Source: Aerococcus sp. HMSC062A02
Lineage (GTDB): Bacteria > Bacillota > Bacilli > Lactobacillales > Aerococcaceae
DNA length: 46,770 bases
Assembly (NCBI RefSeq): GCF_001809535.1
Contig: NZ_KV797940.1
Span: 11,056-57,825, forward strand
Direction of reading: 5' to 3'
The notes beneath the pieces are model-generated. The model had not been told where the DNA came from. It made no database searches and worked only from the letters and a program-made list of their open reading frames with translations. Positions 1 through 46,770 of this stretch are shown here, piece by piece. Positions within the stretch are counted from its first letter, which is position 1. Each line of letters starts with the position of its first letter. The position numbers and the translations under genes were made by a program.

Positions 1-31
1 ACGATCAAATTCAAAGCTCCACTCCTGCTCA
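1..31. repeat. Right-hand half of a long-hairpin element, cut by the window edge
   Basis: The first 31 bases contain GATCAAATTCAAAGC followed by TCCACTCCTGCTC. This matches the outer arm of the hairpin element at 4209-4381: the right arm there has GATCAAATTCAAAAGC, and the left arm read on the minus strand has TTCAAAGCTCCACTCTTGCTC. The rest of the element would lie outside the window. Confidence 0.6.
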
Positions 32-83
32 AAACAATTGTAATAAATTTTTTTAAATCATTAGTCACTGACACTAAAACAGA

Positions 84-140
84 AATAAGCAAAAAAGAAG
101 CAGTAGATACTTAGAAAATCTACTGCTTCCTTATTTGTTT
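84..140. terminator. Bidirectional intrinsic terminator
   Basis: The stem GAAGCAGTAGAT (97-108) pairs with ATCTACTGCTTC (118-129). An A-run precedes it and a T-rich run (TTATTTGTTTT) follows, so it could end transcripts from either side. No gene in the window reads into it from the left. Confidence 0.75.
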
Positions 141-177
141 TGAATTAAATTGTCTTGATAGGCATTATTAGTGAGTA

Positions 178-291
178 GGGTGGTGCAACTTCTAACCATC
201 AGCTCTATTTAAAAGTTCGGCCCACGCTACTCTCAAACTCCGCTTCCATTTGAAAGCTGGGCAGCGGCTAGACAAGCCACCCTGCACCACC
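178..291. repeat. Inverted repeat bounding a 114-bp segment left of repeat array A
   Basis: GGTGGTGCA near 179-187 is repeated inverted as TGCACCACC at about 283-291. The enclosed segment holds degenerate pieces resembling the unit ends of the structured repeats (for example CTTCTAACC). No plausible gene lies here. Confidence 0.4.
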
Positions 292-314
292 ATAATAAAA
301 ATAAGCTAGCTAAG
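267..314. repeat. Block shared with the flank of array C (pre-array block)
   Basis: A segment of the form GCTAG-N-CAAGC ... CATAAT ... AAGCTAGC-N-AAG precedes the hairpin array here and again at 46350-46396. It lies on the same side of both arrays. Function unknown. Confidence 0.5.
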
Positions 315-341
315 ACCTTGCTTTGAGATTGAGCGCTCTTG

Positions 342-478
342 CTCACACCCTTTATAGTCGGGTTCGCAAGAGCAGCTTTGGAGTGCTTTCGCAAGTCGGG
401 AACGTGCAAGCGTGGCTTGCCCTTATCCCGACTTACTCCAAGCATCCAAAGCTAAACGCTCTCGCTCACACCTTTTTT
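342..478. repeat. Structured hairpin repeat array A (one unit)
   Basis: One unit lies between two copies of the boundary motif CTCACACC (342-350 and 465-472), 123 bp apart. Nested stems are visible: GCAAGAGC with GCTCTCGC, AGCTTTGG with CCAAAGCT, and AGTCGGGA with TCCCGACTT. The apex contains GTGCAAGCGTGGCTTGC. The same architecture, with other stem sequences, recurs at 27796-28283 and 46474-46770. The array ends seven bases from the rsmG stop codon. Apparent reading frames across it are by-products of the repeat. Confidence 0.85.
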
Positions 479-1195
479 TTACTGAATTGGTTTTTTGGCT
501 GGGGTGCCGGGCTTTCTGGGGTATTTGTTGGGGCTTTCTTTTTTCTTGGCGATACGGATGATGTGGCGTTCGCCGGCGTTTTCGGGGAGTTCGAAGGCGG
601 CGTCTTCGAGGAATTTTCCGCCGAGGGTGGCGATGGCTTTCTTGGCGTCCGCGAGTTCGTCTTCGGCCTGGGCTCCCTTCATGGCAACAAAAAGGCCGTC
701 TTTTTTGACCAGGGGCAGGCAGAATTCAGCGAGGACGGAAAGGCGAGCCACAGCGCGGGCGGTGGCCAGGTCATAGTGGGCGCGTTGGGCCTTGTTCTGG
801 CCGAATGTTTCGGCCCGGTCGTGGATGGCCTGAACCTGGTCTAAACCGAGTTCGTCAATAACCGTATCCAGGAAACCGATCCGTTTTTTGAGGCTGTCCA
901 CGATAGTGACCTGGAGTTCTGGGAAGGCGATCTTGAGCGGGATACTCGGGAAGCCTGCTCCTGCCCCGACGTCTACCAGGGTCAGCGGTTGGGAGAGATC
1001 AACGTGGAAGGCCAGGGTCAGGGAATCGTAGAAGTGCTTGAGGTAGACCTCATCGCGGTCGGTAATGGCCGTCAGGTTCATCTTCTCATTCCATTCGACC
1101 AAGAGCTCATAGTAACGGGCGAATTGGGCCATCTGTTGGTCGGTCAGGGAGATACCTGACTCTTGGAGTTTATTTTGAAATTGTTCGGGATTCAT
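479..1195 (-). CDS. rsmG: 16S rRNA (guanine-N7)-methyltransferase RsmG
   Basis: This 238-residue protein is the SAM-dependent methyltransferase that makes m7G527 (E. coli numbering) in 16S rRNA. The SAM-binding loop [20 protein letters not shown] lies near residue 73. The next strand, [14 protein letters not shown], and the conserved RAETFGQ and [12 protein letters not shown] segments are all in family order. The start has AGGAGG five bases upstream. It lies eight bases downstream of the DsrE-like gene and is probably co-transcribed with it. In most Firmicutes rsmG follows mnmG directly; here about 3.2 kb separate them. The stop codon is nearly in contact with a structured repeat unit. Confidence 0.97.
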
Positions 1196-1203
1196 GGCGC
1201 CTC

Positions 1204-1533
1204 CTAGACTCTAATGTAGGCATAGCGGTCGTGTTGGTAGTCAATCAGGGCTGCTACACCATCTAAAGCAACTTCTAGGCCAACTTGGGCTACTCGGTCT
1301 TCGTCAATCCCTTCCCGCTCTAAGCTGGGCTTGGAGAGTTCAAAGGTCACCCCGCGGTCCAACCAAGGCTTGGCCTGGTCGAGAAGCTCCTCACGCTCAG
1401 CAATCCGAACGGCTGCGCCATTGGCAACAACCACCGTTTTCAAGTCAGGGGTCACTTCATAAGCTTTTTCTAAATAAGTAAATAATGTTGGCCATGATTT
1501 CATTTCATGGACATGGAATACCACACGTTTCAT
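1204..1533 (-). CDS. DsrE/DsrF-like small protein
   Basis: This 109-residue soluble protein resembles the DsrE/YchN-like fold: an N-terminal strand VVFHVHEM, a helix, [10 protein letters not shown], then a region where the sulfur-carrier cysteine would sit. No cysteine is present in the mature protein, so a sulfur-relay role is doubtful and the function is unknown. The start at 1533 was chosen because AAGGAG sits about nine bases upstream; a longer frame reaching 1638 would run through the upstream terminator. It precedes rsmG by eight bases. Confidence 0.75.
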
Positions 1534-1589
1534 TCCGATCGACTCCTTCTCGTCTATTATCATTGTCAGTATAGCATACTTCCCCCCAC

Positions 1590-1622
1590 AAAAAAATCCT
1601 CCCAAGCTCGTGCCTAGGAGGA
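1590..1622 (-). terminator. Intrinsic terminator after the MFS gene
   Basis: On the minus strand TCCTCCTAGG pairs with CTTGGGAGGA around a short loop and is followed by seven T. It lies just beyond the MFS stop and separates that gene from the DsrE-like/rsmG pair. Confidence 0.85.
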
Positions 1623-1630
1623 GATAACAC

Positions 1631-2791
1631 TTATTCAAAGTTCTTAGGATGGGTCACAACTAAGGCCAATCCCATCACAAACATAAAGATCGCAAAGAGC
1701 AGGGTGGCTGAGAGGCCAAATGACTTCAAGAGGAAGGCCCCGACCCCGCTGGCAATCATAATTGACAGGTCGAAACTGGTCGTCTGCAGGGAGATGGCAA
1801 TATCTTGACCCTCTGAGGTTTGCCGGGTGGTAGCTGTCTGCATCAGGGTCGAAATCGGACCGAAGCTGAGCCCCCAGAGGAACATGCCGATGAAGCCCAA
1901 CCAGAGCGAGGAAGCGCCCCAGATGAAGATAGCCATGGCGATGATCCCGATAATAAAGACCGTCAGCATGATGGACTTGAGGTGGTCGTCGATCAAACGG
2001 GCCACTGCAACTACCGCACAGATAGCACCCAATCCAAAGACAATCTGCATGGCTTGAAGGCCCATGCCTAATCTTTCCGCAATCATCTGAATATAGACAT
2101 AACTGGTGTAATGGGCACAGACAAAGAGGAAGGTGAGGACAACCACCATCATCACGTTGCGGTTCTTCACCATATCCTTGGGGCTAATCAAGTGGGCACT
2201 GGATTGGCCAGGCACTGAAGGCAAGAGCTTATAGCCAAAAGCAGCAACAATGAAGAAACCTAAAGCCACCAATCCAAAGGCTAAGCGCCAGTGCATGGCT
2301 TGGCCAATATAGGTCATCAAGGGCACGCCCAGGCTCAGGCCAATGGTAGAACCCGAGAAGACCAGGGTTACCGCCCGACCCGCATGGGCAGCCGGCACCA
2401 TTTGCAGGGTATAGGCTGCCAACATGGACCACATCAAGCCCGCACAAACGCCACCAATCAAGCGGGCCCCCATGACCAGCCAGAAGTAAGGCGAAATAGC
2501 TGTCAATAAGTTTCCCAGACCAAAGCCTAGGACCACCGCAATCAAGAGGGGGCGGCGGTTGACCTTAGTTACCATCCGGGTCACCGGAATCGCACCCAGG
2601 GCAGCGGTCAGGGCATAGGCCCCAACAAATTGGCCCACCATGGAATAATCCGCGGACAGGCTCTCGCCCATCTCCGTCAAGAGACCCGCCGGCAATAATT
2701 CAGAAATAATCGCTAATAATGTAATCACACTCATCAGGAGAATCACCGGCCAGGGCATGGCCTGGTCATTTCCCCGTAAACTTCTCGTCAT
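1631..2791 (-). CDS. MFS transporter, DHA1 (AraJ/PbuE/NepI-like) family
   Basis: This 386-residue membrane protein has about twelve hydrophobic segments in two halves and a central loop near LLPSVPGQSS. Helix 1 carries the ELLPAGLLTEMG motif typical of drug:H+ antiporter-1 members related to AraJ, PbuE and NepI. The loop 2-3 motif is degenerate (GAIPVTRMVTKVNRRPLL), and RLIGGVCAGLMWSM occupies helix 4. A drug, nucleoside or sugar efflux role is likely but the substrate cannot be read from sequence. GGAGGT precedes the ATG. It is monocistronic, with a terminator directly after it. Confidence 0.9.
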   Translation of the reverse strand: MTRSLRGNDQAMPWPVILLMSVITLLAIISELLPAGLLTEMGESLSADYSMVGQFVGAYALTAALGAIPVTRMVTKVNRRPLLIAVVLGFGLGNLLTAISPYFWLVMGARLIGGVCAGLMWSMLAAYTLQMVPAAHAGRAVTLVFSGSTIGLSLGVPLMTYIGQAMHWRLAFGLVALGFFIVAAFGYKLLPSVPGQSSAHLISPKDMVKNRNVMMVVVLTFLFVCAHYTSYVYIQMIAERLGMGLQAMQIVFGLGAICAVVAVARLIDDHLKSIMLTVFIIGIIAMAIFIWGASSLWLGFIGMFLWGLSFGPISTLMQTATTRQTSEGQDIAISLQTTSFDLSIMIASGVGAFLLKSFGLSATLLFAIFMFVMGLALVVTHPKNFE

Positions 2792-3011
2792 CTTCTACCT
2801 CCACTCTAAAAACTTCACCAATAGCATTGTATTCGATCATTTTGGCAATCTTTGAGCAAAAAGTCAAGCTTGGCCGCCTAAAAGATTTATGAGAAAGGGA
2901 GTGAGAGCAGATAGACTGGCTAGGACATCCCACTAAGCTTGTCATACAAATTAATAAATAACGAACCATATAAAAATGCTCCATATATATATCGAATAGA
3001 AGCAAGTCTCT

Positions 3012-3040
3012 TTGAAAGCGCTTCTTATCCTTGTTAAAAT
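3012..3040 (+). promoter_or_regulatory. Sigma-A promoter for the small membrane-protein genes
   Basis: TTGAAA and TAAAAT are separated by 17 bases, about 45 bases before the first small gene. The -35 is embedded in TGAAAGCGCTT, which partly resembles a cre (CcpA) half site. Confidence 0.65.
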
Positions 3041-3083
3041 AAAAGTGTAAATGAAAGACAGACAGCGAAAGGAGAGGCGTTTT

Positions 3084-3284
3084 ATGGATAGAGTTCACCA
3101 ATTCTTATACCGCACACCGGAATTAATTAAATTGCTCATTATAGCTGGTCTGCTCATCAGTAATTACATCTTGCTGGTCGAGCATTTCTCCGCACCCAGC
3201 CATCGGATGCTCCTCTCTCTTTCCTTTTTTATCCTTGCTGTCGTTTTAGGCATGGTCTTCCGCAGACCGAAGACTAAGGAATAG
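3084..3284 (+). CDS. Small two-helix membrane protein, function unknown
   Basis: This 66-residue protein has two hydrophobic helices (about 16-32 and 42-58) and a basic C-terminus (RRPKTKE). The ATG at 3084 was chosen because AAAGGAGAGG lies six bases upstream; an earlier ATG at 3051 has no ribosome site. It is the first of three consecutive very small membrane-protein genes behind one promoter. I do not recognise a family. Confidence 0.75.
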   Translation: MDRVHQFLYRTPELIKLLIIAGLLISNYILLVEHFSAPSHRMLLSLSFFILAVVLGMVFRRPKTKE

Positions 3285-3293
3285 AGGGATTTC

Positions 3294-3509
3294 ATGGATT
3301 TCTTTAAACAGTATAAAAATCAACTTATCGGCTATTCGACTAGGATCTTTATTGTCTATTCTGTCCTCAGTGTTTTCCGCGACTTTGACTCTTGGGAGAA
3401 CTATTTCTTCCGCCTCTTCATTTTTGTCATCTTCATAGTAATTGTGTGTTGGCCACTGACTCGCTTGGCTAAATATTTCTATGAAGAAGGCAAGAAAAAC
3501 CGTCAATGA
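3294..3509 (+). CDS. Small membrane protein, function unknown
   Basis: This 71-residue protein has a hydrophobic middle (FFRLFIFVIFIVIVCWPLT) preceded by a second, weaker hydrophobic stretch, and a charged tail (EEGKKNRQ). It begins nine bases after the previous gene, with a weak GAGGG ribosome site. Composition is more AT-rich than the housekeeping genes nearby. No family recognised. Confidence 0.7.
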   Translation: MDFFKQYKNQLIGYSTRIFIVYSVLSVFRDFDSWENYFFRLFIFVIFIVIVCWPLTRLAKYFYEEGKKNRQ

Positions 3510-3551
3510 TAGGAAGTGAAGTAAGGATAAGGCTTACTTACTTTTAAATAT

Positions 3552-3716
3552 ATGAAACATACCAATTCATTAATCTATCTTTTTCTATTCTTCAACCTAA
3601 TAGCTTTTGTCCATGCAGACCAAACTATCCAATACTTCTTACTCAGCCTATCCACCGCCCTCTTCCTCCTTCTAGCAGTGAAGGATCAGAGCGCTCGGAA
3701 GGCAAAGGAAAAATAA
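3552..3716 (+). CDS. 54-residue membrane protein, function unknown
   Basis: A complete short frame (MKHTNSLIYLFLFFNLIAFV...) gives two hydrophobic helices (about 7-20 and 28-42) and a lysine-rich tail (KDQSARKAKEK). This is the same layout as the two genes before it. The ribosome site is weak: AAGGATAAGG lies more than 15 bases upstream, so translation may depend on upstream coupling. A strong terminator follows within 15 bases, which supports it as the last gene of the unit. Confidence 0.55.
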   Translation: MKHTNSLIYLFLFFNLIAFVHADQTIQYFLLSLSTALFLLLAVKDQSARKAKEK

Positions 3717-3729
3717 ATCTATCATCTAC

Positions 3730-3773
3730 GACCAGTAAACTTCTGAACTCTTGGAAGTTACTGGTCTTTTTTA
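3730..3773 (+). terminator. Intrinsic terminator after the small membrane-protein genes
   Basis: GACCAGTAA-ACTTC pairs with GAAGT-TACTGGTC and is followed by TTTTTTATTT. Confidence 0.85.
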
Positions 3774-3829
3774 TTTATCGGATTGGAATAGCGCCGGCTT
3801 CCCCCTGGGCCTTGCTTAGCACAAGCAGA

Positions 3830-3878
3830 AAAACCAAGCCTACAAGGTCTTTCATCCTTGTAGGCTTGGTTTTCCTTA
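3830..3878. terminator. Second strong hairpin terminator
   Basis: An 18-bp perfect stem (3830-3847 with 3856-3873, arm AAAACCAAGCCTACAAGG) has an eight-base loop and is followed by CCTTATTTTT. It carries A-rich and T-rich ends and could act on both strands. Confidence 0.75.
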
Positions 3879-3904
3879 TTTTTCAGTGAAGCTTGATAAG
3901 GCCA

Positions 3905-4090
3905 AGCCTCACTCGAAGGGCTTGAGTGAGTATTGGGACCTAGTAAGCCTCACTGGAAAGGGTTGATTGTGGGTTGAAACTTGTCAACATACAATCCAAG
4001 ATCCTGAGTGTGTATTGAAGTCTAGCAGTCCACACTTGGAGCTTACGATTGTGTGTTGACAGCAGCCAACACACAATCCAGGCTCCTGTT
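3905..4090. repeat. Cluster of diverged inverted repeats
   Basis: Three successive small hairpins share related words: CTCACTC/GAGTGAG near 3909-3931, GATTGTGGGTTG/CAACATACAATC at 3965-3996, and a perfect 12-bp stem GATTGTGTGTTG/CAACACACAATC at 4047-4078. Each is followed by a variant of CCAAGATCCTG or CCAGGCTCCTG. They look like decayed copies of one hairpin repeat. No gene is visible in 3717-4392. Confidence 0.6.
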
Positions 4091-4208
4091 TGAGGGTTGA
4101 TTAGAGATAGTTAGTCGAATTCCAGAAAGCAGAAAGATAGACACTCTTTGATTTTTAATGATACTGCATACTAAGAATTGAATCAAAATTACTTAACCAT
4201 GTCCTTAT

Positions 4209-4381
4209 GAGCAAGAGTGGAGCTTTGAAGTTGATCCTTAGCCATGAAAAAGCAAGCGAAGAGAATTACGGATCGTAGGCTTTAGCCGTACGAGCCGTTT
4301 GAATCTCGCTAGGCGAGAGACCTTGGCTCGAGCCGGTGCCATGGCTTTTAAGGATCAAATTCAAAAGCGGAACGGATGCTC
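4209..4381. repeat. 173-bp long-hairpin element downstream of mnmG
   Basis: The two ends pair almost throughout: GAGC/GCTC, GCTT/AAGC, TTTGAA/TTCAAA, TTGATCCTTA/TAAGGATCAA and GCCATG/CATGGC. The centre holds further hairpins (TCGTA-GGCTTTAGCC-G-TACGA, CTCGCTAGGCGAG) and the palindrome GGCTCGAGCC. It begins 12 bases past the mnmG stop. Half of another copy is at 1-31. There are no coding features and no terminal target duplication that I can see. Confidence 0.75.
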
Positions 4382-4392
4382 ACTAGCACCAT

Positions 4393-6306
4393 TTATATAT
4401 TCTCCACCCTTTTAACTTTCCCTGATTGCAGGTACACGGCAAGGATGGAGATGTCGGCGGGGTTGACGCCGGAGACGCGGCTGGCTTGGGCCAGGGTGCG
4501 GGGGCCGATTTCGGCTAGGCGTTGGCGGGCTTCGGTGGCGATGCCTTCGATGGCTTCCCAGTCGATGTCTTCAGGGATAACCTTGGATTCCATCCGGTGG
4601 AGTTTGTCCACATTGCGCTGGGCTTTTTCGATGTAGCCGGCATATTTAACTTGGATCTCGACTTGGTCCCAGACTTCGTGGGGGTAGTCGGTGTCGGATG
4701 GGGCGAATTTCAAGATATCAGCAATTTTTAGTTCAGGCCGTTTGAGCAGGTCAGCGGCCAGGATGCCATCCTTCAAGCGAGCAGAGCCCTTGTCCTCTAG
4801 GTAAGCTTGGAGGTCGGCAGTCGGCTTGAGCCGGGTGGTTTGTAGGCGGTTGAGCTCGGACATGACCGCATTCTGTTCGAAGAGATAGCGTTGGTAGCGC
4901 TCGTCCGTTACCAGGCCGAGCTGGCGGCCGTATTCCGTCAGGCGGAGGTCAGCATTGTCATGGCGGAGGAGGAGCCGGTATTCTGCCCGAGAAGTGAGCA
5001 GGCGGTAGGGTTCGGTCGTCCCCTTGGTGACCAAGTCATCCACCATGACCCCGATATAGCCCTCGTCGCGGCCAATAATGAAGGGGTCCTTGCTCTGGAT
5101 CTTCAAGGCGGCGTTGATCCCCGCATAGAGGCCTTGGCCGGCTGCTTCTTCGTAGCCTGAAGTCCCATTGGTCTGGCCGGCAGTATAGAGGTTGTCGATA
5201 TGCTTGGTTTCAAAAGTGACCTTCAATTGATTAGGCCGAACCACATCGTATTCAATGGCATAGCCGTCGCGCATGATGCGGGCATTTTCCAAGCCCTTGA
5301 TGGAATGGATCATGGCTTCTTGGACTTCTTCCGGCATAGAAGTCGACAGGCCTTGGACATAAATTTCATTGGTGTAGCGGCCCTCCGGTTCCAAGAAGAG
5401 CTGGTGCTTGTCCTTGTCGGCAAAGCGCACAATCTTATCTTCAATCGATGGGCAGTAGCGGGCACCAACCCCGTCCACAATCCCTGTAAACATAGGGGCC
5501 CGGTCCAAATTCTCACGGATAATCTCATGGGTGCCTTCATTGGTATAGGTCAGCCAGCAAGGGATCTGCTCGTCTGCAGGCAGGTAGTCTTCATCGTCAG
5601 AGAGGAAGCTGAAGTGGTGGGGAGCTTCATCCCCGGGCTGGATGCTGGTTTGGTCATAGTCCACGCTATCCTTGGCTACCCGGGGTGGGGTCCCCGTCTT
5701 GAAGCGGACAATGTCAAAGCCATATTTCTCAGCTAAGTTCTTAGTCAATTCAGTAGCGGCCTGGGAGTTGTTGGGACCTGAAGAATATTTCAGGTCACCG
5801 ATAATAATTTCACCGCGAGCTGCTGTCCCGACTGTTAAGATCACTGCCTGGCTACGGAAAACAGCCCCTGTTTCCGTGATAACCCCCCGACACTGGCCGT
5901 CTTCAACAATTAAGTCACTCACGATACCCTGGCGCAAGTCCAGGTTTTCTTGGTTTTCAATGGTTTGGCGCATGGTTCGGGCATAGGCTTCCTTGTCGGC
6001 TTGGGCGCGGAGGGCGCGGACAGCAGGGCCCTTGCCAATATTGAGCATCCGCATTTGGATGTAGGTCTTATCGATATTGACCCCCATCTCCCCGCCTAGG
6101 GCATCGATCTCACGGACCACTACCCCCTTGGCTGGTCCCCCAATCGAAGGGTTACAAGGCATAAAGGCCACCATATCAATAGAAATCGTAATCAGGAGGG
6201 TCTTCTGTCCCATCCGAGCGGTCGCTAAGGCTGCCTCACAGCCCGCATGGCCAGCCCCGACAACGACAACGTCATAGTCTCCAGCTGCAAATTGTTCTAC
6301 CATCAT
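4393..6306 (-). CDS. mnmG: tRNA uridine-34 5-carboxymethylaminomethyl modification enzyme MnmG
   Basis: This 637-residue FAD/NAD-dependent enzyme works with MnmE to install cmnm5 on U34 of certain tRNAs. The N-terminal FAD-binding Rossmann motif is [18 protein letters not shown]. The GidA signatures [14 protein letters not shown] and [20 protein letters not shown] are present, as is the C-terminal MnmE-binding helical domain ([22 protein letters not shown]). The length is normal. AAAGGA precedes the start, and two adjacent ATG codons are possible. It follows mnmE with an 18-base gap and is surely co-transcribed with it. The segment just downstream is a long-hairpin element instead of rsmG. 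Confidence 0.98.
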
Positions 6307-6324
6307 TTCATCCTTTCTCTGTCC

Positions 6325-7716
6325 TTACTTGCCCAAGCAGAATTGGGTAAAGAGTTGAGTAATCAGTTCATCCGGAGCACTCTCTCCAGTAATCTCACCG
6401 AGCAAGTCCCAGGCCCGGGTAAAGTCGATTTGGATCAGGTCGACGGGCATGCCGGCTGCAATCCCGGACTCGACATCATCCAAGGCTTGGTCGGCCTTCT
6501 GCAAGAGGTCGATGTGGCGAGAATTCGTCACATAAGTCGCATCTCGTTCGCCCGTCTGTCCACTGAAGAAGAGCTCAGCGATGTCTTCTTCCAAGGCATC
6601 TAAGCCGCTTCGTTCGACCATGGAGGTTTCAATCACTGGATCATCTGCTAAGTAGCTTTCTAATTCAGCCCGGTCGAGTTTTGTTGGCAGGTCGGTCTTA
6701 TTAAAGATCACAATCCGTTGGCTTCCTGCTGTCAGTTCCAATAATTCCCGGTCCATATCAGTCAAAGGCTCGCTCTGGTTGAGGAGGAGGAGGACCAGGT
6801 CAGCTTGTTCCAGGGCTTTCCGAGACCGTTCCACGCCGATTCGTTCGACTTGGTCTTCAGTCTCCCGGATACCTGCCGTATCGATGAGTTTCAAAGGAAC
6901 CCCACGGACATTGACATATTCCTCGATAGTGTCACGGGTGGTCCCTTCAATGTCCGTCACAATAGCCTTGTCTTCTCTGAGCAAAGTATTGAGCAGGCTA
7001 GACTTGCCCACATTAGGCCGGCCGATAATGGCAGTGTTCAAGCCATCACGCAGGATCTTCCCCTGCTTGGAGGTCGCTAGCAAGGATTGGATACCTGCCT
7101 TGACCTGGGCTGTCTTCTCAGCCAGGAGGGAGAGGGTCATTTCCTCCACATCATCGTATTCTGGATAATCGATATTCACCTCGACCTGGGCCAGGGTATT
7201 CAAGATTTCCTGGCGCAGGTCCTTGATGATAGAAGACAAGTGGCCGTCCAAGTGGTTGACCGCCTGCTGCATGGACCGGTCTGTCTTGGCCCGGATCACA
7301 TCCATGACGGCTTCGGCCTGGGTCAAGTCAATCCGACCGTTCAGGAAGGCTCGCTTGGTGAATTCACCAGGTTCCGCCATGGTACAGCCCTCGCGCAGGG
7401 CCAATTCCAGGATCCGCTGGGTCGCTAACATCCCACCGTGGCAGTTGATCTCTACAATGTCTTCCCGGGTAAAGGTCCGCGGCGACCGCATCACGCTCAC
7501 CATGACCTCATCGATTTCTTCATCCGTCTTGGGGTCCACAATATGGCCGTAGTGGATGGTATGGCTGTCTTGGTCAGCCAAGTGCTTCTTCCCCATCCGG
7601 TAAATCTTATCCGCAATCTCGACCGCATCAGTCCCCGACAAGCGCACAATCCCAATCGCCCCTTCACCAGGCGCCGTCGAAATCGCAGCAATCGTATCAA
7701 AAGCTTCCGTAAACAT
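6325..7716 (-). CDS. mnmE: tRNA modification GTPase MnmE
   Basis: This 463-residue GTPase is the partner of MnmG in wobble-uridine modification. The N-terminal formyl-THF-binding domain includes [12 protein letters not shown] and [14 protein letters not shown]. The inserted G domain has P-loop [12 protein letters not shown], switch/G3 DTAGIRET and G4 NKTD. The protein ends in the catalytic CLGK tetrapeptide. AAGGGAG lies upstream of the ATG. The leader contains a promoter at 7869-7897 and an intrinsic terminator at 7777-7830, so read-through may control mnmE-mnmG. In most Firmicutes this gene follows jag; here 20 kb of other DNA intervenes. Confidence 0.98.
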
Positions 7717-7776
7717 AAACCCACGCTCCCTTTCCTTAGCATTCTTCCTTAGCCTATAATCGTCTTAATTTATCTA

Positions 7777-7830
7777 ACAAAAAAAGTGCCTAGTCTGCCC
7801 CCTAGAAACTAGGAAGCAGACGGACACTTT
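7777..7830 (-). terminator. Terminator-like hairpin in the mnmE leader
   Basis: On the minus strand the arms GTG..GTCTGC..CCTAG pair with CTAGG..GCAGAC..CAC and are followed by a run of seven T. It lies 30-85 bases after the start predicted from the 7869-7897 promoter and about 60 bases before the mnmE start. It would therefore either attenuate mnmE or end a short RNA of about 85 nt. Confidence 0.75.
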
Positions 7831-7868
7831 GACTGTCGTTGCTTAATGGTAAATATAAAGTCGACCAT

Positions 7869-7897
7869 ATTATACCGATTCTTTTGGAATTTGTAAA
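7869..7897 (-). promoter_or_regulatory. Strong promoter upstream of mnmE
   Basis: On the minus strand TTTACA and a perfect TATAAT are separated by 17 bases. The expected transcript start is near 7862. Confidence 0.8.
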
Positions 7898-7949
7898 CTA
7901 CTAACTCTGTTTTTAATGACCCCTTTGACAAAAGTTTTTTAAAATTTCA

Positions 7950-7963
7950 CTTTCATTTGAAAG
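7950..7963. promoter_or_regulatory. Candidate operator of the locus DeoR regulator
   Basis: CTTTCATTTGAAAG is a 14-base palindrome just upstream of the promoter of the DeoR gene. Near-identical copies lie in the control regions of the glycyl radical enzyme (11325-11338) and its activase (14322-14335), with degenerate versions at 14214-14227 and 18533-18546. Confidence 0.65.
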
Positions 7964-7971
7964 ACAAGGTA

Positions 7972-8000
7972 TTGTTATTCAGAAAAACATATGCTATAGT
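7972..8000 (+). promoter_or_regulatory. Promoter of the DeoR gene
   Basis: TTGTTA and TATAGT are spaced by 17 bases, about 30 bases before the gene, which has AAGGAGG as its ribosome site. Confidence 0.6.
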
Positions 8001-8030
8001 TAAAATAATTTACAATTTAAGGAGGATTCT

Positions 8031-8774
8031 ATGTCACGTCAAGAAGATATAATTGCCCTCGTGAACCAGGAAAAAAAGGTTCCAGTTAATAGCCTAGCAG
8101 AAAAACTTGGTGTCTCTAGTGTGACCATACGCAAAGATTTAGATAAACTTGAAGAACGTGGTATCCTCCATCGTGAACACGGTTATGCAGTCATTAATAA
8201 TAGCGATGATATCAATTTCCGTTTAGCTCAAAACTACAACCTTAAACGTTTAATCGCTCAATCTGCTGCTGAAGCTATCCAAGATGATGACATGATTATG
8301 ATTGAATCTGGGTCAACCTGCACCCTTCTTGCCGAAGAAATCGCTCGTTCCAATAAACAAGTCACGATTATTACAAATTCGTGCTTCATTGCCTCTTATA
8401 TTCGCAAGTATCCTTCTGTGAGAATTATTCTACTAGGTGGCGAATATCAAAAAGACTCTCAAGTAAATATCGGCCCTCTTGTTGAACAAAATGTTAATAA
8501 TTTCTTTGTCGATAAGTTCTTTGTTGGTATCGATGGCTTCGATAAGGAAAAGGGCTTCATGGGAACGGATATAGAACGCTCACAAACAGCTAACACTATG
8601 CGCCAAATCGCTAGAGAAACGATTATTCTAACTGATTCCAGTAAATTTCAACAAAGAGGTAGAGTCGCTGAATTTGACCTTAGCGATATCGCAATGATCT
8701 ATACAGATAAAGGAATCTCCGAAGAAAGTAAGGCTTACTTTAATTCCCACCAGATTGAAGTCGTTACTGCATAA
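8031..8774 (+). CDS. DeoR-family transcriptional regulator
   Basis: This 247-residue protein has an N-terminal DeoR helix-turn-helix (residues about 6-55: VNSLAEKLGVSSVTIRKDLDKLEERGILHREHG). It continues into the DeoR sugar-phosphate-sensing domain with IESGSTCTLLAEEI, ITNSCFIA, ILLGGEY and FVGIDGF. Such proteins usually repress sugar genes and are released by a phosphorylated intermediate. It stands convergent to the glycyl radical enzyme gene, and a bidirectional terminator separates them. A palindrome upstream of its own promoter recurs at the enzyme and activase promoters, so it is the likely local repressor. The AT-rich composition matches the metabolic block rather than mnmE. Confidence 0.92.
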   Translation: MSRQEDIIALVNQEKKVPVNSLAEKLGVSSVTIRKDLDKLEERGILHREHGYAVINNSDDINFRLAQNYNLKRLIAQSAAEAIQDDDMIMIESGSTCTLLAEEIARSNKQVTIITNSCFIASYIRKYPSVRIILLGGEYQKDSQVNIGPLVEQNVNNFFVDKFFVGIDGFDKEKGFMGTDIERSQTANTMRQIARETIILTDSSKFQQRGRVAEFDLSDIAMIYTDKGISEESKAYFNSHQIEVVTA

Positions 8775-8794
8775 AATTTCTACCTTATAATGAT

Positions 8795-8832
8795 AAAAAA
8801 AGGCTGCAGTCCATATTAGCGCAGCCTTTTTT
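8795..8832. terminator. Bidirectional terminator between convergent genes
   Basis: AAAAAAGGCTGC pairs with GCAGCCTTTTTT across a 14-base loop, between the DeoR gene and the glycyl radical enzyme gene. Confidence 0.9.
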
Positions 8833-8846
8833 ACTTTGCCTAATTC

Positions 8847-11267
8847 TTACAAAGTATGTTCGGTTCTTTCGATAATATCATCCTGTGTAGCTTTAGAAAG
8901 TACATTAAAGAAGGCAGAGTAGCCAGCTACCCGGACAATTAAATCTCTATGATCTTCCGGATGTTTTTGAGCATCAATCAGAGTGTCACGTGAAACTACA
9001 TTATATTGAATATGGTAGCCTTTCAGGCGGTTAAAGAAAGTCCGGATAAGCATGATCAGCTTCTGTTTATCAGAATCCTTAGCTAGGGTCTGTGGATTAA
9101 CTTTTTGATTGAGTAAGACCCCTCCAACAATCTTATCTGTCTTGAGTTTTGAAATAGACTTCAAAACTCCGGTTGGTCCATGTTGGTCCATATTATGCGA
9201 AGGAGAACACCCTTCTGCCAAAGGTTCCCACGCATTCCGACCGTTCGGCGTCGCCATAGTTCCCATCCCCTGGCCTACATTGGCAGAGATAGATGAGGTA
9301 CCCGCATAACGTTTCCCGCCAATTGGTCCGCGGTCATGACGAGTATTAGGATACTTATCAATTTCATCGATATAACTATCGTACGCTTCGACAATGAGTT
9401 GGTCTACGTATTCATCGTCATTCCCATATTTAGGTGCATCGTGGATAAGCATGTATTGAATTTCTTGTTCACGCTCAGATTGGAAGTTATTCATTAAAGC
9501 TTCCCATAATTCTTCCCTTCCAATCTTCTTCTCTTCAAATACTAACTTCTTAATTGCAGCTAGGGAGTCAGCCATATCGGCGATTCCAACTTGCAATCCC
9601 GAAATAAAGTCGTAAAGAGCGCCCCCTTCTTTAATCGCTTTACCACGTCCAATACAGTCTTCAGTGAGGGCTGAACAAAGGATATCTGGAACCATTCGCT
9701 CTAATCCAATGTCACATGAGTTTTCGACAATCACACTCATTCGCGTAATATCACGAACAATCTTATCCCAAGCCTTCATCAGCTCATCATATGAAGTCAT
9801 ATCTTTAAAGTGGCCCATTCCTTCACTGAAACGTAAGCCGGTTTTAGGATCAATCCCATCATTCATAGTAATCAGAAGAATTTTAGGGAAGTTCATATAG
9901 CTCATGCCTGTACAGCGATAACCCCACTTACCTGGAACTGCTGTTTCAACACATCCGATCGCACTATAATCATAGGCATCTGTATCTTTGACGCCGTAAT
10001 CAATAAAGGATGGAATAATAATCTCATCATTATTGAAGGCTGGCATGCCGAATCCTAGTTTAACTACTTCAATACACTCATTCATAAAATCTGCATCTAA
10101 ACCTGAATGATAACGAACTGTCAAATTTGGCTGAGGTAACTTAGTTTGTGCCACACTTCGCAAGACTAAATAAGATAATTTATTAACAGCGTCTTCCTTA
10201 TTAGCTTTTTGGCCGCCAATGGTCACATTTTGATAGAGAGGACTCCCTGCAGAGCTTTGGGTATGAGATTGGCTCCTCACTTTGTTCACGGTGATAGTCT
10301 TGATCCATAAATTCGTTAGTAATTCTACCGCTTCATCCTCAGTTAAGGTCCCTTCTTCTAAATCTTTCGCCAAGTAAGGGTGCATATATTGGTCAAAACG
10401 GCCATAGGATAAGGAGTGACCATTCGATTCAATTTGCAAAATCAGTTGGATAAACCAAACCGATTGAACTGCTTCTCTAAAATTATGTGCTGGCTCATAA
10501 GGTACACGACTTGTTATTTCAGCAATTTGTCTTAACTCTTCTGCACGTTTAGGATCAGCAGTCTTCGCCATTTCTGTAGCCAAACTTGAAAAACGACCAG
10601 CATAAGTTCTTACCGCATTAAGAACAGTTAAAATGGCGTGGTAGAAGTGATATTTATCAATACTACCTAAAGCAGCTAAATCTAAGTTTTCTAATTGTTT
10701 TTGAACACGTTTTTCATAACCCTTAAGTCCATATTTTAGGACAGCTGCGTAGTCTACTGCTAAGTGCGCATCCCCTGAGTTCATCTTCCCTTCCATGCCA
10801 AAGAAACCAAGAAAAGGACGAATTTCTTCTGGTAGGATATTTTTTGAATAATCTCTCAGCGTTTTACCTTGCCAGAAGGACTCAATCGATCTTAAGTCAT
10901 CTTTAGTTTCTTCTGTGATATAGAAGACATCCCCATCTCGTAACTCAAAGCTATCTAACTCATCAATCACAAATTCCATAGTATATTCTGGAAAAATTGG
11001 TGCCGCATTATTTTGTGAAGCTTGATTGCCAACAATTAAGGTGTCATCTTCAATAAAGATCTTCATGTTTACTAAAATATTTTCTAACATTTTAGCACGT
11101 TTAGTATAAACATGAGCACTTTCATATTTCTTATAAGCCTCTGTCGCTAGTAGGGCCCGATCGGAACAAATATAAGGTTTTTGACTAAGAACGGCTTCCC
11201 GATAATTAGCCATACGGTCTGTTAATAAACCAAAATGTGGGACACTTTCTTTGATACTTGTTTCCAT
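8847..11267 (-). CDS. Glycyl radical enzyme, PflD/YbiW-like (annotated formate acetyltransferase 2 in relatives)
   Basis: This 806-residue glycyl radical enzyme has its radical glycine at Gly782 in RVAGYSAFF near the C-terminus. The catalytic thiyl cysteine is Cys439 in SAIGCVETAVPGKWGYR. The Cys-Val-Glu motif belongs to C-O lyases and dehydratases, not to true pyruvate formate-lyase, which has two adjacent cysteines. E. coli YbiW and PflD were reported to open 1,5-anhydrohexitol 6-phosphates to 1-deoxyfructose 6-phosphate. The Fsa-like aldolase, GldA and fructose-type EIIC genes here fit that pathway. AAGGAGAG precedes the ATG. The promoter has an operator palindrome in its spacer. The exact substrate is inferred. 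Confidence 0.9.
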   Translation of the reverse strand: METSIKESVPHFGLLTDRMANYREAVLSQKPYICSDRALLATEAYKKYESAHVYTKRAKMLENILVNMKIFIEDDTLIVGNQASQNNAAPIFPEYTMEFVIDELDSFELRDGDVFYITEETKDDLRSIESFWQGKTLRDYSKNILPEEIRPFLGFFGMEGKMNSGDAHLAVDYAAVLKYGLKGYEKRVQKQLENLDLAALGSIDKYHFYHAILTVLNAVRTYAGRFSSLATEMAKTADPKRAEELRQIAEITSRVPYEPAHNFREAVQSVWFIQLILQIESNGHSLSYGRFDQYMHPYLAKDLEEGTLTEDEAVELLTNLWIKTITVNKVRSQSHTQSSAGSPLYQNVTIGGQKANKEDAVNKLSYLVLRSVAQTKLPQPNLTVRYHSGLDADFMNECIEVVKLGFGMPAFNNDEIIIPSFIDYGVKDTDAYDYSAIGCVETAVPGKWGYRCTGMSYMNFPKILLITMNDGIDPKTGLRFSEGMGHFKDMTSYDELMKAWDKIVRDITRMSVIVENSCDIGLERMVPDILCSALTEDCIGRGKAIKEGGALYDFISGLQVGIADMADSLAAIKKLVFEEKKIGREELWEALMNNFQSEREQEIQYMLIHDAPKYGNDDEYVDQLIVEAYDSYIDEIDKYPNTRHDRGPIGGKRYAGTSSISANVGQGMGTMATPNGRNAWEPLAEGCSPSHNMDQHGPTGVLKSISKLKTDKIVGGVLLNQKVNPQTLAKDSDKQKLIMLIRTFFNRLKGYHIQYNVVSRDTLIDAQKHPEDHRDLIVRVAGYSAFFNVLSKATQDDIIERTEHTL

Positions 11268-11313
11268 TTTGCTCTCTCCTTAAATATTTTCGCCTACATT
11301 TTTCTACATTTAA

Positions 11314-11342
11314 AGTATATTATACTTTCATTCGAAAGTCAA
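11314..11342 (-). promoter_or_regulatory. Promoter of the glycyl radical enzyme with operator in the spacer
   Basis: On the minus strand TTGACT and TATACT are 17 bases apart. The palindrome CTTTCGAATGAAAG (11325-11338) overlaps the -35 end and fills most of the spacer, the classic position for repressor blocking. Confidence 0.75.
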
Positions 11343-11361
11343 ACATATTTTTAATGATTAA

Positions 11362-12153
11362 TCATCCTAGATTATCTAAGCGTAGAATTTCCTCAATGGT
11401 CTCTTGGTCAGTGATTAAACCGTTAACATAATGACCGCGCAATAGAGCTAAAATAGAGACAGCTTTGATATTATCCCTGGCAATTGCTATAGATAGAGGG
11501 ATAGTTGCTAAATGATCGAGTTCGATACCAATTGTTCGCTTATCTAGCTGCGAGTGAATTTGATTACCATCGATATCATAAAAACGACAACAACAATCTC
11601 CAATCGCATTATATTTTCTTAGGTCCTCGAGATCATAATTATTAATTAAATCGCGCCAATGTTCTCTCCGATACCGCAAGGGACCGCCGACCCCTACTAA
11701 GGCAATATCCAGGTCTTCCCAACGATCGTTAATCCCTGAAAAATATCTTGAATATTGAATACCATCTGCTAGTTCAATCGTTTCTTGAATAACCGTAGCA
11801 TTAATGAAGATACTTTTCCCGGACAATTTCTTCCCTAATTTGTAGGCTAAAGTGTTCACATGATACTCAGAATCAATATGACTAGGGCCTCCAACTACAG
11901 GTAAAACCAAGACATCTTTTACTTGGTTTTTGTTTTCAATTTGATCAACAACATTCCCAACCGTTTCACCCCAGGACAAGCCGATTAAATCACCGCTGTT
12001 AACCTGGTCTTCCAAAAATTCTGCTCCAGCCAGACTTAATTTCTTCTCCTTATCTGCCTCAGAATCCTCAGGATCTGTTGGCACAACCAACAAATGTTTT
12101 AAGGCGAACTTTTCTTTGATGATATTACTGAGATCTTCTATTGTTTTTTTCAT
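11362..12153 (-). CDS. SorC-type sugar-binding domain protein lacking a DNA-binding domain
   Basis: This 263-residue protein consists almost wholly of the SorC/DeoR effector-binding domain: GLSWGETVGNVVDQI, LPVVGGPSHIDSEYHVNTLAYKLG, VGVGGPLRYRREHWRDL, AIGDCCCRFYDIDGN and a C-terminal ILALLRGHYVNGLITD. It resembles residues 90-310 of the full SorC regulator at 17534-18490 but starts where the helix-turn-helix would end. AGGAGG lies seven bases before the ATG, so the short form is genuine. It sits between the EIIC gene and the glycyl radical enzyme gene. It may be a co-sensor for the full regulator or, since the fold is related to sugar-phosphate isomerases, an enzyme. Confidence 0.85.
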   Translation of the reverse strand: MKKTIEDLSNIIKEKFALKHLLVVPTDPEDSEADKEKKLSLAGAEFLEDQVNSGDLIGLSWGETVGNVVDQIENKNQVKDVLVLPVVGGPSHIDSEYHVNTLAYKLGKKLSGKSIFINATVIQETIELADGIQYSRYFSGINDRWEDLDIALVGVGGPLRYRREHWRDLINNYDLEDLRKYNAIGDCCCRFYDIDGNQIHSQLDKRTIGIELDHLATIPLSIAIARDNIKAVSILALLRGHYVNGLITDQETIEEILRLDNLG

Positions 12154-12186
12154 GTTAATCCTCCTACCAACTAAAGCATTTATTCA

Positions 12187-13224
12187 TTATTTACTCTTAC
12201 TGAGCTTCAACTTACCTATTAAAACTAAGAGTATAAGACCTAGAATCACACCCGATACAACAGCGATGACGAAACCAAAGGGATTCGCATTTAATGGTAA
12301 GATAAAGAATCCACCAAAAGGAGCCATGACTGAGCACCCCAAGGCTACGGATAGGGCACCTGCTAACATAGCACCACCAATACAAGCTACACCAACCTGC
12401 AAAGGGTTCTTTACTAAGAAGGGAATGCCCCCTTCTGATATTCCTGCCAGTCCCATAATTAAATTTGAAATTCCCTGACTCTGCTCTTCTTTGGAATAAT
12501 TTTGCTTAAAAAGTAAACTAGCAATACCTGTGACATAAGGGCCAATTAAGGCTCCTGCTAGGACAGCAGACATCATCGTATAATTACCTTCCGCCAATTG
12601 AGCAGTCGCAAAGAGATAAGCTACTTTATTAATGGGTCCACCCATATCTACCATCTGCATACCTGCTAATACCATACCTAAAATAATTTGGCTGGATCCA
12701 CTCATCCCTGCAAGCATCTGGGTCAGCGATTCATTGACTTGTCCCAAAAGAGGTTCCACTATAAAAACTGAAGCTAAGCCAATTAATAGGGCTGAGACTA
12801 GAGGAATAATTAAAATTGTAACTAAAGCCTGTATACTATCTGGGACTCGGCGCAATACTTTCTTTAGAAAATTCACCAGATAACCTACAGCAAAGCCAAG
12901 GATTAAGGCACCAAAGAAACTAGACCGACCTGCATTCGATAAAGCCCCACCAAGTAAACCAGCTGGAATAGCGGCTGTACCTGCTATTTTATAACCAATA
13001 GCTGCAGCAAAAACAGGGAGCATAAAGGAAAAAAGTAAGTTTCCATTAGTATTAAAGAATGCCGCTACACTTGTATTCGTTCCAAATGTCTCTGGATTAA
13101 TACTGGCATCATCTACCAAAAAACTAAGTCCTAACATAATCCCACCTGCAACAACAACAGGTAACATATAGTCAACCCCCGTTAAAATCGGATCCAATAT
13201 TTTATTTGATTTTTGTCCAGTCAT
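12187..13224 (-). CDS. PTS fructose-like family EIIC (membrane permease) component
   Basis: This 345-residue protein with about nine or ten hydrophobic segments matches the fructose-family EIIC. It has FSFMLPVFAAAIGYKIAG, the substrate-site motif MGGPINKVAYLFA, and ISEGGIPFLVKNPLQV. The usual fused or adjacent EIIA (active His) and EIIB (active Cys) are absent from the window. AAGGAGGAG precedes the ATG. It lies 12 bases after the ROK kinase and 34 bases before the SorC-domain gene, one operon by spacing. It may use EIIAB encoded elsewhere, or act as a facilitator with ROK-dependent phosphorylation. The latter is inference. Confidence 0.92.
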   Translation of the reverse strand: MTGQKSNKILDPILTGVDYMLPVVVAGGIMLGLSFLVDDASINPETFGTNTSVAAFFNTNGNLLFSFMLPVFAAAIGYKIAGTAAIPAGLLGGALSNAGRSSFFGALILGFAVGYLVNFLKKVLRRVPDSIQALVTILIIPLVSALLIGLASVFIVEPLLGQVNESLTQMLAGMSGSSQIILGMVLAGMQMVDMGGPINKVAYLFATAQLAEGNYTMMSAVLAGALIGPYVTGIASLLFKQNYSKEEQSQGISNLIMGLAGISEGGIPFLVKNPLQVGVACIGGAMLAGALSVALGCSVMAPFGGFFILPLNANPFGFVIAVVSGVILGLILLVLIGKLKLSKSK

Positions 13225-13235
13225 TTTTCTCCTCC

Positions 13236-14168
13236 TTATTTCTGGTCCAATATAGCACGGTAATCATCTTCAAGGTGTTCTTCAATGAAATGATAGAGCG
13301 TACCATAGAGATTAGCATCATTATTTAGTGACGATTGAACAATAACAGGAAGCATCGAATACTCCTTATTAGCTTCATACATTTGCTTAATTTCATTATA
13401 AATTTGATCCCGAACTAAGACTTGAGCACTGATTCCACCACAGATTACAAATTTTTCAGGATCAATAATATATTGAAGACTGACAATCATACGCGCAATC
13501 TTGCGGCAATAGGTCGTAAAAACCTGCCATGATTCTTTATTTTCAGGCTTAATATAATCAAACACAATCTGACCATCCGTATCTTCAGCTAGTCCATTTA
13601 AACGAGCAATGCTCCTTATCATCTTAGGAGCTGAAGCATCAAAGCCTTGTCTGAGATAAACATCAGGTGTATCAGTCGGATCCCCTACCATGTATGAAAC
13701 TTCTCCTGCCGAATAATGAGCTCCACGGTGTAATTGATTATTAATAATAATCCCGCCCCCTATGGCGCTCCCCAGAACAAGTACCACGGCATCTCTGACA
13801 TCATGAATGGCTCCTCGCCATAATTCAGCAAGCGCTCCTGCCTTACCATCATTTTCAACAGATACGGGAAGATTAAAACGTTCCATAAAGATCTTCTTTA
13901 AATTAGCTTGGTGCAGATAAGGCAAGTTGCCTCCCCAATATACAATTCCTTGATAAGAATCAACAACACCGGGGCAACACATCGAAATGCCTCGACATTT
14001 AAGCCCTTCTTTACCGTCAAGTTCTTCCACAATAGCAAACATCTGATGAATCAGATCATCTAATGAATCTTTAGGAGAAGGAAATTTATTCTTATATAGA
14101 ATATTTCCAGATCGGTCTAATGCCGCATACTTAACGGCAGACCCTCCCATATCAAAGGCCAAATACAT
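13236..14168 (-). CDS. ROK-family sugar kinase
   Basis: This 310-residue ROK protein has the N-terminal phosphate motif FDMGGSAVKYAAL, substrate/catalytic segment VENDGKAGALAELW, and LGSAIGGGIIINN followed by HYSAGEVSYMVG. The usual CXCGXXGCXE zinc site is missing and replaced by DPTDTPDVYLRQG. There is no N-terminal helix-turn-helix, so it is a kinase rather than a NagC-like regulator. The ATG at 14168 has AAGGAAG upstream; a GTG 24 bases earlier is less likely. It heads the operon ROK-EIIC-SorC domain and probably phosphorylates the sugar or anhydrosugar taken up. It is divergent from the activase gene. Confidence 0.9.
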   Translation of the reverse strand: MYLAFDMGGSAVKYAALDRSGNILYKNKFPSPKDSLDDLIHQMFAIVEELDGKEGLKCRGISMCCPGVVDSYQGIVYWGGNLPYLHQANLKKIFMERFNLPVSVENDGKAGALAELWRGAIHDVRDAVVLVLGSAIGGGIIINNQLHRGAHYSAGEVSYMVGDPTDTPDVYLRQGFDASAPKMIRSIARLNGLAEDTDGQIVFDYIKPENKESWQVFTTYCRKIARMIVSLQYIIDPEKFVICGGISAQVLVRDQIYNEIKQMYEANKEYSMLPVIVQSSLNNDANLYGTLYHFIEEHLEDDYRAILDQK

Positions 14169-14205
14169 ATACTTCTTCCTTCCATTAAGCACTTATATTC
14201 GAATA

Positions 14206-14227
14206 ATTAAACGCTTTCATTTAAATG
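14206..14227 (-). promoter_or_regulatory. Candidate cre site overlapping a degenerate DeoR operator, upstream of the ROK gene
   Basis: On the minus strand TGAAAGCGTTTAAT (14206-14219) matches 12 of 14 positions of the CcpA cre consensus TGWAANCGNTNWCA. It overlaps CTTTCATTTAAATG, a degenerate version of the locus palindrome. Both fit carbon-catabolite plus specific control of the ROK-EIIC operon. Confidence 0.5.
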
Positions 14228-14283
14228 TATTCTATATTTCAAATTATATATTTTCAATAGCCTAGAGCTCTTTCATTATTATT

Positions 14284-14296
14284 TTCACATATGTGC
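14284..14296. promoter_or_regulatory. Candidate SorC operator in the ROK/activase divergent region
   Basis: TTCACATATGTGC contains the perfect palindrome CACATATGTG. The same 13-mer occurs at 18512-18524, upstream of the full SorC regulator and the aldolase gene. Confidence 0.6.
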
Positions 14297-14314
14297 GAAA
14301 ACAAATTTATTCCG

Positions 14315-14343
14315 TTTATTTCTTTCATTTGAAATAATATAAT
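14315..14343 (+). promoter_or_regulatory. Promoter of the activase operon with operator in the spacer
   Basis: A perfect TATAAT (14338-14343) has only a weak TTTATT at -35 (17-base spacer). The palindrome CTTTCATTTGAAAT (14322-14335) fills the spacer, as at the glycyl radical enzyme promoter. Confidence 0.6.
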
Positions 14344-14394
14344 ATTGTAAATGTAATGATTAGGTGCTATTCTAGTGAAGAAGAGGTGACGATA

Positions 14395-15189
14395 ATGATA
14401 GCTGAATCAAATAAAGTCAAAGATAAAGCATTAATATTTAACATCCAAAAATATAGCATCCATGACGGCCCAGGAATTCGATCTGTTGTTTTCTTCAAGG
14501 GATGCCCCTTACGCTGCTTCTGGTGTTCAAATCCCGAATCTCAACTCAAAAAACCTGAAGATATGTGGGATAACACAAAAAAAGCCATCACGACTGTTGG
14601 CGAATACAAGACCTATGATGACATTATTAATGAAGTGCTAAAGGATCGTGTCTTCTATGAAGAATCTGGAGGAGGGGTTACTTTTTCAGGAGGCGAGGTC
14701 CTTTTTCAGGCTGAATTTGCAACCGAATTAGCTAGACGACTACGTGATTTAGGTATCCATATGGCTTGCGAAACAACTGGCTATGCGTCAACAAAAACAT
14801 TCAGTCATTTTATTGAGCAAATGGATCTAATTTTTATTGATTTTAAGCATCCTGACTCTAAGCAACATCGTTTAGGAACAGGTGTGCCTAATGAGTTAGT
14901 CATAAAGAACATTATGTATGCCAAGGAACATCATGACCAAGTTATTGTTCGCATTCCAATTATTCCTAATTTTAATGACAGTCTGGAAGTCGCCCATCAA
15001 TTTGCACACAAGCTAAATGATATGCATATTGATGCCATTGAACTCTTACCCTTTCACCAATTTGGAGAAAATAAATATAAATATCTTAACCGAGACTATA
15101 AGATGAAAAATGTGCCCCAACTCCATGCTGAAGACTTAGAAGACTACAAACAGATTCTTGAAGCTGCTGGCATTACCGTTTCCATATAG
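14395..15189 (+). CDS. Glycyl-radical enzyme activating enzyme (radical SAM)
   Basis: This 264-residue radical-SAM enzyme reductively cleaves SAM to create the glycyl radical on the partner encoded at 8847-11267. The cluster motif CPLRCFWC is CX3CX2C. The family signatures SIHDGPGIRSVVFFKG and GGGVTFSGGEVLFQ follow. Only a short loop follows the cluster motif, so the ferredoxin-like two-cluster insertion common in activases of non-PFL glycyl radical enzymes is absent. The ATG at 14395 has GAGGTGA upstream and gives the usual length; a start 39 bases earlier lacks a ribosome site. It is first in an operon with the TPR, DUF4037 and DUF4125 genes. Confidence 0.93.
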   Translation: MIAESNKVKDKALIFNIQKYSIHDGPGIRSVVFFKGCPLRCFWCSNPESQLKKPEDMWDNTKKAITTVGEYKTYDDIINEVLKDRVFYEESGGGVTFSGGEVLFQAEFATELARRLRDLGIHMACETTGYASTKTFSHFIEQMDLIFIDFKHPDSKQHRLGTGVPNELVIKNIMYAKEHHDQVIVRIPIIPNFNDSLEVAHQFAHKLNDMHIDAIELLPFHQFGENKYKYLNRDYKMKNVPQLHAEDLEDYKQILEAAGITVSI

Positions 15190-15203
15190 AATGGAGAGAT
15201 TTA

Positions 15204-16013
15204 ATGATAAATGATCGCATTCAAAGCAAATTACATGAAGCTCATAGTCTCTGGCGTGAGGGAAAAGAGGAAGCTATGCTCAGCCCTTTAGAGGAAGCTC
15301 TTCAATTAGCAAGGCAAGTAGGGAATACGTCAAAAACAATTGAAATTCTATCAGAGTATGGTGGGGCTCTTCGCGTGACCGGTAATCTGCAAGAAGCCGA
15401 AAAAGCTCTAACAGAGGTCGTTAAGCTGCTAGAACAGATTCATGCTGAAAAGCATCCACCTTATGGGACAGCTTTAGTCAATCTAGCCAATCTCTATCGA
15501 GTGCAAAAGCGTCATAAATTAGCTTTATATATATTTAAAAGAGCTAAATATGTATTCGAAGATATTCATTGTTTTGACTACAATTACACTAGTCTCTGCA
15601 ATAATCTTGCCTTACTCTATCAAAGTTTGGGAGAAGATACAGAAGCCATCCAACTTTTAAAAGAAACTATTACCTACCTTCAAGCAGATGAAAAATATCT
15701 TCTTCCCTTAGTCACAAGCTACAATAATTTAACCAGCCTCTATTTAAACCAGGGGGATTTATCTTTAGCCCAGTCTTATTTAGATCAAGCTAAAGATTTA
15801 GCTAGAGATAAGCTTAAACACAATGCTCCAATCCAAGCAGCTATCTTAAACAACCAAGGTCTTATCCACCAAAAAAATAAAAATTATGAAGCCAGTAAAA
15901 CGAGTTTCCAAACAAGTTTAAAATTCTTAGCACAAAGCTATGGGGAAAATAGTCCTGACTATCAATCTGTTAAAAGTAATTTAGAAATTGTTAGGGGGGC
16001 CCTGCATGACTAA
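15204..16013 (+). CDS. Tetratricopeptide-repeat protein
   Basis: This 269-residue all-helical soluble protein has about six TPR-type helix pairs. Examples are ALVNLANLYRVQKRHKLALY, SLCNNLALLYQSLGEDTEAI, YNNLTSLYLNQGDLSLAQSY and ILNNQGLIHQKNKNYEASKT. Spacing between repeats is about 42 residues, closer to kinesin-light-chain TPRs than to the 34-residue form. No signal peptide. It starts 14 bases after the activase gene with GGAGAG and overlaps the next gene by eight bases, so it is tightly coupled to the DUF4037 protein. A scaffolding role is inferred; the function is unknown. Confidence 0.88.
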   Translation: MINDRIQSKLHEAHSLWREGKEEAMLSPLEEALQLARQVGNTSKTIEILSEYGGALRVTGNLQEAEKALTEVVKLLEQIHAEKHPPYGTALVNLANLYRVQKRHKLALYIFKRAKYVFEDIHCFDYNYTSLCNNLALLYQSLGEDTEAIQLLKETITYLQADEKYLLPLVTSYNNLTSLYLNQGDLSLAQSYLDQAKDLARDKLKHNAPIQAAILNNQGLIHQKNKNYEASKTSFQTSLKFLAQSYGENSPDYQSVKSNLEIVRGALHD

Positions 16014-16902
16014 AGCAAACTCAGGTATGCAACTCGCCCAGGCTTTCTTTGCAGAAGAACTTTATCCCTATCTACAAAAGAACTTCCCTCGATTGCTAAC
16101 AATTTCTGCCATTGGTTTGGTCGGACCAGGATCTGAATGTTTAGGTTACGACGATGATTATTCTAAGGACCATGATTTTGAGAGACGTTGTTGCATTTGG
16201 CTACCTGAAAAATATCTTACAAGTTCAAAAGCCATTGTCAACCAACTCAAAGTAGACTATGATGCTAAATTACATCCTATGGTCTTGGAAGATTTCTATG
16301 AGCATTATACAGGCATCCGCCATTGGCCCACTGATGATTTAAATTTACTTACCATCCCTGAAAATGGACTCTTAACAGCTTCTAATGGGCAAGTTTTTTG
16401 GGATTCTTATGGCTTATTTAGCCAATATCGTCAAGCGATTCAAGCTTATTATCCTAAAGATATTTGGCTAAAACGACTATCCTACCACTGTTTACAAGCT
16501 GCCCAAGCTGGACAATATAATTATAGCCGCTGTTTAAAGCGTAAAAATTATCTAGCAAGTTTCCAAAGCTTAGCTTTATTTATGAACCACTATAGCCATC
16601 TCATCCACCTGATCAATAAGCGCTATCAGCCTTTCTATAAATGGCAACAAGCCTCCTTACTGGACTGTCCTCTATTTGGGTCATTAACCGTCAAAGGCTT
16701 CAACCAACTGGTCCAGCAACCTTTTGACTTACAAAATCATCAGGTCATCGAACAAATGACTCAACTCCTAACAAACTACTGGTGCCGAGAGGAACTGAGT
16801 AAGTCCACAGATAATTTTCTATTAATACAAGCCGATGAATTAGCTCAACATATTAAAGACCCTAAGCTCAGAGAGAGCAATTTATGGACATTGGAGGTAT
16901 AA
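16006..16902 (+). CDS. DUF4037-type protein with a nucleotidyltransferase-like motif
   Basis: This 298-residue soluble protein has an N-terminal block GPGSECLGYDDDYSKDHDFE (residues 41-60). The Gly-Ser and, 12 residues on, Asp55-x-Asp57 fit the pattern of the DNA polymerase beta-like nucleotidyltransferase fold. I associate the whole with DUF4037. The remaining two thirds is helical and rich in Tyr, His and Gln. The ATG at 16006 overlaps the TPR gene and follows GGGGGG. DUF4125 begins two bases after its stop. It may attach a nucleotide to a protein or small molecule, but no reaction is known to me. Confidence 0.8.
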   Translation: MTKANSGMQLAQAFFAEELYPYLQKNFPRLLTISAIGLVGPGSECLGYDDDYSKDHDFERRCCIWLPEKYLTSSKAIVNQLKVDYDAKLHPMVLEDFYEHYTGIRHWPTDDLNLLTIPENGLLTASNGQVFWDSYGLFSQYRQAIQAYYPKDIWLKRLSYHCLQAAQAGQYNYSRCLKRKNYLASFQSLALFMNHYSHLIHLINKRYQPFYKWQQASLLDCPLFGSLTVKGFNQLVQQPFDLQNHQVIEQMTQLLTNYWCREELSKSTDNFLLIQADELAQHIKDPKLRESNLWTLEV

Positions 16903-16903
16903 A

Positions 16904-17470
16904 ATGTCTAAAGATGAACTTATCACACAGATTGTTGATTTAGAATTAAAGGATTTTATTAGCACTAATGATGAAAAAAATAAAAGCATCTGCCAAAACC
17001 ATCCTGAAAATTTCATCCTATCTCGGCTTGCCCAATGGTATATCTTTGATGAGGAGATTCTTTCATCTTATTTACAAGACATCCAGCAAGCTCACTATCA
17101 AGGAAGGAATATTGTAAGGGATAAGTATGCCTACATCATGGCCCTGACTAATCCCATCATCTGTCATTATCTAGCTGAACCCTCCCCGCATAAAAAAATA
17201 CTCAGCCAGCAACTAACAGCGATGGTCATTGCTTATTATCAAAACTTAAAGGCTGGAGGAAAAACAGACTATATCCTTAAACGTCCACTATATCAGCATG
17301 AAGAAACTGATCAGATGATCTCAGTAGAAAGCTATCTCTTGGGGGAATATTATACCTACAGTGAGGAGACTCTCATTCGAATTCTCAATTATTTTAATTT
17401 ATGTCAAAAAGAAAAGCTAAACCCTATCCAAAAACTGCTGGACCTACTAATGATTGAAGATTATATTTAA
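16904..17470 (+). CDS. DUF4125-family protein
   Basis: This 188-residue soluble helical protein begins with LITQIVDLELKDFISTNDEKNKSICQNHPENF and contains LSRLAQWYIFDEEILSSYLQD and NIVRDKYAYIMALTNP. These are typical of the DUF4125 family as I remember it. There are no cysteine clusters, signal peptide or nucleotide motifs. Its start is two bases after the DUF4037 stop, and a bidirectional terminator follows, so it ends the activase operon. Constant pairing with DUF4037 suggests the two act together; the function is unknown. Confidence 0.78.
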   Translation: MSKDELITQIVDLELKDFISTNDEKNKSICQNHPENFILSRLAQWYIFDEEILSSYLQDIQQAHYQGRNIVRDKYAYIMALTNPIICHYLAEPSPHKKILSQQLTAMVIAYYQNLKAGGKTDYILKRPLYQHEETDQMISVESYLLGEYYTYSEETLIRILNYFNLCQKEKLNPIQKLLDLLMIEDYI

Positions 17471-17487
17471 ACTTCTAAATTAACAAA

Positions 17488-17533
17488 ATAGGGCTGCAAA
17501 GGAGATTCATATTCCCCTTTGCAGCCCTTTTTA
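17488..17533. terminator. Bidirectional terminator between DUF4125 and SorC genes
   Basis: AGGGCTGCAAAGG pairs with CCTTTGCAGCCCT and is followed by TTTTTATT, with an A-rich flank on the other side. The two flanking genes converge on it. Confidence 0.9.
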
Positions 17534-18490
17534 TTATCTTTCTGCTTTCTCTAAGGCTAACACAGCTTCGATGGTCTGACGATCAGTCACTAAAGTATTA
17601 ATATATTTTTGTTTCATCGCTACTAGAATAGCTCGCACCTTATGCTTGCCAAAAGCGATTGCTAGCTTATGAGGGACTTGAAGAAGCTCGTGAAGCGCCA
17701 TACCAATAATGCGCTGATCTAATTCTGTATTGGCTGGTCGCCCTTCATTATCAAAGAATCGGCAACACAGTTCACCAACAACTTCCTTAGCCTCTAACTC
17801 ATAACGGTCAGAAGCTGTGAGTAAATCTCGCCAAGGACTCTCCGAAAAATTTAATTCTCCTCCAATGCCCATGATCAATAAATCTAAATGTTTCCATTTT
17901 GCTTGAAGTTCTTGCATCTCCTTTTGCCGATAAATTTTATTGGCTAGAAAACTTGTCTCTTGTACTACCTGATGATTGATATACATTGTTTCGCCATGAA
18001 ATATTTGAGCCATTCGGTAAACTAGAGTATTAACGTGATAAGAGCTATTCAATGAACTTGGAGCCCCTGCTATCGGATAAAAAGATGTACTTTTACTTTG
18101 TTTAGGATGAATTTTATCAATACTCGCTTTTAAACTAGCTCCCCATGATAACCCCACCTGCATTTCGTCCTGGATAACTTGTCGGATAACAAAAGCAGCA
18201 CGCTCAGCTACTCTCTCCCTGATTTCATCGATACTTTCACCGACTTGATTGTCGACAATCTCTAGCCGCTCTAATTGATAATATTCTCTAACGAAATCTT
18301 CTAGCCTAATGCTATCTGCTTCAGGAAGCTTCAATTGAAAGGAAATTAAATCTTCTTTTCTTGCTTGGTCGAGTAAACGGCTCACAGTGGACCGATGAAT
18401 TTTAAAGGAATTTCCAATTTCTTCTTGCGTCTTATTCTTTTCGTAATAAAGATAAGCTATTTTAGCTATCATGCGGTCTTTTTCTGTCAT
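17534..18490 (-). CDS. SorC/DeoR-type transcriptional regulator with sugar-binding domain
   Basis: This 318-residue regulator has an N-terminal helix-turn-helix (residues about 8-50: IAYLYYEKNKTQEEIGNSFK, then IHRSTVSRLLDQARKEDLI). The SorC effector domain follows (VGLSWGASLKASID, HVNTLVYRMAQIF, MGIGGELNFSESPWRDLL, ELCCRFFDNEGR, MKQKYINTLVTD). The ATG at 18490 has AGAGGA upstream and gives the normal family length; a longer frame to 18589 would run through its control region. It is divergent from the aldolase-gldA operon. The palindrome CACATATGTG between them also occurs upstream of the activase operon, so it probably controls both, with a sugar phosphate as ligand. Confidence 0.92.
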   Translation of the reverse strand: MTEKDRMIAKIAYLYYEKNKTQEEIGNSFKIHRSTVSRLLDQARKEDLISFQLKLPEADSIRLEDFVREYYQLERLEIVDNQVGESIDEIRERVAERAAFVIRQVIQDEMQVGLSWGASLKASIDKIHPKQSKSTSFYPIAGAPSSLNSSYHVNTLVYRMAQIFHGETMYINHQVVQETSFLANKIYRQKEMQELQAKWKHLDLLIMGIGGELNFSESPWRDLLTASDRYELEAKEVVGELCCRFFDNEGRPANTELDQRIIGMALHELLQVPHKLAIAFGKHKVRAILVAMKQKYINTLVTDRQTIEAVLALEKAER

Positions 18491-18511
18491 ATAAATCCTC
18501 TTTCTACAAAA

Positions 18512-18524
18512 TTCACATATGTGC
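18512..18524. promoter_or_regulatory. Candidate SorC operator upstream of sorC-like and fsa genes
   Basis: TTCACATATGTGC contains the perfect palindrome CACATATGTG (18514-18523), identical to the 13-mer at 14284-14296. It lies 22 bases upstream of the regulator's own start and about 40 bases before the fsa -35 element. Confidence 0.6.
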
Positions 18525-18532
18525 ATATTAAA

Positions 18533-18590
18533 TTTACGTTTGAAACTAATATAACATTCAATTGACAATAAATAAAGTGGAGGATACACT
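18533..18590 (+). promoter_or_regulatory. fsa-gldA promoter with degenerate DeoR site
   Basis: TTGACA (18562-18567) and TACACT (18585-18590) are 17 bases apart. TTTACGTTTGAAAC at 18533-18546 matches the locus palindrome CTTTCATTTGAAAG at 10 of 14 positions. Confidence 0.5.
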
Positions 18591-18622
18591 AAAACTAGAA
18601 CAATATTAAAGGAGTAATCATA

Positions 18623-19306
18623 ATGGAATTCTTACTAGACACAGCAAATATTGAAACAATCAAACATTTAACAGACTTTCTTCCGATTAGTGGGATCACA
18701 TCTAATCCCTCTATATTGAAAAAAGAAGGAAATGTATCATTTTTTGAGCATTTAAGGCAGATTCGCAATATTATTGGTAAAGAACGGAGCTTGCATGTTC
18801 AGACCGTTGCTGAAGATTACCAAGGTATGATCAAAGATGCCAAACGGATAGTTAATGAAATTGATCAAGATGTATTCATTAAAATTCCAACTAACTTGGA
18901 AGGTTTAAAAGCCATACGAGAACTTAAAAAACAAGGTTTTAAAATTACTGCTACTGCCATCTATACCACTATCCAAGCTGACTTAGCCATTGCCGCTGGT
19001 GCTGACTATATTGCCCCTTATTATAATCGGATTGAAAATATTGGCCTCTCGCCCGACCAGAGTATTCACCATATGGCCCAACAAATTGAAAGGAGTCAAG
19101 CTTCCACAAAAATATTAGCAGCGAGCTTTAAGAATGCAGGGCAAGTTTCTAAAGCCTTAGAAGCTGGTGCCCAGAGCATCACTGCTGCGCCAGATGTCCT
19201 CACCAAGGCTTTAAAGATGGCTGAAATTGGCCAAGCTATTGCTGACTTCTCCTCTGATTGGTCTGCGATTCATGGGGACGGTTCAAGTATTTCGACCTTA
19301 AAATAA
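18623..19306 (+). CDS. fsa: Fructose-6-phosphate aldolase / transaldolase-like (Fsa/TalC)
   Basis: This 227-residue protein is of the short transaldolase class: N-terminal MEFLLDTANIETIKHLTDFL and GITSNPSILKKEG, the Schiff-base lysine strand VFIKIPTNLEGLKAI, then ITATAIYTTIQADLAIAAGADYIAPYYNRIENIG. Short members cleave fructose 6-phosphate to dihydroxyacetone and glyceraldehyde 3-phosphate. In the E. coli anhydroglycolysis pathway FsaA/FsaB cleave 1-deoxyfructose 6-phosphate to hydroxyacetone and glyceraldehyde 3-phosphate, which fits this context. AAAGGAG precedes the ATG, and gldA follows after 13 bases, the same pairing as fsaB-gldA in E. coli. Confidence 0.93.
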   Translation: MEFLLDTANIETIKHLTDFLPISGITSNPSILKKEGNVSFFEHLRQIRNIIGKERSLHVQTVAEDYQGMIKDAKRIVNEIDQDVFIKIPTNLEGLKAIRELKKQGFKITATAIYTTIQADLAIAAGADYIAPYYNRIENIGLSPDQSIHHMAQQIERSQASTKILAASFKNAGQVSKALEAGAQSITAAPDVLTKALKMAEIGQAIADFSSDWSAIHGDGSSISTLK

Positions 19307-19319
19307 AGGAGTTTTTTAA

Positions 19320-20408
19320 ATGAAAATATTTACTAGTCCTAGTAAATATATGCAAGGATCTAATATTTTAGAGACTGAAATAGAAATCTTTAAGGAATAT
19401 GGTCAGAAACTTGCCTTGCTTAGTGATGACAATGTGTACCATATTATTGGAAGCAATTTCCATAAACACTTAGAAAATCAAGGTCTAGAAGTGACCTACA
19501 TCCCTTTCAATGGTGAAGCTTCAAATCAAGAGATTAACCGAGTGAGTGATATTTGCCGAAAAGAAAAGACAGAAATAATCGTTGGCTTAGGTGGAGGGAA
19601 GACCATCGATTCAGCCAAGGCTATTGCTGATGAGATCAACCAAGATGTTATTATTATTCCCACAATTGCTTCTACCGATGCACCAACTTCAGCCTTATCT
19701 GTTATCTATTCTGAAGCAGGAGTTTTCGAAGGCTATCGTTTTTATAAGAAAAATCCAGACTTGGTTCTAATTGACACACAAGTCGTTGCCAATGCCCCTA
19801 GTCATTTATTAGTAGCCGGAATTGGTGATGCTCTGGCAACTTATATTGAAGGTCGGAGTATTTATGAAGGCAATGGCGATAATATGTTAGGCGGTAAAGC
19901 AACTCTAGCCGCCCTAGCTATAGCAGAAAAATGCCAAGATACCTTGTTTGAAAATGCTAAACAAGCAATTAGTGCTTGTGAACGTCAGGTGACGACAGAA
20001 GCACTGGAACAAGTGGTTGAAGCGAATACCTTGCTCAGTGGTGTCGGATTTGAAAGCTGTGGACTAGCAGCTGCTCACTCCATCCATAATGGCTTTACAG
20101 CCTTGTCTGGAGACATCCATCAGCTGAGTCATGGAGAGAAAGTGGCTTATGGTACTCTCACCCAGCTTGTCTTAGAAAATCGTTCTAAGGAAGAACTCGA
20201 TCGTTACTTGAACTTCTATAAAGAGATTGGCTTACCTACTCGACTAAATGATCTCCATCTCGATCAAGCATCGAAAGACAATCTGATGTCAGTAGCAGAA
20301 CTTGCAACTCAAGAAGGTGAAACTATTCATCAAATGCAAAAAAATTATACTGCCCAAGATGTTTACAATGCTATAGTCACGCTTGACAGCTATAGTGCCA
20401 GTTTCTAG
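19320..20408 (+). CDS. gldA: Glycerol dehydrogenase GldA
   Basis: This 362-residue iron-containing-alcohol-dehydrogenase-superfamily enzyme is NAD-linked and zinc-dependent in this group. The NAD motif is VGLGGGKTIDSAKAIAD. Metal ligands are the Asp in GIGDALATYIEG and the histidines in AAHSIHNGF and LSHGEKVAYG. It interconverts glycerol and dihydroxyacetone and also reduces hydroxyacetone to 1,2-propanediol, the final step proposed here. It is downstream of fsa with AAGGAG and ends in a strong bidirectional terminator. Length and motifs are normal. Confidence 0.95.
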   Translation: MKIFTSPSKYMQGSNILETEIEIFKEYGQKLALLSDDNVYHIIGSNFHKHLENQGLEVTYIPFNGEASNQEINRVSDICRKEKTEIIVGLGGGKTIDSAKAIADEINQDVIIIPTIASTDAPTSALSVIYSEAGVFEGYRFYKKNPDLVLIDTQVVANAPSHLLVAGIGDALATYIEGRSIYEGNGDNMLGGKATLAALAIAEKCQDTLFENAKQAISACERQVTTEALEQVVEANTLLSGVGFESCGLAAAHSIHNGFTALSGDIHQLSHGEKVAYGTLTQLVLENRSKEELDRYLNFYKEIGLPTRLNDLHLDQASKDNLMSVAELATQEGETIHQMQKNYTAQDVYNAIVTLDSYSASF

Positions 20409-20442
20409 AACTTAATTACATAGCCTCTATATTAATTCATAC

Positions 20443-20499
20443 AAAAAGCGGAAGCGATTGTTCTTTATAAAATCAGATCATTCGCTTCCGCTTTTTTTC
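20443..20499. terminator. Bidirectional terminator at the end of the AT-rich metabolic block
   Basis: AAAAAGCGGAAGCGA pairs with TCGCTTCCGCTTTTT across a long loop. It separates gldA from the convergent HAD phosphatase gene. Confidence 0.9.
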
Positions 20500-20505
20500 T
20501 ATTAT

Positions 20506-21357
20506 TTACTTGCCTGACCGCACAAAATCCTCCATAAAGTCCAAATCCCCTGCTTCCAAATAGCGGTTGAGGACTTGGAGCACAGCCCCTTCATTATTGC
20601 TGCCAATCTCGTAGCGGCAGAGGGATTTGAGATCGGGATCGGCATTGGCCATGGCCACCGAGTAGCCAACCTCTCCCATCATGGAAGCGTCATTCAGGCT
20701 ATCCCCGAAGGCCATGGTCTCTTCGGGACGGATCTGGTACTTGTCCTGCAGGTAACGCACAGCTGATCCCTTACCTCCCTCGGCATTGATGAAGTCCATC
20801 CACATGGTCGCAGAGGTCACGCCCGTTATCCGCGGGAAGGTCGCATTCATCTGAGTCACGAAATCCTTATTGGCCGCCAGCCCTTCAAAGGAATTGACCG
20901 CTAATTTCACCGGATGGTGGCCCAAGTCTTCAAGCTCTGCATAGGAATCTAGGAGGGTAATATCGGGACAATAAATCCGAATATTGGCCTCATTCTCAGC
21001 AATCAAGCGGGTGGAATAGAAGCCATCCCCAGCGCTGACTAAGGAGCTGTAGTTGGGATTGGCGTGGACTTCCTGGTCCAGGGCCAGTAAGTCATCTAAA
21101 GCGATGACCTTCTCTTCAATCCGCTCGCCTTCTTTTTCAATGACATTGCCATTCTCACCAGCCAAATAAACCAGGTCTTGCAGGGGACCCGACAAGTAGT
21201 ATTCCAGCTTGGAGAGGCTATTGCCACTAGCAATGCAAGTCACAACTCCGCGCTTGCGCAAGTCCTTCACCATGTCTAAGAAGGCCTCGGCATCATAGGT
21301 CTTATCCGACCTTAAGAGGGTTTCATCCATATCGATCGCAAGTAATTTAACTGTCAT
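20506..21357 (-). CDS. HAD-superfamily (Cof-type, IIB) phosphatase
   Basis: This 283-residue hydrolase has motif I DMDETLLRSD at the N-terminus, a small IIB cap, a lysine in EGGKGSAVRYLQDKY, and motif IV FGDSLNDASMMGEVGYSVAMANA. Cof-type members dephosphorylate sugar phosphates and nucleotides; the substrate is not readable. The ATG at 21357 has GGAGG six bases upstream. GC-richer codons than gldA mark the end of the AT-rich block. It lies downstream of the DeoR gene on the same strand (82-base gap), so it may belong to that regulator's transcript. Confidence 0.9.
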   Translation of the reverse strand: MTVKLLAIDMDETLLRSDKTYDAEAFLDMVKDLRKRGVVTCIASGNSLSKLEYYLSGPLQDLVYLAGENGNVIEKEGERIEEKVIALDDLLALDQEVHANPNYSSLVSAGDGFYSTRLIAENEANIRIYCPDITLLDSYAELEDLGHHPVKLAVNSFEGLAANKDFVTQMNATFPRITGVTSATMWMDFINAEGGKGSAVRYLQDKYQIRPEETMAFGDSLNDASMMGEVGYSVAMANADPDLKSLCRYEIGSNNEGAVLQVLNRYLEAGDLDFMEDFVRSGK

Positions 21358-21439
21358 CACGAACCTCCGTCTCTTTCGAACGCTTTTACCGCATTATAGC
21401 ATGGGAAGGCAAGCTTGCAAAGCTAGGGCCATGTCTGAC

Positions 21440-22216
21440 CTAGACCCTGGTCTTAGCTTCCGTTTCAATCAATTCAAGGCCCTGGTCAACTAGGGCTGCT
21501 CTTAGGTCTTCGTCTGGGCAAGCATCCACAATTAAGCTCTCAATATCTGATAAGGAAGCGAACTGTTCCAGGGTATGCTGGTTTAACTTGGAATGGTCAC
21601 AGAGGACATAGCTGTGCCTAGCATTGGCAATCATCTGCCGACGGACCTGGTTCTCATCGAGGTGGTAATCCGTAAAACCTTGCTTAGCTGAGACCCCACT
21701 AGCCCCGAGGAAGCACCGGTCGGCATAATATTTCTTCAAGGCTTGGACAGTGTCAGGACCTGACGTCGACATTTCCTTAGCCCTTAAATTCCCTCCTAGG
21801 AGGATCACGGTAAAGCCAGCCTTCTCCCGCACCTCCATGGCGACCTGGACATTATTAGTAATAATAGTCAATTGGTTGAAGGCAAGAAGATAGGGCACCA
21901 TGGCAGCCGTCGTCGTTCCCATATCGATGAAGAGGGTCTCCCCTTCTTTAACAAATTGGACGGCTTGGCGGGCAATGGCATCTTTCTCACGGGGGAATTG
22001 CTGCTTGCGCTGGTGGGCTTCCGGTTCGATAGCCACCTTATTGGAGACTGCCCCGCCATGGACCTTCTGCAAGAGTCCCTTGCTCTCCATGACATCAATA
22101 TCATTGTGGATGGTTTGCCGTGATAAGTTAAAATAATCACTCAATTCAGAGGTTTTGACTACTTGCTGGCTGGCCAAGAGTTCCAAAATTTTTTGGTGGC
22201 GTTCGGCTTGAAGCAT
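21440..22216 (-). CDS. DeoR-family regulator, likely controller of the phosphonate operon
   Basis: This 258-residue protein has a DeoR helix-turn-helix (about residues 5-55: VKTSELSDYFNLSRQTIHND, then IDVMESKGLLQKVHGGAV). The effector domain follows, with FIDMGTTTAAMVPYL, ITNNVQVAMEV, ILLGGNLRAKEMSTSG and DHSKLNQHTLEQFA. The start at 22216 has AAGGAG eight bases upstream; a longer frame to 22309 would cover the control region. It is divergent from the 2-aminoethylphosphonate operon, and three copies of TTTACATYA lie between them. An aldehyde or phosphonate-derived inducer is a guess. Confidence 0.9.
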   Translation of the reverse strand: MLQAERHQKILELLASQQVVKTSELSDYFNLSRQTIHNDIDVMESKGLLQKVHGGAVSNKVAIEPEAHQRKQQFPREKDAIARQAVQFVKEGETLFIDMGTTTAAMVPYLLAFNQLTIITNNVQVAMEVREKAGFTVILLGGNLRAKEMSTSGPDTVQALKKYYADRCFLGASGVSAKQGFTDYHLDENQVRRQMIANARHSYVLCDHSKLNQHTLEQFASLSDIESLIVDACPDEDLRAALVDQGLELIETEAKTRV

Positions 22217-22330
22217 GTCAAGCGCTCCTTTCTTGTTATTGTCGTCTTTACAAATCTTAACATAAATTGGCTGATCTGAAATGATTTCTTCACAGAAGCA
22301 GTCTATCATTTACCGATAATTAACGGCATT

Positions 22331-22386
22331 TTTACATCAAGTTTACATTAGGTGTGTATACTTGAATTAGTTCGAACTGATGTAAA
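22331..22386. promoter_or_regulatory. Putative operator cluster between DeoR gene and phosphonate operon
   Basis: The 9-mer TTTACATYA occurs directly at 22331-22339 and 22342-22350 and inverted (TGATGTAAA) at 22378-22386, with the perfect palindrome AGTTCGAACT at 22369-22378. TATACT at about 22357-22362 could be the plus-strand -10, placing the sites around the promoter. Confidence 0.55.
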
Positions 22387-22431
22387 CCATTGTTAAGTCA
22401 TGTCTGTTAAAAATCGAAAGGAGTCCTTAAC

Positions 22432-23196
22432 TTGCTCGAGTTAATCAATGTCACCAAGAGCTACGGTGATACCCAAGTCTTGCACGATATCAACCTCAGC
22501 ATTGAGGAGAGTGATATTGTCTCCATTCTCGGCCCTTCCGGCTGTGGCAAGACCACCCTCTTGAATCTAATCCTCGGCATTATCCCAGCTAGCTCTGGTC
22601 AAATTCGCTACCAGGGCCAAGATATTACCAAGACCTCTATGGAGAAACGGGGCTTCAATATTGTCTTCCAAGACTATGCCCTCTTCCCCAACCTCAATGT
22701 CTACGACAACATTACTTACGGCTTGAAGAATAATCCCGATATTTCCAGTCAAGCCGAGGTCCAAGACCTCATCCAATTACTTAACCTAGAGAAACACCTG
22801 GAAAAATCCATCCGGCAATTGTCTGGCGGGCAGAAACAACGGGTGGCCCTGGCCCGTACCCTAGTGATGAAGCCCAAGATCCTCCTCCTCGATGAACCCC
22901 TCTCTGCCTTAGATGGCGTCATCAAAGAACAGATTAAGGAGCGGATCCACACCATCGCCAAGAAATACCAATTGACCACAATCATGGTTACCCATGACCC
23001 CGAAGAAGCTCTGACCCTATCGGATAAGGTCATCATCTTAAACCAGGGGCATGTGGAACAATATTCAAGCAGCCATCAGATTGTCGCCCAACCGGCGAGT
23101 GAATTTGTTGACCAATTCATCCTCAACCAATTAAGGATCAAGCGGGATAATATTGTGGGTCTCTTCCAGGAAGAGCCCGTAAAGGAGAGCGTCTAG
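22432..23196 (+). CDS. 2-aminoethylphosphonate-type ABC transporter ATP-binding protein
   Basis: This 254-residue ATPase has Walker A GPSGCGKTTLLN (about residue 34), Q-loop VFQDYALFPNLNVYDN, signature LSGGQKQRVALARTL, Walker B ILLLDEPLSALDG and switch His in VTHDPEEAL. The start is TTG at 22432 with AAAGGAG eight bases upstream. It is the first gene of a five-gene operon ending in phnW-phnX, which identifies the likely cargo. The permease starts two bases after its stop. By sequence alone it could also be assigned to iron or polyamine importers. Confidence 0.93.
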   Translation: MLELINVTKSYGDTQVLHDINLSIEESDIVSILGPSGCGKTTLLNLILGIIPASSGQIRYQGQDITKTSMEKRGFNIVFQDYALFPNLNVYDNITYGLKNNPDISSQAEVQDLIQLLNLEKHLEKSIRQLSGGQKQRVALARTLVMKPKILLLDEPLSALDGVIKEQIKERIHTIAKKYQLTTIMVTHDPEEALTLSDKVIILNQGHVEQYSSSHQIVAQPASEFVDQFILNQLRIKRDNIVGLFQEEPVKESV

Positions 23197-23197
23197 G

Positions 23198-24829
23198 ATG
23201 AGAGAGTCAAAGACAACAACATTCCTCAGCTGGACCATTATCGCTTTCTTTCTCTTAGCCTTGCTCTATCCTCTAATCAATTCCTTTGGGGTGGCCTTCC
23301 TTGAAGAGGGCCAGTTCACCCTCCAGCACTTCCAGAATGTCTTCCAAACAGGGAATATCGGGCAAATTTTTAAGAACAGTTTGGTCATCGCCCTCAGCTC
23401 GGCCCTCCTCTCTGTTTTTATTGCCTTCCTTATGGCCTTTGCGGTGAACTTTACCAATATGAGCCCCGGTCTGAAGCGAGCGCTCAGTCTTCTGATTATG
23501 ATCCCCATGCTCCTGCCCACCATTACCTATGGCTTCACCATTATCTATTCTATCGGTAACCAGGGCCTCTTTACCCGGCTCTTAAATATCGATGCCCCGG
23601 ATTTCTATGGTTTCAAAGGCTTACTGCTAGGCTATACCATCTATACCTTACCTGTCACCTTCTTAATGATCAATAACGGCATGTCCTTTATCGACAAGCG
23701 CTTCACCCTGGTTTCGCGCTTGATGGGGGATAAGTACTTCAAGCGGCTCTGGACCACCACCCTGGTGCCTCTCTTGCCTTCTCTGGGGGCTGCCGTCATC
23801 CAAGCCTTCTTCATGGCCTTTACCGATTATGGGATTCCGTCTTATATCGGAGGCAATTATGAAGTCATCGCTACCTCCCTCTACAATCAGATGCTAGGAA
23901 CCATCCCTAACTTCAACAATGGGGCCGTGATTTCTCTAATGATGCTCCTGCCGTCCATTATCTCCATGGCCATCCTCCACTACCTGGACAAACAATCCAT
24001 TGAATATGATAATTTCTCAGATTTTAGGGCCAAGGAGAACAAAGTGCGTGACCTGTGTTTCGCTATCTTGGCCATCCTGGTGGTTGCCTTTATCCTGATG
24101 ATCTTTATCCCAATCTTTATTGTTCCCTTTACCGAGTCCTGGCCTTATAACCTGTCCTGGACCAGCAAGCACTTGGTGTCGGCCTTCAGGGATTCAACCA
24201 TTACCAAGGCCTTCACTAATTCGGTCTTCATCAGTCTCTTAGTGGCTGTCATCGGAACGGCATTGGCTTACTTGGCTGCCATCCTAACCACCCGCAGCAA
24301 GCAGCCTGCTTTCATCAAGAAGGCCATCGACCTCATGGCCACCATCTCCAATACTATTCCAGGGATGGTACTAGGTCTGGCCTTCCTTCTGGTGATCAAT
24401 GGGACCCCGCTTAAGTCCACCTTCACAATCATTATCATCGCTAACATTATCCACTACTTCTCAACGCCCTATCTTACCCTGAAGAGCAGTCTCGATAAGC
24501 TCTCCAAGTCCTGGGAAACCACGGCCGCTCTCATGGGCGACAACTTCTTCCAAACCGTTTGGCGGATTCTGACGCCCAATGCGGTGACGGCTCTATTTGA
24601 AGTGATGAGCTATTACTTCACCAATTCCATGGTAACCATCTCCGCTGTGGTCTTCCTCTATTCGACACGGACTATTCTCATGACCACCAAGATCCAAGAA
24701 TTACAATATTACAACAAATTCAATGAGGTTTTCATCCTATCGATTATGCTTTTCCTCACGAATTTAATCGTACGTGCGCTCTTTAATTATCTCAGTCAAC
24801 GCAATCAAAAGAAAATGGAGGCTCACTAA
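23198..24829 (+). CDS. Fused two-domain ABC permease, 2-aminoethylphosphonate-type
   Basis: This 543-residue protein contains two binding-protein-dependent permease domains in one chain. Both have ABC-docking EAA loops (around LMGDKYFKRLWTTTLVPLLP in the first and LMGDNFFQTVWRILTPNAV in the second), and there are about twelve transmembrane helices. The fused arrangement occurs in the PhnU2-type 2-aminoethylphosphonate importers and in FbpB/ThiP-like systems. The ATPase gene ends two bases upstream and the binding lipoprotein gene starts one base after the stop. The phnW-phnX context decides for phosphonate. Confidence 0.92.
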   Translation: MRESKTTTFLSWTIIAFFLLALLYPLINSFGVAFLEEGQFTLQHFQNVFQTGNIGQIFKNSLVIALSSALLSVFIAFLMAFAVNFTNMSPGLKRALSLLIMIPMLLPTITYGFTIIYSIGNQGLFTRLLNIDAPDFYGFKGLLLGYTIYTLPVTFLMINNGMSFIDKRFTLVSRLMGDKYFKRLWTTTLVPLLPSLGAAVIQAFFMAFTDYGIPSYIGGNYEVIATSLYNQMLGTIPNFNNGAVISLMMLLPSIISMAILHYLDKQSIEYDNFSDFRAKENKVRDLCFAILAILVVAFILMIFIPIFIVPFTESWPYNLSWTSKHLVSAFRDSTITKAFTNSVFISLLVAVIGTALAYLAAILTTRSKQPAFIKKAIDLMATISNTIPGMVLGLAFLLVINGTPLKSTFTIIIIANIIHYFSTPYLTLKSSLDKLSKSWETTAALMGDNFFQTVWRILTPNAVTALFEVMSYYFTNSMVTISAVVFLYSTRTILMTTKIQELQYYNKFNEVFILSIMLFLTNLIVRALFNYLSQRNQKKMEAH

Positions 24830-24830
24830 A

Positions 24831-25832
24831 ATGAAACCACTCAAAAAATCTTTACTCGGCTTAACAACTTTCCTCGGCTTGATTGGCCTTACCCTCACCG
24901 GCTGTTCCTCGGCGTCCGACAAGGTCATCCTCTATTCGAACGCTGATGACGAAGCCATTGCTGCTATTGAAAGCAGCCTAAACGAAGACGGTTATGAAGG
25001 CCAATACGAGATTCAAACTTTCGGTACCTCTGAATTAGGGGGCAAACTCTTAGCTGAAGGCAAGGATATCGAAGCAGACATGGTGACTATGTCCACCTTC
25101 TACCTCGAATCCGCCCAGAACCAGCATGAAATGTTCCAAGATTTGACCTGGGATGTGAATACCCAGCAAGATTTCCCAGACTATGTCGCTCCCTTAACCG
25201 TCCAAGAAGGTGCCATTATTGTCAATGACGAAATGGCGAAATCAGAGAACTTAGATCTTCCTCAATCCATTAAAGACTTAGCCGATCCTAAGTATGAAGG
25301 CAAGGTTTCTGTCGTTGATATTGACTCTTCCTCAACGGCCTGGTTGATGGTCCAAGCTTTGGTTGCAGAATATGGTGAAGAAGAAGCTCAAGAAATCCTT
25401 GCCGGTATCTATAAGAATGCCAGCAACCATATCGAATCTTCTGGTTCAGGGCCTTTGAACAAGGTAGTCAGTGGAGAAGTCCCATTCGGCTTTGGTCTCC
25501 GCCACCAGGTTGCGGTTAAGCAGAATGAAGGCGCCCCAATCTCTCTCATTGATCCGACAGAAGGTAACTTCTCCCTAACCGAATCGGTCGCTGTGATCGA
25601 CAAAGAAGACAGTGAAAAGGCCGAACTAGCGCAAAAAATGAGCGAAACGATTATTCAGAAAGGGCGTCCTAAGGTTCAAGAATTCTATCCCGTTGCCCTC
25701 TATGAAGGGGAAGAAACAGACTCCAGCAAGCAATCTGCCCATCCGAAACAATTCGATGAGCCACTGACTGCTGAATTACTCGCCAAACACCAAGAAATTT
25801 CCAATAAAGCTAAGGAAATGGCCCAACAATAA
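24831..25832 (+). CDS. 2-aminoethylphosphonate-type ABC transporter substrate-binding lipoprotein
   Basis: This 333-residue extracellular binding protein has a lipoprotein signal (KKSLLGLTTFLGLIGLTLTG followed by Cys at about 24). The mature part has the periplasmic iron-binding-like fold of cluster F ligands (VILYSNADDEAIAAIESSL ... EADMVTMSTFYLES ... GFGLRHQVAVKQNEGAP). The ATG at 24831 directly follows the permease stop, with GGAGG upstream; a longer frame overlapping the permease would bury the signal peptide. It is expected to deliver 2-AEP to the fused permease. Confidence 0.92.
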   Translation: MKPLKKSLLGLTTFLGLIGLTLTGCSSASDKVILYSNADDEAIAAIESSLNEDGYEGQYEIQTFGTSELGGKLLAEGKDIEADMVTMSTFYLESAQNQHEMFQDLTWDVNTQQDFPDYVAPLTVQEGAIIVNDEMAKSENLDLPQSIKDLADPKYEGKVSVVDIDSSSTAWLMVQALVAEYGEEEAQEILAGIYKNASNHIESSGSGPLNKVVSGEVPFGFGLRHQVAVKQNEGAPISLIDPTEGNFSLTESVAVIDKEDSEKAELAQKMSETIIQKGRPKVQEFYPVALYEGEETDSSKQSAHPKQFDEPLTAELLAKHQEISNKAKEMAQQ

Positions 25833-25857
25833 TCTCGTCTAGAAAGAAGTGTTTACT

Positions 25858-26958
25858 TTGACTCAATATAAACTACTCACTCCTGGTCCGCTCACTGTGA
25901 CGGACCGTGTCCGCCAAGCCATGAACTTCGATTACTGTACCTGGGACGAGGACTATAAAGCAGTGACCCAAGAGATCCGCCAAAAGCTGCTCCAGATCGC
26001 CCAAGTGGACCCTGACCGCTATACCAGCGTCCTCCTCCAGGGCAGCGGCTCCTATGCTGTCGAAGCCTGCCTGTCGACCTTCAGTCGCCCAGACACCAAA
26101 TTCCTGATCCTGTCCAATGGTAAATATGGGGAACGGATCCTGCAAATGGCCGATTACCAAAAGCTAGACTATGAGGCTTACAAGGTCGCCTACGATGAGG
26201 TCCATGATCCTCAAGTAGTCGCTTGCCTGCTCGATAAGAACCCAGACATCAGCCATGTCATGATGGTACATTCAGAAACAACTTCAGGCATCCTCAATCC
26301 AATTGCTGACATTGCCCAAGTCGCTAAAGACCACAACTGCCTCTTCTTTGTCGATGCCATGTCCAGCTTTGGCGGTGTGCCGATTGACATGGGGCCTATT
26401 GACGCCCTGATCACCAGTGCCAATAAGTGCATCCAAGGGGTCCCCGGCTTTGCTATCGTACTTGTCCGTAAAGATCTTATTGAATCTAGCAAGGGGAATT
26501 CGTCTACCTTATCTTTAGACCTCTTCGACCAGTACCAAGAGATGGCCAGAGACGGGAAGTGGCGCTATACCTCCCCCACCCATGTGGTTATGGCCTTCCA
26601 TGAAGCCCTCAAAGAATTCGAGGAACGCGGTAGCGTAGCGGCCCAACACGCCCGCTATCAGAAAAACCAAGAACTCCTCCAAGAAGGTATGGAAGACCTC
26701 GGTTTCAAGGCCTATGTCCCTAGGGAGCACCAAGGCCCAATCATCACGACTTTCCTTTATCCGGAAGGTCAAGCTTGGGACTTCCAGGACATGTACCACT
26801 ACATCAAGGAACGAGGTTATGTGATCTATCCAGGTAAACTCACCGATGTGGATACCTTCCGCATCAGCAATATCGGTGAGATTTATCCTGAAGATATTAC
26901 CCGCGTGCTCGATATTTTTAAAGCTTATATGGAGGAGAAAGACAATGACAGACATTAA
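25858..26958 (+). CDS. phnW: 2-aminoethylphosphonate:pyruvate aminotransferase PhnW
   Basis: This 366-residue PLP-dependent class-V aminotransferase converts 2-aminoethylphosphonate and pyruvate to phosphonoacetaldehyde and alanine. It begins TQYKLLTPGPLTVTDRVRQA, the usual PhnW N-terminus. It has LQGSGSYAVEACLST, HSETTSGILNPI, FFVDAMSSFGGVPID, and the PLP lysine in TSANKCIQGVPGFAIVL. The TTG at 25858 is preferred because AAGAAG lies seven bases upstream; the GTG at 25849 is too close to it. It overlaps phnX by 14 bases, so translation is coupled. Confidence 0.95.
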   Translation: MTQYKLLTPGPLTVTDRVRQAMNFDYCTWDEDYKAVTQEIRQKLLQIAQVDPDRYTSVLLQGSGSYAVEACLSTFSRPDTKFLILSNGKYGERILQMADYQKLDYEAYKVAYDEVHDPQVVACLLDKNPDISHVMMVHSETTSGILNPIADIAQVAKDHNCLFFVDAMSSFGGVPIDMGPIDALITSANKCIQGVPGFAIVLVRKDLIESSKGNSSTLSLDLFDQYQEMARDGKWRYTSPTHVVMAFHEALKEFEERGSVAAQHARYQKNQELLQEGMEDLGFKAYVPREHQGPIITTFLYPEGQAWDFQDMYHYIKERGYVIYPGKLTDVDTFRISNIGEIYPEDITRVLDIFKAYMEEKDNDRH

Positions 26959-27724
26959 ATTATTAATCTGCGATTGGGCAGGAACAACTGTTGACTATGG
27001 CTGCTTCGCCCCAATCCAAGCCCTGAAATTAGCCTTCGATAAGGCAGGCATCCCAGTAAGTGATGAGGAATTGCGCCAACCCATGGGCATGGGCAAGAAA
27101 GACCATATCCGCACCATGCTCGATATGCCACGTATCCAAGAAGCCTGGACGGAAACTTATGGCCAGGCTCCAAGTGAAGAGAATGTCGAAGGCCTCTACA
27201 GCAACTTTAACGAAGCCATCCTAGAGACCCTAAAGGCTCCTGAATTCGCCCAACCCAAGCCTGGTGTTGTCGAAGGTATAGACAAATTACGGCAAGCTGG
27301 CATCCGGATTGGCGCGACCACCGGCTACACCGCTGAAATGATGGAACTCGTTGAACCCGCCGCTGCAGACCAAGGCTATGTGCCAGATTACTCCGTGACT
27401 TCAGAAGCAGTTGGCCAGTTCGGCCGACCCTATCCCTATATGATCTTCGCCAATATGACCCACTTCGAAATCGAAAGTGTTGGCCAGGTCCTAAAAATCG
27501 GCGACACCCTAACGGATATCAAAGAAGGGAAAAACGCCGGCGTTCTATCCTGTGGCGTCATTGAGGGTTCCTCTGAAATGGCCCTAAGCCAGGAAGAATT
27601 CGAAGCCCTGCCAGCTGGTGAACAAGACCAGTTAAAAGAAAAAATTCGCCAAAAGATGTTAGAGGCAGGAGCTGACCAAGTCTTCGACCGCTTCGAAGAC
27701 CTTGTGACCTATCTGCTGGACTAG
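26945..27724 (+). CDS. phnX: Phosphonoacetaldehyde hydrolase PhnX
   Basis: This 259-residue HAD-superfamily enzyme cleaves the C-P bond of phosphonoacetaldehyde to acetaldehyde and phosphate. Motif I is ICDWAGTTVDYG. The cap carries the Schiff-base lysine in MGMGKKDHIRTML. Also seen are RIGATTGYTAEMM and KIGDTLTDIKEGKNAG. GGAGGAG lies eight bases before the ATG at 26945; longer upstream frames run inside phnW. It is the last gene of the operon, with a terminator five bases after the stop. Confidence 0.95.
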   Translation: MTDIKLLICDWAGTTVDYGCFAPIQALKLAFDKAGIPVSDEELRQPMGMGKKDHIRTMLDMPRIQEAWTETYGQAPSEENVEGLYSNFNEAILETLKAPEFAQPKPGVVEGIDKLRQAGIRIGATTGYTAEMMELVEPAAADQGYVPDYSVTSEAVGQFGRPYPYMIFANMTHFEIESVGQVLKIGDTLTDIKEGKNAGVLSCGVIEGSSEMALSQEEFEALPAGEQDQLKEKIRQKMLEAGADQVFDRFEDLVTYLLD

Positions 27725-27728
27725 AACC

Positions 27729-27772
27729 AAAAAAAGATGAAGGAGGCCTTTGAGCTTCCTTCATCTTTTTTA
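27729..27772 (+). terminator. Terminator of the phosphonate operon
   Basis: AAAAAAGATGAAGGA pairs with TCCTTCATCTTTTT around a 13-base loop directly after phnX. Confidence 0.9.
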
Positions 27773-27790
27773 TTGATTTAATTTTCAGGG

Positions 27791-28283
27791 GCTTGCTCAC
27801 ACCCTTAGTCGGGTTCGGTCACGCAACTTTCGTGTCACTTCACAAGCCTCCGCCGCAGTCCTTCAGACTGCTTTGGTGACTTGCTCCAGTGAACGAAAGT
27901 TGAACGCGTGCCCTCACACCCTGATAGTTGGGTTCAGTCGCGCAGAAGTGGCTCCTCTTCACAAAGCGCCGTCGAAGACTTTCAGTCTTCTCTGTTGCTT
28001 TGCTCCAGAGGTCCACTTCTACCCGCGCTCCCTCTCACCCTTTAGTTGGGTTCGACTTGGCAGAAGCTTCTCCACTTCACACGAACGAAACGTGCAAGCA
28101 TGGCTTGCCCTTTTTCGTTCGTGCTCCAGTGGTAAGCTTCTAACCGCCAAGTCTCTCACCCTTTCTAGTCGGGTTCGACTTGGCAGAAAGGGAGTGACTT
28201 CAGCAAAGCGGAACGACCGGCTAATGCCGCTCTTTTCCTCTTTGCCACCAGTCATCCCTTTCTAAACGCCTTTGCTCACACCC
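27791..28283. repeat. Structured hairpin repeat array B (four tandem units)
   Basis: Boundary motifs CTCACACCC or CTCTCACCC occur at 27796, 27913, 28032, 28153 and 28275, giving units of 117, 119, 121 and 122 bp. Each unit reads: short ACCC...GGGT hairpin, stem 1, AG, stem 2, TTCACA or TTCAGC, stem 3 with a variable apex, TGCTCC or TGCCACC, stem 2', CTAAMC-like, stem 1'. Stem 2 arms are AACTTTCGT/ACGAAAGTT, AAGTGG/CCACTT, AAGCTT/AAGCTT and AGAAAGGG/CCCTTTCT in units 1-4. The last boundary overlaps the jag stop codon. Reading frames through the array are by-products. Confidence 0.9.
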
Positions 28284-29362
28284 TAATGTCTATAGTCTAC
28301 AATCAGATAGCGGTGGGGTTCTCGGCCTTCTGACCGGGTTTCGATGTGGTCATACTTGGAGAGGGCTTGGTGGACGATTTTTCGCTCGTTGGCGGGCAAG
28401 GGGGAGAGTTGGACGGAGGATTGTTTGACCGTCACTTCATCCGCTGTACGTTCCGCCAGGCGCTCCAAGGTCTTCAAGCGGCGTTCCCGGTAGTCGCCGA
28501 CATTGACCACGACGTTGACGCGATTGCGGACATGGCGGTGGACCAGCACTTTGGCTAGGGCTTCGAGTGAATTCAAGATCTTACCGTGCTTGCCGATAAC
28601 GAGGCCTGGCTTATCGGTATTGATGTGGTAGATAATTTCCCGGTCGTGGTCTTCTACATCCACTGTAACATCGACCCCATAAGCTTCACAGACATCGATA
28701 ATATAGCGGGCGGGGAAGTCGACATCGTAGAAAACTTTGTTATTTTCATCTTCAGCCGGTGTGTCTTCTTCCTCTTGGTTAGCCGCTTGATCAGCCTGTT
28801 CTGAAGCTTGCTTACTAGCTTCCGCTTCTTCTACAGCCGCTACTTCTTCGTTATCCGAATCTTGGGCTGCTTCCTCTTGCTGGCTCGTCTCAGTGCCTGT
28901 TTCTTCTTCAGAAACAGATTCTTGGACAGGGTCAGCTAGGGGACGGCCATCTTCCTGGATCTCATCCTTGGCGAGGACAGGCGCTTCTTCAGCTGAAATC
29001 GCTTGGACTTCTTCGACAGAATCGCTAGCAGGATCATGCCCTTGTTGACTCCGGGCTTGCTTATCATCTGCGACATAGACAGCGGACGTGCTCGCTTCAT
29101 TGGTCGGATCAGCGACCGACTTGCTGACGGGGTCATCTGGATCGTCAGCATCCTCTCTAGCTTCTGTTTGACCTTCTTCTGAGTGATCAGCTGCCTTGAC
29201 AAATAATTTAACAATGGCATCGCGGGCCCCAATGCCTAGGAAACCCTTGCGTGCTTCCTGCAGCACTTCCACTTCAACTTCTTCTTGGGCGACTCCTAAT
29301 TCTTTTAAACCAGCCTTGATGGCGGCTTCCACAGAGTCGGCTTGAAATATTTTGGCTTGCAT
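28283..29362 (-). CDS. jag: RNA-binding protein Jag (KhpB/EloR)
   Basis: This 359-residue cytoplasmic RNA-binding protein is linked in Firmicutes to cell elongation. The Jag_N domain (residues 1-52) has the family's KGFLGIG motif. A long acidic Glu/Asp/Gln/Ala linker (about 70-210) follows. The KH domain has GLVIGKHGKILNSLEALAK, and the C-terminal R3H domain ends EGREPHRYLIVDY. The linker makes it longer than the common 200-330 residues. It is downstream of yidC with a 40-base gap and has AAGGAG upstream. Its TAG stop is fused to the boundary of repeat array B; in most relatives mnmE would follow. Confidence 0.96.
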   Translation of the reverse strand: MQAKIFQADSVEAAIKAGLKELGVAQEEVEVEVLQEARKGFLGIGARDAIVKLFVKAADHSEEGQTEAREDADDPDDPVSKSVADPTNEASTSAVYVADDKQARSQQGHDPASDSVEEVQAISAEEAPVLAKDEIQEDGRPLADPVQESVSEEETGTETSQQEEAAQDSDNEEVAAVEEAEASKQASEQADQAANQEEEDTPAEDENNKVFYDVDFPARYIIDVCEAYGVDVTVDVEDHDREIIYHINTDKPGLVIGKHGKILNSLEALAKVLVHRHVRNRVNVVVNVGDYRERRLKTLERLAERTADEVTVKQSSVQLSPLPANERKIVHQALSKYDHIETRSEGREPHRYLIVDYRH

Positions 29363-29402
29363 GCTTGCTTCAAACTCCTTTCACTCATTGACTTTTCATT
29401 AC

Positions 29403-30257
29403 TTAACGCTTCTTTTTGGTCGTCCGGGGGTGGCGTTTAGCTTTTTCCAAACGTTTCTCGAGGTCACGCTCAGCCTTTTCCTTCTCTAAACGGGCTTCCC
29501 GCTTCTTATAAGGGTTATTCAAAATGAGCGTCTGACCAATGGTGAAGGCATTCGATGCCACCCAGTAGAGAGCGATAGCACTTGGCAGCGTCGCCCCCAT
29601 AAAGAGGATCATGGCAGGCATCATCCACTGCATGGCAGCCATGCTCTGGTTACTTTGCGGATTGCCGATCGTCATCAGGCGGGTATTGTACCAGGTTAAA
29701 GCAGCAGCTAGGACAGGTAAGATGAAGTAAGGGTCCGGTTGACCGAGTTCCATCCATAAGAAGTGACCATTGCTGAGCACTTCGGTCCGGCTGATGGCCT
29801 GGTAGAGGCCCATAAGGATAGGTAATTGGATCAGCATGGGCAAGCAGCCTGAGAGGGGGTTATAGTCATACTTCTCATTGAGCTTGGCCATTTCCTCTTC
29901 CAGTTTTTGCTGGGTTTCTGGATCCTTTGAGGCATATTTTTCACGCAGGGCCTGCATTTCAGGTTGGACTACCTGCATTTTTTCTGTACTTTTAATCTGA
30001 TAGTGATAGAGAGGCACCAGGACCAAGCGAATGATTAAGGTAAAGACAATAATCCCCAGGCCATAATTCCCTCCGAAGAGGTCTGATAGCCAGATAATCA
30101 AACGCGAGAAACTATAGACAATATAGCGGTCCCAAAAGCCGGTAGATTCCGCTGTGATGGGTTCACGTGCCGTTGCACAAGCCCCCAAGAAGAGGGGCAA
30201 GGCCATTAAGACTAAGATAAGGCTTAGCTTTTTCTTGGTCCAAAATTTTGATTTCAA
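29403..30257 (-). CDS. yidC: Membrane protein insertase YidC (lipoprotein form)
   Basis: This 284-residue Oxa1/YidC/SpoIIIJ insertase has an N-terminal lipoprotein signal (LILVLMALPLFLGAC). The five-helix core follows, with YGLGIIVFTLIIRLVLVPLY (carrying the conserved Arg), NPLSGCLPMLIQLPILMGLY, and AMQWMMPAMILFMGATLPSAIALYW. The basic tail (ERDLEKRLEKAKRHPRTTKKKR) probably contacts ribosomes. The start is TTG at 30257 with GGAGGAG five bases upstream. It follows rnpA with a 34-base gap, in the standard order rpmH-rnpA-yidC-jag. Confidence 0.96.
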   Translation of the reverse strand: MKSKFWTKKKLSLILVLMALPLFLGACATAREPITAESTGFWDRYIVYSFSRLIIWLSDLFGGNYGLGIIVFTLIIRLVLVPLYHYQIKSTEKMQVVQPEMQALREKYASKDPETQQKLEEEMAKLNEKYDYNPLSGCLPMLIQLPILMGLYQAISRTEVLSNGHFLWMELGQPDPYFILPVLAAALTWYNTRLMTIGNPQSNQSMAAMQWMMPAMILFMGATLPSAIALYWVASNAFTIGQTLILNNPYKKREARLEKEKAERDLEKRLEKAKRHPRTTKKKR

Positions 30258-30291
30258 TTGACTCCTCCAAAATATCTGTCGTCCAGCCCGA

Positions 30292-30639
30292 CTACTTGGC
30301 CTCGGACTTGAAGATGCCGGCTAAGTTGAAGACGTGTTCCAGACTCTTCTTAATTTCAGCCATGGACATCTGTGCCGTGGGTTTACGGGCAATTACAATA
30401 AAGTCTTGGTTAGGGCGAATGACATCTCGCAATTCATAAACGGACTGGCGGATCCGGCGCTTGACATAGTTACGAGTCACCGCATTGCCAATCTTCTTAC
30501 CGACGGAGATCCCCAGGCGAAAATGCGTTTGTTCCTTATCTATAGTATAAACAACAAACTGACGGTTTGCAGTACTTTTACCTTGGTGGAAGACCCGACC
30601 AAAGTCTGCTTCAGATTTCACCCGATAGGCTTTACGCAT
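30292..30639 (-). CDS. rnpA: Ribonuclease P protein component
   Basis: This 115-residue basic protein is the cofactor of RNase P RNA in tRNA 5' maturation. The RNR motif NAVTRNYVKRRIRQSVYEL is complete, and SEADFGRVFHQGKS near the start is typical. GGGGGG lies upstream of the ATG. A transcription terminator (30653-30684) stands between rpmH and this gene, so much of its expression must come from read-through. Confidence 0.97.
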   Translation of the reverse strand: MRKAYRVKSEADFGRVFHQGKSTANRQFVVYTIDKEQTHFRLGISVGKKIGNAVTRNYVKRRIRQSVYELRDVIRPNQDFIVIARKPTAQMSMAEIKKSLEHVFNLAGIFKSEAK

Positions 30640-30652
30640 TCAAATCCCCCCT

Positions 30653-30687
30653 AAAAAAAATAAGACCACAGCTTTTGTGGTCTTAAG
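30653..30687 (-). terminator. Intrinsic terminator between rpmH and rnpA
   Basis: On the minus strand AAGACCACA pairs with TGTGGTCTT and is followed by eight T after one A. It is placed to lower rnpA, yidC and jag output relative to rpmH. Confidence 0.85.
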
Positions 30688-30817
30688 CAGAAATAACTTT
30701 TCTTCCTTTACGACGGCGAGCTGCTAATACGCGACGTCCGTTTTTAGTACTCATACGTTTACGGAAACCATGTTTCTTTTGGCGTGAACGTTTATTTGGT
30801 TGGTAGGTTCTCTTCAT
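30683..30817 (-). CDS. rpmH: 50S ribosomal protein L34
   Basis: The 44-residue L34 begins [20 protein letters not shown] and ends [16 protein letters not shown] lies seven bases before the ATG. It is the first gene of the leftward rpmH-rnpA-yidC-jag transcript from oriC and is complete and canonical. Confidence 0.98.
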
Positions 30818-30908
30818 GACTACACCTCCTATGATGATTGAATGTTTTTATCATTTGATTTCAACCTGTCGACTTGCTATTGAAAAGTTGAATGTCAACA
30901 CAAGGGTT

Positions 30909-30938
30909 ATTTTACCATAACACAAGCGTTTGACTCAA
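30909..30938 (-). promoter_or_regulatory. Promoter for rpmH
   Basis: On the minus strand TTGAGT and TAAAAT are 18 bases apart, about 90 bases upstream of rpmH at the left edge of the origin region. Confidence 0.55.
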
Positions 30939-30969
30939 GCCCTTTTTCGGATAAATTTCTATTTTTTTC

Positions 30970-31360
30970 TTCACAATTGTGGATTTCTTTTAAACAAGGA
31001 GGTGGATAAGGCGACTTGTGGGTAAGTTTTCCCAGCCTTCTTCACAGGCTTGTGGACATATCAACAGAATGTTAATTGTTATCCACAACTGTGAATAAGT
31101 TGCATGAAGTGTTAATAAGCGAGCTTTTTTATACCTAAAACTATCCACAAGGACAAATTATCCCCATTTATACAAGTGTCTTTCCACAGTTTGTGGATAA
31201 ACTAAATCACAACTTGGGATAATTTCTATTCACAGCTTAATTATCTGTGGAAAAAGACTTTTTTTCATGTTATCCTTTTATTACCATTAATTTGGGGATA
31301 ACTTAGCTTTTTTTATTGAAATGATCTTTTCCTTGCCACTTATCATAAGTTATCCACGAT
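30970..31360. other. oriC, left part: DnaA-box cluster upstream of dnaA
   Basis: Perfect DnaA boxes (TTATNCACA either strand) lie at 31079-31087, 31090-31098 and 31192-31200. One-mismatch boxes are at 31001-31009, 31017-31025, 31141-31149 and 31350-31358. Two perfect boxes face each other two bases apart. The segment between rpmH and dnaA (about 580 bases) holds no other gene. The box nearest dnaA overlaps its promoter region, fitting autoregulation. Confidence 0.92.
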
Positions 31361-31400
31361 AGGAACGATATACAAATTTGTTTATTAAGGAGATATACGC

Positions 31401-32747
31401 ATGGAAGAAATGATGAAACTTTGGGAGTATATTGACAATTATTTTAAAGAAGAACTCTCAAAAGCCAGTCACGAAACCTGGTTTTCAGAGTTACGACCGG
31501 AGCGTTTAGAGAATAATACCCTCTATCTTGTGGCGGGCTCTGAACTACACAAGAAACATATTGAAAACCACTACCTGGTCCAAATCCGCCAAGTGGCCTT
31601 TAACTACCTAGGTTATGACATCGATGTGGTCGTCCATCTGGCTAGCCAACCGGCGACCAACTTCACCCTCAACGGCCAGCGTCCCCAGGAAGAAGAGAAA
31701 ACCAACCGCTACCACGACCGCAGCACCATGTTGAACCCTAAATACACCTTCGATAATTTCATCGTTGGGGAAGGCAATAAGATGGCCCATGCCGCTGCTC
31801 TAGCGGTTGCTGAGGGACCAGGCCGGGACTACAACCCGCTCTTCTTCTTCGGAGGCGTGGGGCTAGGGAAGACCCACTTGATGCAGGCAATCGGCCATGA
31901 AGTCTTACGGACCAATCCCGAAGCCCGGGTTAAATATGTCACTAGTGAGACCTTTACCAATGACTTTATTGAAGCCATTCGGACTAACTCAACCTCTGAA
32001 TTCCACGAAGAGTACCGGACAGTCGATATCCTACTCGTGGATGATATCCAATTCATTGGGAACAAGCAGTCCACCCAAGAGGAATTCTTCCATACCTTCA
32101 ATGCCCTCTATAATAAGAACAAACACATTGTGCTAACCTCTGACCGGGACGCTAGCCAGATTCCCGAATTAGAAGACCGGCTGGTTTCCCGCTTCAAGCA
32201 GGGCTTGTCAACCGATATTACCCCACCTGACCTGGAAACACGGATTGCCATCTTGCGCAATAAGGCCCAGGTCAACCACATCGACATTGAGGACAACACC
32301 CTCACCTATATTGCCGGTCAAATCGACACCAATATCCGTGAACTAGAAGGGGCCCTGACCAGCGTCCAAGCCTATGCTGTCATGCACCAGGAAGAAATTA
32401 CCCCTAGCATGGCAGCCAAGGCCCTCCGCAATTATAAAGACACTTCAGCCCAGGCCCTGCCCTCGATAGCCGAAATCCAAGAAACAGTAGCCCAGTACTT
32501 CGACCTCACCGTTGAAGACCTCAAAGGGAAGAAACGTAAGCGGGAAATCGTTGTCCCCCGCCAGATCGCTATGTACCTCTCCCGGGAAATTACCGAAGCT
32601 TCCCTGCCTAAGATTGGCCAGGAATTTGGCGGCAAGGACCACACCACCGTCCTCCACGCCCATGAAAAAATTCTTGGCGAAATCGACGAATCGACCGATG
32701 TTAAACGCGATGTCGAAAACATCGAAAAGCTACTCAAAAATAGCTAA
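31401..32747 (+). CDS. dnaA: Chromosomal replication initiator protein DnaA
   Basis: This 448-residue AAA+ initiator has domain I (about 1-80), a short linker, the ATPase domain with Walker A FFGGVGLGKTHLMQAIG, Walker B ILLVDDIQFI and sensor/arginine motifs (LEDRLVSRFKQGL). Domain IV carries the DnaA signature LPKIGQEFGGKDHTTVLHAH. AAGGAG lies eight bases before the ATG. DnaA boxes flank it on both sides, the bipartite origin plan of Bacillus. There are no missing residues. Confidence 0.99.
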   Translation: MEEMMKLWEYIDNYFKEELSKASHETWFSELRPERLENNTLYLVAGSELHKKHIENHYLVQIRQVAFNYLGYDIDVVVHLASQPATNFTLNGQRPQEEEKTNRYHDRSTMLNPKYTFDNFIVGEGNKMAHAAALAVAEGPGRDYNPLFFFGGVGLGKTHLMQAIGHEVLRTNPEARVKYVTSETFTNDFIEAIRTNSTSEFHEEYRTVDILLVDDIQFIGNKQSTQEEFFHTFNALYNKNKHIVLTSDRDASQIPELEDRLVSRFKQGLSTDITPPDLETRIAILRNKAQVNHIDIEDNTLTYIAGQIDTNIRELEGALTSVQAYAVMHQEEITPSMAAKALRNYKDTSAQALPSIAEIQETVAQYFDLTVEDLKGKKRKREIVVPRQIAMYLSREITEASLPKIGQEFGGKDHTTVLHAHEKILGEIDESTDVKRDVENIEKLLKNS

Positions 32748-32752
32748 TCAAT

Positions 32753-32941
32753 GTATCCACAAGCTCACTATGTTAAAATAGTAAAAAAGCCCCTGTGGAT
32801 AATTATAGGAAAAGTCCCCAGCTTATAAACAGACTTTCCACATGTGGAAAAGCAGGAGTCTTATAAGGATTAGCCACTTATCCACAGATTTAACAGGCCC
32901 TATTACTATTATTATCTTTATATTAATATATATAAATAAAG
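32753..32941 (+). other. oriC, right part: DnaA boxes, DnaA-trio run and AT-rich unwinding region
   Basis: Perfect boxes lie at 32794-32802 (inverted) and 32878-32886, and a one-mismatch box at 32753-32761. After the last box comes a GC-rich CAGGCC, then five consecutive triplets CTA TTA CTA TTA TTA (32900-32914). On the lower strand these are TAG/TAA trios of the DnaA-trio type. An almost pure A+T stretch follows to the dnaN ribosome site. This is the probable strand-opening site. Confidence 0.8.
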
Positions 32942-32951
32942 GAGTGCTCAA

Positions 32952-34103
32952 ATGAAATTCTCAGTGAACCGTGCTGTCTTCGTTGAAAATCTCAGCAATG
33001 TCCAACGTGCGATCAGTTCACGAACTACCATTCCTGTCCTTACAGGAGTCAAAATTCTAGCAACTGATAACGGCATCCTCCTTACCGGGAGTGATTCCAC
33101 TATCTCGATCGAAGCCTTTATCGATGCCAATAATGAAGACAACCAATTGCAAGTGGAAAAAGCAGGTTCCATTGTCTTACCTTCTCGTTTCTTTGGCGAA
33201 ATTGTTAAGAAATTGCCGAATGAGATCATGCACTTAGAAGTTAAGGACAATTTACAGACAGATATTACTGCTGGCCAAGCTGCCTTCACCCTCAATGGGA
33301 CCGCAGGCAGTGAATACCCCAAGCTACCGGAAATCGATTCCGATACCAGCTTTACCATTCCAGCCAATATCTTCCGGCAAGTGATCAACCATACCATTAT
33401 CTCTGTCTCCAACCAGGAAATTCGGCCGATTTTTACAGGGATCCATTTTGTAATTGCGGATAATCATCTCAAGGCAGTTTCCACAGATTCCCACCGGCTC
33501 AGTCAACGAATTGTGCCCTTGGAAGTTCCTGAAAGCCTAGCTGATCAAGAATTTGCCTTAAATATTCCGGGCCGCAGTCTGAGTGAACTGACTCGGATTG
33601 CTGAAGATAGCGATAACATTGAGATGATGGTGGCAGATAAGCAGGTTCTCTTTAAGACCGATAACATTTACCTCTATTCCCGGCTCCTTGAAGGCAAGTA
33701 CCCTGATACGGACCGGCTCCTGCCCGAAGACTACCAGACCCGGATCCAGATTGATGCGCCGGACTTATTGAGTGCCATCGAACGGGCCCTGATCCTGAGC
33801 CATGAAGGCCGCAACAATGTGGTTAAGTTGACGATTGATAGTGACCAGGTTGTCCTATCCGGTCAGTCTGCTGAAGTCGGTGAGGTGGAAGAAGAATTAA
33901 ATATTTCCTCTGCTGATGGGGAAAGCCTAGCAATCTCCTTCAACCCGGACTACATGCGCCAAGCATTGAGAACTTTTGGCGCCCAAGAGATTGCTCTGCG
34001 CTTCCAATCCCCTTCCCACCAATTTATTCTCCTGCCAGCCAATGCCCAGGATAACTTCAACTTTGTTCAATTGATTACCCCTATCCGGACACCGGGGAAC
34101 TAG
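32952..34103 (+). CDS. dnaN: DNA polymerase III beta subunit (sliding clamp)
   Basis: This 383-residue clamp has three repeated domains. It starts MKFSVNRAVFVENLSNVQRA, contains the conserved RPIFTGIHFVI and STDSHRLSQRI segments, and ends FVQLITPIRTPGN. AAGGAG precedes the ATG directly after the AT-rich unwinding region. It tethers DNA polymerase III and other factors. Standard length and position after dnaA. Confidence 0.99.
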   Translation: MKFSVNRAVFVENLSNVQRAISSRTTIPVLTGVKILATDNGILLTGSDSTISIEAFIDANNEDNQLQVEKAGSIVLPSRFFGEIVKKLPNEIMHLEVKDNLQTDITAGQAAFTLNGTAGSEYPKLPEIDSDTSFTIPANIFRQVINHTIISVSNQEIRPIFTGIHFVIADNHLKAVSTDSHRLSQRIVPLEVPESLADQEFALNIPGRSLSELTRIAEDSDNIEMMVADKQVLFKTDNIYLYSRLLEGKYPDTDRLLPEDYQTRIQIDAPDLLSAIERALILSHEGRNNVVKLTIDSDQVVLSGQSAEVGEVEEELNISSADGESLAISFNPDYMRQALRTFGAQEIALRFQSPSHQFILLPANAQDNFNFVQLITPIRTPGN

Positions 34104-34117
34104 ACTTAAAAAATTAA

Positions 34118-34178
34118 AAAAGCGCCTCCTGACCTGTTTTTAGCTGAGATGAGCTAAGACTGGCCTAGGGGCGCTTTG
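34118..34178. terminator. Hairpin terminator after dnaN
   Basis: AAAGCGCC pairs with GGCGCTTT around an inner hairpin TTAGCT/AGCTAA. The left side is A-rich (stronger for the minus strand) and the right side is GTTTAT. Confidence 0.65.
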
Positions 34179-34279
34179 TTTATGGTGTAGTTTACTGACT
34201 TGCAACTTTATGTCTTTGCCTTTTTATTTTATACTATAAATATAAGACGAATGATTGGATTTCAAGAGAGGTGGTCGTG

Positions 34280-34618
34280 ATGACAGAAGATAGGCTAAGA
34301 AAAGTAACCAATGCGCTTATTTGCTTGCCTTTGCTGGCATATGTTGTGTTAGTTTTTTCAGATGTCAGCCGCTTCGTTGAAAATTTGGCCCTCTATACTT
34401 CTTGGACGATGATTTATTTTAAGAAGGCTTGCGAAGAGCATGGTTTTGATAAATGGCCTAGCAACTTAGTCCGAGCTTTGGTGCAAATGGGGGTCATTTT
34501 ACTTTTAGTCAACCTAATTATCCAAGTGTTCCCAGAAGCTTCTCAGCGTCGTCTAGCCCTCTTTTTGGTCTTACTTGCCTATATAGCTTATCTATTATTT
34601 AAACAAATAAAAAACTAA
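34280..34618 (+). CDS. Small membrane protein, function unknown
   Basis: This 112-residue protein has hydrophobic segments at about 13-28, 70-86 and 92-108, separated by a loop YFKKACEEHGFDKWP. It ends in LLFKQIKN. The ATG at 34280 has GAGAGGTGG eight bases upstream; a GTG nine bases earlier overlaps that site. It stands alone between dnaN and the antiporter with terminators on both sides. AT-rich codons. No family recognised. Confidence 0.75.
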   Translation: MTEDRLRKVTNALICLPLLAYVVLVFSDVSRFVENLALYTSWTMIYFKKACEEHGFDKWPSNLVRALVQMGVILLLVNLIIQVFPEASQRRLALFLVLLAYIAYLLFKQIKN

Positions 34619-34623
34619 GACTT

Positions 34624-34665
34624 AAAAAGACCTTCCCACGAGCAGTGGGAAGGTCTTTGTTTTAT
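34624..34665. terminator. Terminator between the small membrane protein and antiporter genes
   Basis: AAAGACCTTCCCAC pairs perfectly with GTGGGAAGGTCTTT, with A-rich and T-rich flanks, so it can serve both convergent genes. Confidence 0.9.
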
Positions 34666-34679
34666 CCACATGTGGATGA

Positions 34680-35858
34680 TCATTTCTGCTTGAGCCATTT
34701 GCGATAGGTCAGATCGATGCCGAATGCGCCTAGGGGGGCGGTGAGGAGGATGGCGACGACGGAGACGGTGAGGATGATTTCGCCAGCAGGCAGGCCCATA
34801 GCTAGGGGAATCCCCCCAATAGCTGCTTGGACGGTGGCCTTAGGCAGGTAGGCGATAACACTGAAGGCCCGCTCTTGCAGGCTAAGATTGGTCCGGCTGA
34901 GGCTGATGAGGACGCCCACTGCACGGAAGCAGAGTACTAGGGCAATCAGTAAGATGGGCAGCCAGCCGGCTTGGAAGGCATAAGGGAGGTTGACGGAGGC
35001 CCCCACCAGAACAAAGAGTAGGATTTCACCTGGAATCCACAAAGCATTGTAGTAGCGGGAGAGGTCCTGGGCGCGGTTGCCGTCCAAACGGTTGATCAGG
35101 ATACCCATGCTCATGACAGCCAAGATACCGGAGAAGGGGACTTGAGGGAAGGTTTTCTCCAAGGAGACAAAGACGAAAGAGAAGCCAAGAAGGAAGATGA
35201 CCTGACTAATGCTCGACCAGTTGAAGCGTTTGAAGAAGGCATTGAGCCCTGCTCCAACTAGTCCACCGACCAGGATACCGAGGACAATAGAGACTGGGAT
35301 ATTTAGGAGCTGGCTGGCTTGGAAATCGCCACCTTGGGCTAGCCCAAGGAAGGAGGAGAAAAGGACTAGGACATAGATATCGTCAGCCGAAGACCCCGCT
35401 AAGACGATCTGAGGGATCTGCTTGTCCATACCGTAGCCTTCGTCTATGAGTTTAATCATCTTAGGGACGACGACAGCCGGCGAAACAGCACCCAAGACGG
35501 TCCCCAAAAGCAAGGCATCAATCCGAGAAATGTCTAAAATGCTAGGAGCCAGTAGCGCCGTCCCCAAGATTTCGAAAGTCGCTGGGACAAAGCACATGAG
35601 TAAGGCCGGACGTCCCACCTTCAATAAGCCCTTGAGGTCGAGCGACAGGCCCGCCCGACTGAGAATAATAATGAGGGCGACTTGGCGGAGGTCAGCCGAC
35701 AGGTCAAGGATCCCCCCATCCAAGAGATTGAAGACATGGGGGCCGAGGACAATTCCTAGAAAGAGAAAACCAACCAAGCTCGGCACCTTGAACTGCTTGC
35801 AGAGCCGGTCAATCAAGAGACCAAAAATAAAGATATAAGCAAAGCTCATCAGTAACAT
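34680..35858 (-). CDS. Cation:proton antiporter (CPA family, Na+/H+ exchanger domain)
   Basis: This 392-residue membrane protein with about twelve helices is of the Na+/H+ exchanger fold: VGFLFLGIVLGPHVFNLL in helix 2, ADLRQVALIIILSRAGLSLD, GTVLGAVSPAVVVPKMI, SADDIYVLVLFSSFLG and FSGILAVMSMGILINR. The start at 35858 has AAGGAG eight bases upstream. There is no C-terminal TrkA or regulatory domain. The ion specificity (Na+ or K+) is not evident. The 5' leader contains two small overlapping frames and a terminator with an alternative antiterminator stem, so expression is probably attenuated. Confidence 0.93.
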   Translation of the reverse strand: MLLMSFAYIFIFGLLIDRLCKQFKVPSLVGFLFLGIVLGPHVFNLLDGGILDLSADLRQVALIIILSRAGLSLDLKGLLKVGRPALLMCFVPATFEILGTALLAPSILDISRIDALLLGTVLGAVSPAVVVPKMIKLIDEGYGMDKQIPQIVLAGSSADDIYVLVLFSSFLGLAQGGDFQASQLLNIPVSIVLGILVGGLVGAGLNAFFKRFNWSSISQVIFLLGFSFVFVSLEKTFPQVPFSGILAVMSMGILINRLDGNRAQDLSRYYNALWIPGEILLFVLVGASVNLPYAFQAGWLPILLIALVLCFRAVGVLISLSRTNLSLQERAFSVIAYLPKATVQAAIGGIPLAMGLPAGEIILTVSVVAILLTAPLGAFGIDLTYRKWLKQK

Positions 35859-35862
35859 CGTA

Positions 35863-35949
35863 TCACTCCTTTGAATATTTAGTTGAATAAAGAGCAAAAA
35901 AGCTGATGCCCCTGCTCTTTACAGCAGAAGTCATCAGCTTTTGAATCAT
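35863..35949 (-). CDS. Possible second leader reading frame (28 aa) between leader peptide and antiporter
   Basis: A frame starting MIQKLMTSAVKSRGISFF begins in TGATG, overlapping the stop of the 11-residue leader. It runs through the terminator hairpin and ends in the TGA within AAGGAGTGA, four bases before the antiporter ATG. It has no ribosome site of its own, so translation would be by coupling. It may merely reflect the base pairing of the hairpin. Confidence 0.35.
   Translation of the reverse strand: MIQKLMTSAVKSRGISFFALYSTKYSKE
35889..35942 (-). terminator. Attenuator in the antiporter leader
   Basis: On the minus strand AGCTGATG (35932-35939) pairs with CATCAGCT (35901-35908) and is followed by TTTTTT. 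An exclusive alternative pairs AAAGAGCA (35913-35920) with TGCTCTTT (35889-35896), which would take apart the terminator. A leader peptide ends 10 bases before the first arm. Confidence 0.8.
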
Positions 35950-35984
35950 CAATAGCGGTTTAGGGCTAGGCCCAAGGAAGACAT
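35949..35984 (-). CDS. Putative 11-residue regulatory leader peptide
   Basis: The short frame MSSLGLALNRY ends in two tandem stops (TGA TGA). AGGA lies five bases before its ATG, and it starts about 12 bases after the predicted transcription start. A ribosome paused at its end would cover the upstream arm of the terminator and favour the antiterminator, as in ribosome-mediated attenuation. This is inferred from layout; the signal is unknown. Confidence 0.5.
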   Translation of the reverse strand: MSSLGLALNRY

Positions 35985-36001
35985 TCATTTCCTGTGTCTT
36001 G

Positions 36002-36031
36002 ATTATAGGCAGTTTGTTCGTCTTTTGTCAA
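36002..36031 (-). promoter_or_regulatory. Promoter of the antiporter transcript
   Basis: On the minus strand a perfect TTGACA and perfect TATAAT are 18 bases apart. The start is expected near 35995, giving a leader of about 135 nt. Confidence 0.8.
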
Positions 36032-36222
36032 TCGGAACTTTCCATCGCATGAAATAAGTTTCATTTATCTTCTTTGCTTGCTTCTTTTGATTGAATACTC
36101 GGCTTTCACAAAAATAAGACAAGTTTTTTCTTAAAGTGGCCTTATTTTGTCCTGAGAAGGCTTTTCATTATTTAGAGACAAATTCCCCTCCCAATAAAAA
36201 ACAAGCCAATAGCCCCCTCTCT

Positions 36223-36251
36223 TTGCAAAAAAGCGGTTTTTGGGGTATAAT
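36223..36251 (+). promoter_or_regulatory. Promoter of the yaaA-recF-gyrB-gyrA operon
   Basis: TTGCAA and a perfect TATAAT are 17 bases apart, leaving a leader of about 150 nt before yaaA. Confidence 0.8.
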
Positions 36252-36293
36252 AAGAAGTGACAGTATAGATCTAAATGAGCTATAGATTTTTTA

Positions 36294-36370
36294 ATTTGCG
36301 ACGACCGCTTTGGCTCGTATTTGGCTAAATCGCAAATCTCTGCCGGTTCGAGCAGGGATTGCGATTTTTT
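36294..36370 (+). terminator. Attenuator in the yaaA-recF-gyrBA leader
   Basis: The terminator stem CGCAAATCTCTGC (36331-36343) pairs with GCAGGGATTGCG (36352-36363) and is followed by ATTTTTTATT. An upstream ATTTGCGA (36294-36301) is perfectly complementary to TCGCAAAT (36330-36337), the first terminator arm, and could form an antiterminator. No leader peptide is evident. Confidence 0.75.
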
Positions 36371-36410
36371 ATTTAGCGGAAGCTAAGGAAGATGGAAAGG
36401 AAGTGACGCA

Positions 36411-36668
36411 ATGACTGAGACCATTGAGATAACGGGTGACTTTATGACTTTGACCCAATTGTTGAAGGAAACAGGCATTATTGCAACGGGTGGCCAGGCG
36501 AAATGGTACCTGTCTGAATTTGCGGTTTATATTGATGGTGAGCAGGACCAGCGTCGAGGACGAAAGATTTATCCAGGGTCAGTAGTTGAAGTGCCTGCTG
36601 AGGAAGCCATTTTCCAGCTTGTCAGTGCTTCTGACGCGGCTTTGGATGATGCCCATGATCCTCGATGA
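36411..36668 (+). CDS. yaaA: S4-domain protein YaaA
   Basis: This 85-residue S4-like RNA-binding protein (MTLTQLLKETGIIATGGQAK ... GEQDQRRGRKIYPG) is the small gene usually found between dnaN and recF in Firmicutes. In Bacillus its homologue has been linked to ribosome assembly. AAAGGAAG lies upstream. The end overlaps the recF start by 14 bases, indicating coupling. Confidence 0.92.
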   Translation: MTETIEITGDFMTLTQLLKETGIIATGGQAKWYLSEFAVYIDGEQDQRRGRKIYPGSVVEVPAEEAIFQLVSASDAALDDAHDPR

Positions 36669-37776
36669 GATCCGCCTGCTCAATTTCAGAAATTATGAGT
36701 CTGCTGAGGTGACTTTTTCACCGGGGATCAATGTCTTTATTGGGGACAATGCTCAGGGGAAGACCAGTCTCTTAGAGGCGATCTATATCCTCTCCCTAGC
36801 CCGCAGCCACCGGACTAACCATGACCGCGAGCTCTTGCGCTGGGAGAGTCAGGAAGCCCTGGTTGAAGGCCGGGTCAGCAACCGTTTCGGCCAGCTGCCC
36901 TTGAGTGTCAAGCTGACCAAAAGCGGCAAGTTGGTTAAGGTCAACCACCTCGAACAGCGTCGTCTGAGTGACTATATTGGCCGCTTGAATGTGGTGCTCT
37001 TTGCCCCTGAAGACCTGGACCTGGTCAAGGGGGCCCCGCAATTGCGGCGGAAATTTATTGATATGGAGCTCAGCCAGATGAGCCCTGTTTATCTGCATAC
37101 TTCGGTTGACTACCAGCAGATCTTAAAGCAGCGTAATGCCTACCTAAAGCAGCTACTCAGTCAGCAGGCCCAAGATAAGCTTTACTTGGAGATCTTGACG
37201 GAGCAAGTGGCTGCTGCGGGTGCCCGGATTATTTGCCAGCGCCTGGCCTTCCTTGATAAGTTAGAGGGCTGGGCGAGCGAGCTCCACCACAATATCTCCC
37301 AGGGCAAGGAAGAACTCAGTCTGCGCTATCGGACTGCGGTCGACCTGCCCCAGGCTCCCTCTGAGGAGAATGTCTATGAGGCCCTCTTGGCTAAGTTTGA
37401 AGAAGTTGGGGCACGGGAATTGGACCGCGGGGTGAGCTTAGCTGGCCCCCACCGGGATGACCTTCAATTCTTGATTAACGGCCAGGATGTCCAGAAGTTT
37501 GGCTCACAAGGCCAGCAGCGGACCACCGTTTTGAGTATGAAATTAGCAGAAATTGAGTGTATGCAGGAGATGACGGGGGAATACCCCATTCTCTTATTGG
37601 ATGATGTCTTGAGTGAGTTGGATGATGACCGGCAGACCCACTTGCTCAAAACCATTGAAAAGAAAGTTCAGACCTTTTTGACGACGACCAGTCTCGATGG
37701 GGTCCAGGAAGAACAGATTGATGAGCCGGCGCTGTTTGAGATTGCGCAGGGACAAGTCCAACGATTGGATGACTAG
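36655..37776 (+). CDS. recF: DNA replication and repair protein RecF
   Basis: This 373-residue SMC-like ATPase loads RecA at gaps with RecO and RecR. It begins MILDEIRLLNFRNYESAEV. Walker A is GDNAQGKTSLLEAI, the signature motif lies around KFGSQGQQRTTVLSMKLAEI, and Walker B is YPILLLDDVLSELD. The ATG at 36655 gives the standard N-terminus; upstream in-frame ATGs add unrelated residues inside yaaA. Overlap with yaaA and an 18-base gap to gyrB show the operon. Confidence 0.97.
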   Translation: MILDEIRLLNFRNYESAEVTFSPGINVFIGDNAQGKTSLLEAIYILSLARSHRTNHDRELLRWESQEALVEGRVSNRFGQLPLSVKLTKSGKLVKVNHLEQRRLSDYIGRLNVVLFAPEDLDLVKGAPQLRRKFIDMELSQMSPVYLHTSVDYQQILKQRNAYLKQLLSQQAQDKLYLEILTEQVAAAGARIICQRLAFLDKLEGWASELHHNISQGKEELSLRYRTAVDLPQAPSEENVYEALLAKFEEVGARELDRGVSLAGPHRDDLQFLINGQDVQKFGSQGQQRTTVLSMKLAEIECMQEMTGEYPILLLDDVLSELDDDRQTHLLKTIEKKVQTFLTTTSLDGVQEEQIDEPALFEIAQGQVQRLDD

Positions 37777-37794
37777 AAGGAGTGATGGAAAGCG

Positions 37795-39774
37795 ATGGCA
37801 GATGAGAAACACTTTGAAGACCAAGCACAGGAAGAAAGCCACGAACCAAGCAAGGAGGAGCTGGCCCATCTGGCAGAGAGTTATGATGCCAGCCAAATTC
37901 AAGTCCTAGAGGGGCTCGAGGCGGTTCGGAAACGGCCTGGGATGTATATTGGGTCGACCAGTGAGACCGGCCTCCACCACCTAGTTTGGGAGATTGTCGA
38001 CAACTCAATCGATGAGGCCTTAGCTGGTTTTGCCAAGCATATCCAAATTGAAATCTTGGAAGATAATGTGATTCGGATTACAGACGACGGCCGGGGGATT
38101 CCTGTCGATATCCAACAAAAAACGGGCCGGCCAGCGGTAGAGACGGTCTTTAATGTTCTCCACGCTGGCGGTAAATTCGGTGGAGGCTCTTATAAGGTCT
38201 CTGGCGGTCTGCACGGGGTTGGGGCTTCAGTGGTGAATGCTCTCTCCGAATGGCTCCACGTCGATGTCTACAAGAATGGCAAGGTCTACCACCAAGAATA
38301 CAGCCGGGGGAAGATCATGACTGAGCTCGAAGTGACGGGAGAAACCGACCAACAAGGAACGGTCGTCACCTTCAAAGCCGATAGTGAGATTTTCCAAGAA
38401 ACAACGGTCTATAACCGAGAAATTCTGAATAAACGGACCCGGGAGCTCGCCTTCTTGAACAAGGGCTTGCGGATTTCACTGACTGATAAGCGGGAAGAGG
38501 AAATGGTTGAATACAGCTACCACTTCGAAGGTGGGATTAAGGAGTATATCGACTTCCTCAACCAGAATAAGACTCCGCTTTTCCCTGAACCGATCTATCT
38601 AGAAGGGGAACAGGATGATATTGAAGTCGAAGTTGCCCTCCAGTATACGGACGACTTCCATGTGAACTTTATGAGTTTTGCTAACAATATCCATACTTTT
38701 GAAGGGGGGACCCATGAATCTGGGGTTAAGACCGCCCTCACCCGGACCATCAACGACTATGCCCGGAATGTCAATATTCTCAAGGACAATGATGAGAACC
38801 TGACCGGAGAAGATGTGCGTGAAGGCCTGACTCTGATTGTTTCAGTTCGCCATCCCGATCCTCAATTCGAGGGGCAAACCAAGATGAAACTCGGGAATTC
38901 GGAAGTACGAACGATTACCGACCGACTCTTTGGCCAGCACTTTTCAACCTTCCTCTTAGAGAATCCTAATATCGGCCGGCAAATTGTCGATAAAGGGCTG
39001 GTTGCTTCTAAGGCACGGAAGGCAGCCAAACGGGCCCGGGAAATGACCCGGAAGAAGTCTGGGCTAGAGATCTCCAACCTACCGGGTAAATTGGCTGATT
39101 GTTCCAGCCGGGTGCCCGAGGAATGCGAACTCTTCATCGTCGAAGGAAATTCCGCTGGGGGTTCCGCTAAGAACGGCCGGGACCGTCACTTCCAAGCTAT
39201 CTTGCCTATCCGTGGTAAGATCTTGAATGTTGAAAAGGCATCTATGGACCGGATCTTAGCCAATGAAGAGATTCGTTCCCTCTTTACAGCGATGGGGACG
39301 GGCTGGGGCAATGACTTCGATGTCTCCAAGGCCCGCTACCACAGGCTCGTTATCATGACCGATGCCGATGTCGATGGGGCCCACATCCGGACCCTCTTAT
39401 TGACCCTGATCTATCGTTACATGCGTCCCCTCTTGGATGCGGGTTATGTGTATATTGCGGTTCCTCCCCTCTACCAGGTACGCCAAGGGAAGAAGATCCA
39501 ATATATTGAATCGGATGCCGAATTAGAGGCTTATATGGCCAGTCTTCCTGAGCGACCCAAACCCGTTGTCCAACGTTATAAGGGGCTGGGCGAAATGGAT
39601 GCCGAACAGCTCTGGGATACGACCATGGACCCAAGTACGCGTCGCATGCTTCAAGTCAGCGTTGAAGACGGAGTGGAAGCCGACCAAATGATCTCCATGT
39701 TAATGGGCGACCATGTGGCACCGCGTCGGAACTTTATCGAAGAGAACGCCACTTATGCGACCATCGACCTTTAG
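37795..39774 (+). CDS. gyrB: DNA gyrase subunit B
   Basis: This 659-residue ATPase subunit of gyrase has the GHKL domain ([35 protein letters not shown]), transducer, and TOPRIM domain with [20 protein letters not shown] and metal motif [17 protein letters not shown]. It ends with the GyrA-binding tail ([20 protein letters not shown]). The nearly invariant EGDSAGG motif here has Asn452 (codon AAT, 39148-39150) in place of Asp. The same change at E. coli Asp426 gives quinolone resistance. An extra acidic 25-residue N-terminus precedes the ATPase domain. AAGGAG lies upstream. Confidence 0.98.
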
Positions 39775-39822
39775 TCATGACCAATTGGACGACTAGGCAA
39801 GCTAGAATAGGAGGCTAGTATT

Positions 39823-42480
39823 TTGGCTTTAGACAATAGATTAGAACGTCGAGAAATCTCCCATGAAATGCGGACATCCTTCCTCGACTATGCCATGAGT
39901 GTTATCGTGGCACGGGCACTGCCGGATGTTCGGGATGGGATGAAACCTGTCCACCGGCGGATTCTCTACGGGATGAATGAATTGGGGGTTACCCCAGATA
40001 AACCTTATAAGAAGTCAGCGCGGATTGTCGGAGATGTCATGGGTAAGTACCACCCCCATGGGGACTCCGCCATCTATGAATCCATGGTGCGGATGGCCCA
40101 GGACTTCTCCTACCGCTATATGCTGGTAGACGGCCACGGGAACTTCGGCTCCATCGATGGGGACCAGGCCGCTGCCATGCGGTATACCGAAGCGCGAATG
40201 AGTAAGATTGCCACTGAAATGTTGCGGGATATCAACAAGGACACGGTAGATTTTATTGCCAACTACGACGGCGAAGAGCGTGAACCAGAAGTTCTCCCTT
40301 CCCGCTTCCCTAACCTCTTAGTTAATGGGGCGACCGGGATTGCGGTTGGGATGACCACCAATATTCCACCCCATAACTTAAATGAGGTAATCTCAGGTAT
40401 CCACACCCTGATGAAGAATCCAGAAGCAACGACAGCCGAGCTGATGGAAGCCATCCCTGGGCCGGACTTTCCGACCGGGGGGATTGTGATCGGCAAGTCG
40501 GGGATCCGCAAGGCTTATGAAACAGGCCAAGGACGCATCATTGTCCGCGGCAAGCTGGATATTGACCAGATGTCCAGTGGCCGCGAACGGATTGTGATCC
40601 ATGAGATTCCCTATATGGTCAACAAGGCCAAATTAGTGGAACGGATTGCGGATTTAGCTCGAGATAAGGTAATTGAAGGCATCACGGCGGTCCGGGATGA
40701 ATCCGGCCGGGATGGCATGCGGATTGTGGTGGAATGCCGCAAGGACGCCAGTGCCAGTGTGATCGTCAACAACCTCTACAAGCTGACCCAGCTCCAAGCC
40801 AACTTCAACTTTAATATGTTGGCCATCGTCAACGGTGTGCCTAAGACTCTGAGTCTCAAGGAAATCTTGACCTATTACCTAGACCACCAAGAAGAGATTA
40901 TCCGTCGTCGGTCAATCTTTGAGAAGAAAAAGGCTGAAGCCCGGGCCCACATCCTGGAAGGTTTACAAGTGGCCCTGGACCATATTGATGAAATCGTCAA
41001 TATCCTGCGCTCATCGCGTTCTGGTGACGAAGCCAAGGAAATCTTTATGACCCAGTACAAGCTCTCAGATAAGCAAGCCCAAGCCATCCTCGATATGCGT
41101 CTGGTTCGCTTAACCGGTTTGGAAAGAGAAAAGATTGACAAGGAACATGCCGAACTCATGGCTGAAATTGCCCGCTTGACAGAAATCCTTGCCAGCGAAG
41201 AGAAACGTTATGAAATTATTTACCAAGAATTATTAGAAATCCAGGCCCGCTATGGTGATGACCGCCGGACCGAACTGCGGGTAGGCGAAATCACCAGCCT
41301 GGAAGATGAGGACTTGATCGAAGAAGAGAATGTGCTCGTTACCCTGACTCGGAACGGTTATATTAAGCGGATTGCCGATGATGAATTCCGCGTCCAAAAC
41401 CGCGGCGGTCTCGGTGTCAAAGGCATGAGCATGAATGATGGGGACTATATTGAAACCATGTTCTCAACTTCTACCCATGATATTATCCTGTTCTTTACGG
41501 ACAAGGGGAAGGTCTACCAGATGAAGGGCTATGAGATTCCAGAATATGGTCGGCAAGCCAAGGGGATTCCGATCGTCAACCTCCTGAACCTGGAAGAGGA
41601 TGAGAAGGTCCGCGATGCCGTTAATGTAACCCCGATGGACCATGACGGCGATTCTGATGGCTACCTAGCCTTTATTACGCGCCAGGGTGTTATCAAGCGG
41701 ACCCCCGTTCGCGACTACTTCAATATTCGTAACAACGGCCTGATCGCCCTCAATCTCAAGGAGGATGATGAGCTCGTCGATGTGCTCTTTACCAATGGCC
41801 AGCGCAACCTGATCGTGGCTTCCCACAATGGTTATGCGGTCAGCTTCAATGAACAAGACGCCCGGTCGATGGGACGGACAGCTACCGGTGTTCGGGCCAT
41901 CCGCTTGGACCCTGGTGACTATGTGATTGGGGCCGCCGTCCTAGCTGACGATGCGGATGTCCTTGTCGTGACCGAAAACGGTTATGGTAAGCGAACCCCA
42001 GCCAGCGAATATGCCATCCGCAAGCGTGGTGGTAAAGGGGTCAAAACCATCAATGTCAGCCAGCGGAACGGGATGCTTGTGGGCATGACAACCGTTGACC
42101 TGACTGAAGATATCATGTTGATGACCGATGAAGGCGTGGTTATTCGCTTCCATGCAGCTGATATTTCACAAACAGGCCGGGTGACCCAGGGCGTTCGCCT
42201 CATGCGCTTGAATGATGACGCCAAGGTCTCAACTATGGCCAAGGTGGCACCTGAAGAAGAGGAAGAAACTACTTCTGCAGGCTCGGTCCAGCAGCCAGAG
42301 AGCGAGGATGATTTCTCAGCCATTGCTGAAAAGGTCAATGAAGAAACCGAAGACAGTGATGAATCGGTTTATGATGACCAGGATATCCTTCAAGCACGCC
42401 TGTCGGATGACCAAATCCAAGAAAACCTGCACCATTTCACCAATGAACTCTTGGACGAAGAAGACGCCGACCAAGAATAG
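39823..42480 (+). CDS. gyrA: DNA gyrase subunit A
   Basis: This 885-residue breakage-reunion subunit has the active-site Tyr in [15 protein letters not shown]. The quinolone-determining segment [20 protein letters not shown] is wild type, with Ser and Glu at the usual two sites. The six-bladed C-terminal domain contains a gyrA-box-like [11 protein letters not shown] in place of the canonical QRRGGKG. A long acidic tail (about 806-885) follows. The start is TTG at 39823 with AGGAGG nine bases upstream. It is last in the yaaA-recF-gyrB-gyrA operon, with a terminator 15 bases after the stop. Confidence 0.98.
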
Positions 42481-42494
42481 GAATAAAAGTAAGC

Positions 42495-42523
42495 AAAAAG
42501 CCAGCTTGAAAGCTGGCTTTTTC
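42495..42523. terminator. Bidirectional terminator after gyrA
   Basis: AAAAAGCCAGCTT pairs with AAGCTGGCTTTTT around a two-base gap. Confidence 0.9.
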
Positions 42524-42545
42524 TTATGAATTTTTGTTCGTATTT

Positions 42546-43841
42546 CTAAGCCTCTTTCTCGCTGCGCCAGAGGGTCCAGGACCGCTTCAGGGTGTCCAGC
42601 ATGCCCTTGTCACTGTAGGTGAGGACATTGCTCTTGTAGAAGGCCGCTGAGAGGTAGAAGATGGCTACCATCGTGATCAGACTGAGGACGATAGAGAGGC
42701 CAATTTCGAAGCCTGAGACACTCTCTCCAGCGATACGGAAGGGCATCACGAAGGGAGTGAAGAAAGGAATCTGTGAGCTGATCCGCACCAAGGCATTGTT
42801 GGCTGAGGAAGCGAAGGCGAAGAGGCCGATATAGAAGCCCGCAATCCCTAGGAAGACAACAGGCATGATGGTTTTTTGGACATCTTCAGTCTTGGAAACA
42901 AGAGAGCCTAGGAAGCCCGCAAAGCTTGTATAAATCAGGATACCGATGAGGGCGAAGACCAGGCCCAGGGCAAAAATGGGCAGGGCTTCTTGGATCAGAC
43001 TGCTTAGTTGTAAGTTGTCTAAGAGCTCATCTGGAATCGGCAGGCTAACTAGGGAGCTAGCAAAGGCAGCCGCTCCTAGGAGATAGAGGATTAGGTAGCA
43101 GCCAATTTGAGTTAGGATCATGAGCCCCACCCCAATCATCTTGCCGAAGAAATGGGTCCGGGCTGGGATACTGGAGAGGATAATTTCCATAATCCGCGAG
43201 CCCTTCTCTGCTGCAATCTCTTGGGCAATGATGTTGACATAGGAGATGATAAAGAAGAAAACAATAAAGCAAGTAAAATAGGCCATAAATGAGCGAATGA
43301 TATACTTGACTGAATTCCCCTCTTCTTGGGAAAGCTGACCATCGTCTCCGAAATTCAAATTATTGACATTGATTGCTACCGATTGGTTTTGGAGCTTGGC
43401 CAGGTCAGCTTGGCTGAGGCCCAAACTTTGAGCCAAGCGCCGGACCTGTAAATCTTGGAGGCCTTTTTCAATCGTGTCTAAATTAACATCGCTAGAAGTG
43501 GTCTTGTGGAAGAAGTTGGCCTTGATTTGCCCTTCTTCTTCGCCAACTTTCAGGTAGCCATCAATCTTATCATCGCGTAAGGCAGCTTGGGCCTCTTCCT
43601 GGTTGAGGTCCAAGATAATTTGATTGTGGCCCTTATTCGCCTCTACAATCTCTTGGATTTCGGGAGAAGCCTGGACCAAGGCGATATCCCCCGACTTAGT
43701 GGCCTCGCTCTGACCAATGAAGTAGCCGATGAGGCCAAAGACAGCGACCATAACCAGGGGCGAGACGACCATCCAGACGAAGGACCAAGAAAAGACATTC
43801 TTGCGGTAAACATTCTTAGCGACAGTCCATAATTTACTCAT
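42546..43841 (-). CDS. ABC-2 type permease, NatB/YhaP-like
   Basis: This 431-residue membrane protein has one N-terminal helix (VVSPLVMVAVFGLIGYFIG), a large extracytoplasmic domain (about 45-175), and five or six C-terminal helices including AYFTCFIVFFFIISYVNIIAQEIA and RIMEIILSSIPARTHFFGKM. This is the NatB / YhaP plan of Na+ or drug exporters. The ATG at 43841 overlaps the ATPase gene (ATGAGTAA), so the two are coupled. AGGTGG lies five bases upstream. The substrate is unknown. Confidence 0.9.
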   Translation of the reverse strand: MSKLWTVAKNVYRKNVFSWSFVWMVVSPLVMVAVFGLIGYFIGQSEATKSGDIALVQASPEIQEIVEANKGHNQIILDLNQEEAQAALRDDKIDGYLKVGEEEGQIKANFFHKTTSSDVNLDTIEKGLQDLQVRRLAQSLGLSQADLAKLQNQSVAINVNNLNFGDDGQLSQEEGNSVKYIIRSFMAYFTCFIVFFFIISYVNIIAQEIAAEKGSRIMEIILSSIPARTHFFGKMIGVGLMILTQIGCYLILYLLGAAAFASSLVSLPIPDELLDNLQLSSLIQEALPIFALGLVFALIGILIYTSFAGFLGSLVSKTEDVQKTIMPVVFLGIAGFYIGLFAFASSANNALVRISSQIPFFTPFVMPFRIAGESVSGFEIGLSIVLSLITMVAIFYLSAAFYKSNVLTYSDKGMLDTLKRSWTLWRSEKEA

Positions 43842-44739
43842 TGGAGCCACCTGCTTTCATTTTAAAGATTGCTTCGAGTGTAGGCGGTTGCTGGCTGAAG
43901 GCTTTAATATAATGGCCCTGGGTCACTTGGTCGAAGATCTGCGAGCCATAACTTTCATCCTGGAGCTCCAATTGATAGACGCCAGGGCGGTCGCTTTCAA
44001 CCTTGTCCACACCTTCTAATCCGGCCAATTGTTCAGCTGTCCACTTGTCTGTCTCCAGGTAGAGCCGGGTATTGCCGAAGCTTTCACGGACTTGGTGGAT
44101 GGGGCCATAGAGCACGCGCTTGCCATCATGGATCATAATCAGTTCATCACAGAGCCGCTCGACATTATCCATATTATGGCTGGAGAAGATGATAGAACTC
44201 CCCTGGTCTCTCAGATAGAGGATGCCATTCTTGAGCAAGTCAGCGTTGACCGGGTCCAAGCCAGAAAAAGGCTCATCTAGGATCACAAATTCAGGTTCAT
44301 GGATGAGGGTGGCGATCAGTTGGACTTTCTGCTGGTTCCCCTTAGACAGGGTTTTAATCTTGTCCTGGCGTTTGCCCTTAACCTTGAAGCGGTCCATCCA
44401 CTCATCAATCCGACCCAAGACATCCTGGCGCTTCATCCCCCGCAATTCAGCGAAGTAAATAATCTGCTCTTCGATGGACATCTTCTCGTAGAGCCCCCGC
44501 TCCTCTGGTAGGTAGCCGATAATATTATAAATTTGGGTGTTCATGGCCTTGCCATTCCAGGTCACACTACCCTCGCCTTCTGGTGTCAAAAAGTCCAAGA
44601 TCATCCGGAAGATGGTCGTTTTTCCAGACCCATTACGGCCAATCATGCCAAGAATCTTTCCGTTCTCCAGCTGGAAGGAGACATCATCAACCGCAACATT
44701 CTGCCCGAAAGTCTTGGTTAGGTGCTTAGCTTCAAGCAT
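43834..44739 (-). CDS. ABC transporter ATP-binding protein, NatA/YhaQ-like
   Basis: This 301-residue ATPase has Walker A IGRNGSGKTTIFR, Q-loop GYLPEERGLYEKMSIEEQI, signature-like LSKGNQQKVQLIATL and Walker B FVILDEPFSGLDP, then an 80-residue C-terminal domain. The 'SKGNQQK' form of the signature is typical of the NatA/YhaQ group. The start at 44739 has AAGGAG eight bases upstream. It forms an exporter with the following permease. A promoter stands at 44782-44810. Confidence 0.92.
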   Translation of the reverse strand: MLEAKHLTKTFGQNVAVDDVSFQLENGKILGMIGRNGSGKTTIFRMILDFLTPEGEGSVTWNGKAMNTQIYNIIGYLPEERGLYEKMSIEEQIIYFAELRGMKRQDVLGRIDEWMDRFKVKGKRQDKIKTLSKGNQQKVQLIATLIHEPEFVILDEPFSGLDPVNADLLKNGILYLRDQGSSIIFSSHNMDNVERLCDELIMIHDGKRVLYGPIHQVRESFGNTRLYLETDKWTAEQLAGLEGVDKVESDRPGVYQLELQDESYGSQIFDQVTQGHYIKAFSQQPPTLEAIFKMKAGGSNE

Positions 44740-44781
44740 TTCCCTCACTCCTTTAATTTTTCTTAAAATTAATTTATCCCT

Positions 44782-44810
44782 AGTATAGCATGTGTGCCCA
44801 AAGACATAAA
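44782..44810 (-). promoter_or_regulatory. Promoter of the NatAB-like operon
   Basis: On the minus strand TTTATG and TATACT are 17 bases apart, about 45 bases before the ATPase start. Confidence 0.6.
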
Positions 44811-44889
44811 TTAAAGACTAGATCTTCTGGGGAAAAATATTTGTGTATTGACAGTGATTAACTAAATAATAGCGAATACAATTTGGATT

Positions 44890-44910
44890 GTGAGCAGAAG
44901 GCATGCTCAC
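44890..44910. repeat. Small perfect hairpin of unknown role
   Basis: GTGAGCA pairs with TGCTCAC around a seven-base loop, in the 190-base gap between the NatA-like gene and the lactate oxidase terminator. There is no T-run, so it is not a terminator. Confidence 0.45.
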
Positions 44911-44928
44911 TCATAAGATTTACTTTAG

Positions 44929-44963
44929 AAAAAAACTGGCTTCCCCAAAAGGAGGAAGCCAGT
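44929..44963 (-). terminator. Terminator of the lactate oxidase gene
   Basis: On the minus strand ACTGGCTTCC pairs with GGAAGCCAGT and is followed by seven T. Confidence 0.9.
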
Positions 44964-44973
44964 GACTTTGGTC

Positions 44974-46086
44974 CTAATTCCAGTTATCTAAGGCTTTTAA
45001 GCGGGCTGCTTTGACTTGGTCAATGTTTTGCGTTCCAGCCAATTGCATCACGCGTTTGAGGTCGGTCTCGAAATACTCAAAGACGGATCGCACGCCCTTC
45101 CAGCCGCCTAGGGCTAAGCCGAAGAGGACAGGACGGCCCAGAGCAACCAGGTCGGCACCTTGGGCTAGGGCCTTGAAGATGTGTTCACCGCGGCGGACAC
45201 CTGAGTCGAAGACAATTGGCACCCGGCCAGCAACCGCATCAGCAACTTCGGCTAAGCATTCAAAGGAGCCTGGTGCTTCGTCTAATTGGCGGCCACCGTG
45301 TGTGGATACCCAAACACCGTCAGCCCCTGCTCCGATGGCCACATTGGCATCCTCAGCTGTTTGCAGACCTTTAACAAAGACAGGGAGGTCTGTGTTTTTC
45401 TTGATAAATTCCACATCACGTGGCGTAATCTTCTGCTTGGACTGGCCATAGATGTTGTTGAGGGACATATTCTCCCCAGTGCCGCTTAGGTAGCGGGAAA
45501 CAATTGGCATACCAAAGGGATAAACAAATTCATTCTTGTCATCGCGGTCCCGGTTACCAGAAATCGTGGCATCAGCTGTTAGAATAATAGCGGAGGCACC
45601 ATCTGCCTTAGCCTCGTTTAAGATATTGATATTTAATTCATCATCTTTAGACATATAAATTTGGAACCAGCGTGGGTTACCTTGGAGCCCTTCATCGATC
45701 TCTTGGAAGCTTGCGCCAGAATAAGCAGAAATGGACATAATGGATCCACCAAATTCAGAAATTCCCTTGGCTGTCCCAGCTTCTTTACTTTCGTGGGCTA
45801 GACCGTGGGCAGCGATAGGCGCCATGATGAAAGGTACTTTAAGTTTTTGGCCAAAAATTTCAGTTTCTGTCTCTGGGAATTCCACATCGGCCAAGACACG
45901 AGGAAGGATGCCTTGCGATTTAAAGCATTGAACATTGCGTTTTAAGGTGAATTCTTCCCCAGAACCACCGGCTAGGTAGTCAAAGCCTCCCTTAGGCATG
46001 ACTTCTTTAGCTAAATCTTCTAATTCAATCGTATTGTAAATAGTTAAATCTTTCACCTCAGAAGGTGCTTTGTATTCGGCTGACAT
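44974..46086 (-). CDS. lctO: L-lactate oxidase (FMN-dependent)
   Basis: This 370-residue alpha-hydroxy-acid oxidase converts L-lactate and O2 to pyruvate and H2O2. The sequence is strongly like the Aerococcus viridans enzyme: [44 protein letters not shown], the lid segment [20 protein letters not shown], and [18 protein letters not shown]. The catalytic His is in [17 protein letters not shown], where most relatives have Asn before His. AAGGAG lies eight bases before the ATG at 46086. It is monocistronic, with cre-like sequences upstream. Confidence 0.95.
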
Positions 46087-46122
46087 AATTTTTCTCCTTT
46101 TCTTTGAATAATGAAAGCTTAA

Positions 46123-46136
46123 TGAAAACACTTTCT
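46123..46136. promoter_or_regulatory. cre-like site upstream of lctO
   Basis: TGAAAACACTTTCT matches the CcpA cre consensus at 12 of 14 positions, 37 bases upstream of the gene. A weaker copy containing AAGCGTTT on the minus strand lies near 46176-46189. Carbon-catabolite control of lactate oxidase would fit; this is inference. Confidence 0.4.
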
Positions 46137-46349
46137 TTATACTTCTAAATTAACATAAAAGCCTTAAATTAAAAAATAAAACGCTTACTTTTTAATAAAA
46201 AATTATCGCTGTGAAATATAGACTATAGGTATAGATTGAAAGATTCAGTTTTAGGACTCAAGATTTAGTTTGACGTGTAGGGATTTGTTGACCTGCGACT
46301 TGCTTGTGTTAACTTTCGAATACAGATCTTGTTCGCAAGTTGGCCCCCT

Positions 46350-46396
46350 GCTAGGCAAGCTGCCTAGCCTCCTCATAATGTAAACAAGCTAGCAAG
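46350..46396. repeat. Pre-array block shared with array A
   Basis: GCTAG-N-CAAGC ... CATAAT ... AAGCTAGC-AAG matches 267-314 in order and spacing and lies on the same side of array C. It ends inside the 32-bp palindrome at 46383-46414. Confidence 0.5.
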
Positions 46397-46414
46397 GGCC
46401 CTTGCTAGCTTGTT
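46383..46414. repeat. Perfect 32-bp palindrome
   Basis: The half AACAAGCTAGCAAGGG (46383-46398) is followed immediately by its exact reverse complement. There is no loop, and only a weak T-rich region follows (TTCTTATTTTAT). It may form a cruciform, or be a protein site or an inefficient terminator. Confidence 0.8.
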
Positions 46415-46447
46415 GATTCTTATTTTATATTTTCAAGATTGATACTG

Positions 46448-46770
46448 CATGTATCCAAAGCTAAGCGCCAAGTCTCACACCCTCCAGTCGGGTTTGCAAA
46501 GGCAGAAAGGAAGTGACTTCAGCAAAAGAGACCGATCGACTGAAGCCGCTCTTGTCTCTTTTGCCTCCAGTCATTCCTTTCTAACCGCCTCTGCTCACAC
46601 CCTGGTCTAGTCGGGTTCAGTCGCACAGAAGTGGCTCCTCTTCACAATAGGCCTACGAAGTCTTTTTGACTTCTCTGGCCTATTGCTCCAGAGGTCCACT
46701 TCTAAACGTGCGTCCTCACACCCTTTCCAGTTGGGCTCGCAGAGGCAGAAGCTTCTCCACTTCACACGAA
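46448..46770. repeat. Structured hairpin repeat array C (remnant, two full units, one cut by the window end)
   Basis: Boundary motifs CTCACACCC lie at 46474, 46594 and 46715 (120 and 121 bp apart). Before the first is the right half of a unit (ATCCAAAGCTAAGCGCC), like array A. Unit 1 has stem 2 AGAAAGGAAGTGACT with AGTCATTCCTTTCT and stem 3 AAAAGAGAC with GTCTCTTTT. Unit 2 has AAGTGG/CCACTT with stem 3 AATAGGCC/GGCCTATT. The third begins AAGCTTCTCCACTTCACACG, as in array B unit 3, and runs off the window. Confidence 0.88.

Follow-up and report, generated by a model that had tools for sequence, protein, structure and literature searches.

The genomes of Aerococcus and its relatives carry an apparently undescribed, large, and dispersed family of small mobile hairpins that are placed after gene stop codons. 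A unit consists of a single long and imperfect DNA hairpin of approximately 120 bp, and the units are arranged in tandem arrays of one to six. The family was recognized in a stretch of 46,770 nucleotides from Aerococcus sp. HMSC062A02 (NCBI RefSeq assembly GCF_001809535.1, contig NZ_KV797940.1, positions 11,056 to 57,825 of the forward strand), which is here called the window. The genome of the window is designated G000; G001 is the complete genome of a sister species, of which a contiguous 400 kb was sampled. An initial annotation of the window had described tandem units with compensated stems and conserved loops. Beyond that description, the family is mobile, lies on the sense strand of the preceding gene, starts at the stop codon, and reaches beyond the Aerococcaceae.

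The array is located between phnX on the plus strand and jag on the minus strand, which were named by their NCBIfam matches (TIGR01422 and Jag_EloR, respectively; Table 1). Four direct units with a spacing of 117–122 bp occupy positions 27796–28274, as had been described, and are flanked by two copies of TTGCTCACACCCT that lie 479 bp apart. The jag stop codon (TAG, 28285–28283 on the minus strand) overlaps the unit head GGGTGTGAG, and the array thus begins within the stop codon. Preserved pairing had been claimed for the stems of all four units. The quoted stems are present, but the closing arms of the unit adjoining jag do not match (GACTTGGC versus GCCTTTGC), and this unit is probably chimeric. 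In total, the window holds seven complete units and an eighth that is cut by the contig end, close to the seven or so that had been estimated. An open frame on the plus strand (27873–28265) crosses the array. A protein-coding repeat was rejected, in line with the initial annotation, because this frame runs opposite to the folded strand and because the changes between units are compensatory; the frame was not taken as a gene. A CRISPR array was rejected by eye, the units being without a short constant repeat and unrelated spacers.

Table 1. Coordinates of repeat units and associated features (window positions unless a locus is named)
Feature	Position	Strand	Remarks
Array of four units and terminal head motif	27796..28283	minus	runs from the jag stop codon towards phnX
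Gene-proximal array boundary	28275..28285	minus	reads TAGGGTGTGAG on the minus strand
Unit adjoining jag	28153..28274	minus	subtype 3; closing arms mismatched
Unit, subtype 5	28032..28152	minus	AAGCTT stem
Unit, subtype 8	27913..28031	minus	AAGTGG/CCACTT stem
Unit, subtype 13	27796..27912	minus	ACGAAAGTT stem; gene-distal array end
Single unit of the same family	342..465	minus	close behind rsmG (479-1195, minus)
Pair of complete units with a third cut short by the end of contig C38	46474..46770	minus	profile matches; complete units begin at 46474 and 46594, the partial unit at 46715
Terminator-like palindromic hairpin	27730..27771		behind phnX, left of the array
Second-repeat copy	near 4327	minus	
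Second-repeat copy	L011:1090-1215		
Second-repeat copy	L009:10818		
Second-repeat copies	G001 400 kb sample		

Read on the minus, gene-sense strand, a unit opens with the head AGGGTGTGAG, followed by a closing arm of 7–8 nt, a GCGnnnAG junction with a 4-nt bulge, and an 8-bp stem. A short asymmetric loop leads to a 5-bp stem ending in CUGG, the internal loop GGA/GA, a stem of about 8 bp, and a variable apical hairpin, after which come the return strands, CTGC, the second closing arm, the tail CGAACCCGACTA, and a few variable letters before the next head. Head, tail, GCGnnnAG/CTGC junction, and internal loop are largely constant, while the paired letters drift with compensation; the closing arms of 7–8 bp pair yet differ between subtypes. 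The internal loop had been given as TTCACA/TGCTCC; it is indeed conserved, but its extent is corrected here to TTCA/CTCC on the plus strand, corresponding to GGA/GA on the minus strand. In some units, the hairpin itself is chimeric, which indicates that ordinary recombination also acts on them.

On both strands, each of the four window units folds much better than shuffled sequences of equal dinucleotide content (z −4.1 to −7.6). Of 95 units, 93 fold better on the sense (minus) strand than on the antisense strand when treated as RNA, and 94 do so under DNA parameters; the sense strand is probably the functional one. As the bias is equal under DNA parameters, it does not single out RNA. In the sequences read, no U run directly follows the units, in which they differ from intrinsic terminators (a GC-rich hairpin followed by a U run). 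Separate terminator-like hairpins sit behind the jag arrays of G001 and of a further genome (G009).

Selection on the folded strand, initially proposed as acting on a folded RNA or a cruciform, is supported by covariation. Among 95 units of G000, 18 of 20 pairs have changed on both sides, paired cells amount to 95.9% (65.8% when shuffled and at most 45.5% in slid controls), and the covariation score is 0.745 (0.193 shuffled, at most 0.225 slid). Since one genome holds few independent lineages, the analysis was repeated on 44 units from 14 genomes, comprising 11 units from G000 (one per subtype), 28 from 12 other genomes, and five from Aerococcus tenax. Two-sided changes were found at 37 of 39 base pairs, with a score of 0.769 against 0.193 for shuffled and at most 0.183 for slid controls, the slid control being biased in favor of the consensus structure because that structure was derived from the same alignment. 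The weakest element is the linker hairpin ACCC..GGGT (helix 6): its sequence is conserved as had been stated, but with one two-sided cell at each of three pairs and none at the fourth, the stem is hardly supported by covariation. Comparing units of the same subtype (nine subtypes of G000 and G001) gave 142 two-sided changes that keep the pair and 13 that break it, where 26 two-sided changes would be expected if the sides were independent; whole-arm exchange between subtypes contributes to the 142. One-sided changes in the same subtypes comprise 138 that keep the pair and 171 that break it, and the latter count against reading the units as mobile elements recognized by their fold. Such strong structural covariation among the paralogues of a single genome makes shape recognition directly testable.

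An iterated profile built from the window units gave 138 matches in G000, 101 of them near full length. The figure of 138 is a lower bound, as only 33 stretches around matches were covered, and several contigs end inside arrays. The G001 sample of 400 kb yielded 83 units, grouped into 39 arrays, whereas the same sequence reversed gave no profile hit. Extrapolated from these 400 kb, the sister species would carry approximately 420 units in approximately 200 arrays, or about one array per ten called genes, and copies would number in the hundreds per genome. A first model found matches in 16 of 40 genomes (that of the window included), among them 10 of 14 relatives of the same genus; no unit was detected with it in the remaining four (G003, G004, G007, and G011). 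A second model, built from the 44 units, matched 46 of 76 genomes of the Aerococcaceae and 12 of 21 genera (own included) at E ≤ 1e-4. In an order-wide draw, 56 of 246 genomes matched, 22 from the same family and 34 from six others. Four of these other families (f2, f6, f8, and f9) were confirmed by eye; the genomes of f3 and f7 gave only one or two weak matches each. Detailed searches returned 119 matches in G218 and 71 in G171, with units in tandem about 122 bp apart, as well as 67 in G159 and 37 in G122. In a class-wide draw of 200 genomes at E ≤ 1e-6, two genomes outside the order (G398 and G434) matched besides G000.

The window array matched no phage, and one linker pattern matched no viral contig; the examined stretches of two Aerococcus MAGs and one Chloroflexi MAG contained no units. 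Among plasmid records, the only match was a 591,691-bp "plasmid" of Aerococcus tenax UMB3669 (CP127381.1), and plasmid searches with units from other families returned either nothing or this record alone. With rpoB, rpoC, and rho, the main cluster of ribosomal protein genes, and rplL among its genes, this record is most likely a piece of chromosome.

The placement seen behind jag recurs at many other arrays. In G000, 38 arrays have an upstream open frame of at least 80 codons on the sense strand; 26 of them begin between −22 and +11 nt from its stop and the remaining 12 at 67–235 nt. In G001, 29 of 39 arrays have a sense-strand gene as the nearest upstream call, and the other 10 do not. Here, 22 of the 39 arrays begin between −8 and +12 nt of a sense-gene stop, four of them using the TGA of the head, whereas in 2000 simulations of random intergenic placement the number averaged 2.2 and never exceeded 8; the stops are from our own open-frame calls, the observed count using the longest frame ending near the array and the simulation a greedy ORF set. 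Eight of the 83 G001 units, at four of the 39 arrays, fall inside ORF calls of at least 150 codons, which are taken as open frames running through arrays. For other genomes, 107 of 132 matches were examined, and 61 were taken as first in their array behind an upstream frame of at least 90 codons. Thirty-one of the 61 begin −14 to +16 nt from the stop, and these come from five families of the order and from one genome beyond it; the examined loci are the best-scoring matches rather than a random sample, and a few internal units may count as first. In Aerococcus tenax, anchoring is weaker, and this counts against the mobile-element reading: of 28 matches (E ≤ 0.1) in 250 kb, five are in sense and no more than 20 nt from an annotated stop, as judged by eye (behind rplL, a metallophosphoesterase, a sugar transferase, lysS, and a hypothetical gene), a count that uses the depositor's annotation, which is incomplete in the collection used. 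An integron-like island was considered for the dense regions of G012 and G122 and was not borne out in the ORF listings of two stretches (L208 and L210), where arrays adjoin open frames as elsewhere. Anchoring at stops together with sense orientation in several families offers a way into the effects of small repeats on mRNA 3' ends and translation termination.

A second repeat family, which occurs in many copies of approximately 190 bp and itself forms a long hairpin (GAGCATCCGTTCC...CTGCTC), provides sites at which the arrival of units can be read. Empty copies in G000 and G001 measure 95–96 bp between two fixed points, while filled copies in G000 (L011:3077 and L038:4007) measure 214–216 bp and hold one unit each; a third filled copy (L029, minus strand) was judged by eye. 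In two copies of the second repeat, the central part is replaced by a reverse-oriented unit of the main family. At the three filled sites, the difference from empty copies is one unit, and no target letters are duplicated. The insertion point at L011:3077 and L038:4007 follows TTCACATC, which resembles the unit's own CTCACACCC. At L021, G001 has one unit, and G000 has further units around a copy of it that is 93% identical (the G000 array is partly masked by N). The L030 site of G001 is without a unit but retains a CTCACACCC scar. The units are thus mobile, and whole units appear and disappear at fixed points.

Turnover was followed at orthologous sites, 21 of which were chosen for having a complete or partial array in G000 and flanks that align to the 400 kb of G001; one of them (L009:10847, one partial unit in G000 and none in G001) was left out of the count. 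The 20 sites hold 43 near-complete units in G000 and 37 in G001, and 17 are occupied in both. Site by site, nine subtypes are shared, compared with 6.6 expected when arrays are shuffled (P 0.17) and 7.7 when units are shuffled (P 0.34). The sites are therefore stable, and their contents are indistinguishable from a random draw of about 11 common subtypes; some true retention, as at L021, is compatible with so small a sample. Truncated units were found at 31 of 68 gene-distal, 6 of 68 gene-proximal, and 9 of 58 middle positions, counts that include cuts by contig ends and N runs. No significant age gradient was found along arrays, as proximal units could not be shown to be younger (P 0.26), and this counts against the mobile-element reading. 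On their gene-distal sides, arrays are also crowded by other short dispersed repeats (AATCCACACTC.. / CAACCCACAATC..) that may form a third family (L033 at approximately 6300–6600, L031 at approximately 2550–2950, and other upstream flanks).

We give an even chance to the reading that the units are mobile elements, non-autonomous and about 120 bp long, that are recognized by shape. A putative trans-acting factor would bind the folded minus (gene-sense) strand through the conserved loops, as the pattern of conservation suggests, and the bound form would probably be single-stranded DNA. The factor would join units at the tail/head junction. Units would thereby enter, leave, and be swapped between arrays much as at integron attC sites, but gene cassettes would be lacking. 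Placement at stop codons may be tolerated or even helped, because the head together with the GTTTAG junction can supply in-frame stops, and transcripts would then carry the array as a 3' untranslated region. More tentatively, and at somewhat less than an even chance, the family may be a new mobile system of the Lactobacillales, in which a trans-acting enzyme would read only the 120-nt hairpin fold, insert units in sense at stops, and swap whole units between hundreds of fixed sites by a gene-less, integron-like recombination. A dedicated recombinase, if one exists, would provide a new tool and represent a novel type of array recombination. A DNA recombinase alone does not explain the preference for stop codons.

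No candidate for a mobilizing gene showed a consistent association in draws of 20–23 genomes, each covering part of the unit-bearing genomes. RAYT/IS200 was rejected as the driver, as the Y1 transposase (PF01797) is absent from the unit-rich G000, G001, and G009 while present in the unit-bearing G010 and others. Tyrosine recombinases were set aside because Phage_integrase (PF00589) occurs in all 23 genomes searched, with or without units. Reverse transcriptases are patchy, PF00078 not being found in the unit-bearing G002, G005, G009, and G010, and were likewise rejected. ORFs with a reverse transcriptase domain number two in G000 (L128 = G000:C47:94349-94963; G000:C17:33655-34425) and one in G001 (L129 = G001:C1:1141638-1142252); L128 and L129 contain no Rfam match.

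The placement of the units could also reflect a benefit to the host. As a 3' UTR RNA, an array would stabilize mRNA, slow its decay, aid termination, or tune translation termination, and selection would keep both sites and structure. This is a strong rival that is compatible with mobility, and we regard it as possible though on the doubtful side. It would account for sense orientation and stop-codon anchoring, for the better folding of the sense strand as RNA, and for array sites common to the sister species, and it has precedents in E. coli REPs close to stop codons (PMC12306157) and in hairpin clusters behind stop codons (PMC8355165). Yet orthologous sites share no more subtypes than chance would give, no unit was detected in four of the 14 relatives in the genus, and DNA parameters give an equal strand bias.

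The remaining explanations differ in how units would have spread. Old repeats at fixed sites, with no dedicated mobility now, might simply be shuffled by homologous recombination or gene conversion through the shared linker, which is the longest sequence common to the subtypes as judged by eye; chimeric arms point the same way. We consider this improbable, as single units have inserted into the second repeat at junctions that share at most a TTCACATC/CTCACACC resemblance, and as units near to G000 subtypes (by eye) occur in Aerococcus tenax and in G014, both of low relatedness (jag 52% for G014). A spread of the SINE type, in which a transcribed 3' UTR unit is copied back into DNA, would fit the sense orientation behind genes and the polar truncation of arrays. 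However, arrays are truncated at the 3' end of the sense strand and target-primed retroposons at the other end, and the gaps in the occurrence of PF00078 described above also weigh against it; we hold it to be very unlikely.

Several known systems come close to the units. EFAR elements (Venditti et al. 2007) are reportedly small palindromic mosaic elements of Enterococcus faecalis, approximately 170 bp long, with several sequence types and two stem-loops. They reportedly target stem-loops and are known from one species. In G201, a genome from another family of the order with 12 matches, each of the three copies read is followed by the terminator-like hairpin GAGGTTGGGACTTTTGTCCCAACCTC or a variant of it, giving a composite of approximately 170 bp, which resembles EFAR in size and in its Lactobacillales host. 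Unlike EFAR as described, the present units are placed at stop codons, occur in arrays, and are spread over several families. EFAR is the one known family that may be a relative; as it was compared by description only, the claim of an undescribed family, although consistent with a literature search in which no description of these units was found (most subscription journals lying outside its scope), is not proven. EFAR is mentioned among MITEs in PMC3733652. The bacterial MITEs RUP, NEMIS, and ERIC are non-coding, structured, and dispersed between genes, with lengths of approximately 100–200 bp (PMC2229807). The units share this size class and these properties but show no target duplication at the three filled sites, and their paired closing arms, the putative counterpart of terminal inverted repeats, vary rather than being conserved.

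Integron attC sites carry the end boxes RYYYAAC...GTTRRRY. By eye, the unit consensus has no such boxes, and there are no gene cassettes; nor was an integron integrase identified, the search having been made with the general Phage_integrase family. The likeness to attC/VCR arrays lies in a conserved shape with free stems, whole-unit exchange, and the lack of target duplication. According to PMC2727003, attC sites are imperfect hairpins with unconserved stems and unpaired features, whose shape is recognized on one strand. REPs are described in PMC3733652 as palindromes of 20–40 bp with a GTAG or CGTC tag. Like REPs and BIMEs, the units are extragenic palindromes in many copies, part of which lie near stop codons (for REPs, PMC12306157), whereas they are about 120 bp rather than 20–40 bp long and stand in direct tandem; in addition, neither tag is conserved in the consensus (by eye), and the Y1 transposase that accompanies REP/RAYT is missing from the three unit-rich genomes named above.

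In Rfam 15, no family matched the window units at curated gathering scores, which agrees with the initial view that the family was unnamed; only sub-threshold matches were obtained. One of these linked unit 2 to lactis-plasmid RNA (RF01742; 21.9 bits, E 0.14, cut-off 70), which resembles the units as a single long hairpin with purine internal loops. It is not supported as a parent family: its model matches one of 118 genomes (G141) and not G000, and the unit model misses the G141 locus. The sole match at gathering score in the window is a fluoride riboswitch (RF01734, 37.3 bits) at 35918–36001 on the minus strand. Elsewhere in the window, approximately 12.6 kb (7902–20514) are missing from the colinear region of the sister species.
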